From an uncultured bacterium (GTDB lineage Bacteria > Desulfobacterota > GWC2-55-46), in the NCBI GenBank assembly GCA_905339405.1, contig CAJPGC010000022.1, positions 1 through 64,000 of the forward strand: 64,000 nucleotides of DNA. The letters are read 5' to 3'. The notes below the pieces were generated by a model. That model ran no database searches, was not told the origin of the DNA, and worked only from the letters and a program-made list of their open reading frames with translations. Within the stretch, counting starts at the first letter, position 1, and the number at the start of each line of letters is the position of its first letter. Position numbers and translations under genes: made by a program. Shown here one piece after another: positions 1-64,000 of this stretch.

Positions 1-1
1 G

Positions 2-700
2 GGAAAGGCGCCGGAAGGCTCCCTCGAGGTGAAGGCGACTGGGCAGATGTGGCTCTGGAGCTTCGAGTACGCCGGGGGGCGCAAGTCGAATACCCTTATA
101 CTGCCTTCAGGGAAGCCGGTGAAGATGAGGCTTTTTTCAAACGACGTGATACACAGCTTTTACGTTCCGGCCTTCAGGGTAAAACAGGACGCGGTGCCTG
201 GGGCGGAAAAAGACCTCTGGTTCACCCCGGACACCATCGGCACGTTCGACCTCTTCTGCGCGGAGTACTGCGGCACGGGACATTCGACGATGATAACGAA
301 GGCCACGGTCGTGGCGGAGCCCGATTTCAACGAGTGGCTCGCCGGGAAAAGGGAGATAGCGGCGGGAGGAGCTGCTGAAGCCCCCAAACCAGCTGTGGGA
401 AAGAAGTCCGCCGTCGAGAGGGGCAAAGAGCTCTATCAGTCGAAAGGGTGCTCGGCCTGCCACTCTGCCGACGGCTCGAAGGGCATAGGCCCGTCCTGGA
501 AAGGGCTCTTCGGAAAAAAGGAGAAGGTCACAACGGACGGCAAGGAGAGGGTCGTCACCGTGGATGAGGCATACATAACAAAGTCAGAGCACGAGCCGGC
601 CGCCGACGTTGTCGTGGGCTTCCAGCCGTTGATGCCTCCGTCCCCGATGAGCGACGGGGAGATAAAGGATGTAATCGAGTACATGAAGACGCTCAAGTAG
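2..700 (+). CDS. coxB: cytochrome c oxidase subunit II, C-terminal cytochrome c domain (5' partial)
   Basis: Subunit II of an aa3-type haem-copper oxidase; it takes electrons from cytochrome c through the CuA centre on the outer face of the membrane. The reading frame is open to the left edge, so the N-terminal transmembrane hairpin lies outside the window. Counting from the codon at 29, the CuA ligands are visible as H42, C77, E79, C81, H85 and M88 (FCAEYCGTGHSTM). A linker of about 40 residues follows, then a fused class I cytochrome c domain with CSACH at 141-145 and a candidate axial Met near 202 (PLMPPSPMS). The fused haem domain identifies a caa3-type enzyme. The partner subunits must lie upstream. 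The gene ends the operon within this window; no clear terminator follows. Confidence 0.95.
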   Translation, partial: GKAPEGSLEVKATGQMWLWSFEYAGGRKSNTLILPSGKPVKMRLFSNDVIHSFYVPAFRVKQDAVPGAEKDLWFTPDTIGTFDLFCAEYCGTGHSTMITKATVVAEPDFNEWLAGKREIAAGGAAEAPKPAVGKKSAVERGKELYQSKGCSACHSADGSKGIGPSWKGLFGKKEKVTTDGKERVVTVDEAYITKSEHEPAADVVVGFQPLMPPSPMSDGEIKDVIEYMKTLK

Positions 701-783
701 GAACCTCAACGCATGTACGTAGCATGGGCACAATCCGAAAAAACCGTTTAACTTCAAGGTCGAGATTTTTTGGCATCGCTCAG

Positions 784-820
784 AATGAACCTTCTTGCGC
801 GCTACCGCGCAAATTCATTC
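784..820. repeat. small inverted repeat
   Basis: GAATGAA and TTCATTC bracket a GC-rich inner stem (GCGCG/CGCGC). It could be a weak hairpin in the coxB 3' region or the outer edge of the longer repeat that follows. No T-tract is present. Confidence 0.4.
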
Positions 821-825
821 TTTTG

Positions 826-1072
826 TAAAAACCATGCAACGCGGCTGGACGGCCGCTCTCTGTAACATGCTATCTCGCCCCATCCCTGGGGCTCGACCCT
901 CCGGGCTTTCTCGCTTAAGCTCGAAATTCAATTTTTGCTTTCCTGCAAAAATTGTCCGCTCCGCTGTCTGCCCCCCGGCCCGCGAAACGCTCCCCCAAGG
1001 CCGCTCCGCTCCCAGGCTTCCCCGTCGCGATTCGTCCTTCCTCCCCTAGGCGCTGCTGCGCAAGTTACGGCG
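826..1072 (-). repeat. dispersed GC-rich intergenic repeat, family R, copy 1
   Basis: A block of about 247 bp between coxB and iscU whose reverse complement matches the blocks at 24678-24926 and 40154-40318. Shared landmarks are CCGTAAC near one end, an internal palindrome (CAATTTTTGC at 929-938, GCAAAAATTG at 945-954), GGGTCGAGCCC and TGTTACAGAGAGCGGC, then GCCGCGTTGCA. No open frame in it looks like a gene. It fills most of the 484-bp gene-free stretch 701-1184. Confidence 0.75.
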
Positions 1073-1128
1073 CAAGGGAAAGACAGGACAAAATAGGGCA
1101 AAAAAGAGAAAATCTTTCTGAACGAAAT

Positions 1129-1163
1129 AAAAAAAGCCCCCGGAGTTTCCCTCCGGGGGCTTT
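1129..1163 (-). terminator. rho-independent terminator of the isc operon
   Basis: GCCCCCGGAG/CTCCGGGGGC stem with a short loop, followed on the minus strand by a run of seven T. It lies 22 bp past the iscU stop codon. Confidence 0.85.
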
Positions 1164-1184
1164 GAAAATTTCAGGACAAGAACC

Positions 1185-1571
1185 TTACTTTGCCGCAGCT
1201 TCTTCCGCGAGCTTCTTCTTGTAGTCCTCTATCGCGGCGTGCAGGGCGTCGGCCGCCAGGTTCGAGCAGTGCATCTTCACGGGCGGCAGGCCGTCCAGGG
1301 CCTCGGCAACTGTGCTGTTGGAGATCTTCTCCGCTTCGTCGAGGTTCTTGCCTTTCACGAGCTCCGTGACCATGGAGCTCGTGGCTATCGCGGCGCCGCA
1401 GCCGAAGGTCTTGAACTTGACGTCTTTCACGACGCCCTCCTCGACCTGTATCGTAAGCTTCATTATGTCTCCGCAGGCGGGATTCCCCACCATGCCGGTG
1501 CCGCTCGGCTTCTCAAGCTCGCCCACGTTCCTCGGGTTCGAGAAGTGGTCCATTACTTTTTCGCTGTACAT
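1185..1571 (-). CDS. iscU: iron-sulfur cluster scaffold IscU
   Basis: Cytosolic scaffold on which IscS-derived sulfur and iron are assembled into [2Fe-2S]/[4Fe-4S] clusters. 128 aa, the usual IscU length. Conserved ligands are visible: C33 with D35 (NPACGD), C58 (FGCGAA) and H101-C102 (KMHC). The ATG at 1571 is chosen because AGGAG lies 7-8 nt upstream and because family homology begins there (MYSEKVMDHF). A longer in-frame start at 1649 would only add residues translated from the palindromic repeat at 1596-1718. Last gene of iscR-iscS-iscU; the gap to iscS holds that repeat. Confidence 0.95.
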   Translation of the reverse strand: MYSEKVMDHFSNPRNVGELEKPSGTGMVGNPACGDIMKLTIQVEEGVVKDVKFKTFGCGAAIATSSMVTELVKGKNLDEAEKISNSTVAEALDGLPPVKMHCSNLAADALHAAIEDYKKKLAEEAAAK

Positions 1572-1595
1572 TTTGTTCTCCTGTATTTGCCAGTT

Positions 1596-1718
1596 AAAAA
1601 TTGCTCTTTTTCCTGATCCCCGCGTCAGGGCGTAAATAAAAATGCCCACATATTGTCATATATGCTGCGCTTTTTATTTCCGCCCTTCCTTGACCTCAGA
1701 AAAAATATCTAATTTTTT
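1596..1718. repeat. palindromic MITE-like element, family M, copy A
   Basis: An imperfect palindrome of about 120 bp inside the isc operon, between the iscS stop and the iscU start. The outer arms are AAAAATTGCTCTTTTTCCTG and the complement of AAAAAATATCTAATTTTT. The inner arms are GGGCGTAAATAAAAATGC and GCTTTTTATTTCCGCCC. It closely matches copy B (24419-24558) and is related to copies C (about 56208-56302) and D (14168-14228). Transcribed as part of the operon, it would fold into a long hairpin. Confidence 0.8.
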
Positions 1719-1762
1719 TGATGCAGCCTCTATTCTATAGGAACTCTGCGCAGGTTGTCAAA

Positions 1763-2935
1763 TCACTTGGCTCCGGCGTAGAGGGGGGACATCGACCTCA
1801 TTCTTTCGACAATCGGGGGCATTATCTCGAGGAGATAGTCTATCTCCTCGACAGTATTCGACTTTCCGAGGCTGAACCTCACCGACCCGTGAGAGAGCTC
1901 ATGGGACAGGCCCATTGAGACGAGCACGTGCGAGGGCTCGAGGCTCCCGGAGGTGCAGGCCGAGCCGCTCGAGGCGGCTATGCCCTTCATGTCGAGATTC
2001 AACAGGAGGGATTCTCCCTCGACGAACTCGAAGCTTATGTTCGAGGTGTTCGGGAGCCTCCTTTCGGGGTGGCCGTTTACCTTTATGTGGGGGACCCTCT
2101 CGGCCATGCCCTTTTCGAGTCTGGCCTTGAGGACGCTCAAGTGCTCGGTCTCTTTTTCCATGTCGCGCATTGCTATCTCCGCAGCCTTGCCCATCGCGAC
2201 TATTCCGGCGACGTTCTCGGTGCCGCCCCTCCTGTTCCTCTCCTGATGGCCGCCGTGGATGATGGGCACGAGCCTGGTGCCCCTCTTTATGAAGAGCGCG
2301 CCTATGCCCTTGGGGCCGTAGAGCTTGTGGCCCGATATGGTCATGAGGTCCACGTTCAGGTCGGCTACGTCTATCTTTATCTTGCCCGCCGCCTGTACGG
2401 CGTCGGTGTGGAAGGCAACGCTTTTTTCCTTAGCTATCTGGCCTATTTCCTTTATGGGGAAGAGGACGCCTGTTTCGTTGTTGGCATACATGACCGATAT
2501 GAGGATGGTCTTTGGGGTTATGGCCTTCTTGAGCTCCTCAAGGTCAATAAGCCCGTCCTTGTCGACGTCGAGATAGGTGACTTCGAAGCCTTCCTTCTGG
2601 AGGTGCTTGCAGGTGCTGAGGACGGCCGGGTGCTCGACCTTCGTCGTTATTATGTGGTTGCCCTTGTTCTTCTGCGCGTAGGCCAGCCCTTTTATGGCAT
2701 GGTTGTCGCCTTCGGTGCCGGAGCTCGTGAATATGAGCTCAAGAGGAGCGCAGTTGAGGAGCGAGCATACGCGCTCCCTCGCGTCCTCGACGGCTTTTCT
2801 CGTGCCCCTGCCAGCCCAGTGTATAGAAGAGGGGTTGCCCCACTGTTCCTTGAGAAAAGGCACCATGGCCTCGAAGACTTCGTCGAGGACCGGCGTCGTT
2901 GCGTTGTGGTCGAAGTATATCCTGTTCAATTTCAA
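1763..2935 (-). CDS. iscS: cysteine desulfurase IscS/NifS
   Basis: PLP enzyme that converts cysteine to alanine and passes persulfide sulfur to IscU. 390 aa, fold type I. Visible motifs are the PLP lysine K204 (SGHKLYGPKG), a His in the 98-102 region (KVEHPA), the N-terminal HNATTP, and the catalytic cysteine C327 in SSGSACTSG on the mobile loop. It starts 7 bp after the iscR stop codon, so the two are co-transcribed. With only iscR, iscS and iscU present, the operon is a minimal ISC set; hscA, hscB, fdx and iscA are absent here. Confidence 0.96.
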   Translation of the reverse strand: MKLNRIYFDHNATTPVLDEVFEAMVPFLKEQWGNPSSIHWAGRGTRKAVEDARERVCSLLNCAPLELIFTSSGTEGDNHAIKGLAYAQKNKGNHIITTKVEHPAVLSTCKHLQKEGFEVTYLDVDKDGLIDLEELKKAITPKTILISVMYANNETGVLFPIKEIGQIAKEKSVAFHTDAVQAAGKIKIDVADLNVDLMTISGHKLYGPKGIGALFIKRGTRLVPIIHGGHQERNRRGGTENVAGIVAMGKAAEIAMRDMEKETEHLSVLKARLEKGMAERVPHIKVNGHPERRLPNTSNISFEFVEGESLLLNLDMKGIAASSGSACTSGSLEPSHVLVSMGLSHELSHGSVRFSLGKSNTVEEIDYLLEIMPPIVERMRSMSPLYAGAK

Positions 2936-2941
2936 AGCCTC

Positions 2942-3409
2942 CTAATGGTCGGTAACTGTACAAAGAGTGGGGTTGGCCCTGGGCTGGCCGTTCTTCAATG
3001 CCAGCGCCTCGCGGCTCAGGTCCTCGATGCTGACCGAATTGAGGAACTCGGCTATCTTGTCGGCCAGGCACTTCCAGACCCTCTGTGTGGTGCAGCGCGT
3101 GGCCCTGTCGCAGCCAGCTGAGTCGTCGTCGAGGCAGGCGACCGGGTTCAAGGGTTCCTCCACGACGGCGATTATCTCGCCGACGCTTATGGACGAGGCG
3201 GCCTTTGCAAGCACGTAGCCGCCGCCCGGGCCCCGGACGCTCTTGACAATTTTGCCCTTCCTGAGCTTTACGAAAAGCTGCTCAAGATAGGACAGGGATA
3301 TGCCTTCCTCTATCGATATGTCCTTGAGGGTGACCGGATTTTCCCCGGAATGGCAGGCCAATGATACGATTGCCCTGACCGCGTATTGCCCTTTTGTGGA
3401 AAGCCTCAA
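2942..3409 (-). CDS. iscR: Rrf2-family regulator, IscR-like
   Basis: Winged-helix Fe-S sensor expected to repress the isc operon when it holds a [2Fe-2S] cluster. 155 aa. The helix-turn-helix is at about 25-60, and the cluster cysteines are C92, C100 and C106. E. coli IscR has His as fourth ligand three residues after the last Cys (CLTH); here that position is Gln109 (CTTQ), and the first two cysteines are eight apart rather than six. The start is a TTG at 3409 with AGAGG 8-9 nt upstream; the family N-terminus (MRLSTKGQYAVRA) begins exactly there. Confidence 0.9.
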   Translation of the reverse strand: MRLSTKGQYAVRAIVSLACHSGENPVTLKDISIEEGISLSYLEQLFVKLRKGKIVKSVRGPGGGYVLAKAASSISVGEIIAVVEEPLNPVACLDDDSAGCDRATRCTTQRVWKCLADKIAEFLNSVSIEDLSREALALKNGQPRANPTLCTVTDH

Positions 3410-3466
3410 AAAAAGCCTCTTTCTGATATAATGTCTCTGAAAAAGACAGACTAAGCCTTAATGTAC

Positions 3467-3495
3467 AATCTAATATACCTTATCAATTTTGTCAA
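3467..3495 (-). promoter_or_regulatory. candidate sigma-70 promoter of isc operon
   Basis: TTGACA at 3490-3495, a 17-bp spacer, then TAGATT at 3467-3472 on the minus strand. The predicted start is near 3460, leaving a leader of about 50 nt with an SD before the TTG codon. IscR would be expected to bind around here, but no operator was identified with confidence. Confidence 0.6.
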
Positions 3496-3573
3496 GTATT
3501 GATTTGCCAGTCAGAGCCTTCGGCCCAGGCGTTACTCATCTCTGGAAAATCGTTTGTTCATTTGAATCTGCTG

Positions 3574-3602
3574 TAGACAGCCAATTTCGGTCTTGATATA
3601 AT
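3574..3602 (+). promoter_or_regulatory. sigma-70 promoter giving a leaderless transcript
   Basis: TAGACA (3574-3579), a 17-bp spacer, then a perfect TATAAT (3597-3602). Transcription should begin about 7 nt later, at or within 1-2 nt of the ATG at 3610. No Shine-Dalgarno sequence lies before that ATG, so the mRNA is probably leaderless. Confidence 0.7.
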
Positions 3603-3609
3603 CTAAATT

Positions 3610-4650
3610 ATGGAAAACATTAAGGATTTTAGATATTTGAGCGAAAAGGGCTTCAAGGGGCTGGTAAAGGGCCTCCTGAAGACCAATAGAGTATACGGCA
3701 CTATCGAGAAGGACGGTTTCCCGGCCTTCGGCGAGCTGTCAAGGCCCGAAGATTTAGTGCTCTCGACAAGGCCGACCCACCTTTCCGCGAAACAATTCCT
3801 CTTCCCGCAAAGGGAGGTCCTCCTCAGGTACGACATGAAAAAGGGGAGCCATGAGGCTGTCATCGAATCCGGAAAGCAGGTCCTCATTGGCCTGCACCCG
3901 TGCGATATAAAGGGCCTGAACCTCATGGACAGGGTCTTTGCCCACGGCGTGCCAGACCCGAATTATCTCGCCAGGCGAGAGCAGACCATAGTCATAGGCG
4001 GCGACTGCGTGCCGGACGATTATTGCTTCTGCAAGAGCCTCGGCAACTCCGAGGTTGAAAGCGGCTTTGATATCTTCCTGCACGTCCTCGGCAAGGGTTT
4101 CCTCGTGAGGACGGGAAGCGATATCGGGGCCGCGCTCCTTTCGGAGCACGCTGAAACGCGCGAGCCCTCGGCGAGGGAGTTCCAGGAATTCCGGGAGCGC
4201 AGGGCGAAAAGGGATTCCTCCTTCAAGGCCTCTGTCGACGCTTCGCCCGAAGAGCTGCCGGAGATATATTCGAAGAGCGACGAATCCGGGGTCTGGGAGA
4301 AGATAGGCGCCATATGCACCGGGTGCGGCTCGTGCAACAACGTCTGCCCTACCTGCTATTGCTTTGACGTCAAGGACGAGGTCAAGGCAAACCTCGTAGA
4401 GGGCGAGAGGGTTCGGACATGGGACGGCTGCGCTCTTGAGGACTTCGCAAAGGTGGCCGGAGGCCATAACTTCAGGAAGACGCGGGCCGAGAGGCTCAGG
4501 CACCGGTTCAACAGGAAGTTCCGGTACCTGTCGGGCACTTTTGATTCGCTATTCTGTGTAGGCTGCGGCAGGTGCTCGAGGGCCTGCCTGGTCAAGATAA
4601 ACATCGTGGATGTGACAAATGAGATTGTACGGGAATACAATAATAAATAA
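3610..4650 (+). CDS. AsrA/HydB-like 4Fe-4S dicluster protein
   Basis: Iron-sulfur electron-transfer subunit of the family shared by anaerobic sulfite reductase subunit A and sulfhydrogenase beta. 346 aa, close to AsrA length. The C-terminal third carries two ferredoxin-type motifs: CTGCGSCNNVCPTC (near residues 237-250) and CVGCGRCSRAC (near 316-326). An additional Cys pair near 137-142 (DYCFC) lies in the N-terminal domain. It precedes a flavoprotein, as in asrAB and hydBG, but no sirohaem AsrC or NiFe hydrogenase subunit follows. It probably moves electrons between NAD(P)H-flavin and an unlinked partner. The substrate is not known. Confidence 0.8.
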   Translation: MENIKDFRYLSEKGFKGLVKGLLKTNRVYGTIEKDGFPAFGELSRPEDLVLSTRPTHLSAKQFLFPQREVLLRYDMKKGSHEAVIESGKQVLIGLHPCDIKGLNLMDRVFAHGVPDPNYLARREQTIVIGGDCVPDDYCFCKSLGNSEVESGFDIFLHVLGKGFLVRTGSDIGAALLSEHAETREPSAREFQEFRERRAKRDSSFKASVDASPEELPEIYSKSDESGVWEKIGAICTGCGSCNNVCPTCYCFDVKDEVKANLVEGERVRTWDGCALEDFAKVAGGHNFRKTRAERLRHRFNRKFRYLSGTFDSLFCVGCGRCSRACLVKINIVDVTNEIVREYNNK

Positions 4651-4678
4651 CGCAGAAGAGGAGTTTGGCCACTCGCAC

Positions 4679-5491
4679 ATGGAATCCCCTTATCTGCCGT
4701 CCCTCGGGATAATCGAACGCTCAATCAGGGTCTCTGAAAAGGAGAGGCTTTTCACCATAAACCCATCTAACGACTCTCTCCTCAAGTACAGGCCGGGCCA
4801 GTTCTACATGGTTGGGCTTCCCGGCTATGGCGAGGCGCCGATATCGATAACGTCCGGGCCCGGGGAGAAGAAGATCGAGCTCTGCATACGCGCCGTGGGC
4901 AACCTCACGAACGCGTTCCATAACCTCCGCAAGGGCGACAGCATATGGCTGCGCGGCCCGTTCGGCAGGGGCTTTGCCCTCGAAGAGCTCGAGGGCAGGG
5001 ACATTATATTCGTGGCCGGAGGCATAGGCATCGTTCCGATGCGCTCGCTCCTGAAGGCGGTACTGGCAAGGCGCGATAAGTTCGGCCGCCTGACTCTCAT
5101 CTACGGCTCGAAGAGCCCCGAAGAGCTGCTGTTCGTCGAAGAGATGGACGACTGGAGGGGTGCCGGCATGGACGTGCAGCTTACGGTCGACAAGCCGTCG
5201 TTAGGCTGGAAGGGCGGCACAGGGGTCGTGACCACGCTGATACCGAAGGTCGAGACAGCCGATAAGAACACGATAGGCGTCATAATAGGCCCGCCTGTCA
5301 TGTACAGGTTCGTGATACTGAGCCTGAACGCAAAGGGGCTTGGGGCCGAAGACATATATGTTTCGCTTGAAAGAAGGATGAAATGCGGAGTCGGCAAATG
5401 CGGCCACTGCCAGATAAACAGCATCTACGTCTGCCAGTGCGGCCCGGTCTTCAGGATGTCGGAGCTTAAAGGGATGCCCGAGGCGATCTAA
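4679..5491 (+). CDS. AsrB/HydG-like FAD/NAD(P)-binding oxidoreductase with [2Fe-2S] site
   Basis: Ferredoxin-NADP reductase-type subunit (270 aa) that pairs with the upstream dicluster protein. The FAD-binding barrel has RPGQF and the PISI-type motif (APISITSGP). The NAD(P)-binding half holds the glycine loop VAGGIGIVPMRSLL. The C-terminus has the PyrK-like cysteine set CGVGKCGHCQ...VCQCGP, which holds a [2Fe-2S] cluster. The ATG at 4679 begins the family-like MESPYLPS and has GAGGAG about 15 nt upstream. An alternative start at 4619 would overlap the previous gene by 32 nt. A strong terminator follows. Confidence 0.82.
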   Translation: MESPYLPSLGIIERSIRVSEKERLFTINPSNDSLLKYRPGQFYMVGLPGYGEAPISITSGPGEKKIELCIRAVGNLTNAFHNLRKGDSIWLRGPFGRGFALEELEGRDIIFVAGGIGIVPMRSLLKAVLARRDKFGRLTLIYGSKSPEELLFVEEMDDWRGAGMDVQLTVDKPSLGWKGGTGVVTTLIPKVETADKNTIGVIIGPPVMYRFVILSLNAKGLGAEDIYVSLERRMKCGVGKCGHCQINSIYVCQCGPVFRMSELKGMPEAI

Positions 5492-5511
5492 ATGTAAGTC
5501 CTCGGGTACAA

Positions 5512-5546
5512 AGGCGGGTGCGAAAGGCCGCACCCGCCTTTTTTAT
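5512..5546 (+). terminator. rho-independent terminator of the AsrA/AsrB-like pair
   Basis: AGGCGGGTGCG and CGCACCCGCCT form an 11-bp stem around AAAGGC, followed by six T. This closes the two-gene unit. Confidence 0.92.
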
Positions 5547-5589
5547 TTCCTCTCAGGGTCAAATACCACGTAGTTTGCTGCGGTTTTTC

Positions 5590-5675
5590 TCCCTCCCCCT
5601 TGATGGGGGAGGGCAGGGGAGAGGGTGAAAGAACTCACCCTCCCCTAATCCCCTCCCATCGAGGGAGGGGAAGAT
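5590..5675. repeat. GC-rich inverted repeat (CCCTCCCC type)
   Basis: Two arms, CTCCCTCCCCCTTGATGGGG with GGGAGAGGGTG and CACCCTCCCCTAATCCC with ATCGAGGGAGGGG, face each other around GAAAGAACT. The element sits between convergent genes (the asrB-like gene and pgsA). Widespread bacterial intergenic elements of this type carry no protein. Confidence 0.65.
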
Positions 5676-5709
5676 TATTTTGATACCCCGCTGTTTGCGG
5701 CGCGGAGGT

Positions 5710-6237
5710 TCATTTCCTTCCCGTCTGTATCAGGAACTCTTTCCTTACGTAATCTATCCCAGTGTATATGGTGACGATGGCGGTAATGGCGGCGAGCGTC
5801 AGAAAGACCGTTCCTTCGCCGCCCACGAGCATCGAGTAGACGACCGTCGTTATCTGCAAGACGGTCGTCGCCTTGCCGAATACGCTCGGGACTATCTTGA
5901 CCTTCCTTCCGGCCCCCTTGAGGGCCGCCACGCCCGTGAGCAGTATGGAATCTTTTATCAATACCGGTACCATGAGCCAGACGGGGATGAAGCCTTTGGC
6001 GGCCAGGGCAATGTAGGCGCTTATGAGGAGGAACTTGTCAGCGAAAGGGTCGAGGGCCGTGCCGAGCTCTGTCCGCACATTGTACCTTCGGGCGATAAAG
6101 CCGTCTACCGCGTCGGTTAAGCCGGCCGTTATGAAGACCGCGGCTGCCGTCCGGTACTCGTCTGAAAGTATGAAATAGAGGAATACCGGGACAAGGAGTA
6201 TGCGGAAGAAGGTTAAGATGTTTGGTATGTGCCTCAT
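5710..6237 (-). CDS. pgsA: CDP-diacylglycerol-glycerol-3-phosphate 3-phosphatidyltransferase
   Basis: Integral membrane enzyme that makes phosphatidylglycerol phosphate, the committed step to phosphatidylglycerol and cardiolipin. 175 aa with several hydrophobic helices. The CDP-alcohol phosphotransferase signature is complete: DAVDGFIARR, then G and two Asp in GTALDPFADK. The start at 6237 gives the family N-terminus MRHIPNILTFFRI. An upstream ATG at 6270 lies directly against GGGAGG, leaving no proper spacing. No SD is obvious for 6237 either, so the start is the least certain part. Confidence 0.9.
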   Translation of the reverse strand: MRHIPNILTFFRILLVPVFLYFILSDEYRTAAAVFITAGLTDAVDGFIARRYNVRTELGTALDPFADKFLLISAYIALAAKGFIPVWLMVPVLIKDSILLTGVAALKGAGRKVKIVPSVFGKATTVLQITTVVYSMLVGGEGTVFLTLAAITAIVTIYTGIDYVRKEFLIQTGRK

Positions 6238-6325
6238 GCGGCTCGGGGGAGAGTCTTTATAGAATATCATCCTCCCTCAAAGGAGGAGATGTCCAGAACG
6301 CGGTGGCAAATTTGAGGGCCCTTTT

Positions 6326-6937
6326 TTACGGCAGCCACTCGAAGTAGGTCTTTTTCTGCCCCGCCTGTACCTCTCCGGGCGGCAGGGTCGAGAAGACGGC
6401 GTCGACGAAACGCTGTATCCTGGGCTCGAACGCGTTGTATACGGCGAGCTCCATCGGCCGGGAATCGAGCCCGATGTCCCGCTCGTTCGTCGAGTAATCG
6501 GCCTGCCAGAGCGTCTTGCCGAGAGCCGAGGCAAGCTCGAACGAGGCGGATATCTTTAGAGACTTGTACGAAAGCAGGTCGTCCTTGTCCCAGTCTTTCA
6601 CGCGGATATAGAGGACGGAGTCCGCCTTGAAGACGGCGGCAATCTCGTCGACGGTCTTTCCGACGAACCAGTCGGTCTGCCCAGCGCCTGTTCTGTCCAC
6701 CTCTTCGAGCGGCACCGCCGAGTAGTTCAGGAGCCCGAGCCGCTCAGAGGACATCTTGCGGAAAAGGAGGCTTATTGTCTCTGCTTCATCGGCTGCCTTC
6801 TTCTCCCAGACCACAGGCAGGACTACGACCCTCTTTGGGCCTATCTGGCTGTAATCCGGCGCGACCGTATGGTTTATCGCCGGACCGCAGCCCGCGACAA
6901 TAAGCAGTAAAGCTATGCAGGTGATTATTTTTTTCAT
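6326..6937 (-). CDS. putative lipoprotein, GNA1162/DUF799-like
   Basis: 203 aa exported lipoprotein. The signal peptide MKKIITCIALLLIVAGC ends in the lipobox Cys17. The mature part (RVVVLPVVWEKK..., then ADSVLYIRVKDW) resembles the GNA1162 family of outer-membrane-associated lipoproteins, which often sit beside CsgG/LpoB-like partners. It overlaps the stop of the upstream secreted protein by 4 nt, so the two are translationally coupled and probably act together in the envelope. The family assignment is by motif recognition only. Confidence 0.6.
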   Translation of the reverse strand: MKKIITCIALLLIVAGCGPAINHTVAPDYSQIGPKRVVVLPVVWEKKAADEAETISLLFRKMSSERLGLLNYSAVPLEEVDRTGAGQTDWFVGKTVDEIAAVFKADSVLYIRVKDWDKDDLLSYKSLKISASFELASALGKTLWQADYSTNERDIGLDSRPMELAVYNAFEPRIQRFVDAVFSTLPPGEVQAGQKKTYFEWLP

Positions 6938-7638
6938 TGGGCCGTGAGGGAGGAGGGCTTTATGATTATCTGGCCCGCGCCTTCCATTACCGCGAAGTTT
7001 TCAGGGATCTCCCTGGCTATCCGTCCGGCGAGCTGCGAGGCGTCGCCCGAAACTATCGCCGTCAGGGTTATCCTTCCGCCGGTGAAAGAGCCGTAGGAGA
7101 GCTCTTTTATGAAGGCTATCTTCTGGAGAGAGTCGACGAGAAGCCTGAACGTCGGGTAGTTGCGCACGTCCATGAGGTTTATCGTGACCTGCCCGGTGCT
7201 CCCGCCGTTAGATACTAGCTTGGCGACGGCCCCGCGGAGCGCGCCGGTGTCGACCGAGGCGTCTATCCAGATGTGGTAGAGCTCTGTGCCGCCGGTTGCC
7301 GACGCCTCGGAAGAGGCCGCAGCCGGGGCGGAGTCCATGTGGGTTACCCAGCCTTCAGAGCGTATCTTGTAATTGAGGACGTAGGCCCTGGGCGAAGAAG
7401 CGATGGATTCGAGAGCGGCCTCGGGCGCGCTCAACGACTCCCTCGCGAGTATTGTTTTGGCCGATTCCAGCACAGCCGCGCGCAGGGCCTTGTCGATGGC
7501 CTTGCGCTTGACCTCGGCTATGTCGTCGGACTTGGCGGCGATCCCTTCGGACTGTATGAGCGTCACGTCCGCCGAGAGGGCTGAACCCGGCCACGTGAAC
7601 GCGAGGGCAACGAAGAGGGCGAAAAGGGCTTTCCTCAT
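6934..7638 (-). CDS. secreted protein with FlgT-N-like domain
   Basis: 234 aa. A Sec signal peptide covers about 1-23 (MRKALFALFVALAFTWPGSALSA). The next segment, with AKSDDIAEVKRKAIDKALR, resembles the N-terminal fold of FlgT and other periplasmic assembly proteins in which a helix full of A, R and K follows a short strand. The C-terminal half may be a second alpha/beta domain (RNYPTFRLLVDSLQKIAFIKEL). The ATG at 7638 overlaps the miaA stop (ATGA). No flagellar genes lie nearby, so the role may be general envelope assembly together with the lipoprotein gene. Confidence 0.55.
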   Translation of the reverse strand: MRKALFALFVALAFTWPGSALSADVTLIQSEGIAAKSDDIAEVKRKAIDKALRAAVLESAKTILARESLSAPEAALESIASSPRAYVLNYKIRSEGWVTHMDSAPAAASSEASATGGTELYHIWIDASVDTGALRGAVAKLVSNGGSTGQVTINLMDVRNYPTFRLLVDSLQKIAFIKELSYGSFTGGRITLTAIVSGDASQLAGRIAREIPENFAVMEGAGQIIIKPSSLTAQ

Positions 7639-8552
7639 GACAGAAACCGCTCTGCCGTCTCTGAGATTTCCTTTCTTTCCGAAGGGCTGAACCATCTTGT
7701 CGCTGTATCCTTCCTGAACCATGTTAGCTGTCTTTTGGCGTAATGCCTGGTGTTGCGTTTCATGAGACTCACGGCTTCCTCGAAAGGGTACTCGCCTTTG
7801 AGAAAACCGGACATTTCTTTATAACCCAATCCGCACATCGGCTTCAAGTCATAACCAAAGCCCATGTCCGAAAGGGCCCTCGTCTCCTCAAGAAGCCCGG
7901 CAGATATCATCTGGTCTACCCTGGCGTCGATGGCGGCGTAGAGCTGCTCCCTTCCGGTATTCAGCCCGATTTTCAGGCATTCATATTGCTCTTCGCTGAA
8001 GGAGTGCTCTTTCTGGAGGCTGGACATTGGCCTTCCGGCAAGCTCGAAGACTTCTATGGCCCTGACGACCCTGTTGAGGTTGTTGGGGTGTATCCGGGAG
8101 GCACCCTCAGGGTCTATTTTCCTGAGCATCTCGTGGAGGGCTTCCCTTCCCTGGCCTGAGGCGATAGCCACAAGCTCTTGTCTTAGTTCGCGGTTCGCCT
8201 CCGGGCCGCTGAAGAGCCCCTGTGTAAGGGCCTTTATGTACAACCCGGTGCCGCCAGCCAGTATAACGTTCTTGCCGCGAGCCGCTATCTCATTGATTTT
8301 ATTGGAAGCTTCCGTCCTGAAACGGGCCGCCGTGTACTCTTCGTCGGGGTAGACCACGTCGATGAGGTGGTGGGCAACGCCCTTTCTCTCCTCGAACGTG
8401 GGCTTGCCTGTGCCGATGTCCATGAGCTTGTAGACCTGCATTGAGTCGGCGCTTATTACCTCGCCGTTAAACAGGAGTGCGAGCTCGACCGCCAGAGAGC
8501 TTTTGCCGCTGGCCGTAGGGCCTGAGATTATGACGAGCCTTGTTTTACCCAT
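7635..8552 (-). CDS. miaA: tRNA dimethylallyltransferase
   Basis: Adds the dimethylallyl group to A37 of tRNAs that read UNN codons. 305 aa, normal length. The P-loop GPTASGKSSL (about 10-19) and the substrate motif SADSMQVYKLMDIGTGKP are both intact, as is the GGTGLYIKAL motif. Its TGA overlaps the start of the next gene by 4 nt. Confidence 0.95.
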   Translation of the reverse strand: MGKTRLVIISGPTASGKSSLAVELALLFNGEVISADSMQVYKLMDIGTGKPTFEERKGVAHHLIDVVYPDEEYTAARFRTEASNKINEIAARGKNVILAGGTGLYIKALTQGLFSGPEANRELRQELVAIASGQGREALHEMLRKIDPEGASRIHPNNLNRVVRAIEVFELAGRPMSSLQKEHSFSEEQYECLKIGLNTGREQLYAAIDARVDQMISAGLLEETRALSDMGFGYDLKPMCGLGYKEMSGFLKGEYPFEEAVSLMKRNTRHYAKRQLTWFRKDTATRWFSPSERKEISETAERFLS

Positions 8553-8601
8553 AGGAGTATTGTCCCAGGTAGGGACAGAAAAATTATATCATTTCGATGG
8601 G

Positions 8602-9426
8602 TTATGCCGCCAGTTTTATGAGGGTGAGCTCGGGCGGGCAGTTGAACCTGACTGGTATGAGCGAGACGCCTATGCCGCGGGATACGTAGACCTGTGTGGG
8701 CCTCGAAAGCGCCACCAGCCCGCCGGAGTACTTCTGGCCGTAGTTTGACGGCACCACCGGGGCGAGCCCGAATGGCAGACGCACCTGCCCGCCGTGGGTG
8801 TGGCCGGACAACACGAGGTCGACCCGCTCGCCTGCTGGCAGTCGTTCGGCGTAATCAGGGTGATGTGAAAGAAGGAGCCTGGGGATGGAAGGGTCGGCAC
8901 CTTTTAACGCTTCTTTCGCGTCGGGCGCGTCCTCGAGGAGGTCGGCCACCCCGGCAACGCAAAGGGCGGCCCCGTTCGCTTCAACGTACATATGGCTGTT
9001 CCTGAGAAGAGGTATGGCGTGCGAGGCGAAGACGTCTTCGGCGTAGCCTCTGCCGTGGATGTAGTCGTGGTTTCCGAGTATGGCAACAGTGCCGTATCTG
9101 GCCTTTAGGCCGGAAAGGGCTTTTATGGCCGGGGCCATGTATTTTTTGTCTGTGTCAATGTAGTCGCCGGTCAATACGACGAGGTCGGGGGCGAGCCTGT
9201 TGGCCTCCTCGACGACTTTTTTGATGTACTCGAGGCTTATCGCGCCGCCGTGGTGGACGTCGGTTATCTGGCAGATTCTGAAGCCTTGCAACCCGGCCGG
9301 GAGGTTGTTGATGCGGACGGACGTCTCGACTATCTCCACCATCCTTGGCTCTACGACAAAACCTTCGAGAAGGAGGCCGCCTCCGAGGAGGAGCCCGCCT
9401 TTCATGAACGACCTGCGCGATATCAC
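8602..9426 (-). CDS. metallophosphoesterase, Tat-exported, YkuE/YaeI-like
   Basis: 274 aa calcineurin-like phosphoesterase. The N-terminus has a twin-arginine signal (SRRSFMKG followed by a hydrophobic stretch), so it should be exported folded. All metal-binding blocks are present: ITDVHHGG, TGDYID, GNHDY, LLSHHPDY and SGHTHGGQ. Relatives act on UDP-diacylglucosamine or other phospho-compounds; the substrate here is unknown. The start is a GTG at 9426 just after the mutL stop, with AGAGGTAGG upstream. It is the distal gene of a mutL unit. Confidence 0.85.
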   Translation of the reverse strand: MISRRSFMKGGLLLGGGLLLEGFVVEPRMVEIVETSVRINNLPAGLQGFRICQITDVHHGGAISLEYIKKVVEEANRLAPDLVVLTGDYIDTDKKYMAPAIKALSGLKARYGTVAILGNHDYIHGRGYAEDVFASHAIPLLRNSHMYVEANGAALCVAGVADLLEDAPDAKEALKGADPSIPRLLLSHHPDYAERLPAGERVDLVLSGHTHGGQVRLPFGLAPVVPSNYGQKYSGGLVALSRPTQVYVSRGIGVSLIPVRFNCPPELTLIKLAA

Positions 9427-9433
9427 CGGTTGC

Positions 9434-11173
9434 CTACCTCTTGAACATCGCCTCCAGCTCGCCCCTTGATATGCGTTTCACCACGGGTCTGCCGTGAGGG
9501 CAGTGGCCGGCGAAGTCTACTTTTGAAAGGTCTTTTAAGAGCGCCTGCGCTTCGCCGCTGGAAAGGGCCCGGGGGCCGCGGACGACGCTGTGGCAGGCTA
9601 CGCGCATGAGCGCGGCTTCTATCTTCTCGTCGACTTTCGAGCTGCCGCCGAACGCGGCCATCTCCTGCGCAAGCTCCTTTACAAGGTGGCAGCTTGCCCT
9701 TCCTGAAAGTATATCAGGAACTGATTTGACGAGGAAAGTCTCTCCTCCTGATTTTATCGAAGGCCCGAAGGCGGCGACCTCGAAGCCCATCTCCGAAAGC
9801 TTCGTAAGGGCTGAGAGGACCTCTTCCTTCTCATCCGGCGTAGTCTCGAAACGCTCGGGCAGAAGAAGGGCCTGGCTTTTTACCGCTCCGGATGCGAAGG
9901 CGTTTTTGAGACGCTCGTAAGCGCACCGCTCGGCTGCCCCGTGCTGGTCGATTATGTAGATTGTCCCGTCCCTTTCGGGAGTCTCGGCGATTATAAATTC
10001 GCCCCAGAGCTGGCCAATAACCGTGAGTCCCAGGAATTCCGGGTTCTTCGTTGCCTCATCCGCCTCTTCGAACTGAAGTGAAAGAGGTGCCTCAATCGGA
10101 ATCGAAGGGCTGTATCGCTCGCCCTGCTCGGCGAGAAAAGGGCGCCCCGTTTGAGCACCGGCCCTGAAGGTCTGCGGCCTTTCGTACGAGACAGGGCGGG
10201 TCGAAAAAGCCGTGAGCGCCCCCCTGACGGCGTATTTCACCAGGTCGTATATATACTTCGTGTTCTTGAACCTGACTTCGCTCTTAGTCGGGTGGATGTT
10301 GACGTCGACGTCTTCCGGCGGCGTCTTCAAGTCGAGGACGATGAATGGGTATCTGCCCGGGTCGAGGAGCTGGCCATATCCTTCAAGTATAGCGCGGTTT
10401 ATGGACCTGTCGCGCACAGGGCGGCCGTTGACGTATGTGTGGACGTATTTTACCGTCGGGTATGTAAGCTCGTGGGTGCCGATGAAACCTTTCAAGTCGG
10501 GCGTGTCTATCTCGATGAGCTGTTTCGGGTCAACGCCGAAGAGGTCTGTTATCCTCTGGCGCAAGTTCCCCGGCATTACGTCGAGGGCCCTGCCAGAGCC
10601 GTGTATTATACGGAAACGCCGCTCGGGGTTTACGAGCGCGATCCTCTTGAAAATCTCCAGTATCCTTCCGTACTCTGCCTCTGCCCCGCGGAGGAACTTC
10701 AAGCGCGCGGGCGTGTTGTAGAAGAGGTCTTTTATCTCGATTGAAGTGCCTTCGGGGCAGCCCTCGTCGGAAATCGCGGGCTCTGAGCCGCCTTCTATTA
10801 CGATTGACGTGCCAGCGACCTCGCCGCGTCGTTTTGTCTTCAGGGTCACGTGGGCAACCGACGAGATCGACGCGAGCGCCTCCCCGCGAAAGCCCATGGT
10901 CATTATGTGCTCGAGGTCGTCTTCGGTTGAAATTTTGCTTGTTGCGTGGCGAAGGAAGGCCAGCGGGGCGTCCTCGGCCGCTATGCCCGAGCCGTCGTCG
11001 ACGACTTTGATGAGCCTCTTGCCGCCTTCTATTATGTGTACGGATATCGAGGCCGCACCGGCGTCAAGCGAGTTCTCGAGCAGCTCTTTTAATACTGACT
11101 CGGGCCGCTCAATTACCTCTCCGGCGGCTATCTTTGAGGCGAGTGACTTATCGAGGATATGGATGCGTGACAT
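9434..11173 (-). CDS. mutL: DNA mismatch repair endonuclease MutL
   Basis: Couples MutS mismatch recognition to strand incision. 579 aa. The GHKL ATPase is at the N-terminus (NSLDAGA, DDGSGI, GFRGEALASI). A variable linker covers about 330-380. The C-terminal domain carries the metal-binding endonuclease motif DQHGAAERCAYE and the late motif CPHGRPV. An intact endonuclease motif implies a methyl-independent pathway, with MutL nicking DNA itself rather than relying on MutH. Confidence 0.95.
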   Translation of the reverse strand: MSRIHILDKSLASKIAAGEVIERPESVLKELLENSLDAGAASISVHIIEGGKRLIKVVDDGSGIAAEDAPLAFLRHATSKISTEDDLEHIMTMGFRGEALASISSVAHVTLKTKRRGEVAGTSIVIEGGSEPAISDEGCPEGTSIEIKDLFYNTPARLKFLRGAEAEYGRILEIFKRIALVNPERRFRIIHGSGRALDVMPGNLRQRITDLFGVDPKQLIEIDTPDLKGFIGTHELTYPTVKYVHTYVNGRPVRDRSINRAILEGYGQLLDPGRYPFIVLDLKTPPEDVDVNIHPTKSEVRFKNTKYIYDLVKYAVRGALTAFSTRPVSYERPQTFRAGAQTGRPFLAEQGERYSPSIPIEAPLSLQFEEADEATKNPEFLGLTVIGQLWGEFIIAETPERDGTIYIIDQHGAAERCAYERLKNAFASGAVKSQALLLPERFETTPDEKEEVLSALTKLSEMGFEVAAFGPSIKSGGETFLVKSVPDILSGRASCHLVKELAQEMAAFGGSSKVDEKIEAALMRVACHSVVRGPRALSSGEAQALLKDLSKVDFAGHCPHGRPVVKRISRGELEAMFKR

Positions 11174-11221
11174 GGGGGTAATTAAAACCCAACGGGAGGA
11201 TTTTTTCCAGAAGACTTTTGG

Positions 11222-11325
11222 GACATCCCCCTTTTCTAAAGGGGGAGTGAGGGGGATTATTGGTTTTAGTCATTTCGATTTACTGAAAGAGATGGTGGGC
11301 GAGCCCACCCTACGCGAGTAACCCA
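11222..11325. repeat. pair of short palindromic intergenic units
   Basis: CCCCCTTTTCTAAAGGGGG (about 11227-11245) and GGTGGGCGAGCCCACC (about 11294-11309) lie in the gap between the low-GC gene at 11355 and mutL. Neither has a T-tract in the direction of the adjoining minus-strand genes. They look like members of dispersed palindrome families, not functional terminators. Confidence 0.5.
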
Positions 11326-11354
11326 AACTACGAAGCTCTCTTGAAATCTTTCAA

Positions 11355-12308
11355 TCAATCATCAATTAATTTCGCTTCAGCTGGCAACGTTGCCCTAATA
11401 GTTGATTTAAGATCTTCTACAGCTTTATGAGGCTCATTAGCATCCCATTTAATTGTAAGGTGATGATTCGTGTCAAAATGTGTTTTTAATTTCTCAAATT
11501 TTTCTTTTTCGCAAGTATATATCACCGGCTTGCCAAGACCTTCTGCAAACCCAGCTTCCCAATAAGCACCATTATTATCATGTGTTAAATCAGCAATCAA
11601 AAACCTTGATGTCATGATGTCAACTCTTAAGCGGTCATCAATAAGCCCTGCTCGTTTGCTATCATTAAGCGTAACTAACTCAAAACCGGTTTTATCTACC
11701 GCTGGAACAAAATGCGTAGAAAACATATTATCGAGTCCTGGATCTTCAAACTTCATTGCCATAAAGGCCTTACGACCATTAATGGTTCCTTTTTTTAATT
11801 GGTCATAATGGTCCCATCCTTTGAATGTTAATTGGAAATATCCGGTATTTGACATTATGTCAAAGTCTCCATCAACAAGTGATGTGCTCTTTAGGTACTC
11901 TATTATTGAACGAAACCCTTTAATTGTTTTAGAACCTATTTCGGAAATATGCCATTCCGCAGCAACTTTTACATTTTCACCAAATCCGATGCTGTTCTCA
12001 CCTAACCATAGGATAAGATTATCGGCTTGCTCCCTATGAGAAGGAACTTTGTTGCTTTTCAATATACTTTCGATTTGAGCATCGGTTAAAATTGGTTGTA
12101 TATTTCTGTGTTTCATTTTGCGTATTGCATGACTGAGGACTACAACTTTATTTTCATTGTCGAGTTTGTTTTGGATGGTGTATAAGGCTGTTTCGCTCAA
12201 ATAAAATTCGCCACAACGCGGACATTCAAAAAATTGATTGCCTGGCCGCTCAATCCTACTGGTGCTGACATTGAGCGCTGATTTGCAAACCGGACATCCA
12301 TTCGACAT
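11355..12308 (-). CDS. zinc-ribbon protein with TIR-like/nucleoside deoxyribosyltransferase-like domain
   Basis: 317 aa. The N-terminal zinc ribbon has CPVC at 5-8 and CPRC about 24 residues later. The middle (about 50-180) is helical and unassigned. The C-terminus begins KAFMAMKFEDPGLDNMF and contains IADLTHDNNGAYWEAGFAEG then GKPVIY. That is the pattern of the nucleoside 2-deoxyribosyltransferase/TIR-like fold, with a Glu in WEAGFA at the catalytic position. Proteins of this type occur in mobile islands and some defence systems. The ATG at 12308 has AGGAG 7 nt upstream. The gene is clearly more AT-rich than both neighbours and sits alone between mutL and rluB, which suggests horizontal acquisition. 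The function is not established. Confidence 0.65.
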   Translation of the reverse strand: MSNGCPVCKSALNVSTSRIERPGNQFFECPRCGEFYLSETALYTIQNKLDNENKVVVLSHAIRKMKHRNIQPILTDAQIESILKSNKVPSHREQADNLILWLGENSIGFGENVKVAAEWHISEIGSKTIKGFRSIIEYLKSTSLVDGDFDIMSNTGYFQLTFKGWDHYDQLKKGTINGRKAFMAMKFEDPGLDNMFSTHFVPAVDKTGFELVTLNDSKRAGLIDDRLRVDIMTSRFLIADLTHDNNGAYWEAGFAEGLGKPVIYTCEKEKFEKLKTHFDTNHHLTIKWDANEPHKAVEDLKSTIRATLPAEAKLIDD

Positions 12309-12350
12309 AATAAAACTCCTAGTCTCGCGTAGTGTAAACCAACATAAAAT

Positions 12351-12378
12351 AAAAAAGCGGGCCCATTCGGGCCCGCTT
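12351..12378 (-). terminator. rho-independent terminator of scp/rluB operon
   Basis: GCGGGCCC/GGGCCCGC stem around ATTC, with a run of six T on the minus strand. It separates rluB from the low-GC gene that follows. Confidence 0.9.
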
Positions 12379-12388
12379 CCATTCAATC

Positions 12389-13618
12389 CTATTTTCCCTT
12401 CGACAAGTGCTGGAGCGCTTCCAGCTCCTTTTCGGTCAAGGGCCGCCATTCGCCGGGTTTTAGCGCCCCGAGGCGGATTCCAGCGAACTCGACCCTTTTG
12501 AGCTTTTGCACCGGGTGGCCTATCGCCATGCACATCCTCTTGACCAGGTGGTTCCTGCCCTCGAAGACCGTAAGCTCTATCCACGAGTTCTCATCGGTCG
12601 CACGGAGGAACTTCGCTTTCGCCGGAAGGGTCCTTCCGTCCTCGAGATAGACGCCGTTCTCCAGCTTCTGTAGCCTCTCTCTCGTGGGCGCGCCTTTTAC
12701 CTTTACCTGGTAGACCTTGGCGACCCCGAAGGTCGGGTGTATGAGCCTGTTGGAGAGGTCCCCGTCGTTGGTGAGGAGGATTACTCCTTCGGCGTCGTAG
12801 TCGAGCCTGCCGACAGGGTAAACTCTGACCTTCACTCTCACGAGGTCGGTCACTACCGGCCTGTTGTGCTCGTCAGAGACCGCGCTTATGTAGCCCTTTG
12901 GCTTGTTGAGGAGTATATAGGCCTTCGGCTGTCCGCCTGCCGTGATCTTCCTTCCGTCTACTTCTATCCTGTCGCTGAAGGGGTTTGCCTTGGCCCCGAG
13001 CTCGGTCACGACCTGCCCGTTCACCACGACGCGGCCTTGTGTCATGAGCTCTTCGGCCTTGCGCCTTGAGGTCACGCCTCCTGCGGCTATTATCTTCTGG
13101 ATCCTCTCGAGCTTGTCGACAGACGGGACGGCAGCCTTCTGCTTAGACCTTGCCCTCGGTCTCGGGGTCTGTATCCTCGCCTTCTCCGTCTCTTTCCTTA
13201 GTGCCCGCTCTTTCGGAGACTCCGTCCTCGGTCTCTGAGTCCGGGTCTCCTTCCCTGTCTCTTTCCTCAAGGTCCGGTTCGATGGAGCTTCCCTCCGCCT
13301 CTCGGGCCTCTCCCCCTTCGGAGTCTCCGTTCTCGGGCGCTCCGGCCTCGGGCCCCTCTGAGTCCGGGTCTCCTTCCCGGTCTCTTTCCTCAAGGTCCGG
13401 TTCGGTCTCTCCTGCCTCTGAGTCTCCTCCGGCTTCGTCCGGGTCGGTCTCCTCCCAGTCCCCTGCTGAGGCCTGGATGTCTTCCCCTTCGGGGACTCCT
13501 GTTCCGTCCTGTATTGACTCTTGAACTTCGTCTTCGAGGCTGCCTGGGGCTTTCTCGGCCCCTTGAACCCTGTCTTCGACTGTTGTCTCGGCTGTTCCTT
13601 GCCCTTCTTTCTGGGCAT
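12389..13618 (-). CDS. rluB: 23S rRNA pseudouridine synthase RluB-like, with long basic N-terminal extension
   Basis: Isomerises uridine in 23S rRNA (position 2605 in E. coli numbering). 409 aa. Residues 1-165 are a low-complexity Arg/Lys/Pro/Thr/Glu tail. The S4 RNA-binding domain starts near 167 (SVDKLERIQ), and the synthase core contains GRLDYDAEGVILLTNDGDL with the catalytic Asp. The ATG at 13618 has GGAGG at ideal spacing (7 nt), yet it lies inside scpB: the first 476 nt overlap scpB in the +1 frame. No usable ATG lies between the scpB stop and the S4 domain. The tail contains RTLRKETGKETRTQR twice, reflecting a 49-bp direct repeat in the DNA. Confidence 0.88.
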   Translation of the reverse strand: MPRKKGKEQPRQQSKTGFKGPRKPQAASKTKFKSQYRTEQESPKGKTSRPQQGTGRRPTRTKPEETQRQERPNRTLRKETGKETRTQRGPRPERPRTETPKGERPERRREAPSNRTLRKETGKETRTQRPRTESPKERALRKETEKARIQTPRPRARSKQKAAVPSVDKLERIQKIIAAGGVTSRRKAEELMTQGRVVVNGQVVTELGAKANPFSDRIEVDGRKITAGGQPKAYILLNKPKGYISAVSDEHNRPVVTDLVRVKVRVYPVGRLDYDAEGVILLTNDGDLSNRLIHPTFGVAKVYQVKVKGAPTRERLQKLENGVYLEDGRTLPAKAKFLRATDENSWIELTVFEGRNHLVKRMCMAIGHPVQKLKRVEFAGIRLGALKPGEWRPLTEKELEALQHLSKGK

Positions 13619-14150
13619 ACTCTTCCTCCATTTTCTGGATATCCTTAAGGGTCGGCAGGCAGGAGAGGTCCTTAAGGTCAAAGGTCTCGAGGAACTCCTT
13701 GGTCGTACCGTAGACAACGGGCCTGCCAGGGACTTCCTTGCGGCCCACTATCTTGATGAACCTCTTTTCCATGAGCGTGGCGAGCACTCCGCCCGAATCG
13801 ACGCCCCTTACAGCTTCTATCTCTCCCCTGGTAACGGGCTGCTTGTACGCTATTACAGCAAGGCTTTCCATCGCGGCCTTGCTTATCTTCTGCATGCCGA
13901 TCTTGAAGAACTTCCTGAGCCACGGCGCGAACTCCGGGTTCGTCCTGAACTGGAAGCCGCCGCCGACCTCTTCTATGAGAAAGCCGCCAGCTTTCGCCCT
14001 GTAGTCCTCGACGAGCTCGCCCAGGGCTTCTTTTATTATAGCCCGTTCCTCGCCTTCGAGTATACCGGCGAGCTTCTCGAAGCTTATGGCCGAATCGGCG
14101 GCGAAGATAAGCGATTCAAGTACGGGTTTGAGGCTTTCCTTATCGAGCAT
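13143..14150 (-). CDS. scpB: segregation and condensation protein B with acidic C-terminal tail
   Basis: Winged-helix kite subunit that joins ScpA and SMC in the bacterial condensin complex. 335 aa, against the usual 180-230. Residues 1-177 form the standard protein, ending DLSCLPTLKDIQKMEEE. Residues 178-335 are an Asp/Glu/Gly/Pro-rich, probably disordered tail, with EPDLEERDREGDPDSE occurring twice. The tail begins exactly where the rluB start codon lies (Tyr178 contains the ATG shifted by one base) and is encoded entirely in sequence shared with rluB. scpA lies 65 bp upstream, across a small palindromic repeat. Confidence 0.9.
   Translation of the reverse strand: MLDKESLKPVLESLIFAADSAISFEKLAGILEGEERAIIKEALGELVEDYRAKAGGFLIEEVGGGFQFRTNPEFAPWLRKFFKIGMQKISKAAMESLAVIAYKQPVTRGEIEAVRGVDSGGVLATLMEKRFIKIVGRKEVPGRPVVYGTTKEFLETFDLKDLSCLPTLKDIQKMEEEYAQKEGQGTAETTVEDRVQGAEKAPGSLEDEVQESIQDGTGVPEGEDIQASAGDWEETDPDEAGGDSEAGETEPDLEERDREGDPDSEGPEAGAPENGDSEGGEAREAEGSSIEPDLEERDREGDPDSETEDGVSERAGTKERDGEGEDTDPETEGKV
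13233..13404. repeat. 49-bp direct repeat within the scpB/rluB overlap
   Basis: The 49-bp units at 13233-13281 and 13356-13404 differ at one position (CCTGTCT against CCGGTCT). The repeat is 123 bp apart, a multiple of three, so both overlapping frames carry a repeated peptide. Expansion of this unit would lengthen the acidic ScpB tail and the basic RluB tail together. Confidence 0.85.
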
Positions 14151-14167
14151 AGGTCTATTCTTCCTTT

Positions 14168-14228
14168 TTAAAAATTGCTATTTCCCCGAGTTCTTTCTCG
14201 ACCTCGGTAAAAAAACTAATTTTTAGAG
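14168..14228. repeat. short copy of family M palindrome, copy D
   Basis: AAAAATTGCTATTTCCCCGAG at the left and CTCGG...ACTAATTTTTAGAG at the right match the two ends of copies A and B, with the central hairpin missing. It occupies the scpA-scpB gap. Its right end reaches into scpA, so the last codons of scpA (AAA AAT TAG) are repeat sequence. Confidence 0.6.
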
Positions 14229-15013
14229 TCACCCTCGTCGTTTTCAGGGGTCTCAACCGCCCCCGTAATCTCAACCGGCTGCGTTTCGTCTCTTTTTTCG
14301 TCCGAGACGTATACCCTTATCACGCCGTCGTCGGTCTGGTGTATCTTAATCATGAGGAGCTTGGCTAGCTCGAGGACCGCGAGGAAAGTGACGACTATCT
14401 CACCCCTCGTGGCCCCGTCCGGGAAAAGGCCCGTGAACGTGGAGGACTTTTCGGAGGTCAAAAGCTCCATGATGAAGTTTATCTTGTCGGCTATCTTGAA
14501 CCGCTCTGAGGTGAGCTCGAATTTGCGCTCTTTCGGGGCCCTGGCGATGACGGCCTTTATCGCCTCCATGAGGTCGAAGACAGAGACGTTGACGAACCCG
14601 GCCCCTTCCTCGAGCTCTTCCAGCGGGATGTCGTTGCCACGGAGGAATACGTCCCTGCCGAGCATGGTCCTGTCTGAGAGCTCTTTTGCCGCTTCCCTGT
14701 ACCTCTGGTACTCGAGGAGGCGCTTCACGAGCTCTTCCCTCGGGTCTATCCCCTCGTCTTCTTCCGGCGGGGCCTCTTCGTCCACAGGCAGGAGCATCTT
14801 GCTCTTGATGTGCACGAGGGTTGCCGCCATGACGAGGAACTCGCCCGCGAACTCGAGGTTCATCTCCTTCATTATGTCGATATACTCGAGATACTGCTCG
14901 GTTATGACCGCAACAGGTATGTCGTATATGTCGACTTCGTTCCTCTTTATGAGGTGGAGGAGGAGGTCGAGGGGCCCCTCGAATATGTCGAGCTTTATGT
15001 TGTAGAAGGCCAT
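14216..15013 (-). CDS. scpA: segregation and condensation protein A
   Basis: Kleisin subunit of the SMC-ScpAB condensin. 265 aa. The N-terminal SMC-binding helices are clear (FEGPLDLLLHLIKRNEVDIYDIP), followed by an acidic middle (DEEAPPEEDEGI) and the C-terminal winged helix (GEIVVTFLAVLELAKLLMI). The start is 4 bp after the trpS stop. The stop codon comes from the edge of a dispersed repeat. smc itself lies far away, at the right end of the window. Confidence 0.94.
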   Translation of the reverse strand: MAFYNIKLDIFEGPLDLLLHLIKRNEVDIYDIPVAVITEQYLEYIDIMKEMNLEFAGEFLVMAATLVHIKSKMLLPVDEEAPPEEDEGIDPREELVKRLLEYQRYREAAKELSDRTMLGRDVFLRGNDIPLEELEEGAGFVNVSVFDLMEAIKAVIARAPKERKFELTSERFKIADKINFIMELLTSEKSSTFTGLFPDGATRGEIVVTFLAVLELAKLLMIKIHQTDDGVIRVYVSDEKRDETQPVEITGAVETPENDEGDSKN

Positions 15014-15017
15014 CGGT

Positions 15018-16004
15018 CTATTCGAGCCCCATAGCGTGGCGCACGTGGGCCATCGTCTCCTGGGCTACCTGCGAAGCTTTTTTCGCGCCAGCTTTGAGTA
15101 TTTCGGTTATTTTTCCCGGGTCTGCCTCAAGTTCTCTGCGCCTCTTCTGAACGGGCTCGATGGAAGCGAGCACCTTGGGGATGACCGACTTCTTGCACTC
15201 GATACAGCCTATCAAGGCCTTTGTGCAGCCTTCCCTGACCCAGTTTATGGTCTCCTCGTTCGAATAGAGGGTGTGGAAGGTCAAAAAGAGCGGGCAGACG
15301 TCCGGGTTTCCGGCGTCCGTGCGGAGCTTCCTCGCCGTATCGGTCATCATCGTGCGTATCTTCTTGTCGATCTCCTCGGGCGCGTCGGAGAGGAATATCG
15401 AGTTGTTGTACGACTTGCTCATCTTCCTGCCGTCGGTGCCCAGGACCTTCGGTATGGCCGTAAGGAGCGTTTGCGGCTCAGGGAAGACCTCGCCGTAGAA
15501 GTGGTTGAACCTGCGGGTTATCTCCCTTGAAAGCTCCAGGTGCGGGGCCTGGTCTATGCCAACGGGCACCTTGGACGCCTTGTAGATTATTATGTCCGAG
15601 GTCTGCAGGACCGGGTAGCCCAGGAAGCCGAAGGTAAGGAGGTCCTTTTCCTTCATCGCCTCTATCTGCTCCTTGTAGGTCGGGTTCCTCTCGAGCCAGG
15701 GCAGGGGCGTTATCATCGAAAGGAGGACGTGGAGCTCCGCGTGCTCTTTTATCGACGACTGCCTGAAGATGGTGGCCTTCGAGGGGTCTATCCCGACGGA
15801 GAGCCAGTCTATTACCATCTCGCGGATATTATCTTTGATATTCGCAGGGTTGGCGTAGTCGGTGGTGAGGGCGTGCCAGTCTGCGACGAAAAAGAAGCAC
15901 TCGTACTCTTCCTGGAGCTTGAGCCAATTGGCGAGCACCCCGTGAAAGTGGCCGAAATGCAGCTTTCCGGTCGGCCTCATGCCGCTCAAGACGCGGTGCG
16001 CCAT
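15018..16004 (-). CDS. trpS: tryptophanyl-tRNA synthetase
   Basis: Class I aminoacyl-tRNA synthetase charging tRNA-Trp. 328 aa, normal size. The HIGH-type motif is FGHFHG near 17-22 with PTGKLH before it, and KMSKS is at 194-198. AGGAGG precedes the ATG at 16004. Only 1 bp separates it from the upstream M50 peptidase gene. Confidence 0.97.
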   Translation of the reverse strand: MAHRVLSGMRPTGKLHFGHFHGVLANWLKLQEEYECFFFVADWHALTTDYANPANIKDNIREMVIDWLSVGIDPSKATIFRQSSIKEHAELHVLLSMITPLPWLERNPTYKEQIEAMKEKDLLTFGFLGYPVLQTSDIIIYKASKVPVGIDQAPHLELSREITRRFNHFYGEVFPEPQTLLTAIPKVLGTDGRKMSKSYNNSIFLSDAPEEIDKKIRTMMTDTARKLRTDAGNPDVCPLFLTFHTLYSNEETINWVREGCTKALIGCIECKKSVIPKVLASIEPVQKRRRELEADPGKITEILKAGAKKASQVAQETMAHVRHAMGLE

Positions 16005-16005
16005 C

Positions 16006-16647
16006 TCAGTAGATACCTCCTGTAAGAAGACCAGCCATTAGAAAAATGATGGGCGAGATGAACTTGTTCAGCGCGCCAGTGACGATGAGCAGCAAAAGGA
16101 TGAAAAAGCCGTATGATTCGAACTTTGCCCACGCCAAGGCGTGCCTTGCCGGAAGCAGGTTGCCCAACACCTTAGAGCCGTCGAGCGGGGGCACCGGCAC
16201 CATGTTGAAAACCGCCAGGGCCACGTTGATTATTATGCTGAGCTCTATCATCGCAAAGAGCGGCCTCCACATGTTGGGCATGGAGGATAAAAACCCTGGG
16301 CCTGCGGCCTCGAAGAGCTTGTAGACAAGGGCCGACAGGGCCGCCAGAAAGAGGTTCGAAAGCGGGCCCGCTATCGACACGAGCACTATCGAGCGCGATA
16401 TGTTCCTGAAATTCCTCGGGTTTATCGGCACGGGCTTTGCCCAGCCGAAAAGCCCCGAGAAAAGGAGCATCAAGGTGCCGATGGGGTCGAGGTGCTTTAT
16501 CGGGTTCAAGGTCACCCTGCCGAGCATCTTGGCCGTCGGGTCGCCGAGCCTGTTGGCCACCCACGCGTGCGCGCATTCGTGCACCGTGAGGGCCATGAGG
16601 ATGGGCGGTATGGTTAAAAGCGTTCTCTGAAGGAATTCCTGGACCAT
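16006..16647 (-). CDS. M50-family site-2-protease-like membrane metallopeptidase
   Basis: 213 aa polytopic membrane protein of the short M50B type, without PDZ or CBS domains. The zinc site is HECAH at 23-27 in the first helix and D156 in PPLDGSK. Glycine-rich and NPI motifs (TLNPIKHLDPIG) are as in family members commonly found next to trpS and scpAB in many phyla. The cleavage substrate is unknown. First gene of the M50-trpS-scpA-scpB-rluB operon; AAGG lies 9 nt upstream of the start. Confidence 0.88.
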   Translation of the reverse strand: MVQEFLQRTLLTIPPILMALTVHECAHAWVANRLGDPTAKMLGRVTLNPIKHLDPIGTLMLLFSGLFGWAKPVPINPRNFRNISRSIVLVSIAGPLSNLFLAALSALVYKLFEAAGPGFLSSMPNMWRPLFAMIELSIIINVALAVFNMVPVPPLDGSKVLGNLLPARHALAWAKFESYGFFILLLLIVTGALNKFISPIIFLMAGLLTGGIY

Positions 16648-16680
16648 GTAAAAAAACCTTAAAAATGACAGTAATATTCA

Positions 16681-16710
16681 AGTGTAACAGAATAAAGGAA
16701 GGCGGGTCAA
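16681..16710 (-). promoter_or_regulatory. candidate promoter of M50-trpS-scpAB-rluB operon
   Basis: TTGACC (16705-16710), an 18-bp spacer, then TACACT (16681-16686) on the minus strand. The predicted start is about 27 nt before the M50 start codon. Confidence 0.45.
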
Positions 16711-16758
16711 TGCAATTATTGGCAGTGTGGTAATGACCTTAAACTTGGCAAGAAAGGT

Positions 16759-16786
16759 TTGTAAAGGAGAGTTGAACTGATATAAT
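16759..16786 (+). promoter_or_regulatory. candidate promoter of cas operon
   Basis: TTGTAA (16759-16764), a 16-bp spacer, then a perfect TATAAT at 16781-16786 with TGA just before it. It points toward cas9, 181 bp from the start codon. A transcript from here would run through the whole tracrRNA gene in antisense before reaching cas9. Confidence 0.5.
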
Positions 16787-16803
16787 GCCGTTTAATTCAT
16801 GTT

Positions 16804-16911
16804 AAAAAAAATGCCTCCCGCTTTCGCGAGAGGCGTGGTTTACCCCAGTTAAGGGGATATCCTGCGGAGCTTTCTCCTTATTATGGAAAGCAGGGCAGGC
16901 ATTAGTTTGGT
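16804..16911 (-). ncRNA. tracrRNA of the type II-C CRISPR system
   Basis: On the minus strand, 20 nt at 16893-16912 are perfectly complementary to nucleotides 13-32 of the 36-nt CRISPR repeat. A bulge follows, then 7 more pairs (two G-U) join 16880-16886 to repeat nucleotides 1-7 (GTTGTGG). This is the usual upper stem, bulge and lower stem of a crRNA:tracrRNA duplex. Downstream the RNA can form a nexus-like hairpin around GGAG/CTCC, a CCCC/GGGG hairpin (16842-16855), and a terminator hairpin GCCTCCCG/CGCGAGAGGC ending in eight T (16804-16834). Size about 108 nt. The 5' end is set from the promoter at 16918-16946. Confidence 0.9.
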
Positions 16912-16917
16912 ACTTAT

Positions 16918-16946
16918 TTTTTAGCATTGAACAAAATAAATGTCAA
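16918..16946 (-). promoter_or_regulatory. tracrRNA promoter
   Basis: TTGACA (16941-16946), a 17-bp spacer, then TAAAAA (16918-16923) with an extended TG one base before it (TGCTAAAAA). The predicted start lies at about 16911, at the first base of the anti-repeat. It overlaps the region just upstream of the cas9 ribosome-binding site. Confidence 0.8.
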
Positions 16947-16966
16947 GTATGTTCGGGAGGCATAGT

Positions 16967-19891
16967 ATGGGGGGGAAAGTTTTAGGACTTGATCTTGGGA
17001 CTGCGTCAATCGGTTTTGCTCTGATAGAACATGATAATTATGGAGAGCCTGAATGCATAATTTCAACTGGCGTAAGGCGGTTTGAAGAGGTAGTTGACCT
17101 TAAATCAAGAGTGCCAAAAAATCAGGCCCGTCGTGCCGCCCGTTCTTCGAGGAGGACGCTAGCAAGGAGGAGGATGCGGCGCGAGAGGATGATTGAGGTG
17201 CTCGTACAAGCAGGATTGCTCCCTCAAACCCAGGAAGAAAGACTTGAACTTTTCAGGGCCACTGACCCATATGAACTTAGAAAAAAGGCACTGGACAGCA
17301 AGTTGAAAAATTATGAACTTGGCAGGGTTTTTTATCATCTAAGCCAGAGGCGCGGCTTCCAAAGCAATAGAAAGGCTAAGAAGGAAGAAGAACGCGGGTT
17401 GCTTGAGCAGATTAGCATATTGAGGCGACAAATTGCAGATGGCGGTTTTCGGACACTTGGTGAATATCAAGCGTCAATGCCTGAAAAGAGGCGTTTGCAC
17501 ACGGAAAGGGCGATGTACAATCATGAATTTGCATTTATTTGGAGCACCCAGCAGACCTTTAACGCGCTTCTCACGCCTGAGTTAAAGATATCAGTGCACA
17601 AGGTCATTTTTCACCAGAGGCCTCTTAAGGTGCAGAAGTTTTTGGTGGGTAAATGTTCCTTTGAACCTTCAAAGAGAAGGGCCGCAAGGGCAGTTCTTGA
17701 AGCCCAAAGGTTCAGAATGTTGCAGGATGTGAATAATCTTGCGGTCAAAAACCCGGTCACTCGCGCGTACAGACCCCTTTCATCCGAAGAACGGGCGAAG
17801 CTTCTTGCACTTCTTGAAAAGAGTAAAAATGTGGGTTGGAAAAGGGCCCGCAGGATACTGAAATTGCATGAGGGAGAAGTCTTTAATCTTGAAGAGGGCG
17901 GCAAGGACGAGCTTGCAGGCGACCGCACTTCTCACGCTATAAGGTCTGTGGTAGGCGCTGGTTGGGATGAATTGCCCTTTGAAAAAAAGACAGCCCTTGT
18001 TACGGATATGCTGACAATTGACAACGAGGCAGGTTTCCTGAATAGAATGAAATCGCATTGGGGTTTTTCTGAGTCTGCAGCTGAAAAACTTGCGACCATC
18101 GAGCTTGAGCCTGGATATACCCGTCTTTCAAGAAAAGCAATAACCAATATTCTTACTTTTCTTGAACAGGGGCTAACTTATGACAAGGCCGCGTCCGAGG
18201 CAGGGTACAATCATTCGAGTCCGGGAGAAAAGAGTTCGTTGGATAGCCTGCGCGAGCCGCCTGACATAAGGAACCCAGTCGTAAAAAAAGCTCTCCATGA
18301 AACAAGGAAGGTAGTCAACGCCGTAATACGGCGCTTTGGGAAGCCTGGGCTCATCAGAATAGAGATGGCGAGGGACATGAAGCTCACGAAGCGTCAGAAA
18401 GAAAAATTAATTAAAGAACAAAATGTCAGAAAAAAGGAAAACGAACGGGCGCGGAATATTTTAAATGGCGAGTTCGGCATTCAGAACCCCACCCATGAGG
18501 ATATCTTGAAATACAAGCTTTGGACGGAATGTGGCATGGTGTGCCCTTATACTGGGACTTCTATCTCACGGCAAATGCTCTTCTCGTCCGATGTTGATGT
18601 TGAACATATACTCCCATACAGTCGTACGCTCGATGATTCTTATATGAACAAGACCCTTTGTATAGCTACAGAAAACAGGGGAGTAAAAAAAGGGCACACG
18701 CCTTTTGAGGCATACGGCGGCGACCAGGAAAAATACGAGTCCATTCTTCAGCGCGTAAGGGCGCTGCCATATCCAAAAATGCGAAAGTTTGAGACAAAAG
18801 AGCTGGACACGGGCGAGTTCATAAGCAGACAGCTTAATGACACCCGGTATATATGTGTTGAAGTGAAAAAGTACCTTGAAGGGCTTGGCGTGCAGATAGA
18901 GGTCGGCAGGGGTGACATAACTGCTGCTCTCCGCAGGTGCTGGAGGCTCAATGCGATACTCGCGCCTGACGGCGATAACGAAAAATTCCGGGGAGATCAC
19001 CGCCACCATGCGATAGACGCCCTTGTCGCAGCCCTTACTACAAGGTCTTTTTTTACGAAGGTTGCAGTAAATTCATGCCGGAGCGCAGACCTTGCGCCTG
19101 GACAGAGGGGGTTCACTCTTGACACTCCCTGGCCTGGTTTTCTCAATGATGCTGCGAGCGCGGTTGAAGGCATTGTCGTCTCACACGCCCACACGCGCAG
19201 GCTCTCCGGCGCGTTGCATGAAGAGACTGCCTTTGGTTACGATGAACGCGAAGATGTATTCGTATACAGAAAGCCATTGAACCTGCTGACGCCCAAAATG
19301 CTTGAGCAGATACGGGACGCAAAGGTAAAAGGACTAATTCTAAAGCGTCTTGAAGATTTCGACGGCGATCTGAAAAAAGCATTCACAGAGCCACTCCTTC
19401 ATCTTGATGGAAAAACACAAATAAAATCCGTGAGAATCGGGGTTAAGTGCAATCACTCTTCGGTCCAGCCGGTGTGCGATAGGTCAGGAGGGAAATATAA
19501 GTTCTTTCAGCTTGGGAATAATCATCATGTTGAAATAATCGAGGATGTTTCTACTGGTAAAAGAAAGGGCATCTTTGTTACCACTCTTGAAGCTGCGCGC
19601 AGGGCGCGTATCGAGAAGAGCTGTGTTGTCCGGCGAGACCACGGCCCTGGCTGGAAATTTGTAATGTCGCTCTGCGCGAATGATATGTTCGAAGCGGAAA
19701 TCGACGGCGTTAAGAAAATCTACAGAGTGCAGAAGATGTCTGGCCCGATAAATCAAATTGTTTTGCGTGAGCATTGGGTAAGTGATTCATCTTCGGCAGG
19801 GCCAGGCATTCTGAGGGCGACCCCCAACACCTTGCGCGGCAGAAAAATTGGTGTAGACTGTTTGGGTAGCATCTACCCATGCAATGATTAA
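16967..19891 (+). CDS. cas9: Cas9 endonuclease, type II-C
   Basis: RNA-guided double-strand DNA endonuclease, 974 aa, compact as in subtype II-C. RuvC-I is LGLDLGTASIGFAL with D9. The arginine-rich bridge helix is at about 45-75. RuvC-II is IRIEMARDMK with E466. The HNH domain has a CxxxxC pair near 522-526 and DVDVEHILPYSRTLDD with H547 and N561. RuvC-III is HRHHAIDALVAAL with H681 and D684. The remainder forms the wedge and PAM-interacting domains. All catalytic residues are present. The ATG at 16967 is preferred over 16940 because GGGAGG lies 6 nt upstream and the family N-terminus starts there. It overlaps cas1 by 8 nt. Slightly more AT-rich than its neighbours. Confidence 0.97.
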   Translation: MGGKVLGLDLGTASIGFALIEHDNYGEPECIISTGVRRFEEVVDLKSRVPKNQARRAARSSRRTLARRRMRRERMIEVLVQAGLLPQTQEERLELFRATDPYELRKKALDSKLKNYELGRVFYHLSQRRGFQSNRKAKKEEERGLLEQISILRRQIADGGFRTLGEYQASMPEKRRLHTERAMYNHEFAFIWSTQQTFNALLTPELKISVHKVIFHQRPLKVQKFLVGKCSFEPSKRRAARAVLEAQRFRMLQDVNNLAVKNPVTRAYRPLSSEERAKLLALLEKSKNVGWKRARRILKLHEGEVFNLEEGGKDELAGDRTSHAIRSVVGAGWDELPFEKKTALVTDMLTIDNEAGFLNRMKSHWGFSESAAEKLATIELEPGYTRLSRKAITNILTFLEQGLTYDKAASEAGYNHSSPGEKSSLDSLREPPDIRNPVVKKALHETRKVVNAVIRRFGKPGLIRIEMARDMKLTKRQKEKLIKEQNVRKKENERARNILNGEFGIQNPTHEDILKYKLWTECGMVCPYTGTSISRQMLFSSDVDVEHILPYSRTLDDSYMNKTLCIATENRGVKKGHTPFEAYGGDQEKYESILQRVRALPYPKMRKFETKELDTGEFISRQLNDTRYICVEVKKYLEGLGVQIEVGRGDITAALRRCWRLNAILAPDGDNEKFRGDHRHHAIDALVAALTTRSFFTKVAVNSCRSADLAPGQRGFTLDTPWPGFLNDAASAVEGIVVSHAHTRRLSGALHEETAFGYDEREDVFVYRKPLNLLTPKMLEQIRDAKVKGLILKRLEDFDGDLKKAFTEPLLHLDGKTQIKSVRIGVKCNHSSVQPVCDRSGGKYKFFQLGNNHHVEIIEDVSTGKRKGIFVTTLEAARRARIEKSCVVRRDHGPGWKFVMSLCANDMFEAEIDGVKKIYRVQKMSGPINQIVLREHWVSDSSSAGPGILRATPNTLRGRKIGVDCLGSIYPCND

Positions 19892-20771
19892 AAGAATAGT
19901 CGAGATATCAGGCCCTGCTAGGCTCTGTATGGACAGGGGGCAGATGGTGGTGGAGAGGTCAGGCATTGACCCTGAAGCCGTGCCTGTTGAAGACATCGGC
20001 GTTCTCATACTCGATCATCCCGGCATAGTTCATACTCAAGGGCTGCTGGCTGCCTGCATTGAAAATAATGCGGCGGTGCTGGTCTGCGACTCAAAGCACC
20101 TGCCTGCCGCAATGTTCTTGCCGTTTAAAGCAAACAGCCTGCATGCCAAGGTGGTGGCCTTACAAAGCACTGTTTCTGTTCCTATCAAAAAACGTTTATG
20201 GAAAAGCATTGTACGGGCAAAGATAATCGGCCAAGCTGAGACTTTAAGGCTTGCTGGCAAGGACCCTGGTCCTGTTTTTAAATTTGCTGAACGGGTCCGG
20301 TCGGGAGACCCGGATAATATCGAGGCTCAGGTTGCGAGGTTTTACTGGCAAAGACTTTTCGGCCCTGTTTTCAGAAGAGACCGCGAGGAAAAGAGTGTGA
20401 ACGCGTTTCTTAATTACGGTTATGCCGTTGTGCGTGGCGCTATAGCGCGGGCAATTGTCGGCGCTGGACTGCATCCTTCTTTGGGGATACATCATCACAA
20501 CCAATATAATAATTTCTGTCTCGCAGATGATCTACTTGAACCATTCAGGCCAATAGTTGACCTTGTGGCGTACTCTATTGTAGAACCGGAGAATAATGCC
20601 GCAGAGCTCGATAAGGAGAGCCGCAGAAAACTACTCGAAATTCTGAATTATACATCTAAGATAGGTGGACGCACGCTGCCCCTTATGAGCGCTTTTCAAT
20701 CTTATGCCGCAAGTATCAGGGCGGTAATGGCGGGAGAAGCTATGGAGCCAGAGATACCGGCGTTGTCATGA
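19884..20771 (+). CDS. cas1: CRISPR integrase Cas1
   Basis: Metal-dependent integrase subunit that inserts new spacers with Cas2. 295 aa, type II form. Probable catalytic residues are E147 (DNIEAQVARFYW), the His cluster near 203-205 (LGIHHHNQYN) and D216 (LADDLLEPFRP). The start codon overlaps the cas9 stop by 8 nt, and its own stop overlaps cas2 by 4 nt, so cas9-cas1-cas2 is a coupled operon. No csn2 or cas4 is present, as expected for II-C. Confidence 0.97.
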   Translation: MIKRIVEISGPARLCMDRGQMVVERSGIDPEAVPVEDIGVLILDHPGIVHTQGLLAACIENNAAVLVCDSKHLPAAMFLPFKANSLHAKVVALQSTVSVPIKKRLWKSIVRAKIIGQAETLRLAGKDPGPVFKFAERVRSGDPDNIEAQVARFYWQRLFGPVFRRDREEKSVNAFLNYGYAVVRGAIARAIVGAGLHPSLGIHHHNQYNNFCLADDLLEPFRPIVDLVAYSIVEPENNAAELDKESRRKLLEILNYTSKIGGRTLPLMSAFQSYAASIRAVMAGEAMEPEIPALS

Positions 20772-21097
20772 CATTCGGCGGGTTCAGGAGCATGTGGGTA
20801 CTCGTGATGTTTGATCTGCCAGTTGATACAAAGGCTGCGAGAAAGGCTGCTCACGATTTCAGGGAGTCACTCCTGAAGGACGGCTTCGCAAGGCTCCAGT
20901 TCTCTATTTATGCCCGGCATTGTCCAAGTGAAGAAAATTCGGGAGTACATGAGGCAAGGGTCAGGCTAATGCTCCCTGCAGACGGAGAAGTCCGTCTGAT
21001 GAAAATAACAGATAAGCAATTTGAGCGGATGAGGGTTTTTTGTGGAAAGATCAGGAAGCCGACTGAAAAAGCGCCCGAACAGATCAGTTTTTTCTGA
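20768..21097 (+). CDS. cas2: CRISPR adaptation protein Cas2
   Basis: Small structural partner of Cas1 in spacer acquisition. 109 aa. The ferredoxin-like fold begins WVLVMFDLPVDTKAARKAAHDFR, with the conserved Asp16 in FDLP. The C-terminal strand is VFCGKIRKPTEKAPEQISFF. It is the last cas gene, and the CRISPR array begins 47 bp after its stop. Confidence 0.96.
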   Translation: MTFGGFRSMWVLVMFDLPVDTKAARKAAHDFRESLLKDGFARLQFSIYARHCPSEENSGVHEARVRLMLPADGEVRLMKITDKQFERMRVFCGKIRKPTEKAPEQISFF

Positions 21098-21108
21098 TCC
21101 GTTCGGGC
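21073..21108. terminator. hairpin across the cas2 stop codon
   Basis: GCCCGAACAGATCAG and CTGATCCGTTCGGGC pair at 14 of 15 positions around six T. The left arm lies in the last cas2 codons. There is no T-tract after the right arm, so it is not a classical terminator for the plus strand. It may protect the mRNA end or stop transcripts arriving from the array. Confidence 0.5.
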
Positions 21109-21144
21109 ATTTACCCTTCAAAATATGGGACTTGCATGAAAGGT

Positions 21145-21711
21145 ATTTTACCAAACTAATGCCTGCCCGCAAACCACAACCAAAACACTGTCCGGCAGAT
21201 TGCGGGTCATATTTTACCAAACTAATGCCTGCCCGCAAACCACAACTGAAGAGCGTCGGGGGCGACCTGTCCATCTACATTTTACCAAACTAATGCCTGC
21301 CCGCAAACCACAACTGGAAGTCAAGTGTAACGGCAGGGTACTACATTTTACCAAACTAATGCCTGCCCGCAAACCACAACACATGCCCTTGGTGGTCAAG
21401 GAAGACCCTGATTTTACCAAACTAATGCCTGCCCGCAAACCACAACCGAGGGCCTCGACAACAGCAAGGTCGAGAAATTTTACCAAACTAATGCCTGCCC
21501 GCAAACCACAACCAAAAGCTTACCGTCAATGATGTCGTACCATTTTACCAAACTAATGCCTGCCCGCAAACCACAACTACTCGCGCGCGTCGTCCTCGTT
21601 CCCGGTGATTTTACCAAACTAATGCCTGCCCGCAAACCACAACCTTTTGCGCGTGGTGTCCATGTGTGACCGCAAATTTTACCAAACTAATGCCTGCCCG
21701 CAAACCACAAC
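21145..21711 (-). CRISPR. type II-C CRISPR array, 9 repeats and 8 spacers
   Basis: Nine identical 36-bp repeats start at 21145, 21211, 21279, 21345, 21411, 21477, 21542, 21608 and 21676. Spacers are 30, 32, 30, 30, 30, 29, 30 and 32 bp, all different. The crRNA strand is the minus strand, where each repeat begins GTTGTGGTTTGCGGGCAGGC; this orientation is fixed by pairing to the tracrRNA. In that orientation each repeat ends TGGTAAAAT, an extended -10 box. Every spacer could therefore have its own promoter, as in Neisseria II-C arrays. No repeat is degenerate. The leader side should be 21712 and above, where the repeat 5' end faces. Confidence 0.98.
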
Positions 21712-21732
21712 GCTTTTGGCATTATCTTTTTA

Positions 21733-21752
21733 GTTGTGGTTTGTGGGCAGGC
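21733..21752 (+). repeat. inverted partial CRISPR repeat beside the array
   Basis: Twenty bases match the 5' end of the crRNA-sense repeat with a single C-to-T change, but on the opposite strand from the array repeats. With the last repeat (21676-21711) it forms a 20-bp inverted repeat around a 21-nt loop, in the presumed leader. Confidence 0.85.
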
Positions 21753-21760
21753 GCACATCT

Positions 21761-24388
21761 TTATTTGAGCTTTGTTTTGTCTGATTTTTTCTTGAGGTAA
21801 GCCTTCACGAACGCTTCTTCGTCTTCCCTCGTCACTACTTCATTGTCGAGCCGCTTCCTAAGGAGTTCCCTTAATATCTCGCCCATGACAGGCCCTTGCT
21901 GGGCACCGAGCTTTTTCAAGTCCGCGCCTTTCAAGATGGTCTGCGTGTGGCGGAGCTTAGTCATGTACCGCGAGAAGGCCTTCCGGAGGCTCTCCCTCTC
22001 GGCTTTTGCCATGAGGTAGAGTATCAGCTCCAGATCGAGAGGAGAGAGTGCGTCAAAAAGCGCGCTCGCTTTTTTCAGCTGGCCCGCGGCCATCCTGCCC
22101 AATACCCGCAAGGCGTCGTTCCTGGAGCCTAAAACGTCGAGCCGCTTCCTTCCCGATATGACGAGCCTTTTGACGAGGGCGGCAAGTTCGTCCTCGCCGA
22201 GCCTGTCCGTGAGCGCCAGCAGCAATACCAGCGAGCGCTCGACATGGTCTTTGGTATAGAGGAGCTCATACCACGCGAGCGCGTCCTCGGCGCGCTCGAA
22301 GAGCCGCTCCTCTTCCTTGTCCCAGACGATAGACGGGTGGATAAGCTTCAGCAGGCCCAGCTCGGAGAGCCTTTTGAGCGACTTGGCGGAGGTCTCCTCA
22401 TCGAGGATGTTCTTGAGCTCGTCTGCGATGCGCGCCCCGGAGACCGTCCTGAAGACGTCGAGCTTCACGGAGTTCTTGAGGAGGTTCAAGGTGTGCTTGC
22501 CTATCCTGAAGTCAAACTTCTCGGAGAAGCGCACCGCGCGGAGCATCCTCGTCGGGTCTTCGATGAAGCTCAGGTTGTGGAGCACCCTTATTGTCTTCTC
22601 CTTCAGGTCCTTCTGCGCGCCGAAAAAGTCGATGAGCTCGCCGAACCTGTCGGGGTTCAAAGAGAGCGCGAGCGTGTTCATTATGAAATCCCGCCGGTAC
22701 AGGTCGAGCTTCAGCGACGATTGCTCGACTGTAGGCAGTGCCCCCGGCCTTTCATAGTATTCGAGCCTCGCAGTTGCAACGTCGAGCTTGAAGCCGCTGG
22801 GGAAGACGATGACAGCCGTTTTGAACCTGTTGTGCACCTTGACCTTTGCGCCCTGCCTTCTGGCGAAGTCCTCGGCGAATACGATGCCGCTGCCGCCTTC
22901 GATTACTATGTCTATGTCGAGGTTGTCGCGCCTTAAAACAAGGTCGCGTACGAACCCGCCCACCGCGTATGCCTTAAAACCGTGGGAGGCGGCGGCATCA
23001 CCGGCTTCCTTCAGCATGGCGAGCGCCCATTCCGGGAGTTTCTCCTTCATGAGGCCCGAAAGGTATCTTACCTTCTTCATGCCGCCTCCGGCGGCGGCCC
23101 GAAGCTCTTCCTGCAGGAGCTTCAGGAGGTCGGTCCTCGTGATGACGCCCACGACCCTGTTATCCTCCATGACAGGCAGGAGCCTCTGGCCGTGGCCGAC
23201 GACCGCCTCGCGTATCTTCTCTATCGAGGTCTCCGAGCTTACCGATTCGACTTCGGTGGTCATGTAGTCGGCAACAGGTGCCGGGCCGAGGCCGTGGTAG
23301 ACGGCCTTGTCAAGGACCTGCCTCGTTATGACCCCCTGGATGCGGCCGTTCTTCACGACGGGCGCGGCGTTGATGCCGTACCTGCGCATGACCTCGACGG
23401 CATCCTTGAGCGTTGTCCTGAGGGTAAGCGTGATTGGCGGGAAGGACATTATCTCCCTTGCCGTGCGGAGCGGCGGCACGTTGTCCCGCAAGGCGTTAAG
23501 TAGCATCTCCTTCGCCTGTATGAGCGTTATGCCCTTCAACGTCGCGGATGCGGCGTTCGGGTGTCCTCCGCCGCCTATCGCCTTCAAGACTTTTCCTACG
23601 TCGGCCTTCGGGTTTCTCGACCTCGCTATCACATGGACCCTGTCCTCGGAATCGACGAGGAGGAAGAGGCACTCCATGTTCTCGATGTCCCTTATCTTGT
23701 GGGCGAGTATGGCGAGGTCGCCCTGGTATTTTTCGATGTATGCCTCGGCCACTACAGCCTCTACCCCGCCGATGGTGTACCTCGTTTCGGACTGGAGGAA
23801 CTCGTTCAAGAGAGATATCTCCTCCGGCGTAAGCTCCTTCCTCAAAAGGTCGGATACGGCCGTGAGGTCAGCCCCGCATGAAAGGAGCCAGGCCGCCGCC
23901 TCGAAGTCCTTCGGGGTGGTAGAAGGGTAGCTCAGGAAGCCGGTGTCCTCGTAGATGCCGGTCATGAGGATGGTGGCCTCTTCAGGCGAGGGCTTCAAGC
24001 TCCTGTCCCGGAGGATTATAGTGAGGACCGAGGTGTTGGAGCCGTAGGGCTCGCGCACTTCCAGGCTGCCTTTTACGTCCTCGCCGGTCGCCGGATGATG
24101 GTCGTAGACGTGCACGTCCACGCCGGGGCGCTTGACAACCTCGGCGAACGGGCCGATGCGGCCCGGGTGGCTGACGTCGACGAGTATGACGCGGTCGATT
24201 TTGTCGAGGTCTATGTCTTTTATCCTGTCGATGGAGACAGGGGGGTGGAGCGTTGCGAGCGCGTCGCGGAGGCCCTTTTCGAGCGAGCCGGAAAAGACGA
24301 GGCGCGCCTCCGGGTAGAGCTTTTTAGCGGCCACCATGGAGGCGAAGGTGTCGAAGTCGGCGTTGATGTGGGAGGTGATGACTTCCAT
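21761..24388 (-). CDS. DHH-CBS-poly(A) polymerase family tRNA nucleotidyltransferase
   Basis: 875 aa multidomain protein. The N-terminal DHH/DHHA1 phosphoesterase half has HINADFDTFASM, DVSHPGR, VYDHHPATG and GGGGHPNAAS. Two CBS modules follow at about 310-430 (MSFPPITLTLRTTLKDAVEV and MTTEVESVSS). The class II nucleotidyltransferase head has AVGGFVRDLVL and DIDIV with the metal-binding aspartates. An RNA-binding region follows (EDPTRMLRAVRF). Proteins of this architecture in deltaproteobacteria and Aquificae add A, or CCA, to tRNA 3' ends. The ATG at 24388 gives the family start MEVITSHINAD. A longer start at 24481 would translate a dispersed repeat. The role of the CBS/DHH half is unproven. 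Confidence 0.88.
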   Translation of the reverse strand: MEVITSHINADFDTFASMVAAKKLYPEARLVFSGSLEKGLRDALATLHPPVSIDRIKDIDLDKIDRVILVDVSHPGRIGPFAEVVKRPGVDVHVYDHHPATGEDVKGSLEVREPYGSNTSVLTIILRDRSLKPSPEEATILMTGIYEDTGFLSYPSTTPKDFEAAAWLLSCGADLTAVSDLLRKELTPEEISLLNEFLQSETRYTIGGVEAVVAEAYIEKYQGDLAILAHKIRDIENMECLFLLVDSEDRVHVIARSRNPKADVGKVLKAIGGGGHPNAASATLKGITLIQAKEMLLNALRDNVPPLRTAREIMSFPPITLTLRTTLKDAVEVMRRYGINAAPVVKNGRIQGVITRQVLDKAVYHGLGPAPVADYMTTEVESVSSETSIEKIREAVVGHGQRLLPVMEDNRVVGVITRTDLLKLLQEELRAAAGGGMKKVRYLSGLMKEKLPEWALAMLKEAGDAAASHGFKAYAVGGFVRDLVLRRDNLDIDIVIEGGSGIVFAEDFARRQGAKVKVHNRFKTAVIVFPSGFKLDVATARLEYYERPGALPTVEQSSLKLDLYRRDFIMNTLALSLNPDRFGELIDFFGAQKDLKEKTIRVLHNLSFIEDPTRMLRAVRFSEKFDFRIGKHTLNLLKNSVKLDVFRTVSGARIADELKNILDEETSAKSLKRLSELGLLKLIHPSIVWDKEEERLFERAEDALAWYELLYTKDHVERSLVLLLALTDRLGEDELAALVKRLVISGRKRLDVLGSRNDALRVLGRMAAGQLKKASALFDALSPLDLELILYLMAKAERESLRKAFSRYMTKLRHTQTILKGADLKKLGAQQGPVMGEILRELLRKRLDNEVVTREDEEAFVKAYLKKKSDKTKLK

Positions 24389-24418
24389 ATGGGCGATATT
24401 AGCACAATTCAGGAAAAG

Positions 24419-24558
24419 GCTGCCTCTAAAAATTGCTCTTTTTCCTGGCCTCTGTGTCAGGGCGGAAATAAAAATGCTCACATATGGTCATATATGCTAC
24501 GCTTTTTATTTCCACCCTTCCTTGACCTCAGAAAAAATATCTAATTTTTAGAGGCAGC
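24419..24558. repeat. palindromic MITE-like element, family M, copy B
   Basis: 140 bp with perfect 16-bp terminal inverted repeats, GCTGCCTCTAAAAATT (24419-24434) and its complement (24543-24558). The interior is an imperfect palindrome shared with copy A: GGGCGGAAATAAAAATGC and GCTTTTTATTTCCACCC around CATATGGTCATATATG. It lies 31 bp upstream of the nucleotidyltransferase start codon. No target-site duplication is obvious. Confidence 0.85.
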
Positions 24559-24677
24559 AAAAAAGGGAAAAGGGGAGGGGGAAGCCATTGCGAGTAAACA
24601 ATTTTGCTTTAATTTCTCGCTTTATAATAGGTGGAGTAAGGGGAATATTTTTGTCTTTATTTTGTCTCTAACACATA

Positions 24678-24926
24678 CGCCGTAACAGGGCGGAGCGCTT
24701 CTCGCGGAGGAAGAGGCGAACCGAGCCGAGGCTGTGGGAGCGAAACGACCTTAGGGGCGAGGTTCGCAGGTGGGGGAGGGAGAAAGCGCGTAGACAATTT
24801 TTGCAGGGTAGCAAAAATTGAACTTCGAGCGTGAGCGAGAAGGCCCGAAGGGTCGAGCCCAGGGACGGGGCGAGATAGCCCTGTTACAGAGAGCGGCGGC
24901 AGCCGCGTTACACGGTATTTTGGCAA
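24678..24926 (+). repeat. dispersed GC-rich intergenic repeat, family R, copy 2
   Basis: Full-length copy of the family seen at 826-1072 (inverted) and 40154-40318. It begins CGCCGTAACAGGGCGGAGCG, contains the palindrome CAATTTTTGC (24795-24804)/GCAAAAATTG (24811-24820), and ends CTGTTACAGAGAGCGGCGGC followed by GCCGCGTTACACGGTATTTT. With copy B it accounts for most of the gene-free 24389-25035 stretch. Confidence 0.8.
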
Positions 24927-24971
24927 GAAAAGAAAACACGGCAACGTGCAAGGATTTTTCTGAATGGCTCA

Positions 24972-25016
24972 CCACCAAAAGATAAAGGCAGGTATCTCTA
25001 CCAGCCTTTATCTTTT
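24972..25016 (-). terminator. terminator hairpin of the cytochrome operon
   Basis: CCAAAAGATAAAGGC and GCCTTTATCTTTTTGG form a long stem 20 bp after the last cytochrome stop codon. The stem base supplies the T-rich stretch on the minus strand. Confidence 0.6.
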
Positions 25017-25035
25017 TGGGGCTTATGTTCAGGGC

Positions 25036-25905
25036 TTATTTCTTTTTGCCCTTTGCGTCGTCCTTCTTTTCTTCTTTTTTCTCGTCTTTCTTCTCGTCCT
25101 TCTTGTCCTCGTCAATTACTGGCGCGGGCTGCGAGTGGCACCTGAAGCAGTCGTCGATGGGGAAGGAGACCTTCGCGTGGCAGGTCCCGCAGTACTGCCC
25201 CGATATTATCTTCATCATGTTCATCTCGGGGTTGCCGCCGTTCTTCTGCTTGAATATCGACTCGTGGCACGAGGCGCAGTCGAGCTGCTGCGTGTGCGCC
25301 TTGTGGGGGAACTTCACGTCGGGCGGGTGCGGCGAGAACTTTGTGACCGGGATTATCGTGTCCTGGTCAAGTACCTCCAGCGTACCTGTGCCGTCTGGTT
25401 TTGCAGCTGGCTTTATCTTGCCCTCGCTCACCGCCTTTGCCCAGTCCACCTTGTTGCCGAAAAAGTCCTTGGGCAGGTCCTTGAGCTTTTCGGATATGCC
25501 CTTCGCCTGCGTGAGGCCGTATGAATGGCACTTGTCGCATTCGTTCACGCCGAAGGAGGTCTTGCCGTCGTGGCAGCTGCCGCAGAACTTCCCGGCCGCT
25601 ATGTCGGCCTGCATTATCTCGGTCGTGCGCCCCTTGAGGCTGAAGCCCAGGTCAGTGTGGCAGGCCTTGCACGTGTACTTCGACCTGTGCGTCCAGTGGG
25701 AGAAGACGACAGGCCTTGCCTCTTTCGAGCCCCGTGTGACCCTGTCCATCAGCACGTTTCCGTAGGTGTCCGGGTTCTTGGGCCTCCGGAGGTCTGTTTC
25801 CCAGGTAACGCCGCTGCCTGCGTCCGCTCCCCTGTAGAAGAAAAGGCCCGCGGTTACGGCCGCCGCCAGAATTATCGTGATGCTAAGACGCCTGTTGCTA
25901 AGCAC
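25036..25905 (-). CDS. hexahaem c-type cytochrome (two c7-like triads)
   Basis: 289 aa exported cytochrome. The N-terminal signal or anchor helix is MLSNRRLSITIILAAAVTAG. Six CxxCH haem sites fall in two groups of three: CKACH, CGSCH, CDKCH, then CASCH, CGTCH, CFRCH. Each group has the spacing of a c7-type triad, preceded by KFPHKAH- or VFSHWTH-like segments whose His can serve as distal ligand. The tail (last 30 residues) is almost entirely Lys, Asp and Glu. It is the last gene of the nine-gene electron-transfer operon and probably a periplasmic electron carrier. Confidence 0.88.
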   Translation of the reverse strand: MLSNRRLSITIILAAAVTAGLFFYRGADAGSGVTWETDLRRPKNPDTYGNVLMDRVTRGSKEARPVVFSHWTHRSKYTCKACHTDLGFSLKGRTTEIMQADIAAGKFCGSCHDGKTSFGVNECDKCHSYGLTQAKGISEKLKDLPKDFFGNKVDWAKAVSEGKIKPAAKPDGTGTLEVLDQDTIIPVTKFSPHPPDVKFPHKAHTQQLDCASCHESIFKQKNGGNPEMNMMKIISGQYCGTCHAKVSFPIDDCFRCHSQPAPVIDEDKKDEKKDEKKEEKKDDAKGKKK

Positions 25906-25987
25906 TGTGAACCTCCTTTGTATTGCGGTGAAAAACTGCTTTCCTTCCTTTTAGGCCTCCGGCGCTTCAAGCCGCCAGTGCCGCCCG

Positions 25988-26419
25988 TCAGTAACCCACG
26001 TGGCACGACTGGCAGAGCCTGAAGTAGTCGACCCTCAGCATCTTCGGGTGCCTGGTCTTCTTGTGAGGGTCGTGGCACGTGTAGCAGACCATCTCCCCGT
26101 CTTCCGTGAGCGGCAGGTTCGCCGGTATCTTAATTCTGGTCATCAGCCCCATCGGGTGCCTGGTGACCGGGTGGTTCCCTATGTTGCCGGGGTGGCACTT
26201 CACGCACGTCGAGACCGGGTCCAGGAGCAGGGCCGGGGGCTCTGCCGTATGGCAGACCGAGCACAGGCCTGCCTTGGAGTAATCGTGCGGGTTCACGTTC
26301 AGCTTTTTGGCCCCGATCTCCTCAGCGAAGCCCTCGCTTGAAGACGAGAGCGCCATGAACGCCGCGGCAACGCAGAACACCGGCACAAGAAACGCAGAAA
26401 GGGCCATTGGTTTTCTCAT
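25988..26419 (-). CDS. tetrahaem c-type cytochrome
   Basis: 143 aa with an N-terminal signal sequence ending near AEEIGAKK. Four CxxCH sites: CSVCH, CVKCH, CYTCH (in a CHDPH context) and CQSCH at the C-terminus. The CxxCHxPH pattern is typical of the doubled-CXXCH cytochrome family. Sits between the 11-haem and the hexahaem genes in the same operon. Confidence 0.85.
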   Translation of the reverse strand: MRKPMALSAFLVPVFCVAAAFMALSSSSEGFAEEIGAKKLNVNPHDYSKAGLCSVCHTAEPPALLLDPVSTCVKCHPGNIGNHPVTRHPMGLMTRIKIPANLPLTEDGEMVCYTCHDPHKKTRHPKMLRVDYFRLCQSCHVGY

Positions 26420-26441
26420 TTTACGCGTCCTTGCGCACCCG

Positions 26442-28628
26442 TCAGTTGGAACAGTCGCCTATGATGTTGCAGTTGTGGTTCTGCATGTTCCCGGTAAAGT
26501 TCGTGAAGCTGTTGTTGCAGACCTCGTCGGTCGCCGGCGTCACGGACCTGAAGGCCAGGGATACGCCCGTAAACGCCGTGGCCCTGGTGTGCGACTCCAC
26601 GCAAGCGCCGTTCATGAGCCTGTAGCCGAGCGGGTCGCTTCCAGGTACTGAGCCTGCCGCCGCGTTGCTGCCGTGGATGCCTTTCATCTGGTTGTTCACC
26701 GAATCATAAGCCCCGCCGTGGCAGGTGAGGCAGAGTATCCCGAACTTGTTGCCGTTGTTGCCGGTGGAGGCCCCGGTCTGGTAGAAGGGCGAGCCCACGC
26801 CGAGCCCGTCGACGGGGTGCGAGACCCTCGAGAAGTTCGCGTTCGGGCCGACGTAGCCCTCGTCGCCGTACACGTCCCTTCTGTGGCAATTGTAACAGAA
26901 GTTCTGGAGGGTGCCGGCGCCGGTCTCGTTCCTTCTCACAAGCCACCTTTCCTCTGAGCCGTGAGCGCCCCTGGGGTCGCTGGATACGCTTGAGGCGTGG
27001 CAGTCGGTGCAGGCCGTGGTGCTGTCGTGCGTCATGTTGTAGAAGCCTTCCCTCGTGCCGCCCGGGAAGTCGACGTACCTGAAGGTGTTCGTGAGCCCCA
27101 GGCCGTTAGCGGGCCAGTTGGCGTTCGCGTTCGAGGGCGGGGTGTTCTTTCCAACTGCGAACACGGGGTGTATGCCGAAGTTGTTTATGTTCATGTCGCC
27201 GGTCGGGTCGGACTGCAGGACGAGCGAGCCGTTGGCGTTGCCTGAGGGCACGTTGGGCGGCATCACTCCGTACGCGTAGTACGAGTGGCACTTGACGCAC
27301 AGGTAGCCTTCGAGGTTGTCCGCCCCGGGGTTCGTGGTGGTGAAGTCGACAGCGGTGTAGACGGTCGAAGCGCTCCCGGCTGCGGCCCAGGTCGGCTTCA
27401 CGCCCCAGCTGCCAAGTATGTTGGCGCCTATGATGTTGCCGTTGGGGCCGCCGATGGAGTGGCTGCCTTCCTTCGCGCCGTGGCCGTTGTGGCAGTCTGC
27501 GCACTCGGCGTGCCTGTTCGTGCCGAGGTTCGCGGCCGTCTCCCTGGCGGGCTCACCGGCCGCGCCCCTGGACGCAGAATGCAGACCGTAGGTACCCTTG
27601 ACGTCATGCTTGTACATATAGTTGAACTGCGCCTCCACGTTCTTCGAGGCGGCGTTCCCGTTGTGGCAGTTGAGGCAGGTCCACTCTTCGCCTTCGACCA
27701 CTGACGTGCCCGGGTTCGTTCCCTTCAGGAGCATCTTGCCCGAAGCGCCCTTGTGCGAGCTGTGGCAGGCCAGGCAGCTCTGAACCATCGGCGTGTCGTC
27801 CGTCCATCCGGCTGAGCCCATGTCCTCGTGCCAGGGGTTTATGCCGTTCTCGTTCCATGTGGCGGTCGCAGTCGAGTGTATGGCCGGGTTCGTGTTCCAG
27901 TACCTCTTGTCGTGGCAGGCCTGGCAGAGGCCGCCGTTCTCGAGGGAAGCTACCATGAACTTGGGGAAGACGGTCCCGTGGGGGTCGTGGCAGCTCGTGC
28001 ACTGTATCTTCCCCGAGCCGTCCAGCTTCACCTCTGCCGGGAGCGTGAGGTTGTCTTTTACTTCCGTGTTCGACGGATACGAAAGCGCGTACTCGAACGA
28101 TATCGGGTGGTCGTCCTTGAGGTCAGTGCCGATGTAGGAAGTCGAGGCGGAGCCTATTTTCCCGGCGGCCACGCCTGGGCCGGTCACCGCAAGAGTGGCC
28201 GGTGTGCCGCCCTTGCCCGGCGCGTTGAGGACCGAGCCTATGGCTATCGTGCCGTCGTGGCACGCGAGGCAAAGCTTGGATGCGCCCGAAGGCTGGCCGA
28301 GGGAAGGCGCGTTGGGGCTCAGCGTCGCGGCAAGCGTCTGGCTTTCGTATACGTTGTACGTCGAGCCCGTCTCCTGCTTGTTCCAGATGGGCCCGGCAGG
28401 GTCCGAGTTGTGCGGCGTATGGCAGAAGACGCATATCTCCGTCGTCTCCGAGGACTTTATCTCGGCGCTGGAAAGGGAACTGAAGTTGTGCTTGGTCGCG
28501 GCCACGGCCGCCAGCGAGCTGCCCGCGGCCAAGAGGGAGAAGCCCAGGCCTAATACGCCCAAAGCCGCTATCGGCAGCTTGCGGCGTTCGCGGCGGCTTT
28601 TTTTCGCGTTTCTCCTGTCCATCTTCAC
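26442..28628 (-). CDS. large multihaem cytochrome, 11 CxxCH plus one degenerate site
   Basis: 728 aa. A basic N-terminus and hydrophobic segment (residues 19-45) form a signal peptide. Eleven CxxCH sites are visible in order: CVFCH, CLACH, CTSCH, CQACH, CLACH, CLNCH, CADCH, CVKCH, CTDCH, CYNCH and CLTCH. Several are in doubled-CXXCH context (CVFCHTPHNS, CTSCHDPHG). A twelfth motif near the C-terminus reads CVESH, with the second Cys replaced by Ser, so it cannot bind haem in the normal way. Four more C-terminal Cys occur without CxxCH. The start is GTG at 28628 or ATG at 28622. It probably functions at or beyond the outer membrane; localisation is inferred. Confidence 0.88.
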   Translation of the reverse strand: MKMDRRNAKKSRRERRKLPIAALGVLGLGFSLLAAGSSLAAVAATKHNFSSLSSAEIKSSETTEICVFCHTPHNSDPAGPIWNKQETGSTYNVYESQTLAATLSPNAPSLGQPSGASKLCLACHDGTIAIGSVLNAPGKGGTPATLAVTGPGVAAGKIGSASTSYIGTDLKDDHPISFEYALSYPSNTEVKDNLTLPAEVKLDGSGKIQCTSCHDPHGTVFPKFMVASLENGGLCQACHDKRYWNTNPAIHSTATATWNENGINPWHEDMGSAGWTDDTPMVQSCLACHSSHKGASGKMLLKGTNPGTSVVEGEEWTCLNCHNGNAASKNVEAQFNYMYKHDVKGTYGLHSASRGAAGEPARETAANLGTNRHAECADCHNGHGAKEGSHSIGGPNGNIIGANILGSWGVKPTWAAAGSASTVYTAVDFTTTNPGADNLEGYLCVKCHSYYAYGVMPPNVPSGNANGSLVLQSDPTGDMNINNFGIHPVFAVGKNTPPSNANANWPANGLGLTNTFRYVDFPGGTREGFYNMTHDSTTACTDCHASSVSSDPRGAHGSEERWLVRRNETGAGTLQNFCYNCHRRDVYGDEGYVGPNANFSRVSHPVDGLGVGSPFYQTGASTGNNGNKFGILCLTCHGGAYDSVNNQMKGIHGSNAAAGSVPGSDPLGYRLMNGACVESHTRATAFTGVSLAFRSVTPATDEVCNNSFTNFTGNMQNHNCNIIGDCSN

Positions 28629-28652
28629 CGTCCTTGGGCGTATGCCTGATGC

Positions 28653-29735
28653 TTAAGAGCCTTCACCGAGGTATTCGAATACCTGAACCCTGCTGTTGTA
28701 TGAATCGCCTACGTAGATCTTGTTGCCGTCGTCGACGAAAAGCCCGCTCGGGAGCCAGAACCTGCCCGCGGTCTTTCCGATGGAGCCGAAGTTAAGAAGG
28801 AAGTTGCCCTGCCTGTCGAATATCTGGACGGCGTCGAAAAGGGCGTCGGCGACGTATATGTTGCCGTCCCTGTCGACCGCTATGCCTTTCGGCCTGCCGA
28901 AATCCCCTGTACCGTCGCCGTGGCGGCCAAAAGAGGAGTTGAAGCGGCCGTCCTTGTCGAATATCTGGACCCTGAAGTTCATCGAGTCTACGACGTAGAG
29001 CATGCCGTCCCTGTCGACGGTCAGGTCGACAGGGTAGTTGAACTCCCCTTCCAGGACGCCGAGTTTGCCGAAGGAGCCGGTCAGCTTGCCGTCAAGCGTA
29101 TAGATGTTGACAGTGTGGCTGGCGGTGTCCGACACGTACACGAGCCCTGCGGCCCTGTTGATGGCTATGCCGGTCGGCCTCGAGCCCGCCTTGAAGCTCT
29201 TTACGTACTTCCCTTTCGAGCTGAAGACAAAGACCTTGCCTGCACCGGAGTCCGTGACAAATACCCTGTTCTCGGAGTCGATCGCGGCGGCTATCGGGGT
29301 CAGGAACTCTTCCTTGCCCGGCTTGTCCATGAAAAAATAATCTTTTTTCTTTATGTCGTATACGTGCACCCTCCTTAAGGCGGTGTCGGCCACTATGAGC
29401 CTTCCAAGGCCGTCCACCGCTACTCCGTAGGGTTTTACGATGTCGTCGTTGTCCGCCCCGAGGATGAACTCGGATAGCTTTTTGAAAAAACCCTGGTTGG
29501 CGCCGATGTCTGCGGGCCTGGTAATGGCGCTGATATAGGATATCTTCGCGGGTTCCGGCGGAGAGGGCCATATGAGCGGCGTCTGCGGGGTAAGAAGCGC
29601 GGGGCTGTCTTTGACCGGCGCGGAAGAGCAGCTCAAAAGGCCGAAAGCAAGGCACAGAGACGCGGCAGCGGTCCCCAGGCGGGAAGGGCTGCCGCGTTTA
29701 CCGGCGTTTACGGTTCCATGTCCATCGGGTCTCAT
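28653..29735 (-). CDS. NHL-repeat beta-propeller lipoprotein
   Basis: 360 aa. The N-terminus has a lipoprotein signal with lipobox LLSC near residue 35. Six NHL-type blades follow, each reading like KPYGVAVDGLGRLIVADT or RPKGIAVDRDGNIYVADA, enough for one closed propeller. No cysteine pair or haem site is present. It lies between two cytochrome genes, so it may serve as an assembly scaffold or docking surface for them on the periplasmic or outer face. This role is inferred from context. Confidence 0.85.
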   Translation of the reverse strand: MRPDGHGTVNAGKRGSPSRLGTAAASLCLAFGLLSCSSAPVKDSPALLTPQTPLIWPSPPEPAKISYISAITRPADIGANQGFFKKLSEFILGADNDDIVKPYGVAVDGLGRLIVADTALRRVHVYDIKKKDYFFMDKPGKEEFLTPIAAAIDSENRVFVTDSGAGKVFVFSSKGKYVKSFKAGSRPTGIAINRAAGLVYVSDTASHTVNIYTLDGKLTGSFGKLGVLEGEFNYPVDLTVDRDGMLYVVDSMNFRVQIFDKDGRFNSSFGRHGDGTGDFGRPKGIAVDRDGNIYVADALFDAVQIFDRQGNFLLNFGSIGKTAGRFWLPSGLFVDDGNKIYVGDSYNSRVQVFEYLGEGS

Positions 29736-29745
29736 CGAAAGGGAC

Positions 29746-30363
29746 CTATTTCCTGTGGCAGTACTGGCAAATGTCGAGGCCCGCCGACCTTAACCTCATG
29801 CTGTAGTCAGCCCCCCAGTCAGGCCTGCCGGAAAGGAGCCCTCTTTCATGGGGGTTGTGGCAGGTGGCGCATATTATCTTGCCGGACTTGGGGTCCAGGG
29901 GCAATAACATCGTTATTTCCTTGAGAGAGAGCTTCATGTTGTAGGTCACGACCTTCGAGGGGACCACCATGTGGTCCGGCGCGCTGTAGCCGCTCATCGT
30001 GACGCTTATGCCCTCGCTGCCCGGGTGCTTCTTGACGGTATGGCAATTCCTGCAGAGCTGGTCCGGGTTGTCGGGGTAGTACAGGGTCACGTCCTTTATT
30101 GATTTGGCCTTTACGTCGGGCGTCTCCTTGTGGCAGACGACGCATGTGCCCCAGAGCACCTCCCCGGTGTCTCCTATCTGGTTGTGCGGGTTGATGGCTG
30201 AAAGGAGGGCCTCGCCTCTTTCATAGGGAGGGGGAGCCGGAGCTTGAACGGCGGCCTTGGGAGGCTCGGCTGCCTTTGTTTCCGCGGCGCTTGCGCCGGT
30301 GGAGGCCAGCGCCAGGCCTCCTATCATGATGAGCGCGGTTATTATGTGTCTTCTTGTTGGCAT
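29746..30363 (-). CDS. tetrahaem c-type cytochrome
   Basis: 205 aa. The signal peptide covers about 1-26 (ends ASTGASA). Four CxxCH sites: CVVCH, CRNCH, CATCH (CHNPH context) and CQYCH two residues from the end. The ATG at 30363 has GAAGG 8 nt upstream and gives MPTRRHIITALIM. A start at 30393 would be 10 codons longer without an SD. Adjacent to the NHL gene by 10 bp. Confidence 0.87.
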   Translation of the reverse strand: MPTRRHIITALIMIGGLALASTGASAAETKAAEPPKAAVQAPAPPPYERGEALLSAINPHNQIGDTGEVLWGTCVVCHKETPDVKAKSIKDVTLYYPDNPDQLCRNCHTVKKHPGSEGISVTMSGYSAPDHMVVPSKVVTYNMKLSLKEITMLLPLDPKSGKIICATCHNPHERGLLSGRPDWGADYSMRLRSAGLDICQYCHRK

Positions 30364-30414
30364 TGGACTACCTTCTTTGTTGACAGCCCGCAAGGGCGTC
30401 CGTTGTTGTGGCTC

Positions 30415-31548
30415 TTATCTTGCCTCGAATGCGTAGACGGAGCCGTCTTCAGAGCCGATGTATACCGCGCCCTCCAGCACCGCCGGAGACGACTGGACGC
30501 TGCCTTCGGTCATGTACTTCCATGCCATCGTGCCCGACCTGGTGTCGAGCGCGTACAGGGCGCCGTCGTCGCAGCCGACGAAGATGAAGCCGTTGGCGCC
30601 GGCCACTGGAGAGGAGTTTATCTCGTCAGGGAGCTTGTAGTCCGCCGTCTCCGCGCCGTCCTTCCTGTTGAAGGCCTTCAGGTGGCCGCTCTTGAGCGCG
30701 ACGTACAACTTGTCGGATGTCACCGACGGAGTGGCGTACATGATGTCGTTGCCGAGTTTCTTTCTCCATTGTACCTTGCCCGTCTTGGCGTCGATGGAAT
30801 AGAGCGTTCTGTTGTAGGAGGAGATGTAAACGGTCCCGTCCTTGACGATAGGCGAGGAGTAGACGGCCGACTCGAACCTCACGGCCCAGTTTCTGCCGCC
30901 GCTTTTCACGGACGCCGAGTAGAGTATGCCGTTCTTGCCCGCGTAGTAGACCGAACCGTCGGCGTAGGCGGGGGAAGAGTATATGCCGCTGTATTTTTCA
31001 TAATCAGGGAGCTTGTTCCGCCATTCCCTCGCGCCGGTCTTCGCGTTCAGGGCATAGAGGTACAGGTCCTTGGAGCCGATGAGCACCTTGCCGTCGGCCA
31101 CGACAGGGGAGGTCACGACCGGGCCTTCAGTCTCGAATTTCCATAGGAGCTTGCCGGTGGCGGCTTCAAGGGCGTATACAAGGCCGTCCCTCGAGCCGAA
31201 GTAGACGGTGCCTTCGGAGACGGCCGGGGACGAGTATATCTCGCCGCCTGTTTTGAACTTCCAGGCCGTCTCGCCTGTCACGGCGTCTATGGCGTAAAGG
31301 TTGGTGTCATACGAGCCCACGAACACCTTCCCCTTGACGACTGCGGGGGACGAGTATACCGGGCCGCCGGTGCGCGCGCGCCATTTGAGGGAAAGGGGCG
31401 GGGCGGGCGCTTTTTCGGCGTAGGTCAGGTGCTTTTCGTTTTTCAGGAACATCGGCCAGTCGGCCAGGGCGCTCCCGGCCGGGATGAGGGCCAGTGAAAG
31501 GGTTGCGGCCGCAAGGGCCTTGCTGATGGTTGATTTCGCCAGTTGCAT
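30415..31548 (-). CDS. PQQ-like beta-propeller protein, exported
   Basis: 377 aa. A Sec signal peptide ends near ALA29. At least seven blades carry the pattern IYSSPAV...VYFGSRDGLVYALEAATGKLLWKF, as in BamB and PQQ-dehydrogenase folds. No cofactor-binding dehydrogenase motifs or catalytic residues are apparent, so it resembles the BamB-type structural propellers, not an enzyme. Nine bp after the HAMP protein gene. With the NHL protein it gives the operon two different propellers. Confidence 0.86.
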   Translation of the reverse strand: MQLAKSTISKALAAATLSLALIPAGSALADWPMFLKNEKHLTYAEKAPAPPLSLKWRARTGGPVYSSPAVVKGKVFVGSYDTNLYAIDAVTGETAWKFKTGGEIYSSPAVSEGTVYFGSRDGLVYALEAATGKLLWKFETEGPVVTSPVVADGKVLIGSKDLYLYALNAKTGAREWRNKLPDYEKYSGIYSSPAYADGSVYYAGKNGILYSASVKSGGRNWAVRFESAVYSSPIVKDGTVYISSYNRTLYSIDAKTGKVQWRKKLGNDIMYATPSVTSDKLYVALKSGHLKAFNRKDGAETADYKLPDEINSSPVAGANGFIFVGCDDGALYALDTRSGTMAWKYMTEGSVQSSPAVLEGAVYIGSEDGSVYAFEAR

Positions 31549-31556
31549 AGTTCCTC

Positions 31557-32144
31557 TCAGACCTTGAACTTTGAGATTACGGACGAGATGCCTTCTCTCG
31601 CCCCGGTTATGGCCTCAAGGGCGCTTTCAAGTTCGGCCCTGGCCGCCTGCGGCTTTTCAAGCCGCCCAGATTCCTTATCGAGTATTGCAGCTGATTTCTT
31701 TAATGAACTGAAGGCGGCCCCCAGTGAACGGGACATGTTGTTGAAGGCGGCTGGCAGCTCCCCAGGCATGTTTTTTGAAAGGTCTTTTGAAAAATCCCCC
31801 CTGGACCTGTCCTGTATGGCGTCTCTGAACTGCTGGAGTGGCAACTCTATGCGGCGCGTGAGGAAGAACCCGATGACAGCCGAGACGGCAAGTATCAACG
31901 GTATTGTGACCGCGCTGAGTTTCAGGAGGATAGGGACCGCGATCTCGGAAGTGGTCCTTATCCTTATATGAATTTTATATAACTCCTCATTAAGTTCCCT
32001 GTCAATTAAAAAATAAGAGACCAGGAGGTTGGCGGCAAGCCCCAGGAAGACCGCAAGGGAGAACCCGGCGATGAACTTTCCCTGGAGCCCCCTGTTGATG
32101 AAAAATTTTCTTCTCCTGAAAACCGAGCGGCCTTTCGCTTCCAT
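31557..32144 (-). CDS. membrane protein with HAMP-like linker, no output domain (2)
   Basis: 195 aa. TM1 covers about 24-46 and TM2 about 74-96, with a short periplasmic loop between (RELNEELYKIHIRIRTTSEI). A HAMP-like region follows (RRIELPLQQFRDAIQDRSRGDFS), then a helical C-terminus. No kinase, methyl-accepting or GGDEF domain is present. Same layout as the protein at 33304-33906 in the same operon, though weakly similar in sequence. It may sense or transmit a signal from periplasmic cytochromes. Confidence 0.65.
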   Translation of the reverse strand: MEAKGRSVFRRRKFFINRGLQGKFIAGFSLAVFLGLAANLLVSYFLIDRELNEELYKIHIRIRTTSEIAVPILLKLSAVTIPLILAVSAVIGFFLTRRIELPLQQFRDAIQDRSRGDFSKDLSKNMPGELPAAFNNMSRSLGAAFSSLKKSAAILDKESGRLEKPQAARAELESALEAITGAREGISSVISKFKV

Positions 32145-32230
32145 CGCTCCTCCAAGAAAGGCCCCCCCTTTAAGAGGAGCCTATCATAATATGCTGGTAT
32201 TAAACCTGAATTAAGTCCGAGTTAAATTCC

Positions 32231-32359
32231 ACTCAGATTGCTGAAAAAGTACCATCTGCGCCTGGAGTCATCGTCGCGCGTAATTGCGGCGTACAAAAAG
32301 TACGCCTCATTCCCCGCTCCTCGACTCCTAGCATCTGGAACTTTTTGAGCAATCTGAGT
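32231..32359. repeat. 129-bp palindromic element
   Basis: ACTCAGATTGCTGAAAAAGT (32231-32250) and its near-perfect complement (32340-32359, one mismatch) enclose a further imperfect palindrome centred on GGCGTAC/GTACGCC. It lies inside the cytochrome operon, between the 7-haem gene and the second HAMP protein. Confidence 0.75.
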
Positions 32360-32457
32360 TAAATGTGCTGAAAACCCATAGCGAGCGTAAAGCGAGCGAA
32401 TATAAATCGAGATTTCCACTGGTTTTGAAGCTCCCTGCGGCTTGCCGCCGGGAGCTT

Positions 32458-32494
32458 CAAAAAGTACCATTTGCGTCTGTAGTCATCGTCCGGC
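32458..32494 (+). repeat. partial copy of the palindrome arm
   Basis: AAAAAGTACCATTTGCGTC and the bases that follow repeat the left interior of the 129-bp palindrome (32244-32277) with few changes. It ends at the 7-haem cytochrome stop. The DNA between (32360-32457) contains a GGAGCTTC/GAAGCTCC hairpin and no gene. Confidence 0.6.
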
Positions 32495-32500
32495 GCGCTC

Positions 32501-33307
32501 CTATTTGACGTGGCAGCCCAGGCAGAGCGCGCTGCCTTCGTTGCTCATGACCAGTTCGTTGTGGCGCTTCGAGTACGGGTTATGGCAGCTCCCGCAGCCG
32601 ACCATGCCGTCGAAGAGCTTGATTTGTTTCGGCATTTTCTCTGTCGCCCTGTAAGCCCCCCTGTATCTGCGGCGCGTCTCGAAGTAGGATATCCCTATGG
32701 GGTGGCTGAGGCCTATCGAGTTGCTGCTGTGAAAGAGCTCTCTTTTCAGTGTCAGGTTCTCGACGAGGCTGTCCCTGGCGGTCACGGCGTCATGGCAGGC
32801 CAGGCACTTTATGGACAGTTCGTCAAGCTCTTCGCCCGGCTCCCATCCGGCGTTTTTTCTGGTTGAGGATTCTCCTACGTGGGCCGAGCCGATAGCGACC
32901 CTGTGGAGCTGCTCGTCCATGTCGCCGTGGCATATGACGCAGAAACCCTCTCCGCTGGCCGCAACCCTCAGGTGGAAGCCGCCGTAGCCCCGCTTGTGCG
33001 CGGTATGGCAGGTCAGGCAGGTGACGTCGCCCTTCCAGTCAAGCGGCATCGACCCCGGCACCTCCATCGAAGGCTTCATGTCCACCGGGTGTGAAAGCTC
33101 CTGCTCGCTGCCGTGGCAGGAGGAGCACATCCTCGTGACGTCCCTGGAGAAGGTCATCTGCTCGTCCCCCGACGGCTGCGTGATGTGGCATTCCAGGCAC
33201 CTGTTTTCGAAGTCGTGGTAGCTCGTCCACTGTGACGAGTACAGGAGGGCCGCTCCGCCGGCCGCGATGAAGAGGGCCAGGAGGCCTGTTTTAAGGCGTT
33301 TTCTCAC
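32501..33307 (-). CDS. heptahaem c-type cytochrome
   Basis: 268 aa. The N-terminal hydrophobic segment (8-25) is a signal or anchor. Seven CxxCH sites: CLECH, CSSCH, CLTCH, CVICH, CLACH, CGSCH and CLGCH. Free His residues between motifs can serve as distal ligands. The start overlaps the stop of the first HAMP protein (ATGA), so the two are translationally coupled. It is the first cytochrome of the operon. Confidence 0.88.
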   Translation of the reverse strand: MRKRLKTGLLALFIAAGGAALLYSSQWTSYHDFENRCLECHITQPSGDEQMTFSRDVTRMCSSCHGSEQELSHPVDMKPSMEVPGSMPLDWKGDVTCLTCHTAHKRGYGGFHLRVAASGEGFCVICHGDMDEQLHRVAIGSAHVGESSTRKNAGWEPGEELDELSIKCLACHDAVTARDSLVENLTLKRELFHSSNSIGLSHPIGISYFETRRRYRGAYRATEKMPKQIKLFDGMVGCGSCHNPYSKRHNELVMSNEGSALCLGCHVK

Positions 33308-33906
33308 TCTTTTACCTTTATGTTCGCCGTTACCCCGGTCATCTTTTCGATCGCGGCCACGAGGCGTCCGGCTGCTTTGTCAAGCTCGTCTTCCGGGGGG
33401 TCTTTCATGTTGAGGAGGGCGGCAAGGGCGCTTTCGGCGGCCTCGAGTTCTTTTGCTGCCTCAGAAACCGAGCGCGCGGTGTGGTTCAAAGACCTCACGA
33501 GGCCGTTCAGCTCGTCGGCCAAAACCGAAAGCTGGTCCATGCCCCTGAAGCGCGTGCTGACGGTAAGGTCGCCGGAGGCGAGCGCGTCGAGGTTTTTCTC
33601 GAGCCTGTACAGGGGGCCCGCTATCCTGTGCGAGAACAGGACAGAGATGGCCGCGATGGCCGCCGTTACGAGGGCGAGCACCAGGATTGAGTAGGACGAG
33701 GCGAACATCAGCGGGAGGACCCTTATCTTGAGGTCGTGGATGGTGTATATGGCTTCTGCGTAGGAGCCGCCGAGCTCCCTTTCCAGCGTGAGGAAGAGGA
33801 GCAGCACGAGGGCCGCCCCCCCGAGGAGCGTAAAGAGGCAGAGCTTGAGGCCGAACCTGATTTTAAAGGCTCTTTCGAGGAGCCGCGAGGGACCGGTCAT
33901 CTTCAT
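33304..33906 (-). CDS. membrane protein with HAMP domain, no output domain (1)
   Basis: 200 aa. TM1 covers about 20-42 and TM2 about 68-92, separated by a 25-residue loop (ERELGGSYAEAIYTIHDLK). A recognisable HAMP domain follows (HRIAGPLYRLEKNLDALASGDL, about 93-142), then about 55 residues of coiled coil. It lacks any kinase, MCP-signalling or cyclase module. As first gene of the cytochrome operon, with ATG at 33906, it may relay redox or occupancy state to another protein. This is inference. Confidence 0.72.
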   Translation of the reverse strand: MKMTGPSRLLERAFKIRFGLKLCLFTLLGGAALVLLLFLTLERELGGSYAEAIYTIHDLKIRVLPLMFASSYSILVLALVTAAIAAISVLFSHRIAGPLYRLEKNLDALASGDLTVSTRFRGMDQLSVLADELNGLVRSLNHTARSVSEAAKELEAAESALAALLNMKDPPEDELDKAAGRLVAAIEKMTGVTANIKVKE

Positions 33907-34001
33907 ATGGATGTTCCAGATTGCCGCTTGAGGTTTTGGGCAGTTTGAAAAGGGAGTCGTCGGGATGGGGGCTGCCGGTTGGATGAGCGAAACTTTGGAA
34001 C

Positions 34002-34030
34002 ATTATATCTCAGCGCAGAAAAATTGTGAA
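34002..34030 (-). promoter_or_regulatory. promoter of the cytochrome operon
   Basis: TTCACA (34025-34030), a 17-bp spacer, then a perfect TATAAT (34002-34007) on the minus strand. The predicted start is about 90 nt upstream of the first gene. It is back-to-back with the hemE promoter: the two -35 boxes are 26 bp apart. Confidence 0.7.
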
Positions 34031-34056
34031 GGAGGGCAAGGGCGCGTTCAAATGTA

Positions 34057-34085
34057 TTGATAAAATGAGCCGTTATGTCTATAAT
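34057..34085 (+). promoter_or_regulatory. promoter of hemE-hemH-hemY
   Basis: TTGATA (34057-34062), a 17-bp spacer, then a perfect TATAAT (34080-34085). The predicted start near 34092 leaves a leader of about 130 nt. No riboswitch consensus was recognised in the leader. Confidence 0.72.
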
Positions 34086-34222
34086 GACAGGCTCAGCTGG
34101 CTGAACAGGCAGTGGAGCGCTCTGTATGCCGCGTGAAACAGGTCAAGAGTTTGCCCGTCTTTCCGTTATAAAGCGGTACGGCGCGCCAGCGCCAGAACCG
34201 AATCCCGAGAGGAGAATATCTT

Positions 34223-35254
34223 ATGTCGAACGACTCATTCTTGAAGGCGTGCCGGAGGGAAAAAACCGGGTTCACCCCCGTGTGGCTCATGCGCCAGGCA
34301 GGCCGTTACATGAAGGAATACATGGCCATAAGGGAGAAGCACTCCTTTCTCGAGATGTGCAGGAACCCAGAGCTTGCCTGCGAGGTGACTCTCCAGCCCA
34401 TAAAGGCGTTCGACCTCGACGCCGCGATAATATTCGCCGACATCCTGCTGCCGCTTGACGGCATGGGCATAAACCTCGAGTTCACCAAGGGCGAAGGCCC
34501 CTCGATAAGCAACCCCGTGCGCACGCGCAAGGACATAGACGCTGTGAAGGTAATAAAGCCCGAGCAGGACGTGCCCTATCTCCTCGAGGCCATAAAGATG
34601 GTCAAGAAGGAACTCAATGGCAAGGTGCCTCTCATAGGCTTCTCCGGCGCTCCCTTCACCCTTGCGAGCTACATCATAGAGGGCGAGGGCTCCAAGAACT
34701 ACATAAACACCAAGAAGCTCATGTATTCCGACCCGGAGGGCTGGAAAGTCCTGATGGACAAGATCTCCGACGTGGTCATAGTCTACCTCGAGGCTCAGAT
34801 AGACGCCGGAGCGCAGGTGGTCCAGCTCTTTGACAGCTGGGTAGGCTGCCTCGGCCCCGACGATTTCAAGAAGTTTGCGCTGCCGTACACTAAGCGGATA
34901 ATAGATACCGTAAGCAAAAAAGGCGTGCCGGTCATAAACTTCGGCACCAACACCGGCACCTACCTCGACCTCGTGGCCCAGGGCGGCGGCGACGTCATAG
35001 GCGTGGACTGGAAGGTAAGGCTGGACAACGCCTGGAAGACAATAGGCTACGACAAGGCCATACAGGGCAACCTCGACCCGGTCGTGCTCTTCGGCCCGGT
35101 CTCCGAGATACGGAAGAGGGTAAAAGAGGTCATCGACATGGCAGGCGGACGGCCCGGGCACATCTTCAACCTGGGGCACGGCATCATCCTCGGCACCCCG
35201 GTCGACAACGTCAGGGCGGTAGTAGACGCCGTGCACGAGTTCAGCGGAAAGTAA
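34223..35254 (+). CDS. hemE: uroporphyrinogen decarboxylase
   Basis: Decarboxylates uroporphyrinogen III to coproporphyrinogen III in haem synthesis. 343 aa, normal length. The N-terminal signature PVWLMRQAGRYMKEY and the catalytic Asp region (DLDAAIIFADILLPLDGMG) are present, as are INFGTNTGT and the C-terminal NLGHGI motif. AGGAGA precedes the ATG. First gene of a haem operon that diverges from the multihaem cytochrome operon. Confidence 0.97.
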   Translation: MSNDSFLKACRREKTGFTPVWLMRQAGRYMKEYMAIREKHSFLEMCRNPELACEVTLQPIKAFDLDAAIIFADILLPLDGMGINLEFTKGEGPSISNPVRTRKDIDAVKVIKPEQDVPYLLEAIKMVKKELNGKVPLIGFSGAPFTLASYIIEGEGSKNYINTKKLMYSDPEGWKVLMDKISDVVIVYLEAQIDAGAQVVQLFDSWVGCLGPDDFKKFALPYTKRIIDTVSKKGVPVINFGTNTGTYLDLVAQGGGDVIGVDWKVRLDNAWKTIGYDKAIQGNLDPVVLFGPVSEIRKRVKEVIDMAGGRPGHIFNLGHGIILGTPVDNVRAVVDAVHEFSGK

Positions 35255-35294
35255 CGCCGGAAGCGGCGTTCGTAAAAACCTTCAAGGAGACGAG

Positions 35295-36224
35295 ATGAGC
35301 GGCAAACCTGTAAAGGGAATATTCCTGATGGCCTTCGGCGGGGCTGATTCCATCGAGAGCGTCGAGCCTTTCGTAAAGAACGTTTTGAAAGGCAGGATAC
35401 CGACCCCCGAGCTCGTGGAAAAGGCCAGGGAAAGGTACAGGCTCATCGGCGGCAGGTCGCCTCTTCTTGATATAACCAACGCGCAGGCAAAGGCAATAGC
35501 CGACCTCCTCAACTCCGACCCTGAAGCGCGGTACGAGTACAGGCCTTTCGTCGGCATGCGCTACTGGCACCCCTACATAGCCGAGACCGTCGGCAGGATG
35601 AAGGCCGAGGGCGTTAACGAGGCTATAGCGGTCATCATGTCTCCTTTCATCTCGCTCGTGGCAACAGGCGCCTACATCGAAGACCTCGAGGCGGCAGTGG
35701 GCCTCCACGGCGGGCCGTTCGTGGAGATGCTCGGCAGCTTTCACATGGAGAGGGCCTTCAGGGACCTCGTGGCCGATAATATCGAAAAAGAGCTCGCGGG
35801 CGCCGACAGGAAGGATACTCTCATAATTTTCAGCTCGCACAGCCTTCCCGCCGTGGCCGTGGAAGGCGACCCGTATGAGATGATAGTAAGGCAGGCCTCT
35901 GATTTCGTGATGGAAAAGCTAGGCAAGGCCGATTTCAAGGTGGCCTTCCAGAGCAAGGGCGCGGGCCCCAGGCAGTGGATAGGCCCCGAGACTGAGTCCG
36001 TCATCGAGGAGGCCGCTAAAAAAGGAAAGAAGCGGGTCATCGTGGTCCCCATCGGCTTTGCTGCCGACCACGTAGAGACCCTCTATGACATCGACATACT
36101 GTTCAAGGGCAAGGCTGCCGAAAACGGGCTCGAGTTCAGGCGCACGCCCTCTCTTAATACCGACCCCAGGTTCATAGCCCTCCTTGCCGGCATGTTCAAG
36201 AAGGTGGCGGAAAAGAAGCAATGA
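35295..36224 (+). CDS. hemH: ferrochelatase
   Basis: Inserts Fe(II) into protoporphyrin IX. 309 aa. Conserved elements are FGGADSIESVEPFVKN near the N-terminus, the His in FSSHSLPA, the Pro/Gly-rich segment SKGAGPRQWIGPETE, and the late GFAADHVETLYDID. AAGGAGAC lies before the ATG. Overlaps hemY by 4 nt (ATGA). Confidence 0.95.
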   Translation: MSGKPVKGIFLMAFGGADSIESVEPFVKNVLKGRIPTPELVEKARERYRLIGGRSPLLDITNAQAKAIADLLNSDPEARYEYRPFVGMRYWHPYIAETVGRMKAEGVNEAIAVIMSPFISLVATGAYIEDLEAAVGLHGGPFVEMLGSFHMERAFRDLVADNIEKELAGADRKDTLIIFSSHSLPAVAVEGDPYEMIVRQASDFVMEKLGKADFKVAFQSKGAGPRQWIGPETESVIEEAAKKGKKRVIVVPIGFAADHVETLYDIDILFKGKAAENGLEFRRTPSLNTDPRFIALLAGMFKKVAEKKQ

Positions 36225-37657
36225 AAAGGGTAGTAATAATCGGAGGCGGCATAGCGGGGCTTTCGGCGGCCTGGAGCCTCCGGGAGCATTGCCCCGGGGC
36301 GCCCTTCGAGATTGTTTTGCTTGAGCGCAATGACAGGTTCGGCGGGAACATCAGGACCGAGCGTTCAGACGGCTTTCTCATAGAGGGCGGCCCCGACTGT
36401 TTCCTTTCTGAGAAGCCCTGGGCCATGGAATTGAGCCGCAGGCTTGGGCTTGCTGACAAGTTCCTCCCCACTAACGACAAGAACAGAAAGACCTTCGTCC
36501 TTTCCGGCGGCTCCCTCCATGTACTTCCGGAGGGCGTCATTCTCATGATACCCACGAAGATACTCCCGCTTGCCACCTCGAGCCTCATCTCATGGCCCGG
36601 TAAGGCGCGCATGGCCATGGAGCTTTTCATCCCGAAGAAGAAGGATTCGAAAGACGAGAGCCTTGGAGATTTCGTCAGGAGGCGTCTTGGAAAAGAGGCC
36701 CTCGACAAGATAGCCGAGCCGCTCGTGGCCGGCGTTCACGCCGGAGACCCGGAGACCATGTCCGTACGGGCGAGCTTCCCGAAGTTCGTCCAGCTCGAGG
36801 AGGAAAGCGGCAGCCTCATAAGGGGCATGGTCAGGAAGATGGCCTCCATGCACAAGGCGAAAAAGAGCGCGCCTTCTCCTACGGGGGAGCAAAAGCAGAG
36901 GGTCACGATGTTCATGACCCTGAAGGACGGCCTCTCAGAGCTCATCGATACGCTCTCCGCGAGGCTCTCGAAGATGGAGAACACGGTCTTGAGAAAGGGC
37001 GCGCCGGTCTCCTCGCTGGAAAAAAAGGACGGCCGCTACACAGTGAGGCTCGAAGGCGGAGAGGCTATAGACGCCGACGCCGTCATTGTGGCTGCTCCCG
37101 CGTGGGCCGCTTCGAACCTCCTGAAGGGGGTAGACGGCGCGCTTTCCGAAAAGCTCCTTACGATACCCTACGTCTCAACCGCTACCGTCTCCATCGCCTT
37201 CAAGAAAAAGGACGTCAAGCACCCCTTGAACGGCTTCGGCTTTGTCGTGCCGAAGGTCGAAAAGAGGAGGATAATGGCCGCGACCTGGACTTCGGTCAAG
37301 TTCGCCCACAGGGCCCCTGACGACTCGGTCCTCATAAGGTGCTTCGTCGGCGGGTCGAAGAACGCCGAGCTTGTCGGCCTCGACGACGCGGCAATGGTCA
37401 GGATGGTAAGGGAGGAACTCGGCGACATAATGGGCATAAAGGCCGAGCCCCTACTCGCCAGGGTGTTCCGCTTCAAGTCCTCAATGCCCCAGTACACGAT
37501 AGGCCACGAGGAGCGCATAGGCTGGATAGACGAGCGGGTCGCCTCCATCAACGGACTATATCTTACAGGCAGCGCATACCACGGCATCGGCATAAGCGAC
37601 AGCATAAGGTACAGCGAGTCCGTGGCGAAAAAGATTTTGCACCAGTTTCAGAAGTGA
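36221..37657 (+). CDS. hemY: protoporphyrinogen oxidase, HemY type
   Basis: FAD enzyme that oxidises protoporphyrinogen IX (or coproporphyrinogen) by six electrons. 478 aa. Dinucleotide-binding VVIIGGGIAGLSAAWSL at the N-terminus, GGPDCFLSEKPWAMEL, and the C-terminal GLYLTGSAYHGIGISDSI where FAD is closed off. Gene order hemE-hemH-hemY (also called hemG in some annotations) is common and gives the late steps of haem synthesis. It would supply haem to the adjoining cytochromes. Confidence 0.93.
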   Translation: MKRVVIIGGGIAGLSAAWSLREHCPGAPFEIVLLERNDRFGGNIRTERSDGFLIEGGPDCFLSEKPWAMELSRRLGLADKFLPTNDKNRKTFVLSGGSLHVLPEGVILMIPTKILPLATSSLISWPGKARMAMELFIPKKKDSKDESLGDFVRRRLGKEALDKIAEPLVAGVHAGDPETMSVRASFPKFVQLEEESGSLIRGMVRKMASMHKAKKSAPSPTGEQKQRVTMFMTLKDGLSELIDTLSARLSKMENTVLRKGAPVSSLEKKDGRYTVRLEGGEAIDADAVIVAAPAWAASNLLKGVDGALSEKLLTIPYVSTATVSIAFKKKDVKHPLNGFGFVVPKVEKRRIMAATWTSVKFAHRAPDDSVLIRCFVGGSKNAELVGLDDAAMVRMVREELGDIMGIKAEPLLARVFRFKSSMPQYTIGHEERIGWIDERVASINGLYLTGSAYHGIGISDSIRYSESVAKKILHQFQK

Positions 37658-37873
37658 GCCTGTAACTCCTTGAAAACAAGCCGTTTCCGTCCGCCTGTTT
37701 TTTCATGATCCCTTTCCTTTTCAGTGTAATAGTTCTCGCCAAAGCACCTAACCGTATATAACTTCAAGTCTTTCCCCGTTCATCCGATAAGAAGACTGAC
37801 CCTGCCCGCGCACACTCATGCGTGCGGCATGGCGGACTTTTTCGTAGTCCATAAATCCCCGCGAGGCTCATCA

Positions 37874-40048
37874 ATGCCGAAAAAGCTTTTCAAGGTCGTC
37901 TGGAGCGACTGGCGTTTTTATCTCTCCATAGGCGCGAAGACGCTCCTTGCATTTCTCGTCATCATAGCCGTCCTTGCCGGCGGCTTCTACTACTACACTA
38001 CCGTGACATTCTCCTCCCATGTCGAGGAAGAGGCGCTGGCCGAGCTGAAGTCCAAGTCCCAGGGGGCATGGCGGCTCTTTTATTCAAGGCTCGACCAGAT
38101 GAAGTACGGGATGATGCAGGCTTCGACCGGAGATGCCAACAAGGTTTCCATAATAAGGAAGGACAAGGCAGCCCTTCAAAAGACGCTGGAACGCTACTCT
38201 GCCGTAAGGTCCTATGTAGATTACTGGGCCGTCGTGGACAGGGAAGGGCGCGTCATAGCGAGGCGGAACGCCCTTTCCGGCGACGTCATCGATATAAACG
38301 GCGTCGTCGGCAAGGCCCTCTCCACAGGCGAGCCGGTGCTTTCGACAGAGTCGGTCAACCGCGAGTTCCTGAGCCGCGAGAGCATGGAGCTTGCCTCGAG
38401 GGTCGAGACGAGGGGGCTCATGCAGTTCGCCGTGGTCCCGGCCGTTCACAAGGGAGAGGTCATAGGCGCGTTCATATCAGGCACGCTCCTCAACGGGAAC
38501 AGCTGGCTTTCAAGGAGCGTATACGAATATTTCAGCGCCAAGTCGGCCATCTTCGTGATAGAGCCGCAGGGCAAGGCCGCCGTGATAGCTTCCACGGGGC
38601 TGCCCAAGGGCATATTCAACCCGCTTACCGCTTTGCCTAAGGGTTCCGTGGGCCTTCTGGCAAATGGTTCAGGCTACCTCGGCGAGACCGAGCTGGATTC
38701 AGACAAGGTATTCCTCGCGGTAGACCCGATACTCAACCTGAACGGCGAGGTCATCGGGGCCCTTGGCCTGGCCGAGTACACCAGCGTCGCCGGGGAGCAC
38801 GTCTCGGAGATAAGCTCGAAGATACTCATAGTGGCAGGCGTAGGCATCCTTTTCAGCCTCTTCCTTGCCGGGCTCATCTACAAGGACACCTCGAGGCCAG
38901 TGAAGGCGATAAGGGCCGCGATGGACGAGACCGCGGCCGGGAACCTCGAAATAGAGGTCGACATAAGGACAAAGGACGAGTTCGAGTCGATAGGCAGGGG
39001 CTTCAACCAGATGGTCGAGTCGATAAGGGTGAGGGAAGCGCGCCTTGACAGGTTCAACCAGCTCTCCGAGATACTCATCCAGTACAACGACCCTGACGTC
39101 CTCGTCGAGAGGGCGCTCTCGAAGATAATCGAGCTTACAGACTCCCAGCTCGGCGTCGTCTATACCTATGACGATGCCAGCGGCACGTTGAAGCCGGCCG
39201 CGTTTAGCGGCACCGGCGAAGGCGAAGTGAGGAAGCTTTCAAAGGGCGAAGGCATGGCTGGAAGGTGCATCGCCGACCAGAGGACGATGCTGCTTCAGGA
39301 CCTGGCAGACACGGAGATGAACCTCGAGGCGGGGCTCTTGAAGGTCAGGCCCGCGGGGATGGTATGGTTCCCGATGTGCTACAAGAATAAACCCAGGGGC
39401 GTGCTGCTCCTGGGCTCGATAAAGCTCTATGACCATGACGAGATCAGCCACATCGAGCACCTCGTGGCCCAGCTGTCGATAGCGCTCGACAACGCTCTCA
39501 TCCACAGGGAGGTAGAAAAGCTCTCGGTCACCGACCCGCTCACAGGCGTCTTCAACAGGAGGCGTTTCGTCGAGGTCGTGGAGGACGAGTTCAGGTCAGC
39601 CATGAGGTACAGGTACAACCTCGGCATAATCATGCTCGACGTCGACGACTTCAAGTCGATAAACGACACTTACGGGCACCAGCAGGGCGACATCGTCCTT
39701 ACGGAGCTGAGCCGCCTCATAAAGGAAAAGACGAGGACGACGGACGTGTGGGCAAGGTACGGCGGCGAGGAGTTCGTCGGGCTTGTCACCCATTCGAGCG
39801 CGGAAGGGATGTTCATCCTGGCTGAAAAGCTCCGCAAATCGGTCGAGGAGCACGAGTTCCCGGGCCTCAAGGGAAGGAAGGTCACGATAAGCCTGGGCGT
39901 GAGCTGCTTCCCGAGCGAAGGGATAAAGGACATCGAGGACCTCATGAAGGTCGCCGACGACAACCTTTACAAGGCGAAGAGGTCTGGCAAGAACATGGTG
40001 GTGATGATGAACGTAGAAAAGCTCAGGCTGGTGGCCGAGGGGGCATAA
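37874..40048 (+). CDS. membrane diguanylate cyclase (Cache-HAMP-GAF-GGDEF)
   Basis: 724 aa sensor that makes cyclic di-GMP. TM1 is at about 18-42. A periplasmic Cache-like domain covers about 45-295, TM2 about 310-330, and HAMP about 332-385. GAF covers about 400-535 (MAGRCIADQRTMLLQD), and GGDEF about 550-715. The active site is RYGGEEF, and the product-inhibition I-site RTTD lies five residues before GGEEF, so it should be catalytic and feedback controlled. The ATG at 37874 has GAGG 7-8 nt upstream; an ATG at 37829 lacks one. The GGGGGC/GCCCCC hairpin at the stop codon has no T-tract. Confidence 0.9.
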   Translation: MPKKLFKVVWSDWRFYLSIGAKTLLAFLVIIAVLAGGFYYYTTVTFSSHVEEEALAELKSKSQGAWRLFYSRLDQMKYGMMQASTGDANKVSIIRKDKAALQKTLERYSAVRSYVDYWAVVDREGRVIARRNALSGDVIDINGVVGKALSTGEPVLSTESVNREFLSRESMELASRVETRGLMQFAVVPAVHKGEVIGAFISGTLLNGNSWLSRSVYEYFSAKSAIFVIEPQGKAAVIASTGLPKGIFNPLTALPKGSVGLLANGSGYLGETELDSDKVFLAVDPILNLNGEVIGALGLAEYTSVAGEHVSEISSKILIVAGVGILFSLFLAGLIYKDTSRPVKAIRAAMDETAAGNLEIEVDIRTKDEFESIGRGFNQMVESIRVREARLDRFNQLSEILIQYNDPDVLVERALSKIIELTDSQLGVVYTYDDASGTLKPAAFSGTGEGEVRKLSKGEGMAGRCIADQRTMLLQDLADTEMNLEAGLLKVRPAGMVWFPMCYKNKPRGVLLLGSIKLYDHDEISHIEHLVAQLSIALDNALIHREVEKLSVTDPLTGVFNRRRFVEVVEDEFRSAMRYRYNLGIIMLDVDDFKSINDTYGHQQGDIVLTELSRLIKEKTRTTDVWARYGGEEFVGLVTHSSAEGMFILAEKLRKSVEEHEFPGLKGRKVTISLGVSCFPSEGIKDIEDLMKVADDNLYKAKRSGKNMVVMMNVEKLRLVAEGA

Positions 40049-40153
40049 AAGCCCCCGAAATCCTCAATGTTGCAAAACCCTTCATTAAGTCCGCTTCCAA
40101 TTCACGTTAACCCAAAAAACTCGTAAACTTGTTTTTGTTTTATTTTACCCATA

Positions 40154-40318
40154 CACCGTAACAGGGCGGAGCGCTTCTCGCGGAGGAAGTGCGAACCGAG
40201 CCGGGGCTGTCGGGAGCGAAGCGACCTCAGGGGCGAGGTTCGCGGGTGGGGGAGGAAGAAAGCGCGTGGAGCCCTGTTACAGAGAGCGGCGGCAGCCGCG
40301 TTGCACGGTATTTTGGAA
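40154..40318 (+). repeat. dispersed GC-rich intergenic repeat, family R, copy 3 (internally deleted)
   Basis: Matches 24678-24926 from CCGTAACAGGGCGGAGCGCT through GGAAGAAAGCGCGT, then jumps to GAGCCCTGTTACAGAGAGCG, lacking about 84 bp that include the CAATTTTTGC palindrome and the GGGTCGAGCCC block. It covers much of the gene-free 40049-40446 stretch; nothing else is seen there. Confidence 0.8.
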
Positions 40319-40446
40319 AGACACTACAAGCGCGGCAGCGAGTAGATTCTTAGAAAAAAAGACGATGGGAACTGCCCACGCTGCGTTTTTTCCACAACAC
40401 AGGACTTCTTTTCAGTTGTTTTGATTAAATTCGAGCTGAAAAACGC

Positions 40447-40647
40447 CTATTTGCCTGCGGCGGCCTTTTCAAGGGCTTCTTTGAGCTCTTCCGGTTTCGG
40501 TTTGAACGGGCCCGTATTGTAGCGGCACCCGCCCTTGGGCAGGAAGCAGGCCTGCAGGAGCCCGCGTTCGAATTCGTGGTAGCAGGTCCAGGTCTCGTTG
40601 CCGTTCTCGTGCTTTATTTTAGTGAGGAATTTGCAGCGGCTGTCCAT
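40447..40647 (-). CDS. small cysteine-containing protein, unknown
   Basis: 66 aa, no recognised family. Four cysteines (C5, C22, C34, C41) in the order CKFL, TCYHEFERG, ACFLPKGGCRY could bind a metal. The C-terminus is a Lys/Glu/Ala helix (PEELKEALEKAAAGK). GAGGA lies 6-7 nt before the ATG, and there is a TA-rich stretch upstream. It is a single gene between a repeat and the glycan cluster. Confidence 0.6.
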   Translation of the reverse strand: MDSRCKFLTKIKHENGNETWTCYHEFERGLLQACFLPKGGCRYNTGPFKPKPEELKEALEKAAAGK

Positions 40648-40874
40648 TTTCCGTCCTCGTTTGCCTGTATATAGATAGTAACATTAAGGGGCAGAGGGGT
40701 CAAATGGTGAGTGGGCGGCTTGCCTCCGTTTTTCTTTGCCGGCGTGACACCGCCCCCCCTTTCATGTTACTCTGAGTAGGCTCCACGACGTCTTGTTCCC
40801 CTTGATTACGCGTTGTTATTAAGTTAATTTTGATTGCGGCGGCTTTGTGCCGGATAGCCCTATACGGACAGGCG

Positions 40875-42107
40875 ATGACGCTGGCTGGACCACTCGCTCC
40901 TAAAGGACAGAGATTCAGGGTAGCGGTCATAATACCCAAGTACGGCCTCGTGGGAGGAGGCGAGAGGTTCGCCAGCGAGGTGACGGAAAGAGTTGCCCGT
41001 GACGGTCTCTTTGACGTCCATGTGTTCGCCAATAAATGGGTCGAGGAGCTGGGAAGCCCCGTAACCTTCCACAAGGTGCCGATAGCCCGCTTCCCGAGGT
41101 TTCTGCGTCCGTTGTCCTTTGCGGCGTTCGCCGGAAGGATGGTAAAAAAAAGCGGCTTTGACCTGGTCCACTCGCATGAGAGGACTTCCGGCGCGGACAT
41201 TTACTCGGTCCATTGCGTGCCGCACGCGTTCTGGGTAAGAGACGTGCGCCGCAAGCTGCCGAGCCTATTTGACAAGGCGGTTGCCTCGGCTGAAAGACAG
41301 ATGATCTCTTCGGGGGCTTCGTCCGTGTTCCTTCCGGTATCGTCCATTGCGATGGACGCGTTCCGGAGCGAATACAAAGAATTGCCGGGAAAATGGCGGC
41401 CCCTTCACCCGGGGGTCGATTTTGAAAGGTTCTCCTCGCCGCCGGTCGAGGCGTGCCGGGCCGAGATACGCGCCCGCCACGGCATAAGGGAAGAGGACTT
41501 TCTCGTCCTTTTCGTAGGGATGAACTTCGAGGTCAAGGGGCTCGATACCGTCATAAGGGCGCTGTCCATCGCCAAGTCGTCAGTCGCCGGGGCCTCGATG
41601 CGCCTGCTGGTAGTGGGGCGCGGCAACGAGAGAAAATACAAAGAGATGGCCGCTGCCCACGGCGTGGGAGATGCCGTGGTATTCGCCGGGACACGCTCCA
41701 AAGGGCTTGAGAGGTACTACAGGGCGGCTGACTGCTTCGCAATGCTCTCTTCCTTTGACACTTTCGGCATGGTCGTGCTCGAGGCGATGGCAGCAGGGCT
41801 TCCGGTAATGATAAGCTCCGGCGTGGGGGCGAAAGATCTGGTAGAGGAGGGCGTCAACGGCTTCGTGCTCGCCGAGCGCGAAGACTCCAAAGCCGCCGCC
41901 GGAATGCTATCGGCCCTTCTCGACCCCGGCAGGCGCTACGCGATGGGCAGGGCGGCCTCGCAGACCGCTTCTTCGCACGGATGGGACCGGCTCGCCGAAC
42001 GGATGCGGGAGCTTTACATCGACGCGCTCACTGCAAAGGGGCGCTTGAGCGCCGAATCAGTCTACCGGGGCCATGATGGACCTTTCGCTCATAATAATAT
42101 CCTATAA
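40875..42107 (+). CDS. glycosyltransferase family 4 (WaaG/RfaG-like)
   Basis: GT-B fold retaining glycosyltransferase, 410 aa. The N-terminal acceptor domain starts VAVIIPKYGLVGGGERFASE. The C-terminal donor domain holds LFVGMNFEVKGLDTVIRAL and the E-x7-E region (DTFGMVVLEAMAAGLPV), with Asp replacing the first Glu. It is most like LPS-core or surface-glycan transferases. The ATG at 40875 is preferred; an in-frame TTG at 40830 lacks an SD. It overlaps the next gene by 35 nt. First of the five plus-strand genes of the glycan cluster. Confidence 0.8.
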   Translation: MTLAGPLAPKGQRFRVAVIIPKYGLVGGGERFASEVTERVARDGLFDVHVFANKWVEELGSPVTFHKVPIARFPRFLRPLSFAAFAGRMVKKSGFDLVHSHERTSGADIYSVHCVPHAFWVRDVRRKLPSLFDKAVASAERQMISSGASSVFLPVSSIAMDAFRSEYKELPGKWRPLHPGVDFERFSSPPVEACRAEIRARHGIREEDFLVLFVGMNFEVKGLDTVIRALSIAKSSVAGASMRLLVVGRGNERKYKEMAAAHGVGDAVVFAGTRSKGLERYYRAADCFAMLSSFDTFGMVVLEAMAAGLPVMISSGVGAKDLVEEGVNGFVLAEREDSKAAAGMLSALLDPGRRYAMGRAASQTASSHGWDRLAERMRELYIDALTAKGRLSAESVYRGHDGPFAHNNIL

Positions 42108-42945
42108 TTGCGCCGATCTCCTGGGTGAGTGCCTGAAGTCGGTGTTCGCCTCGACAGGTGTGTCTCTCGAGGTCTTCGTCGTTGATAACGCCTCGAAGGA
42201 CGGGAGCGCTACTGTTGTCAGGGAGCGCTTCCCTTTGGCAAGGCTCATCGCCAACGACGCGAACCGGGGCTTCGGGGCGGCCAACAATCAGGCTTTGCCG
42301 AACTGTTCAGGCAGGTATGTCGTGCTCCTGAACCCGGATACGGCTGTTGGGGCCGAATCTCTCAATAAGATGATAAGGTTCATGGACGGCAACGCCAGGG
42401 TAGGGCTCGCTGGCCCCAAGGTTGAGAACCCGGACGGCAGCCGTCAGGACTCTGTATCGTACCGTTACCCCGGCCACAGGTTCGGAGCGGCTGATCTGGG
42501 GGAGCTTCCCGGAGATATTGCCTGCGTGCTCGGGGCCTGCCAGATAGTGAGGGCAGACCTCTTCCGCTCTATCGGCGGCTTCGACGAGGATTTTTTCCTC
42601 TACGGCGAGGACCAGGACCTGTGCCTCAGGATAAGAAAGAAGGGCTTCGAGATAGGCTTCATAGAAAACGCGACAATAATGCACTACGGCGGCCACAGCG
42701 AACGCCAGACCCCTCCGGCCGAGGTCGTCCGCAAGAAGGTAAGGGCCGAGCACCTCTTCTACAGGAAGCATTACAACGCTGAGACTTTGAGGCGCATACG
42801 GAGCGCACAGCGCAAAAAAGCCTTATGGCGGATAATCTCGTTGAAGCTGCTCTTCCCGGTTACCGCCGACAAGACGAAGGCGCTTGGCAAGCTGGCGAGG
42901 TACAAGGTCATTTATGAAGAAAATCAGACTGGCTCGAATGACTGA
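42073..42945 (+). CDS. glycosyltransferase family 2 (rhamnosyltransferase-like)
   Basis: 290 aa inverting GT-A transferase. Begins LSLIIISYNCADLLGECLKS. The nucleotide-binding VVDNASKDGS and the LNPDTAVGAESL (DxD-type) motif are in place. The acceptor region contains GGFDEDFFLYGEDQDLCLR. The pattern resembles WbbL and other rhamnosyl or hexosyl transferases of O-antigen-type loci. Overlaps the previous gene. Confidence 0.85.
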   Translation: MMDLSLIIISYNCADLLGECLKSVFASTGVSLEVFVVDNASKDGSATVVRERFPLARLIANDANRGFGAANNQALPNCSGRYVVLLNPDTAVGAESLNKMIRFMDGNARVGLAGPKVENPDGSRQDSVSYRYPGHRFGAADLGELPGDIACVLGACQIVRADLFRSIGGFDEDFFLYGEDQDLCLRIRKKGFEIGFIENATIMHYGGHSERQTPPAEVVRKKVRAEHLFYRKHYNAETLRRIRSAQRKKALWRIISLKLLFPVTADKTKALGKLARYKVIYEENQTGSND

Positions 42946-42980
42946 GAAAGACTTTTTGAAAACAATTCAAGGATGCGCGG

Positions 42981-43781
42981 TTGCCATTATTGCTTGAGAC
43001 AAAAATTGATGCGCTTGTAAGGGAAAGGGTCCGCGGGTTTGTTGGGCGCGCCGGAGGGACTGTAGACCAGCTTGTCGATTACAAGCTGTGTACCGTTGAG
43101 GACATAAACATCCCCGACGGCGGGTTCGGCAAGGTCTGGACGGGAGGCCCTTCATCATTTAAAGGAAAGCTCCAGTTTTTAAGGAGGGCCGTCAAGCAGG
43201 AGCTTAGGTACCTGGCTGCCGGGCACAGGGTCATGAGGGACAGGAAGACGGTCGTGCTTGACATGCACGACGCGCACGGCCGCCCGGAGCTGCGGCATAA
43301 GTATGAGTGCTCTATTTCATCGAACATGCTGGAGCACTCGCCCAACCCGATAATGCTGCTCCTGAATTTTTATTTCATCACGAAAAAAGGCGGCTGGCAG
43401 TTTCACGCCATCCCGCACTACAAATATACTTACGACAGGTTCAGGAAGCCTACTGAGCTTGAGCACTTCATAGAAGATTTCGAGAAAAAGACAGATGCGG
43501 CAGACACGACCCACGTGGAGGATTACCGGCAGTCGGCTGTCGTGAAGGACGGCTGGCAGAAGGGGTTCCATGAGAAGTACCCGATAGAGTACCCTTTCAT
43601 GCACTTCCATGTTTTCGACGAGCACAACACGAGGGCCCTTCTGGAATATGTCTTTCAGGACGTAGTGAACGACGTTTACAAGACAGAGAGGTTCTCCGAC
43701 AACGTTGTGCTATTCAGCAACAGGTTGAACCCGGCTTTCGCTGAAAAATACCGGGAAGCGCTCAAGGAGCTGGGCGAGTGA
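42981..43781 (+). CDS. putative SAM-dependent methyltransferase-like protein of the glycan cluster
   Basis: 266 aa, soluble. The segment ISSNMLEHSPNPIMLLLNFYFI resembles the post-motif II region of class I methyltransferases (SxNVLEH), but the N-terminal glycine-rich SAM loop is not clear, so the assignment is tentative. The start is TTG at 42981 with AAGGA 7 nt upstream. No alternative in-frame ATG is near. It overlaps the next gene by 4 nt (GTGA). Confidence 0.5.
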   Translation: MPLLLETKIDALVRERVRGFVGRAGGTVDQLVDYKLCTVEDINIPDGGFGKVWTGGPSSFKGKLQFLRRAVKQELRYLAAGHRVMRDRKTVVLDMHDAHGRPELRHKYECSISSNMLEHSPNPIMLLLNFYFITKKGGWQFHAIPHYKYTYDRFRKPTELEHFIEDFEKKTDAADTTHVEDYRQSAVVKDGWQKGFHEKYPIEYPFMHFHVFDEHNTRALLEYVFQDVVNDVYKTERFSDNVVLFSNRLNPAFAEKYREALKELGE

Positions 43782-44707
43782 CAAGGTTCCATGACATTAA
43801 GAGCTCCGGGGCTGGCGGGTTCCTCTCCGGCGAGTACGCTTTCTCCCGTCTCGAAGTCTCAGGTATAGACAACGAGCCGGTCTTTGCCCTGAACTCTCCG
43901 GGCCAGCGTGAAGAAGAGGTATGCGTCTTTCACAAAACTGTGCCCACGGGGGACGCCTATGTCGCGCTTCTCGCCGGGCGCTTTGAAACCGCGCTGAACA
44001 ACAGGAACCCTTTGCCGGTTGTGCGCTTCGCGGACGGTGAGTACGCTTTCTACAGAGGGTCGCTCCGGTGCAACGGCCTCTATCAGCAGGCCGAGTCGGC
44101 TTCCGCGATAAAGGCTTCTTTTCCAGCGCACGCGAAAGCCTTGAAAGAACTTTCTGAAACGGGCCTTCTCGCCCCTCTCCTTTTCCCGGGCAACATGAGG
44201 CGGCGTTCTGTTTTCGAGAAACTCCTGAGGAAGAGGAAGGGTGAAGACGGGGCTCTCAATTTCCTCAAATTCCTCTCTGATAACGGCGTAAGCCTCACGG
44301 GGACCAACTACATACCTTTTTACGCTGTCTACGCCTATCTTTCGGGCGCAAGGTTCGCCGCTGCCGTGGACGGAAAAAAGGTCTGCGTCGTCAATTCCGA
44401 TTTCAACGCTAAAGAGTGCGCAGCGTGGTTCGCGAAAGCCGGCTCGCGCCCCCGGCTCGTACACGCGCCGGTGCCAGAGTCCTTTGTGGCGACCCGCTGG
44501 GTCTCCATGAGAGAGCAAGTGCTGGCAGCCATACCGAAGGACGTGGATTGCGTGATGGCGGGAGCGGGCGTGGGGGCCCTCGAGGTCTGCGTCGACGTCG
44601 CCAGAGAGTTCCGCGTGCCTGCAATAGATTCCGGCCATATAATAAACGCCATGAACGGCCTTGAAAGCAAATCAAAAGGGCCGCGTCTTTACACCTTCCG
44701 CAGATGA
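43778..44707 (+). CDS. putative GT-D-type glycosyltransferase (DUF1792-like)
   Basis: 309 aa. The motif VVRFADGEYAFYRG matches the RFGDGE signature of GT-D/DUF1792 glycosyltransferases, in which the DxE pair binds the nucleotide-sugar metal. A second conserved-looking block, CVMAGAGVGALEVCVDVAREF, lies near the C-terminus. The first 70 residues have no recognised domain. The start is GTG overlapping the previous stop; the end overlaps the next gene by 4 nt. Tight coupling and context support a glycan role. Confidence 0.5.
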   Translation: MTRFHDIKSSGAGGFLSGEYAFSRLEVSGIDNEPVFALNSPGQREEEVCVFHKTVPTGDAYVALLAGRFETALNNRNPLPVVRFADGEYAFYRGSLRCNGLYQQAESASAIKASFPAHAKALKELSETGLLAPLLFPGNMRRRSVFEKLLRKRKGEDGALNFLKFLSDNGVSLTGTNYIPFYAVYAYLSGARFAAAVDGKKVCVVNSDFNAKECAAWFAKAGSRPRLVHAPVPESFVATRWVSMREQVLAAIPKDVDCVMAGAGVGALEVCVDVAREFRVPAIDSGHIINAMNGLESKSKGPRLYTFRR

Positions 44708-45867
44708 GCGACCCGTTGCGCCCGTTGCGGCGAAAATTCCGCGCCTGGCGTAAAAGCCGCCGTCTTGAAAAAGAGGGCAGGCGATACAGGGAATTATTTA
44801 AGGAGAAAGGGCTTGTCCTGCCGGATGACGCCGGAATAAGGGCGGCCGTCGCCAGCCGCCGTCCCAAGCTCGCGCCTCGCAAAAAAGGCGGCCTCAACAT
44901 CCTGGCCATTTACCACGACTACAACTGGGAAGGCCCGTCTCTGGCCCCGTCGCTTGCCGCTTTCGGAACTGTGCGGACAATCGACTGGATGGACCCGGCG
45001 CTTTCAAGAGGCCTTCGTCCCGGCGAGCGCGGCTGGAAGGAGAGGATGAACGAGGGGCTTCTCGCGGCTGTCTCGGGGTGGGCCGCCTCGCGCCCCTTCG
45101 ACGTTGTCTTCTCGTATCTTTCCGGCGAACAGGTGACGCCTCAGACATTAGCCGCATTTAGAAAACTTGGCGCTCCGATGGTGAACCTGGCCTTGAACGA
45201 CAAGGAGAGCTTCGTCGGCAAGATAGTAGGCGGGCAGGCTTCAGGGGCAAGGGACATCTGCTCAGGGTTTGACCTCTGCTGGACCAGTACCTATGACGCT
45301 CTTGAAAAGTACGTGGTCGAAGGCGCAACCCCTCTGTACCTGCCAGAGGGGGCTAACCCCGCCCTCCACAGGCCTTATGACGAAGAGAAAAAAATATATG
45401 ACGTGTCGTTCGTCGGGCAGTGCTACGGCAACAGGCCTGAAGTAGTCTCGAAATTGAGGGAAGCTGGCGTGCGCGTGGAGGCATTCGGGCCGGGCTGGCC
45501 GAACGGGCCGCTTTCTACCGAGGAGATGGTGCGCACCTGGTCGCGCACCAGGGTCAACCTCGGCTTCGGCGGCGTGCTCGGCCACAAGGAGACCTTCTGC
45601 CTGAAGGGCCGGGATTTCGAGGTGCCGATGAGCGGCGGGCTTTATCTGACCGAGCACCATGACGAGCTCGCCCCATTCTACGAACTGGGCCGCGAGATAG
45701 TCACCTATGGGGATTTTGCCGACCTGCTCGAAAAGATAAACCGGCTCCTTTCAAACCCCCATGAGGCAGAGGCCATCCGGCAGGCCGGGCGCGTAAGGGC
45801 GCTAGGAGAGCATACCTGGGAGATGAGGCTCGATAAGGTCTTCAGGCTCCTGGGCGTGCTTGATTGA
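44704..45867 (+). CDS. CgeB-like glycosyltransferase family protein
   Basis: 387 aa. The N-terminal basic helix (RKFRAWRKSRRLEKEGRRY) is followed by a GT-B-like pair of domains. The second contains YDVSFVGQCYGNRPEVVSKL, then GRDFEVPMSGGLYLTEH and DELAPFYELG, the pattern of DUF3880/glycosyl-transferase 1-2 (CgeB, spore maturation-like) proteins. Last of the plus-strand genes of the cluster, converging on the methyltransferase at 45877. Confidence 0.7.
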   Translation: MSDPLRPLRRKFRAWRKSRRLEKEGRRYRELFKEKGLVLPDDAGIRAAVASRRPKLAPRKKGGLNILAIYHDYNWEGPSLAPSLAAFGTVRTIDWMDPALSRGLRPGERGWKERMNEGLLAAVSGWAASRPFDVVFSYLSGEQVTPQTLAAFRKLGAPMVNLALNDKESFVGKIVGGQASGARDICSGFDLCWTSTYDALEKYVVEGATPLYLPEGANPALHRPYDEEKKIYDVSFVGQCYGNRPEVVSKLREAGVRVEAFGPGWPNGPLSTEEMVRTWSRTRVNLGFGGVLGHKETFCLKGRDFEVPMSGGLYLTEHHDELAPFYELGREIVTYGDFADLLEKINRLLSNPHEAEAIRQAGRVRALGEHTWEMRLDKVFRLLGVLD

Positions 45868-45876
45868 ATTAACTGT

Positions 45877-46830
45877 CTATCTCGTGGCGAAAACGTAATT
45901 GCTCGGCGGCAGAAAGTCGATAGGTTCTATAGTGATGCGCCATCCGCCGTCTTCAAGCACAGAGGCAAGTTCCCCGTCTCCCCAAGGCCTCCATTTCTCG
46001 TTATAGGCAAGCAGAAGGCTCGAGGCTCCGAACCAGTCGTGTTTTTTCACGAGGTCGTACGCGGCGGCCGTGCTTTCGCTTAAGGCCCAAGTGCTCAAGA
46101 ACATCTCCCCCCGAAGCTCTTTCATGGAATCGATCAAAGACATGGGATAAACGGTGAATAGTTTGCGTTTGTTGCCAGGGCTGTTGCTGAAAGTGACCTG
46201 TTCAATGCCGGACGTAGTGCAGAGGAAAACATATTGAATGCATGAGAAAAGGAGCAGGTCTATTATGGAATAAGCCTCAAGCGGTGCTCCAGCGTTCTGC
46301 ACAATGCGGGCCATATTTCCGTAGCCGCCGCCGAACTCGACAACGCTCTTGATCGAGCTCATTTTTTTGCCAGTCGCTTTTTCGAACTGCTTCAGGTGAT
46401 AAAGGTGGTGCACGGAATTTATTAACGCGCCCCTGCGCGATTTTCCTGTAATGAAAGACCTGTTTAGGCCGGTGCTGATTATCCTGTTGAGGTTTGCCCG
46501 GTCCATCTGCCGCGAGAGTTCATCGAGCTCAATAATATGAGATTTCTTGTCCGTAAAGACCATTGTGCCATTTATGGTTTCGTTCGAGAGGAAATCCTCG
46601 TCCATCCTGCCGGTAAAATATGACTCAAGGGCGGATATGTTCTCTTTCCAGCAATCATGTATCAACGCCGTGGCGAGCGGTTTTCCCTTCTCTTTACTGT
46701 AATATTCGCGCGCTTCCTTGAGGGCGCTTGCGAATCTTTCCCCGGCAATGCCGTTCTGGCACAGGTATTCGCCGCTGAAAAAACCGTCCAGGGCCAATTT
46801 CGTTTTAAATTTCGAAAGAATATCTCTCAT
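45877..46830 (-). CDS. putative sugar O-methyltransferase
   Basis: 317 aa. The SAM-binding site is VVEFGGGYGNMARIV, followed by YSIIDLLLFSCIQYVFL, the signature of the putative sugar O-methyltransferase family found in surface-polysaccharide loci. The C-terminus (SNYVFATR) is also typical. The ATG overlaps the previous GT2 stop by 4 nt. It is the last gene of a three-gene minus-strand unit. Confidence 0.68.
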   Translation of the reverse strand: MRDILSKFKTKLALDGFFSGEYLCQNGIAGERFASALKEAREYYSKEKGKPLATALIHDCWKENISALESYFTGRMDEDFLSNETINGTMVFTDKKSHIIELDELSRQMDRANLNRIISTGLNRSFITGKSRRGALINSVHHLYHLKQFEKATGKKMSSIKSVVEFGGGYGNMARIVQNAGAPLEAYSIIDLLLFSCIQYVFLCTTSGIEQVTFSNSPGNKRKLFTVYPMSLIDSMKELRGEMFLSTWALSESTAAAYDLVKKHDWFGASSLLLAYNEKWRPWGDGELASVLEDGGWRITIEPIDFLPPSNYVFATR

Positions 46831-47591
46831 TGTTTCTCCGTCCGATTATTTTTCAACTCCGAAAGCTTCATGTATTTATAGAACGTCACCTCAGCCGTTG
46901 AAAAGGCTATGAGGAGGCCTGCCCTGCCTTCGAGAAAACCCTTTTTAAGGATGTACGAGCGAACGAAGGCTAGCATTGTCCTGCCGAGGATGTTCAAGGT
47001 GCCGGCCTTTTTCCCCCGCGCGGCCAGCTGGCTTGCCCCGAGGGTCGAATAGCGGTCGACACGCTTTATGAAATCTCCCGCCCCGGTATATGAATGGTGC
47101 TCGAGGGGGTTTTCGAGGAGGCCCGTGGGGCCGCCGTAATCGACTCCTTCATGGACCACGTGGCTCGTGAACCGGGCCTTGTCCCGCCTGAAAAGCCTTA
47201 TGACCTCGTCCGGCCACCAGCCGCTGCTTCGCACCCACTCGCCCCGGTATATGTTTTTCCTCCTCACGCGGTAAGCTTCGAAAGAGGGGTTCTTTATCGC
47301 AGAGAGTATCTCGTCGGCCAGCCCTTGGGAGACCCGCTCGTCGGCGTCTATGGAAAAGATCCATTCGGATGACGCTAGGGAGAGGGCCATGTTCTTCTGG
47401 GGGCCGAAGCCTTCCCAGGGACGCTGGAAGAGCTTCACTTTGGGGGCGGCTTCACATATCTGCGCCGTCTTGTCGGTGCTGCCCGAGTCGACGACGATTA
47501 TCTCGTCGGCCCACAGAAGAGAGTCAAGGCACGCTTTTATGTTGCGCTCCTCGTTCTTGACGATAATTATGCAGGAGATGGTCTGCTTCAT
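46827..47591 (-). CDS. glycosyltransferase family 2 (WaaE/KdtX-like)
   Basis: 254 aa GT-A transferase related to LPS-core WaaE. Motifs are SCIIIVKNEERNIKACLDS, IIVVDSGSTDKTAQI and the DxD-type IFSIDADERVS. The acceptor segment is VIRLFRRDKARF, and SHVVHEGV follows. The ATG at 47591 overlaps the preceding stop (ATGA); a start at 47630 would extend into the upstream gene without support. It also overlaps the O-methyltransferase downstream. Confidence 0.85.
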   Translation of the reverse strand: MKQTISCIIIVKNEERNIKACLDSLLWADEIIVVDSGSTDKTAQICEAAPKVKLFQRPWEGFGPQKNMALSLASSEWIFSIDADERVSQGLADEILSAIKNPSFEAYRVRRKNIYRGEWVRSSGWWPDEVIRLFRRDKARFTSHVVHEGVDYGGPTGLLENPLEHHSYTGAGDFIKRVDRYSTLGASQLAARGKKAGTLNILGRTMLAFVRSYILKKGFLEGRAGLLIAFSTAEVTFYKYMKLSELKNNRTEKQ

Positions 47592-48535
47592 GCGGGTTTC
47601 ACCGCGCGAAGCGGCCCCTCTAGCCCCCATCCGCCGGGGCGGCCCTTAATGTGCCAGAGGAGCAATTTCCAGTTGACCGACAGCCTGCCCCTCGTCTTCG
47701 GGCTCGCCGAGGCGAGGAGCTGAAGGACGATGGAGAGGCAGAGCCTCAGGAGAAGCCCGGCTTTAAGGACGGCGTTGGAAAAAGGCGAGTAGTGCTTGGC
47801 GAAGAAGACGTACCTCGACTTCCAGTATTCGACCCTGGCTGCTGCGAGGTTCTTCTTCGCGGTCTGCCCCTGCAGATGGTAAATGCTGGCACCCGGGTGG
47901 AAAAAGACCTTGAACCCGTTCTTTCTCATCGCAAGGCACCAGTCCGTCTCCTCGAGGAAGAAAAAATAAGATTCGTCGAGGAGGCCCGTTTTTTCCATCG
48001 CTTTCCTTGAGACTACCATGCAGGCCCCTATGACCGACTCGACTTCGGTAGGCTGCTGGAGACGGTTTTTCTTGCCGGGGTAGCGCTTCGGGAACAGGAG
48101 CTTCAGGAGTGACTTGTTGAGAAGCTCCGTTGCCAGGGTCGGTATGTTCGCTATCGAGTTCTGAAGCGAGCCGTCGCCGTTCAGGAGCTGCCCGCCGGAG
48201 ATGCCCGCTTTGCCGTCTGCGTCCATGAACTTTACTATCGTGTCGAGGGCACCGGGTGTTAAGACCGTGTCGGTGTTGAGGAGCGCAACGTACCGCCCGG
48301 CAGAGCGGCGTATCGCCTGGTTGTTGGCCTTCGCAAAGCCCAGGTTGGCGCTGTTCCTTATGCACTCAACGCCGGGGAAAGAGCGCTTTAGCTCTTCGAC
48401 GCTGCCGTCGGAGCTGGCGTTGTCGACGACTATCACCTCGAACGAGAGCGGCGGGACGGTCTTGTAGACGGACGCTACGCAGTCGAGGAGCAGGCCTTTT
48501 GTGTTGCGGTTGACGATGATTATTGAAAGGTCCAT
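47588..48535 (-). CDS. glycosyltransferase family 2 (rhamnosyltransferase-like)
   Basis: 315 aa. Begins DLSIIIVNRNTKGLLLDCVA. VVDNASSDGSVEELK and LLNTDTVLTPGAL supply the nucleotide and metal motifs, then LLDESYFFFLEETDWCLAMR. A C-terminal hydrophobic helix (LLLRLCLSIVLQLLA) suggests membrane association. Head of the minus-strand half of the glycan cluster. Confidence 0.85.
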   Translation of the reverse strand: MDLSIIIVNRNTKGLLLDCVASVYKTVPPLSFEVIVVDNASSDGSVEELKRSFPGVECIRNSANLGFAKANNQAIRRSAGRYVALLNTDTVLTPGALDTIVKFMDADGKAGISGGQLLNGDGSLQNSIANIPTLATELLNKSLLKLLFPKRYPGKKNRLQQPTEVESVIGACMVVSRKAMEKTGLLDESYFFFLEETDWCLAMRKNGFKVFFHPGASIYHLQGQTAKKNLAAARVEYWKSRYVFFAKHYSPFSNAVLKAGLLLRLCLSIVLQLLASASPKTRGRLSVNWKLLLWHIKGRPGGWGLEGPLRAVKPA

Positions 48536-48717
48536 TCGCTCTGCCGTTTGCGCCCTTTGAAAAACCTGCCGATGGAAGATGTGTTTATGTTAAATATTGA
48601 ACCAAGGCAAGCACTTTTGACCTGAAATTTTACTTCAACGGCAGTGAGAATTCCAGATAATAAGCTTGCCCGGAGAGTGAAGGCCGCTTGGAAGTCGCTC
48701 GAGGGCCTGATTTGCCA

Positions 48718-48747
48718 TTGACTGTCCGTTTGGTGCTGTTTTATACT
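48718..48747 (+). promoter_or_regulatory. promoter of the ureohydrolase gene
   Basis: TTGACT (48718-48723), an 18-bp spacer, then TATACT (48742-48747). The predicted start is only about 10 nt before the ATG at 48765, and no SD is visible, so the leader is very short. Confidence 0.6.
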
Positions 48748-48764
48748 TTTCAGACTGCCCTTTA

Positions 48765-49688
48765 ATGAAAGGACCTGCAAACACAGTGTCATCGAACGAT
48801 CTTTCGTTTCTAAAGTCAATTGACGGTTTTCTGGCCATACCCGAAGACGAAGCCTCTTCGTACGAGGAGGCCAGGGCCGTCATCGTGCCCTTCGGCCTCG
48901 AGGCTTCGGTAAGCTACGGCCACGGCACAGCCGCTGGCCCCGCCGCGATAATAAAGGCATCCCATCAGGTCGAGTTGTTCGATGAAGACCTCTGGTGCGA
49001 ACCCTTCAGGGGTTTCGGGGTGACGACCCTTGCGGAGCCGGTAATCGCTAAAGATATCCCCTCGGCCCTCGCCCAGCTCGAAGGCATCTGCGGCAGGCTT
49101 CTCGAGGACGGCAAGTTCCCGTTGGTCCTCGGCGGCGAGCATTCGATAACCGCGGGCGCGATACGCCCTTTCGCGGCCAAATACCCGGAGCTGACTATAT
49201 TGCATTTCGACGCGCACGCGGACTTGAGGGACGGGTATGAGGGCGAGCCGTTCTCGCACGCCGCCGCGATGAGAAGGTGCCTGGACAATCCCGGCGTTTC
49301 AATCGTCTCTTGCGGCATTAGGAACATATCCGCGGGGGAGGTGCCTTTTCTCGAGGAGAACCCGGACCGCATAAAGATATTCTGGGCCAAGGACAAGCAT
49401 AAATGGGATTTGGACGAGATACTCTCTCATCTCAAAGGCAAGACAGTCTATCTCAGTTTCGACCTCGACGGCTTTGACGCCAGCCTCATGCCCGCTACCG
49501 GCACGCCGGAGCCGGGCGGCCTCATGTGGGACGACGCCATAAGGATAATAGAGGCCGCTTCAAGGGTCTCAAGGATAGTGGGGGCTGACGTGAACGAGCT
49601 CGCCCCGGTCAAGGAGATGCATTATTGCGATTTCCTGGCGGCGAAACTGGTTTACAAGATACTTTCCTACGCGTTCAGGAAAAAGTAA
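48765..49688 (+). CDS. speB: agmatinase-type ureohydrolase
   Basis: Binuclear Mn hydrolase that removes urea from agmatine (or a related guanidino compound). 307 aa. Metal-ligand motifs are GGEHSIT, FDAHADLRD and SFDLDGFDASLMPATGTPEPGG, which together hold the two metals. The substrate cannot be fixed by sequence; formiminoglutamase and guanidinobutyrase share the fold, but agmatinase is the usual assignment. Single gene with its own promoter and terminator. Confidence 0.85.
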   Translation: MKGPANTVSSNDLSFLKSIDGFLAIPEDEASSYEEARAVIVPFGLEASVSYGHGTAAGPAAIIKASHQVELFDEDLWCEPFRGFGVTTLAEPVIAKDIPSALAQLEGICGRLLEDGKFPLVLGGEHSITAGAIRPFAAKYPELTILHFDAHADLRDGYEGEPFSHAAAMRRCLDNPGVSIVSCGIRNISAGEVPFLEENPDRIKIFWAKDKHKWDLDEILSHLKGKTVYLSFDLDGFDASLMPATGTPEPGGLMWDDAIRIIEAASRVSRIVGADVNELAPVKEMHYCDFLAAKLVYKILSYAFRKK

Positions 49689-49711
49689 GTTTCACTTTCA
49701 AAGCCAAAATA

Positions 49712-49746
49712 AAAAAAGGCCAGCTGAAAAACAGCTGGCCTTTTTG
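49712..49746. terminator. bidirectional rho-independent terminator
   Basis: AAAAAGGCCAGCTG and CAGCTGGCCTTTTT with loop AAAAA. T-tracts exist on both strands. It lies 24 bp after the ureohydrolase stop. A similar GGCCAGCT hairpin recurs at 53020-53049. Confidence 0.92.
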
Positions 49747-50056
49747 TTCTCATGAGAGGGCAGGCTCATGGGAAAGCGTCGTCTTAGTCCTCAAGTCCGT
49801 ATGTACCAGACTGGGATAAATGAAAGTTTTGTATTGGCCGGTACGGCCGGAATGCGTTTTTCATTGTTTGTAACTGTAAGTAAAAAACAGATTTCCGGAT
49901 ATTCTGTCGGATTTTTTTACAGTAGGGCCTGTTTACTGAAATGTTTTTGTAAAATCATCAATGAAAACAGAGCCTTGGCAATATCGATTGGCTGGCTGGT
50001 TTCTTGCATAATATAAGTATGGTTCCACATGCTGGTCTTATTTTATGGAGGAAGGA
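49747..50056. other. intergenic region, no gene seen
   Basis: 310 bp, AT-rich toward its right end. A possible promoter for the lipoprotein gene ends in TTGCATAAT (about 50004-50012), but no -35 is convincing. No structured RNA consensus was recognised. Confidence 0.5.
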
Positions 50057-50452
50057 ATGCGCAAAAGAAGTCTCTTTACCGGTCTTATGGCACTTACCGC
50101 CCTGTCAGTCTCAATTTCCGGATGCGGGGATATCGGACCCAAAGGGCAGAAACTCGATATCAAAACCGATTACCAAGCTGTGCTGCTGGATAACGGTCAG
50201 GCCTACTTCGGCAAGGTCGAGCAGGGCTCTGACTTCCTCTTGTTAAAAGAGGTCTATTACATCCAGAGCAAAGTCGACGAGTCGACAAAGGCTGTCTCAA
50301 GCGTACTCATAAAAAGAGGGGTGCAGGAGTGGCACGCGCCTGATTCAATGTACATAAATAAAGAGCATATCGTAATAGTAGAGCCTGTAGCCGACACTTC
50401 CAAGGTGGCCGAGCTGATAAAAAGCGCCAAGGCCAAAGAGGGACAGAACTAA
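50057..50452 (+). CDS. small lipoprotein, unknown function
   Basis: 131 aa. Signal peptide with basic start (MRKRSLFTG) and lipobox ISGC near residue 24. The mature part is mostly beta-strand-like (YQAVLLDNGQAYFGKVEQG, HIVIVEPV), suggesting a small barrel or LSm-like fold. No family recognised. GGAGGAAGGA lies directly before the ATG at 50057. Separated by 117 bp from the PEP-CTERM gene; a CTGTCAT/ATGACAG hairpin (50459-50484) lies between. Confidence 0.7.
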   Translation: MRKRSLFTGLMALTALSVSISGCGDIGPKGQKLDIKTDYQAVLLDNGQAYFGKVEQGSDFLLLKEVYYIQSKVDESTKAVSSVLIKRGVQEWHAPDSMYINKEHIVIVEPVADTSKVAELIKSAKAKEGQN

Positions 50453-50569
50453 GAAGAGCTGTCATCCTTCCGGCCAGAATGACAGGCAAGAAAGTTATTG
50501 GTCGCAAATTAGAAAACAAGCCGCGTAAGCTGCGATTTCCTGCATGCCCGGTTCAAAGGAGTCTTTTGA

Positions 50570-52882
50570 ATGAAGAGAAAAAGCTTGCTCATTTTATCGG
50601 CGCTCATTTTGGCGGCTGCGGCCGCCCCGGACGAGGCGCGCTCGGAGGGCAAAGGATACGATTCTTCCTGCGGCTCGGGTTCATGGTTCAGGGGCAACTG
50701 CTGGAACCTCGGCACGGTCCCGGTAGACGGAGACTTTGTATATCTGCCCGCTGCTGACGCCGGCCTGACCGTCACCTACGATGCCAACTCCAGCATAAGG
50801 CTTGAGGGGTTGAGTATCGCCTACCCTGAAGGCGGAAGCACTACGCTCAGGATCACTGCCCCCGGGGCCCGCATAGAAACCGGCGACATAACTCTCGGAG
50901 ATACGGCAAGCATGCGGAGCGGCGCTTCCGGGTCCATAGTCCAGGAAGGCGGGACTGTCACCGCCTCTGTCGTCACAAGGTCGTGGGATGGCGCTCTTAC
51001 AAGCGGCGCTCTTGAAATGGGCCGTTCCAGCCTCGACAGAGGGTCATATACGCTTACCGGCGGCGGCCTCTATACGGTATCAACAATCGTAGGCAATAAG
51101 GGCACCGGTACATTCACGCACGATGGAGCAACGGGGTCGGATGTAGTTCATGAAGCAAGCCAGCTTATTGTCGGGTCTTTTGCAGGTTCCAGCGGCGTCT
51201 ACAACCTCGGCGCAGGGCGCCTCACCTCAAATAGTCAGATTGTGGGCTCTGGCGGGACAGGCGAGTTCATCCAGTCCGCGCCTCTCAATTCATATAACTC
51301 AACAGGCTCTCTTACAGTCGGCCTTGACGCCACAGGCGTTGGGACTTACACCATGCAGGGCGGGTGGCTTTTCGCTGACTCCGAAATAATTGGGGGCAGC
51401 GGCACAGGGACATTCACCCACTGGGGAGGCCTCAATGATGTGACAGGGGACCTTATTATCGGCCGCTACGGAGGCAGCAACGGCTCGTATGCGATGAACG
51501 GTATGTTCAGCGGCAACCCCGAGCTGAGAGCGAATAACGAGTATGTCGGCAACTACGGCACGGGCTCCTTTGAACAGTACGGCGGGACAAACACCGTTGC
51601 CGGAGGTTTGCATATAGGAATGAAGCCTGCCCGCTCCGGAACCTATGTCCTTGATGGCTGGGGCACGCTGAGCGCCGCAGAGATAACAGTTGCCGAATAC
51701 GGGACAGACACATTCTTTACGCAGCATTCAGGCAGTGTCACGGCCAACACACTTGTCATAGGCAAAAACGCGGGTTCTTCAGGCACTTACAACATGAACA
51801 TGGGGAACCTTACGGCGGCCAACATCACAGTGGGCCATGACGGCGACGGCGTATTCAACCAGGCAGACGGCCAGAACATGTATTTTGAAGGCGGCTCCCT
51901 GAGCGTCGGCAGCGGCTCAGGCAGCGGCACTTACAACATGAGCGGCGGCATGCTGGCGACCACCAACATCAACATAGGCACTGGTTCCGGCACAGGCACA
52001 TTCAACCATGCAGGGGCCAATGTCTCCGCCCAGGGGACTATAACAATTGGGCCGAACGGCCAATACAATATGAGCGACGACGGCAGCTCATGGTTCGGGC
52101 CGCGCCTGTACGCGGACAGAATAATCAACAACGGCACGATAAACTTTGCCGGCGGCACAATCGAGACCTCTGGCGGGATATGCTCCTACTGCGGCGAAGG
52201 GCCTGCCCCGACGAACGTCGAGAACAACGGCACCATCAACTTCAGCGGGCCCGGACAGAGATATATGTCCGGCAACATCGTGAACAACGGCACTATGAAG
52301 ATAACCGACACGACCGTTGTCTTTAATAAGGACTTCCTCAACAACGGGGCCTACTTGAGCGACCCTTCGAGCAACTACTTCTCGAACCTCACGGTCGGCT
52401 CAAGCGGCTACCTCGTGGGAGGCGTGGGCGACAACTTCTTTATCAACGACGACTTTTTCAACTACAGCGACCAGACCGGGCTTTGGGATACGACCGATGC
52501 GTACCTTGGCTTCATAGGCTGGAACGCCCATGAGTTCCGTCTTGGCGGATGGGATGAGGCTTCCAATATGGCATTCGCCTGGGACACGCTCGAATTGAGC
52601 GAATACGGGAACCTCTTCCTGAGCGGCGGTCTCGGTGCGGCGCTATATGTCGACAACCTCATACTCGGCGCAGGTTCGACTCTCGACCTGAGCGGTTTTA
52701 ACATCTACTACTCGAGCTTCACCGACCTCGGTGGGTCGTTCTACGGCGGCCAGCTCATTCACCTCGCGAGCGGCACTGAGGCCGGTCCGGCCCCGGTGCC
52801 TGAGCCTTCGACCATGCTGCTCCTGGGAAGCGGAATAGCAGGGCTCATCGGCGCACGCAGGCTAAAGAGGCGCAGGCACTGA
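50570..52882 (+). CDS. PEP-CTERM surface protein with autotransporter-like repeats
   Basis: 770 aa. A Sec signal peptide covers about 1-25. The body is a Gly/Thr/Asn/Ser-rich repeat region in which units of about 35-45 residues share GTGTFTHxGG and SGTYNMxGG patterns with LxAxxIxVG between, consistent with a parallel beta-helix. The C-terminus is a classic PEP-CTERM sorting tag: PVPEPSTMLLLGSGIAGLIG followed by ARRLKRRR. Exosortase should process it, probably with glycosylation, at the cell surface; the exosortase gene is not in this window. SD AAAGGAG is 8 nt upstream. The neighbouring glycan cluster fits an exopolysaccharide or biofilm role. Confidence 0.9.
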   Translation: MKRKSLLILSALILAAAAAPDEARSEGKGYDSSCGSGSWFRGNCWNLGTVPVDGDFVYLPAADAGLTVTYDANSSIRLEGLSIAYPEGGSTTLRITAPGARIETGDITLGDTASMRSGASGSIVQEGGTVTASVVTRSWDGALTSGALEMGRSSLDRGSYTLTGGGLYTVSTIVGNKGTGTFTHDGATGSDVVHEASQLIVGSFAGSSGVYNLGAGRLTSNSQIVGSGGTGEFIQSAPLNSYNSTGSLTVGLDATGVGTYTMQGGWLFADSEIIGGSGTGTFTHWGGLNDVTGDLIIGRYGGSNGSYAMNGMFSGNPELRANNEYVGNYGTGSFEQYGGTNTVAGGLHIGMKPARSGTYVLDGWGTLSAAEITVAEYGTDTFFTQHSGSVTANTLVIGKNAGSSGTYNMNMGNLTAANITVGHDGDGVFNQADGQNMYFEGGSLSVGSGSGSGTYNMSGGMLATTNINIGTGSGTGTFNHAGANVSAQGTITIGPNGQYNMSDDGSSWFGPRLYADRIINNGTINFAGGTIETSGGICSYCGEGPAPTNVENNGTINFSGPGQRYMSGNIVNNGTMKITDTTVVFNKDFLNNGAYLSDPSSNYFSNLTVGSSGYLVGGVGDNFFINDDFFNYSDQTGLWDTTDAYLGFIGWNAHEFRLGGWDEASNMAFAWDTLELSEYGNLFLSGGLGAALYVDNLILGAGSTLDLSGFNIYYSSFTDLGGSFYGGQLIHLASGTEAGPAPVPEPSTMLLLGSGIAGLIGARRLKRRRH

Positions 52883-52908
52883 AGAAAGCAGGAAAAATGA
52901 ATACCCAG

Positions 52909-52937
52909 AGCGGCCCTTAAAAGGGCCGCTTTTTTTA
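52909..52937 (+). terminator. rho-independent terminator of the PEP-CTERM gene
   Basis: GCGGCCCTT/AAGGGCCGC stem with AA loop, followed by seven T. Confidence 0.92.
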
Positions 52938-52982
52938 TCGACACATTGGCCGCCCCCCCCCACAACAACTGAAAAAAGAAAA

Positions 52983-53365
52983 GCAAGCCGTTCGAGCCCC
53001 GTCATCACAATTAATAAATAAAAAAGGCCAGCTAAAAACCAGCTGGCCTCAGGGGGACTCGAGGTTCCGTTCGTGCTCCGGCACTTCGCTCTACCCGTGC
53101 GTTTTTGCTTACGGCCATTCTCCCGAATGGCCTTTTCCTCGCCTGCTCGGGGCTCGCAAACCGTTCGAGTCCTATTGCCGTCATGAAATTAAAAAAGCCC
53201 GAAGGAAGCTAGTTGGCCTCAGGGGGGACTCGAGGTTCCGCTCATGACCTCCCGGTCATTCGCTCTACCCGCGTTTGCTCGCTTCCGGCCCGCCTCCCGG
53301 CGGGCCTCTTCCTCGCTATTCGCTCGGCGCTCGCAAACCGTTCGAGTCCCGTCATCAGCATGAAA
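52983..53365. repeat. tandem repeat units next to tRNA-Leu
   Basis: Two successive units of roughly 170 bp start CAGGGGGACTCGAGGTTCCG (53050 and 53219), contain CTCTACCCG, a strong inverted repeat (GGCCATTC/GAATGGCC or GGCCCGCC/GGCGGGCC), and end AAACCGTTCGAGTCC followed by a CATGAAATTAAAAAAGCC hairpin start. A third end-piece is at 52987-53020. The ends GGGACTCGA and TCGAGTCCC are inverted. Similar GGGGACTCGAACCCC sequence occurs in the tRNA-Leu T-arm, so the units may be tRNA-derived. Confidence 0.65.
53020..53049 (-). terminator. hairpin terminator-like element
   Basis: AGGCCAGCT/AGCTGGCCT stem with a T-run on the minus strand. It marks the end of the tandem units and could stop any transcript coming from the tRNA side. 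Confidence 0.6.
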
Positions 53366-53367
53366 TT

Positions 53368-53395
53368 AAAAAAGCCGACCATAAGGTCGGCTTTC
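53368..53395 (-). terminator. terminator of tRNA-Leu
   Basis: GCCGACC/GGTCGGC stem with a T-run on the minus strand, only 7 bp after the CCA end of the tRNA. Confidence 0.85.
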
Positions 53396-53402
53396 TTTAA
53401 TT

Positions 53403-53487
<85 letters not shown>

Positions 53488-53590
53488 TTGTAAATAGAGG
53501 GGAATCAAAAGCCTGCGCGGATACGCAGGCCGTCAATTAAACTAACATGAACAATGCAACCAGTCAAGAGGATTTGCTGCTGAAAGCCTC

Positions 53591-53944
53591 TTATTTCGCG
53601 CTCTCCGGCGCGCTTGGCACCGTCGAAGGAGCTTGCGGCGGAGCCACAGGCGCGGAAGGCGCCGGGGCCGTTGCCGCTGGCACGTCCTGCATTATTGATT
53701 CGGTCCTCTGCCGGGTCGACATGTACGTCAGGGCTATCGACGTTATCATGAAAACCGCCGCGCAGCCGTAGGTCACTTTCGCGAGCAGGGTCGCGGGGCC
53801 CGCACTCCCGAAGATTGTCTGCGACGAGCTCGAGGAGCCGCCGAAGGTAGAGCCGATGGAGGCGCCTTTTCCGGCCTGCAGCAGCACGGCCGCTACGATG
53901 ACCAGGCTCACAAGGACGTGGATGATAAGAACAAGGGTAAACAT
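53591..53944 (-). CDS. secG: preprotein translocase subunit SecG
   Basis: Small membrane subunit of the SecYEG channel. 117 aa. TM1 is LVLIIHVLVSLVIVAAVLLQ, then the conserved cytoplasmic loop GKGASIGSTFGG, then TM2 near 57-77. A tail rich in Ala and Pro ends the protein, longer than in E. coli. It follows tpiA in the gap-pgk-tpiA-secG order common in proteobacteria and neighbours, and precedes tRNA-Leu. Confidence 0.93.
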   Translation of the reverse strand: MFTLVLIIHVLVSLVIVAAVLLQAGKGASIGSTFGGSSSSSQTIFGSAGPATLLAKVTYGCAAVFMITSIALTYMSTRQRTESIMQDVPAATAPAPSAPVAPPQAPSTVPSAPESAK

Positions 53945-54078
53945 GAAATCCTCCGGAATATATAAGAGCCCCTGTCCGGGGCAGACGGCGACTATACCGA
54001 AACAGTTATTTTACATATTGGCGCTGAAAAAGCAAGGGGAAAACAGGGCCTTTACTCGAGGGCCGGGGAAGGATGAGG

Positions 54079-54834
54079 TCAGAGGGGCTGGAACTTTACT
54101 ATCCTCGCGAACTCCTCGGCCTTGAGAGAGGCCCCGCCGACGAGCGCTCCGTCGATGTTGGGCTGGGCCATGAGCTCGTCTATGTTGTCGGACTTAACCG
54201 ACCCGCCGTAGATGATTCGCCCGTCCCTCACCGCCTCGGTATCGAAAAGCTCGTAGAGGAGCTCCCGGATGGAGTTGTGCACCTCTTCGGCCTGCTGGGG
54301 AGAGGCGGTCCTGCCGGTGCCTATGGCCCATATCGGCTCGTAGGCTATTGTTATCTCCCTCATTACAGAGCCGGAGAGCCCTGCAAGGGCTTTGGTGACC
54401 TGACTCCTGACTTTCGAGAGGGTCTTGCCTTTTTCGCGGTCTTCGAGGCTCTCGCCTACGCAGACAATGGGCTTCAAGCCGTGTCTGAGGGCTGCCAGTA
54501 CCTTTTTGTTTACGGCCTCGTCGGTGTCCCCGAAGAACTGCCTGCGCTCGGAGTGTCCTATTATCACGTACTTGCACCCGACGGATACGAGCATCTCGCC
54601 TGATATCTCGCCGGTATAGGCCCCGTTCTTCTCCCAGAAGATGTCCTGGGCTGACAAATCTATGTGGCTGTCGGCGAGAAGATGGCTCAGGTGGTGTATG
54701 GCGGTGAAAGGCGGCGCGATGACGCAGTCGACCTGGGTATGCCCCTTGACAAGGTCGCGGAGCCTCAAGACCAGGTCAACGCCCTGGTTGAGGTCGGTGT
54801 TCATCTTCCAGTTTCCGGCAATGAGCGGTCGCAT
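54079..54834 (-). CDS. tpiA: triosephosphate isomerase
   Basis: Interconverts dihydroxyacetone phosphate and glyceraldehyde 3-phosphate. 251 aa TIM barrel. Active-site motifs are GNWKMN (Lys), VIIGHSERR (His) and AYEPIWAIGTG (Glu); the phosphate loop is YGGSVKSDN. Third gene of the glycolytic operon. Confidence 0.97.
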   Translation of the reverse strand: MRPLIAGNWKMNTDLNQGVDLVLRLRDLVKGHTQVDCVIAPPFTAIHHLSHLLADSHIDLSAQDIFWEKNGAYTGEISGEMLVSVGCKYVIIGHSERRQFFGDTDEAVNKKVLAALRHGLKPIVCVGESLEDREKGKTLSKVRSQVTKALAGLSGSVMREITIAYEPIWAIGTGRTASPQQAEEVHNSIRELLYELFDTEAVRDGRIIYGGSVKSDNIDELMAQPNIDGALVGGASLKAEEFARIVKFQPL

Positions 54835-54923
54835 TCAGGTTCCGTTGGCCGCGCTCGGGAGAGCCGGCTCAGCTGAGGGGGCGGTGTCGTTAAGGTGCCG
54901 AATTTAAAGGCGAATCTGTAAGA

Positions 54924-56141
54924 TCAGTTCGCGGCCTTCTTGCTTTCCTTTTTGCGCCTCAGGGCTGCTATGCCAGGCAGCTCGGAGCCCTTAAGGAGCT
55001 CGAGGAACGCCCCGCCGCCGGTCGAGATGTAGCTCATCTTGGCGTACTCGCCAGCCCTGTGGACTGCGACGTCCGTGTCTCCGCCGCCCACGATCGTCAT
55101 GGCGTAGGTGCTCGCCACGCTTGATACCATCGCGAAGGTGCCGCGGCTGAAGGCGTCGATCTCGAAAACGCCCATCGGGCCGTTCCATACTATTGTCTTG
55201 GCGTTAGCTATCGCTTCCGTGAACAGTGTGACGGTAGCGGGGCCTATGTCCAGGGCCATCCAACCCTTTGGTATCTCCTGGTATGTGACGACCTTTGTCT
55301 CGGCGTCACCGGCGAACCTGTCGGCTACGATGAAGTCTACCGGCAGGTAGAGTTTTATGCCTTTTTTACGTGATTTTTCAATGACTTCCCTGGCGGTGTC
55401 GAGGACTTCGTCCTCCGCGAACGAGTTGCCTACCTCATAGCCGAGGGCCTTGAAGAAGGTGAGGGCCATGCCGCCGCCTATGATGAGCTTGTCGACGCGG
55501 TCACACAGGGACAAGAGGACCCCGACCTTGTCAGAGACCTTCTTGCCGCCGATAATGGCGACGAGCGGCCTTGTCGGCTTCTCCATTGCCATGGAGAAGT
55601 AGGTAAGCTCCTTTTTCATGAGAAAGCCAGCGCCGGTCTCCTTGACGTGGCTGGTGATGGCTACGTTCGAGGCGTGGGCCCTGTGGGCCATCGCAAAGGC
55701 GTCGTCTATGTAGACGTCGGCAAGCTCGGCGAGCTTATTGCCGAATTCTTCTACGTTTTTTTCCTCTTCGGGGTGGAACCTCAAGTTCTCCAGGAGGACT
55801 ACGTCGCCGGGCTTCATGTTGTCGACGATCTTCTTTGTCTCAGGGCCGATACAGTCCGGGGCGAGTACGACGTCCTTTTCAAGGAGCCTGCCGAGCCTCT
55901 TGGCAACCGGCGCAAGGCTCATCTCCGGGACCTTCTGGCCTTTGGGCCTGCCGAGGTGGGAAGCCAGGATGACCTTCGCGTTCTCGTCGAGGGCGTAGTT
56001 TATCGTTGAAAGCACGCCCCTTATCCTGGTGTCGTCGGTTATGTTCTGGTTTTCATCGAGAGGGACGTTGAAGTCGACCCTGATGAATACCCTTTTGCCC
56101 TTGAGGCTTATCTCGTCCATGTATTTGAGGCCCTGGTTCAC
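54924..56141 (-). CDS. pgk: phosphoglycerate kinase
   Basis: Transfers phosphate from 1,3-bisphosphoglycerate to ADP. 405 aa. Motifs are [14 protein letters not shown], the substrate-basic ASHLGRPKG, and the C-terminal [11 protein letters not shown]. The start is a GTG at 56141 with AGGAGG 8 nt upstream; an internal ATG at 56120 would lose conserved residues. The gap to the gap gene holds a degenerate palindromic repeat. Confidence 0.97.
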
Positions 56142-56207
56142 AATACTACCTCCTGTAAGCCGTGCAGCGACATTCCATTGTCTTTGTATAACATGCTGTT
56201 TTCCCTG

Positions 56208-56302
56208 ATATTTTGGTTAGCGCGGGATGAAATGCCCACATATGATATGTGCTCAGCTTTTCAGCTCCGCCTTGCCTCAAACCCAGGAAATATCTAATCT
56301 TT
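56208..56302. repeat. degenerate family M palindrome, copy C
   Basis: Between gap and pgk. TTTTCCCTGATATTTTGG, AAATGCCCACATATGATATGTG and CCAGGAAATATCTAAT correspond to the landmarks of copies A and B (TTTTTCCTG, AAATGCYCACATAT, AAATATCTAAT), but with changes and a shorter centre. Like copy A it is inside an operon, in the gap before a gene with its own strong SD. Confidence 0.5.
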
Positions 56303-56324
56303 TCTGGTGCTTCCGTGCTCGATA

Positions 56325-57332
<1,008 letters not shown>

Positions 57333-57395
57333 TTATATTCCTCCGTAGCCGTATTTTCTACCCCGGGAGGGGTAAATTCGAAAAAACAAGGAGCT

Positions 57396-57424
57396 ATTTT
57401 AATTCAAGCGGCAGGCCCTGTCAA
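57396..57424 (-). promoter_or_regulatory. promoter of the gap operon
   Basis: TTGACA (57419-57424), a 17-bp spacer, then TAAAAT (57396-57401) on the minus strand, near consensus. The leader is about 56 nt. Confidence 0.78.
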
Positions 57425-57474
57425 CCGGCTGGCCGAAAAAATTCCTTTAGACAGGCCACCGTCATTAAGTGGGC

Positions 57475-58206
57475 TCAAATGCCGTAACGCTTCAATTCCG
57501 TGCGCATTTCCTTGAGGCCCATCTGCCCTGGGGCCGTGCTTTCAGTAACAGAGCAGTATGTGACGAGGGAGCCGAGAAACGGGAAGAATACCCTCGAGGG
57601 CTTGCCGAGAGGGCCCATGCCGATGACGATAAGGCCGTCTTCGGAGCACAGAAGTCCGGCAAGACGCCGTAAGTCGGCCGCTGACTTTACAAGGGAGGCT
57701 ATCTTTACTATGTCGCCTCCTGAAGCGCGCGCCGACTCGATTATCTTCCTGAGTTTTTTATCCCCTGGCGTGGATTCGAAGTCGTGGTGGGAGACAATAA
57801 CCCGTTTTCCAGCTCTTTTGGCAGAGTCTACCACATTTTTCCTGATCCCGCTTGAGCTGAGCTCAATATCAACGAGGTCTGCAAAAGGGACAAGCGCGCC
57901 GTACAGGGCGGCCCTTTGCCTGTCATTGAGCCCGGCCTGTCCGCCTTCCCTTGAGCTCCTTATAGTCAGGAGTATCGGCAAGTCGGTAATTTTCTTTAAT
58001 TTTTCAAAAGAGGCCAGCAGACTTCCAGGCTCGGTCCGCGTGAAGGTGTCGACCCTGACTTCAAGGAGGCCGGCCCCGAGGGAGACGGCTTTCCTGACGG
58101 CAGCCGCGTCCACGCCGCCGGTTATGACCGCGGCCACGGCCGGGGCGCCTTCAACGGAAGAGCTTTTAATGCGGAGCGAACCGGCCCTGCCGGAAAGTTT
58201 TCTCAT
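57475..58206 (-). CDS. aroD: type I 3-dehydroquinate dehydratase
   Basis: Third step of the shikimate pathway through a Schiff-base lysine. 243 aa. Motifs are EVRVDTF, LTIRSSREGG, VDIELSS, the catalytic-His segment VIVSHHDFEST, and the Lys in DIVKIAS. The ATG at 58206 fits the family length; the frame continues up to 58296 without a better start, and no clear SD is visible. No other shikimate gene is nearby. Confidence 0.88.
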   Translation of the reverse strand: MRKLSGRAGSLRIKSSSVEGAPAVAAVITGGVDAAAVRKAVSLGAGLLEVRVDTFTRTEPGSLLASFEKLKKITDLPILLTIRSSREGGQAGLNDRQRAALYGALVPFADLVDIELSSSGIRKNVVDSAKRAGKRVIVSHHDFESTPGDKKLRKIIESARASGGDIVKIASLVKSAADLRRLAGLLCSEDGLIVIGMGPLGKPSRVFFPFLGSLVTYCSVTESTAPGQMGLKEMRTELKRYGI

Positions 58207-58594
58207 AGCGGCACAGTTTTCCGGGGAATTTTTGACAATATACCTTGTACTTAAACAGGGCCCAAAAGTCAAGGGAAAGACTCCGGAGGCCCCCAAGCCT
58301 TTTCTTTAAAAACATTTAATAAAACGGTTCTTGTAATTTAATGTTCCTGTAGCATAATGGTTTTGCGAGTGGTTGAACCTTTTCAGTCCTTTCTACAATA
58401 GATGTTTATAGCTTGAACTCAGGGGGTGCCGCGGGTTATAATTCCGGAGAGCGCCCTCTGTGTTTTGTCCGGAGCTGCCGGCGGGTCCCGTTGGCAGGGT
58501 TCCGTGACCTGGCCGGTTTCGAAAAAGCGGCCCGCCGCAGAGTTCTAAAGCAGCTTTCGTCGTACCTTCATATTGTACTTTCAAGAGGTGTGAG
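58207..58594. other. divergent intergenic region upstream of aroD and the LysM gene
   Basis: 388 bp with no gene. A plus-strand promoter candidate is TTGTAA (58331-58336), 16 bp, CATAAT (58353-58358), which would serve the coiled-coil LysM gene with a leader of about 230 nt. The stretch 58342-58380 superficially resembles a tRNA 5' half but has no 3' half. Confidence 0.5.
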
Positions 58595-61276
58595 ATGGGT
58601 GGAGTAGGAGCCATTGTCGGTGTATTCCTGTTGTTTTCCCTTGCCCTGTCGTGGGTGTCCGGGGACAAGGAAAAGACTCGCCTTGAAGATAAGATAAAAG
58701 AGAAGTCGACCGTCGAGCAACAGCTCGAGACCGACCTTACGAAAGCAAAGACAAAGTCGGCAAAGGACGCCGAGTCCTACAAGGAGCTTGAGGACAAGCT
58801 CAAGGCCGAGCTGAACGAGAAGAAAAAGCTCGAGCGCGCCCTGGCCTTCGAGGAAAGGCAGAGAAGGATAGCCGAGAAGGAAGGCGTCACGGTCGATCTC
58901 GAGAAAGAGCGCGAGAAGATGAGGGCCGAGATAGAGTCCAAGACCCGCCAGGAGATATCCGAGCTCGAAGCCAAGCTCAACGCCGTGCAGGAGGCAAGGC
59001 TGAGGAGCGAGGCCGAGATGAAGCTCAAGATAGAGGAAGAGGCCAGGAAGAGGGCCGAGGAAGCGTGGACGCAGGCCGAGCTTGCCAGGTCAAGGGCGCA
59101 GGAAGCCAACGCCAAGAGCCTCGAGCTCGAAAAAAAGCTCACCGAGCTCGAGAAGGCCGGACAGTCCATGCAGGCTTCATTGACTGAGCATGAGTCGGCG
59201 CGCAAGGCTGCCGAATCGAAGCTTGCGGCAGAGACCGAGGCGAGAGCCGACCTCGAAGCGAGGCTCAGGGAAGCCGAGCAGTCTCTCGTGGCCGCCAAAT
59301 CTACAATGGACAACGTCAGGGAAGTCACCGTCTCCCAGGTCGAGCCGTTCGTAAACCCCACCGAGATAGAAGCTGTCAGGGCTGAGGCCGCCGCCGCGAA
59401 GGCTGAGGCTGCTTCTGCCGCGCTCATAATAGCCGAGCTGGAAAAGTCCAGGGACGAGGCGCGCAAGAAGGTCTCCGAAAGTACGGAGTCGATAGCCGGG
59501 CTTGAAAAGGAGATCGCCAAGCTCAACAGCGAAAGGGACCTCATCAGGCAGGAGGCCTCCGAGAGGGCCGCAGTAAGCGCTTCCCTCAAGAACGACCTTG
59601 ACGCTGCCAAGTCCCAGGAAGCCGCTCTCAGAAAAGAGCTTGAAGCAAGGCCCATAATAATGAACCCCGCCCTTATGGCAAGCAAGGCCGGGGAGAGGGA
59701 CGCGCTGGCCGGCAGGGTGGCTGAACTCGAAGGCAAGCTCGCACTGGCTGAGGAGTCCAGGAAAAAGCTGGAAGATTCCTCGAAGTCGGAGCTGGACTCG
59801 CTCAAGGTGCGCACCGAGGAGCTCCTCGCGCAGAACAGGGAACTCGAGGGCAGGCTCAAAGATACGCACGGCTCTCTCGCCAGGGCTGAAGCCGCGAGCG
59901 AGATGGCAAAAGACCTTATCGCCAAGAACACCGAGCTGGAGCAGAAGCTCAAGGAAGCCGGCCTGGTGAACCTCCAGGGCAAGGCCGCCAGCTATGTGGC
60001 GCAAAAACTCATTGAGAAGAATACCGAGCTGGAGATGAGGGTTAAGCAGGCCGAGCTGGCCCTCGTGCAGTCCGAGGCTGCCAGAGGCCAGGCCGAGTCC
60101 GTGGCCCGCCAGAACCGCGAGCTCGTTTCGAAGCTGAGGGACGCCGAGGTCACTCTCGCGAGGACCCAGGCCACTCAGCCTTTGATCGAGGCCCTTAACA
60201 ACCGGAACATGGCGCTCGAGGAGAGGATAAAGGAGACCAACGAGGCGCTCGCCCAGGCGGAGGCCGCCAAGTTCATGGTCGAGGAGCTTGACGCGAAGAA
60301 CAGGGAGCTGGAGAAAAAACTCGTGGAAGAGGCCGCCAGGAAGGGCATAGAGCCCAAGGCCCTCGAAGAGTTCAAGGCGGCAAGGCTAGAGATAGACGAG
60401 AAGCTCAAGCAGGCGGCCAACATGAAGAGCGCGCTCGAGGCGCGCCTGCGCGACGCGGAGATGGCGAAGGCCGCGGGAGAGGCGGCGCTAAAGGAGATGA
60501 GCATCGCCGGGGAAGCGACCAAAGCCAGACTAGGGCAGGAAGCCGCAGCAAGGGCCGCTCTCGAAGCCCAGCTCCAGGAGGCCCTCTCGGCCATGAAGTC
60601 CGGGGATGATTCGATAAAGACCATCCTTACGGCCAAGCAGGAGATGGAGGCGAAGCTCGCCGAGGAAAGGGAATCAAGGCGCGTGCTCGAAGCCAGGCTC
60701 CATGACGTCGAGACCTCCGAGGGCGCGAGCAAGGCGGCCGTGACGGAACTCCAGGGCGCGCTCAAGGAGACCGAGGAGAAGCTGGCGAACGAGACCAACG
60801 CGAGAAAGGAACTCGAGTTGGAGATAACCAGGCTCAGCAGGGAGACGGACATATTGAGGAAGTCCGGGCTCGACCTGGCGAGCATGTCCGACCTCCAGCG
60901 CCAGTTCGCCACACTCAAGATAAAGATATCCGAGAAGCTCAAGAACGGCGAAATAGAGCCGGCCGACGTCATAAAGTTCATGAAGGTCGACGACGTGCTC
61001 GGCTTCTATATCGTGAAAAAGGGAGACACGCTCTGGAAGATAGCGAAGAAGGGCGAGGTTTATGGCAACGCCTATATGTGGCCGCTCCTTTACAGGTACA
61101 ACCTGTCGAGGATGAAGAACCCGGACGTCATAGAGCCTGACGACATACTCATAGTAATAAAGGACGCGGGCCTCAAGGAGACCAGGGACGCCATACGCAA
61201 GGCAAAGAGCAGGGGCGACTGGAGGAAGTGGACCGACGGGGACAGGAAGAACTGGATAGAGCACTGGGTTAATTAG
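58595..61276 (+). CDS. membrane-anchored long coiled-coil protein with C-terminal LysM
   Basis: 893 aa. The N-terminal hydrophobic helix (about 4-22, GAIVGVFLLFSLALSWVSG) anchors it. Residues about 25-790 are an almost unbroken Glu/Lys/Ala/Leu coiled coil with many repeats of AEAA and ELEKKL type. A LysM-like module lies at about 804-855 (FYIVKKGDTLWKIAKKG, then MWPLLYRYN and PDDILIV). The C-terminus ends in Trp-rich DWRKWTDGDRKNWIEHWVN. It could span the periplasm and bind peptidoglycan, in the manner of FimV- or Tol-like spacers. No family name is certain. A strong terminator follows. Confidence 0.8.
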   Translation: MGGVGAIVGVFLLFSLALSWVSGDKEKTRLEDKIKEKSTVEQQLETDLTKAKTKSAKDAESYKELEDKLKAELNEKKKLERALAFEERQRRIAEKEGVTVDLEKEREKMRAEIESKTRQEISELEAKLNAVQEARLRSEAEMKLKIEEEARKRAEEAWTQAELARSRAQEANAKSLELEKKLTELEKAGQSMQASLTEHESARKAAESKLAAETEARADLEARLREAEQSLVAAKSTMDNVREVTVSQVEPFVNPTEIEAVRAEAAAAKAEAASAALIIAELEKSRDEARKKVSESTESIAGLEKEIAKLNSERDLIRQEASERAAVSASLKNDLDAAKSQEAALRKELEARPIIMNPALMASKAGERDALAGRVAELEGKLALAEESRKKLEDSSKSELDSLKVRTEELLAQNRELEGRLKDTHGSLARAEAASEMAKDLIAKNTELEQKLKEAGLVNLQGKAASYVAQKLIEKNTELEMRVKQAELALVQSEAARGQAESVARQNRELVSKLRDAEVTLARTQATQPLIEALNNRNMALEERIKETNEALAQAEAAKFMVEELDAKNRELEKKLVEEAARKGIEPKALEEFKAARLEIDEKLKQAANMKSALEARLRDAEMAKAAGEAALKEMSIAGEATKARLGQEAAARAALEAQLQEALSAMKSGDDSIKTILTAKQEMEAKLAEERESRRVLEARLHDVETSEGASKAAVTELQGALKETEEKLANETNARKELELEITRLSRETDILRKSGLDLASMSDLQRQFATLKIKISEKLKNGEIEPADVIKFMKVDDVLGFYIVKKGDTLWKIAKKGEVYGNAYMWPLLYRYNLSRMKNPDVIEPDDILIVIKDAGLKETRDAIRKAKSRGDWRKWTDGDRKNWIEHWVN

Positions 61277-61299
61277 AACACGGCGGAAGCCGATACGAA

Positions 61300-61327
61300 G
61301 GGGGGCCATCGAGCCCCCCCTTTTTTT
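61300..61327 (+). terminator. rho-independent terminator
   Basis: GGGGGGC/GCCCCCC stem around CATCGA, followed by seven T, 24 bp past the LysM gene stop. Confidence 0.92.
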
Positions 61328-61349
61328 ATTTCAAAGGGCCGCCTCGGCC

Positions 61350-61698
61350 GCAGGCGCTCTGTAAGTACGGCAGGTCAGCCCTCGAGAGCGCCTCTGGCTT
61401 CAGGTTCGAGGAGTACAGGTTTGGAGTCAATCTTTTTGCGGCGGCGGTGGTAACTCAAACGGGCATGGCCTGGTAGAAAAGAAATGCGTGGGCCGCAAAA
61501 GGGTTCAGGTTTTCCAATTTTCAGATGGACTTCAAGGACATGAACGGGCCGAGGAGCGTAGCGGCGATAAGCGCCGCAGTCGAAATGCTTTCAATGATGG
61601 GCGATGAGAAGGTCTGCGTCCATTGCTGCCTGGGACGCCACAGGGTAGGACTCGTGGAAGCCGCCATGAAAAAGAATAAAACCCCCGCAGGGCCTTAA
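61350..61698 (+). pseudogene. decayed protein-tyrosine/dual-specificity phosphatase
   Basis: In the frame of 61351 the translation reads STAGQPLESASGFRFEEYRF, then GVNLFAAAV, then a stop TAG at 61474, and resumes as AKGFRFSNFQMDFKDMNGP, ending in VHCCLGRHRVGLVEAAMKK before TAA at 61696-61698. TAGQP and VHC-x5-R are the start and active site of small DSP-like phosphatases. The middle also has better-looking sequence in another frame (GLVEKK). No start codon is in place for the full domain; a 57-codon open frame from ATG 61525 covers only the active-site half. Most likely a pseudogene with one stop or two frameshifts, unless it is a sequence error. Confidence 0.55.
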
Positions 61699-62048
61699 CC
61701 CATCTCGGCTTCTATTCTCTCGACGGCCCCGGCCGCCTCGCGGACGGCTTTACCTGAGGGCGTGCCCCTGTCCAGGGCCAGGACAAGGCAGTATTCTTCC
61801 TTTATGGCCAGTATGGCTATCTTGGAGGTATCGGTCGAGATGACAAGCGAGCTGACCCTGCCGCCGTGGCCTGAAGCGGCTTCGTTCGCGGCGTCGAGTA
61901 TTATCTCGTAATGGGCGCCGACAAGCGCCATGTCCAGGCCCGGGGCCTCCGACCAGGAAGCGACTATCTCGCCGTCCTTGTCTATCATCACCGCGCCTGC
62001 CGCGTTAGTGGCCGCCGCGAGCGCCTTCAGGATTTCAGTAAATATCAT
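61695..62048 (-). CDS. roadblock/LC7-domain protein (MglB-like)
   Basis: 117 aa single roadblock domain, MIFTEILKALAAATNAAGAV then MIDKDGEIVASWS, and later KIAILAIKEEYCLVLALDRG. Such proteins are regulators (GAP or scaffolds) of small Ras-like GTPases in bacteria; no GTPase gene is visible in this window. It starts 14 bp after the smc stop and so shares its transcript. Confidence 0.78.
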   Translation of the reverse strand: MIFTEILKALAAATNAAGAVMIDKDGEIVASWSEAPGLDMALVGAHYEIILDAANEAASGHGGRVSSLVISTDTSKIAILAIKEEYCLVLALDRGTPSGKAVREAAGAVERIEAEMG

Positions 62049-62062
62049 AAAGGCCCAAAAGG

Positions 62063-64000
62063 CTAGAACTTGAGCGTTATCATCTTCGAGACGCCGGGCT
62101 CCTGCATCGTGATGCCGTACAGGGCGTCGGCCATCTCCATCGTCTTCTTGTTGTGCGTGATGAGGAGAAACTGGCTTATCTTCGACATGTCCCTGACGAA
62201 CATGTTGAACCTGTCGATGTTCGCGTCGTCAAGCGGCGCGTCGACCTCGTCCAGCAGGCAGAACGGGCTCGGCTTGATGAGGAATATGGCGAAGATGAGG
62301 GCCGTTGCCGTAAGCGCCTTCTCTCCTCCGGAAAGAAGCGTTATGTTCTGGAGCCTCTTGCCAGGGGGCTGGGCCGCTATCTCGACGCCTGCCTCGAGTA
62401 TGTCGTTTGACTCTTCCGTAAGCCTCAGCTCGGCCCTGCCGCCGTTGAAAAAGCGCGGGAAGGTCTCCTGGAACTTGGCGTTTATCTCGTCGAAGGTCGT
62501 CCTGAACTTCTCCCTCGTGGTCCTGTTTATCCTCTGTATGGCCGTATGGAGGGCGTCGACGCTCTTCGTGAGGTCGGCCTGCTGGTCGAGGAGAAACTGG
62601 TGGCGCCTCTCAAGGTCGTTGAACTCCTCGAGGGCCGAAAGGCTAACTTCGCCAATAGAAGCTATCTTCTCCCTGAGGCCTTCCCTATTCTCTTCAAGAG
62701 ATTCCATGTCGGGGACGGCTTCGCCTTCGGCTGGCCTGTATTCCTGGAGGAAGGTCCCGTACTTTTCCTGCATCCTTTCGTTCAGCCCCTTTATCGCGAG
62801 CTCCATCTCGCGGACTTCTATCGTAAGCTCGCCCTTCAGTTCCTGGGCCTCGGTGTACTTGCCCTTTACTTCCTTGAGCTCGTGCTCGATTGTCTTTATC
62901 TGGGTCGAGAGCGCGTCCAGCGTCTCGGCCTTGGCGACCTCTTCCTTTTTTATGCCGTCGATCGTGGAAAGCAGTGCTTCGAGCCGCTCTTTTATTGCTT
63001 CGGCTTCGTTCTCCTTGGTGGCTATCTCCTGCCTGCCGCGCTCTATTTCGGCCTTCTTGGCCTCTATCCTCCTGCCGGACTCCTCTATAGAGCGCTCTTT
63101 CGTGGATACTTCCCTTTTGCCGGATTCGAGACGCTCCCTGGAGCTGGCGAGCTTGACCCTAGCCTCGGTGACTATTGCCGATATCTCCTCTTTTTTGCGC
63201 ATGAGGCCGCTGGCTTCTTCGCCAATGGCTGCAATCTTTGAGTCTATGCCGGCGATATTGCCTTCAAGCCCTTCCCTTTCACGGGAGAGCGCGGCTTTTT
63301 TCGTCCCTGTCTCGGCCAGCTTCCTTTCGGCGTCGGCCACTTCGGCGGTGAGGGAATCCCTCGTGCGCCTCAGCCTCTCGGCGTCGTCCTCCTGCCTCTT
63401 GAGCTCGCTTCCGAGGTTGACCTTTTCTATCTCGGATTTGTGGAGCCTTTCGCGAAGGGCGTCGATGTTGCCCTTTTCGGAGAGTATCTTCTCGTCCAGG
63501 GATTTCAGTTCCTGCTCAAGGACTGATATCTGCTGGCCGAGGACTTCCGCGCTGGCCTTTATCTTTTTTATCTCGCCCCTTCTCTGGAGTATGCCGGAGC
63601 CCGAGAGGGCCGACCCGCCGGTCATGACGCCCTGGCCGTCTATTATCTCGCCTTCGGCGGTGACGAAAGTGCGGTAGCCGCCGCTTTCCTTCCACGCGGA
63701 GATGGCCGTCTCGAGGTTGTCCGCCACGAAGACGTCTCCCAGGAGGCAGGTCACGATGGCATCAAAGCCTTCCTTTATGCGGAGCTCCTTGACCAGCTCC
63801 CTTACGCCGGAAAGCTGCCCGGCCTGCGCTGGCACCGGTGTTGCCGCGGGCCTCGCCTCGCTCACGGGCACGAAGCTCGCCCTTCCGCCGTTCTTGCTCT
63901 TGAGGTACTCTATCGCGTCGACGCCTTCCCTGTGGCTCTCGACGAGCACGTACTGAAGTTTATCTGCGAGGACAGCCTCGACGGCGCGCTCGTAACCGGG
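62063..64000 (-). CDS. smc: chromosome segregation protein SMC (C-terminal half, 5' partial)
   Basis: ATPase of the bacterial condensin, partner of the ScpA and ScpB encoded at 13-15 kb. The frame runs off the right edge, giving 645 residues: the last part of the hinge (PGYERAVEAVLADKLQYVLV, then VFVADNLETA and GGYRTFVTAEGE), the ascending coiled coil, and the C-terminal head. The ABC signature is LLSGGEKALTA and Walker B is PFCLLDEVDAPLDD. The N-terminal Walker A lies outside. Confidence 0.96.
   Translation of the reverse strand, partial: PGYERAVEAVLADKLQYVLVESHREGVDAIEYLKSKNGGRASFVPVSEARPAATPVPAQAGQLSGVRELVKELRIKEGFDAIVTCLLGDVFVADNLETAISAWKESGGYRTFVTAEGEIIDGQGVMTGGSALSGSGILQRRGEIKKIKASAEVLGQQISVLEQELKSLDEKILSEKGNIDALRERLHKSEIEKVNLGSELKRQEDDAERLRRTRDSLTAEVADAERKLAETGTKKAALSREREGLEGNIAGIDSKIAAIGEEASGLMRKKEEISAIVTEARVKLASSRERLESGKREVSTKERSIEESGRRIEAKKAEIERGRQEIATKENEAEAIKERLEALLSTIDGIKKEEVAKAETLDALSTQIKTIEHELKEVKGKYTEAQELKGELTIEVREMELAIKGLNERMQEKYGTFLQEYRPAEGEAVPDMESLEENREGLREKIASIGEVSLSALEEFNDLERRHQFLLDQQADLTKSVDALHTAIQRINRTTREKFRTTFDEINAKFQETFPRFFNGGRAELRLTEESNDILEAGVEIAAQPPGKRLQNITLLSGGEKALTATALIFAIFLIKPSPFCLLDEVDAPLDDANIDRFNMFVRDMSKISQFLLITHNKKTMEMADALYGITMQEPGVSKMITLKF

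What the first reader, a model, noticed from the sequence alone, without database searches (positions are those of the whole stretch)
25036..33906. Nine-gene electron-transfer operon: 32 haem sites, two propellers, two HAMP proteins
Five cytochromes carry 7, 4, 11, 4 and 6 CxxCH motifs, interleaved with a PQQ-like propeller, an NHL-propeller lipoprotein and two short HAMP membrane proteins. No menaquinol oxidase of CymA/NrfH/bc type, no outer-membrane barrel and no terminal reductase could be recognised among them. The set does not match named conduits (MtrCAB, OmcS/OmcZ-type, PCC porin-cytochromes) as I know them. The propellers could act as docking or assembly scaffolds for an exported haem wire.
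Basis: partly seen in the sequence, partly recalled or inferred. Interest (0 to 1): 0.8.

Follow-up and report, generated by a model that had tools for sequence, protein, structure and literature searches.

The report
Half of an OmcE-nanowire companion system
These nine genes are one half of a conserved two-part gene set found wherever certain bacteria also carry OmcE-type electricity-conducting haem filaments, and they probably help build those filaments and feed electrons into them.

Summary
In detail: nine minus-strand genes (25036-33906), with 7, 4, 11, 4 and 6 CxxCH motifs in the cytochromes, two propellers and two short HAMP-like membrane proteins. First, residues 27-241 of the 11-haem protein are an OmcE domain (PDB 7TFS, E=2e-22), with all four haem sites and four distal histidines. 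Second, the rest of the system sits elsewhere in the same genome: contig C14 carries a trihaem lipoprotein, a second NHL lipoprotein, an OmcE filament subunit, a prolyl isomerase and a predicted outer-membrane barrel. In a same-class genome (G054) that set directly precedes HAMP-7-haem-HAMP-PQQ-4-haem. In ten other Desulfobacterota families one cluster reads OmcE, NHL, pentahaem lipoprotein, barrel, NHL, 11-haem. Best reading: the OmcE counterpart of Geobacter's osc (omcS-companion) assembly system, with the 11-haem protein as the likely wire foot. It is a new variant of a known kind; the mechanism is inferred and untested. Structure predictions failed. Electron entry from the quinone pool remains unidentified.

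The parts
33304..33906 (-). A: HAMP1, short membrane protein (2 TM + HAMP + helical tail, no output domain)
   Evidence: Pfam HAMP E=1.5e-4; two hydrophobic segments; conserved in 17-row alignment with invariant H93, G97, P98, R101, R121, D124, N134
32501..33307 (-). B: heptahaem cytochrome with an N-terminal hydrophobic anchor
   Evidence: 7 CxxCH and 7 further conserved His in 18 rows; Paired_CXXCH; no PF03264 match; only weak, partial NrfH model match, 24.8 bits against a cut-off of 134
31557..32144 (-). C: HAMP2, short membrane protein; conserved R11 R12, Q21, F24, Y44, H59
   Evidence: Alignment of 17 rows; HAMP regions of NarQ/WalK models; no Pfam match of its own
30415..31548 (-). D: exported PQQ/BamB-like beta-propeller
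   Evidence: PQQ_2 2.4e-55; TIGR03300 BamB 206.6 bits, below its cut-off of 285.2; seen only in this class among the loci read
29746..30393 (-). E: exported tetrahaem cytochrome (likely start at 30363)
   Evidence: 4 CxxCH; start with Shine-Dalgarno-like AAGGTAG upstream of ATG; weak NrfB match
28653..29735 (-). F: NHL-propeller lipoprotein (NHLb)
   Evidence: NHL 1.1e-35; lipobox LLSC; homologous propeller immediately precedes the 11-haem gene in nearly all loci seen
26442..28628 (-). G: 11-haem protein = OmcE-type tetrahaem domain (res 27-241) + C-terminal heptahaem part
   Evidence: PDB 7TFS OmcE E=2.3e-22, 9YUQ 2e-20; profile 1.8e-41; 11 haem sites and 14 further conserved His in 15 rows from many families; separate OmcE-domain lineage
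25988..26419 (-). H: small exported tetrahaem cytochrome
   Evidence: 4 CxxCH; Paired_CXXCH 3e-9; conserved in synteny
25036..25905 (-). I: hexahaem cytochrome made of two c7-type trihaem domains, Lys/Glu-rich tail
   Evidence: TIGR04257 3.8e-36, 2 stretches; PDB 3OV0 4.7e-36 and 3OUE 9.2e-20, cytochrome c family proteins
34002..34030 (-). Promoter-like site (TTCACA-17-TATAAT) upstream of A, divergent from a similar site (34057-34085 +) before hemE
   Evidence: 11 of 12 consensus matches; consensus match only

Best explanation
The nine genes are one half of an OmcE-companion system, an apparatus that assembles OmcE-type tetrahaem nanowires and connects them to the cell. SHOWN by sequence: the 11-haem protein carries a complete OmcE domain; the organism encodes four free OmcE-type subunits; one of these lies in a second locus (contig C14) with a prolyl isomerase, a second NHL lipoprotein, a trihaem lipoprotein and a predicted outer-membrane barrel; the front of the window operon directly follows that locus in G054, and the shared core forms one cluster in ten other families. 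INFERRED: HAMP1, the anchored 7-haem protein and HAMP2 form an inner-membrane module that passes (or senses) electrons; small cytochromes E, H and I carry electrons across the periplasm; the barrel with lipoproteins lets cytochromes through the outer membrane; the isomerase and NHL propellers fold, hold or space the wire subunits; the 11-haem protein is the foot of the wire, its OmcE domain docking on the filament and its heptahaem part meeting the periplasmic or barrel side. Confidence is about 0.75 for membership in an OmcE-wire system and about 0.4 for the wire-foot role.
For: Synteny of all nine genes in 18 genomes. 11-haem N-terminus matches OmcE 7TFS at 2.3e-22 and 1.8e-41 as a profile, keeping OmcE's pattern of 4 haem His + 4 distal His. 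Four free OmcE-type proteins in the same genome. C14 locus: trihaem lipoprotein-NHL-OmcE-PPIase-1h-2h-...-barrel; the same locus in other genomes including the single-contig G008. G054 (same class): that set runs directly into HAMP1-7h, then HAMP2-PQQ-4h. Co-occurrence: 7-haem homologue in 23 of 395 phylum genomes, all 23 OmcE-domain-positive, against 24 of the other 372; barrel against 7-haem in 40 relatives 21/0/4/15; G009 (98% complete, same family) lacks 7-haem, barrel and OmcE together. Core cluster OmcE-NHLa-pentahaem lipoprotein-barrel-NHLb-11-haem in ten other families. OmcE domains of 11-haem proteins form one lineage apart from free OmcE (97/96, one long-branch exception). osc of Geobacter is proposed to use the same kinds of part: OscH folding, OscE-G secretion, OscD morphology (PMC13194489).
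Against: No expression, localisation or filament data. The HAMP1-7h-HAMP2 module is not always beside an OmcE core: in f92, f73 and f41 it lies elsewhere, and many OmcE-positive genomes (including Geobacter-like G334 and G119) have no full-length 7-haem match. G034 has D-I without a detected A-C module or barrel. D, E, H and I were not seen in the loci read outside this class, so their link to the wire rests on synteny here. The barrel is assigned by weak matches (PF13505 below cut-off; no PDB hit). OmcE positives in the co-occurrence test include the 11-haem proteins; one genome (G233) has only that type. Genomes are related, so P values overstate independence. Both structure models were unusable.
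Confidence: 0.65

Rival explanations
1. The 11-haem protein is itself a filament subunit: the operon makes its own larger nanowire and the free OmcE proteins are separate wires.
For: It has a signal peptide and a complete OmcE domain with all eight haem-ligand His conserved; it is encoded with propellers and small cytochromes.
Against: Its OmcE domain belongs to a lineage separate from all filament-type OmcE including 7TFS and 9YUQ; a free OmcE is usually encoded a few kb away or elsewhere in the same genome; in Geobacter-like G334 the same region is split into a 4-haem and a 7-haem gene, as expected for an adaptor as well as for a subunit.
Confidence: 0.15
2. The HAMP1-7-haem-HAMP2 module is a redox sensor that tells the cell about the state of the wire or periplasm, rather than part of the electron path.
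For: HAMP domains usually relay signals; two-component regulators lie beside several of these clusters (L125, L134, L162, L070) and beside the isolated module in L123/L124.
Against: Neither HAMP protein has an output domain; the module sits inside or beside a structural cytochrome cluster in many families; all 7 haems and 7 other His are conserved, more than a simple sensor needs.
Confidence: 0.2
3. The operon is a self-standing periplasmic respiratory chain to a soluble or periplasmic acceptor, unrelated to nanowires.
For: The window holds no filament subunit of its own and no barrel; I_6h has c7-type periplasmic domains.
Against: OmcE domain in the 11-haem protein, complete co-occurrence with OmcE-domain genes, physical joining of the front half with the C14 set in G054; no recognisable terminal reductase in the nine genes.
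Confidence: 0.1
4. It is a direct orthologue of the Geobacter osc (omcS-companion) operon.
For: Same kinds of part: propeller, prolyl isomerase, outer-membrane channel, multihaem cytochromes (osc-like clusters read in G334 and G119).
Against: Subunit is OmcE-type tetrahaem, not an OmcS-type hexahaem; the osc-like cluster's large barrel-like protein gives no blastp match to our barrels at 1e-4, and its isomerase and propellers match only weakly.
Confidence: 0.05

Closest known systems
osc (omcS-companion) operon of Geobacter sulfurreducens (Shen et al. 2025, Cell Chem Biol, doi 10.1016/j.chembiol.2024.12.013; read only through PMC13194489)
   Same: A nanowire cytochrome with companion genes for folding (OscH), secretion (OscE-G) and wire morphology (OscD), plus extra multihaem cytochromes; osc-like clusters in G334/G119 hold an OmcS-like hexahaem gene, NHL propellers, isomerase and 26- and 16-haem genes.
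   Different: Ours serves OmcE-type tetrahaem subunits, has an OmcE-domain 11-haem protein and a HAMP-7-haem-HAMP module, is split over two loci, and its barrel is not detectably related to the osc-like one.
OmcE filament (PDB 7TFS) and the related entry 9YUQ
   Same: 11-haem N-terminal domain and the four free proteins share OmcE homology, 4 CxxCH and 4 distal His.
   Different: The 11-haem protein adds a heptahaem C-terminal part and belongs to a distinct lineage.
Porin-cytochrome conduits (MtrCAB, Pcc, OetABI)
   Same: Multihaem cytochromes with an outer-membrane barrel in the same genome.
   Different: No barrel in the window operon; the barrel found has no PDB homologue by sequence; propellers, isomerase and OmcE dominate the set.
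12-haem c7-type cytochrome (PDB 3OV0/3OUE) and TIGR04257 trihaem domain
   Same: I_6h consists of two such trihaem domains.
   Different: Six haems instead of twelve (the number twelve is from memory); operon context differs.
NapC/NrfH/CymA quinol dehydrogenases
   Same: B has a single N-terminal anchor followed by haem domains.
   Different: No PF03264 match in operon or genome; seven haems with own distal His.

Membership tests
OmcE-type filament cytochrome (11-haem N-terminal domain and C14 protein) | Sequence homology to OmcE 7TFS over the tetrahaem domain | tested here: met
   2.3e-22 for the 11-haem protein, 1.2e-17 for the C14 protein, 1.8e-41 for the 11-haem profile
OmcE-type filament cytochrome (11-haem N-terminal domain and C14 protein) | Four CxxCH sites and four conserved distal His in the same order | tested here: met
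   A5 and A9 alignments
OmcE-type filament cytochrome (11-haem N-terminal domain and C14 protein) | Polymerises into an extracellular filament | not testable with these tools
   needs cryo-EM
osc (omcS-companion) system | OmcS-type hexahaem wire subunit | tested here: not met
   Subunits in the genome's C14, C7, C13, C49 loci are OmcE-type tetrahaem proteins; the rest of the genome was not searched with OmcS
osc (omcS-companion) system | Prolyl isomerase chaperone (OscH) | tested here: met
   SurA-like PPIC isomerase in the C14 locus; a shorter protein than the one in the osc-like cluster
osc (omcS-companion) system | Beta-propeller companion (OscD) | tested here: met
   NHL propellers F and C14; orthology to OscD not shown
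osc (omcS-companion) system | OscE-G secretion proteins | tested here: inconclusive
   A predicted barrel is present in C14, but with no blastp match to the osc-like barrel of G334/G119; no authenticated Osc sequences available
Porin-cytochrome conduit (MtrCAB/Pcc) | Large outer-membrane barrel encoded with periplasmic and extracellular multihaem cytochromes | tested here: inconclusive
   None in the window; a trans-encoded barrel candidate (PF13505 below cut-off), no PDB match
NapC/NrfH/CymA quinol dehydrogenase | PF03264 domain | tested here: not met
   No match in B or in the genome (E. coli control positive)
OetABI conduit (PMC10553843) | OetI barrel with OetA and OetB | not tested
   no authenticated Oet sequences at hand; paper read
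BamB | TIGR03300 equivalog cut-off | tested here: not met
   206.6 bits against 285.2

The most novel reading that the evidence does not exclude
A second, independent nanowire-assembly apparatus, dedicated to OmcE-type wires and spread over at least 13 families of Desulfobacterota, in which a paralogous OmcE domain fused to a heptahaem part forms a purpose-built wire foot that plugs the filament into an outer-membrane barrel, with NHL lipoproteins as docking scaffolds and a HAMP-7-haem-HAMP complex as its inner-membrane partner.
Probability: 0.4. Interest if true: 0.82.

Novelty: new variant of a known kind. Interest (0 to 1): 0.62.

Why it matters
How cytochrome nanowires are exported, anchored and charged is described as unresolved in a recent review (PMC12307469). 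Of the wires I could read about, only OmcS is reported to have a companion assembly operon. A conserved companion set for OmcE wires, with a fusion protein that looks like a wire terminus and a fixed list of partners, gives named genes to delete, co-express or image, and shows that wire assembly machines may come in more than one type. It also shows that such systems can be split over distant loci, so single-locus searches miss them.

Tried and rejected
Structure prediction of the 11-haem protein and the 7-haem protein with five-row alignments failed (mean pLDDT 24.9 and 29.8), so no fold search was run. PDB search with the barrel profile found nothing. Own-genome search for the cytochrome b561 found in the variants of G058, G127 and G401 gave no match, without a positive control. 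The key papers on osc (10.1016/j.chembiol.2024.12.013) and on the OmcE structure (PMC9357133) are not held. Rejected: MtrCAB-type conduit, CymA/NrfH identity for B, true BamB for D, osc orthology, chance occurrence of haem motifs. The 82-aa ORF 32222-32470 between B and C has no family match and was not treated as a gene. My own interim note of '>20 genera' for the full nine-gene order was wrong: the count is 18 genomes in 10 genera and 2 families.
Full report
OBSERVATION. Nine minus-strand ORFs fill 25036-33906. In order of transcription they are A (HAMP-like), B (7 CxxCH), C (HAMP-like), D (PQQ/BamB-like propeller), E (4), F (NHL-propeller lipoprotein), G (11), H (4), I (6). The 32 motifs are far beyond chance (residue shuffles: mean 0.13, maximum 3). 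Most genes are within 24 bp of each other or overlap; B-C (356 bp) and H-I (82 bp) are wider, so a single transcript is likely but not shown. A promoter-like site (11 of 12) precedes A and faces a similar one before the haem-biosynthesis genes on the other strand. The HAMP label is fair for A (1.5e-4, just under the cut-off) and weak for C.

CONSERVATION. Using B as an anchor in 59 relatives and reading the neighbourhoods, all nine genes occur in the same order in 18 other genomes (10 genera, families f1 and f7), down to about 40-60% identity per gene, with the haem numbers 7/4/11/4/6 kept in nearly all; further genomes show parts cut by contig ends. Named close relatives are uncultured Deltaproteobacteria such as GWA2_54_12 and GWA2_55_10. 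No further gene is consistently inside the cluster; in f1 it is often flanked by hemE/hemH/hemG-like genes (divergent) and a DHH/tRNA-nucleotidyltransferase-like gene (names from reading the sequences).

WHAT THE LARGE CYTOCHROME IS. Residues 27-241 of the 11-haem protein match OmcE, the tetrahaem nanowire subunit of Geobacter (PDB 7TFS, 2.3e-22), and 9YUQ (2e-20); a 15-row profile reaches 1.8e-41 and finds only weak partial matches for the C-terminal part. The eleven haem sites are conserved in rows from many families, and the OmcE part keeps the same four haem His and four other His as free OmcE proteins. OmcE wires are reported to share a haem ligand between neighbouring subunits (PMC12954529), so a complete OmcE domain is compatible with docking on a wire end (inference). 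A tree of OmcE domains separates the 11-haem type from free OmcE (97/96), with one long-branch exception, across more than ten families; window-class and Geobacter-like members lie on the same side. In Geobacter-like G334 the same region is two adjacent genes of 4 and 7 haems, downstream of an NHL gene and a prolyl isomerase.

THE MISSING HALF. The genome encodes four free OmcE-type proteins, on contigs C7, C13, C14 and C49. The C14 copy lies in a same-strand set: trihaem lipoprotein, NHL protein, OmcE, SurA-like prolyl isomerase, monohaem cytochrome, dihaem FGE-domain protein, a membrane protein and a 646-aa predicted outer-membrane barrel. The same locus was read in G008, G005, G023, G035 and G007, in part where contigs end. 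In G008, a single-contig genome, it is about 0.54 Mb from the nine-gene locus, so the split is not an assembly effect. In G054 (same class, another family) the two halves are joined: trihaem lipoprotein-NHL-OmcE-isomerase-1h-2h-...-barrel-HAMP1-7h, and further on HAMP2-PQQ-4h. In ten other families (f20, f21, f30, f46, f54, f68, f69, f70, f108, f110) one cluster reads OmcE, NHLa, a small (mostly pentahaem) lipoprotein, barrel, NHLb, 11-haem, some with HAMP1-7h-HAMP2 inserted and with local changes of order.

CO-OCCURRENCE. Of 395 genomes drawn from the phylum, 23 carry a full-length B homologue and all 23 are OmcE-domain-positive, against 24 of the other 372. One of the 23 (G233) has only the 11-haem type; relatedness inflates the P value, but the positives span 11 families. 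Among 40 relatives, the barrel is present in all 21 genomes with B and in 4 without, and those 4 are incomplete or fragmented assemblies. G009, 98% complete and in the same family, lacks B, barrel and OmcE together.

VARIANTS. In G058 and G048 (same class) the HAMP/PQQ/NHL genes keep company with 24- and 38-haem cytochromes and a cytochrome b561-like gene instead of the OmcE-domain protein. Propellers and membrane modules are therefore re-used with other large cytochromes. The HAMP1-7h-HAMP2 module can also stand apart from the OmcE core (f92, f73, f41), and in f92 it sits beside two-component genes, which keeps a sensor role open.

MECHANISM. Shown by sequence: domain content, gene company and co-occurrence. 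Inferred: electrons enter the periplasm through an unidentified donor and B (no NapC/NrfH protein in the genome); E, H and I relay them; the 11-haem protein collects them on its heptahaem part and hands them to an OmcE wire docked on its OmcE domain; NHL lipoproteins hold the partners at the outer membrane; isomerase and barrel fold and export subunits. The osc operon of Geobacter is proposed to use the same kinds of part for OmcS wires: OscH folding, OscE-G secretion, OscD morphology (PMC13194489; the original paper is not held, and that OscD is a propeller and OscH a prolyl isomerase is from my memory of its abstract). An osc-like cluster was read in G334 and G119 and compared: the barrels give no match and the isomerases and propellers only weak ones, so this looks like the same kind of machine, not the same family.

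LIMITS. Structure predictions failed, the barrel assignment is weak, and nothing here shows expression or polymerisation. No paper naming an OmcE companion set was found in the searches made, but the library lacks the two most relevant papers, so priority cannot be settled.

Noticed in passing
window 16940-20771 (+) and 21145-21729: A compact Cas9 (983 aa, HNH and RuvC domains) followed by Cas1 and a CRISPR array of nine 36-nt repeats at about 66-nt spacing.
   Followed up: partly
window 34223-37657 (+): Apparent haem-biosynthesis genes (hemE-, hemH- and hemG-like) divergent from the cytochrome operon, with facing promoter-like sites; the arrangement recurs in many genomes of the family.
   Followed up: partly
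L003-L006, L118-L121 (contigs C7, C14, C13, C49 of the window's genome): Four OmcE-type tetrahaem proteins in one 2.65-Mb genome; the C13 and C14 copies are 94% identical, and only the C14 copy has companion genes.
   Followed up: partly
L077 11777-16696 and L070 13482-16604: Cytochromes with 38 and 24 CxxCH motifs directly after an NHL propeller, in genomes of the same class; L077 also has an isomerase followed by 25- and 16-haem genes like the osc-like cluster of G334.
   Followed up: no
L118 13611-14645: A formylglycine-generating-enzyme-like (FGE-sulfatase) domain protein with two CxxCH motifs sits in the OmcE locus and is conserved in it; role unknown.
   Followed up: no
L123, L124: HAMP1-7-haem-HAMP2 module without a cytochrome cluster, next to a conserved protein of about 465 aa and large two-component genes.
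   Followed up: no
window 50570-52882 (+): 770-aa exported protein with a PEP-CTERM motif.
   Followed up: no
window 37829-40048 (+): Cache-HAMP-GAF-GGDEF diguanylate cyclase downstream of the haem genes.
   Followed up: no
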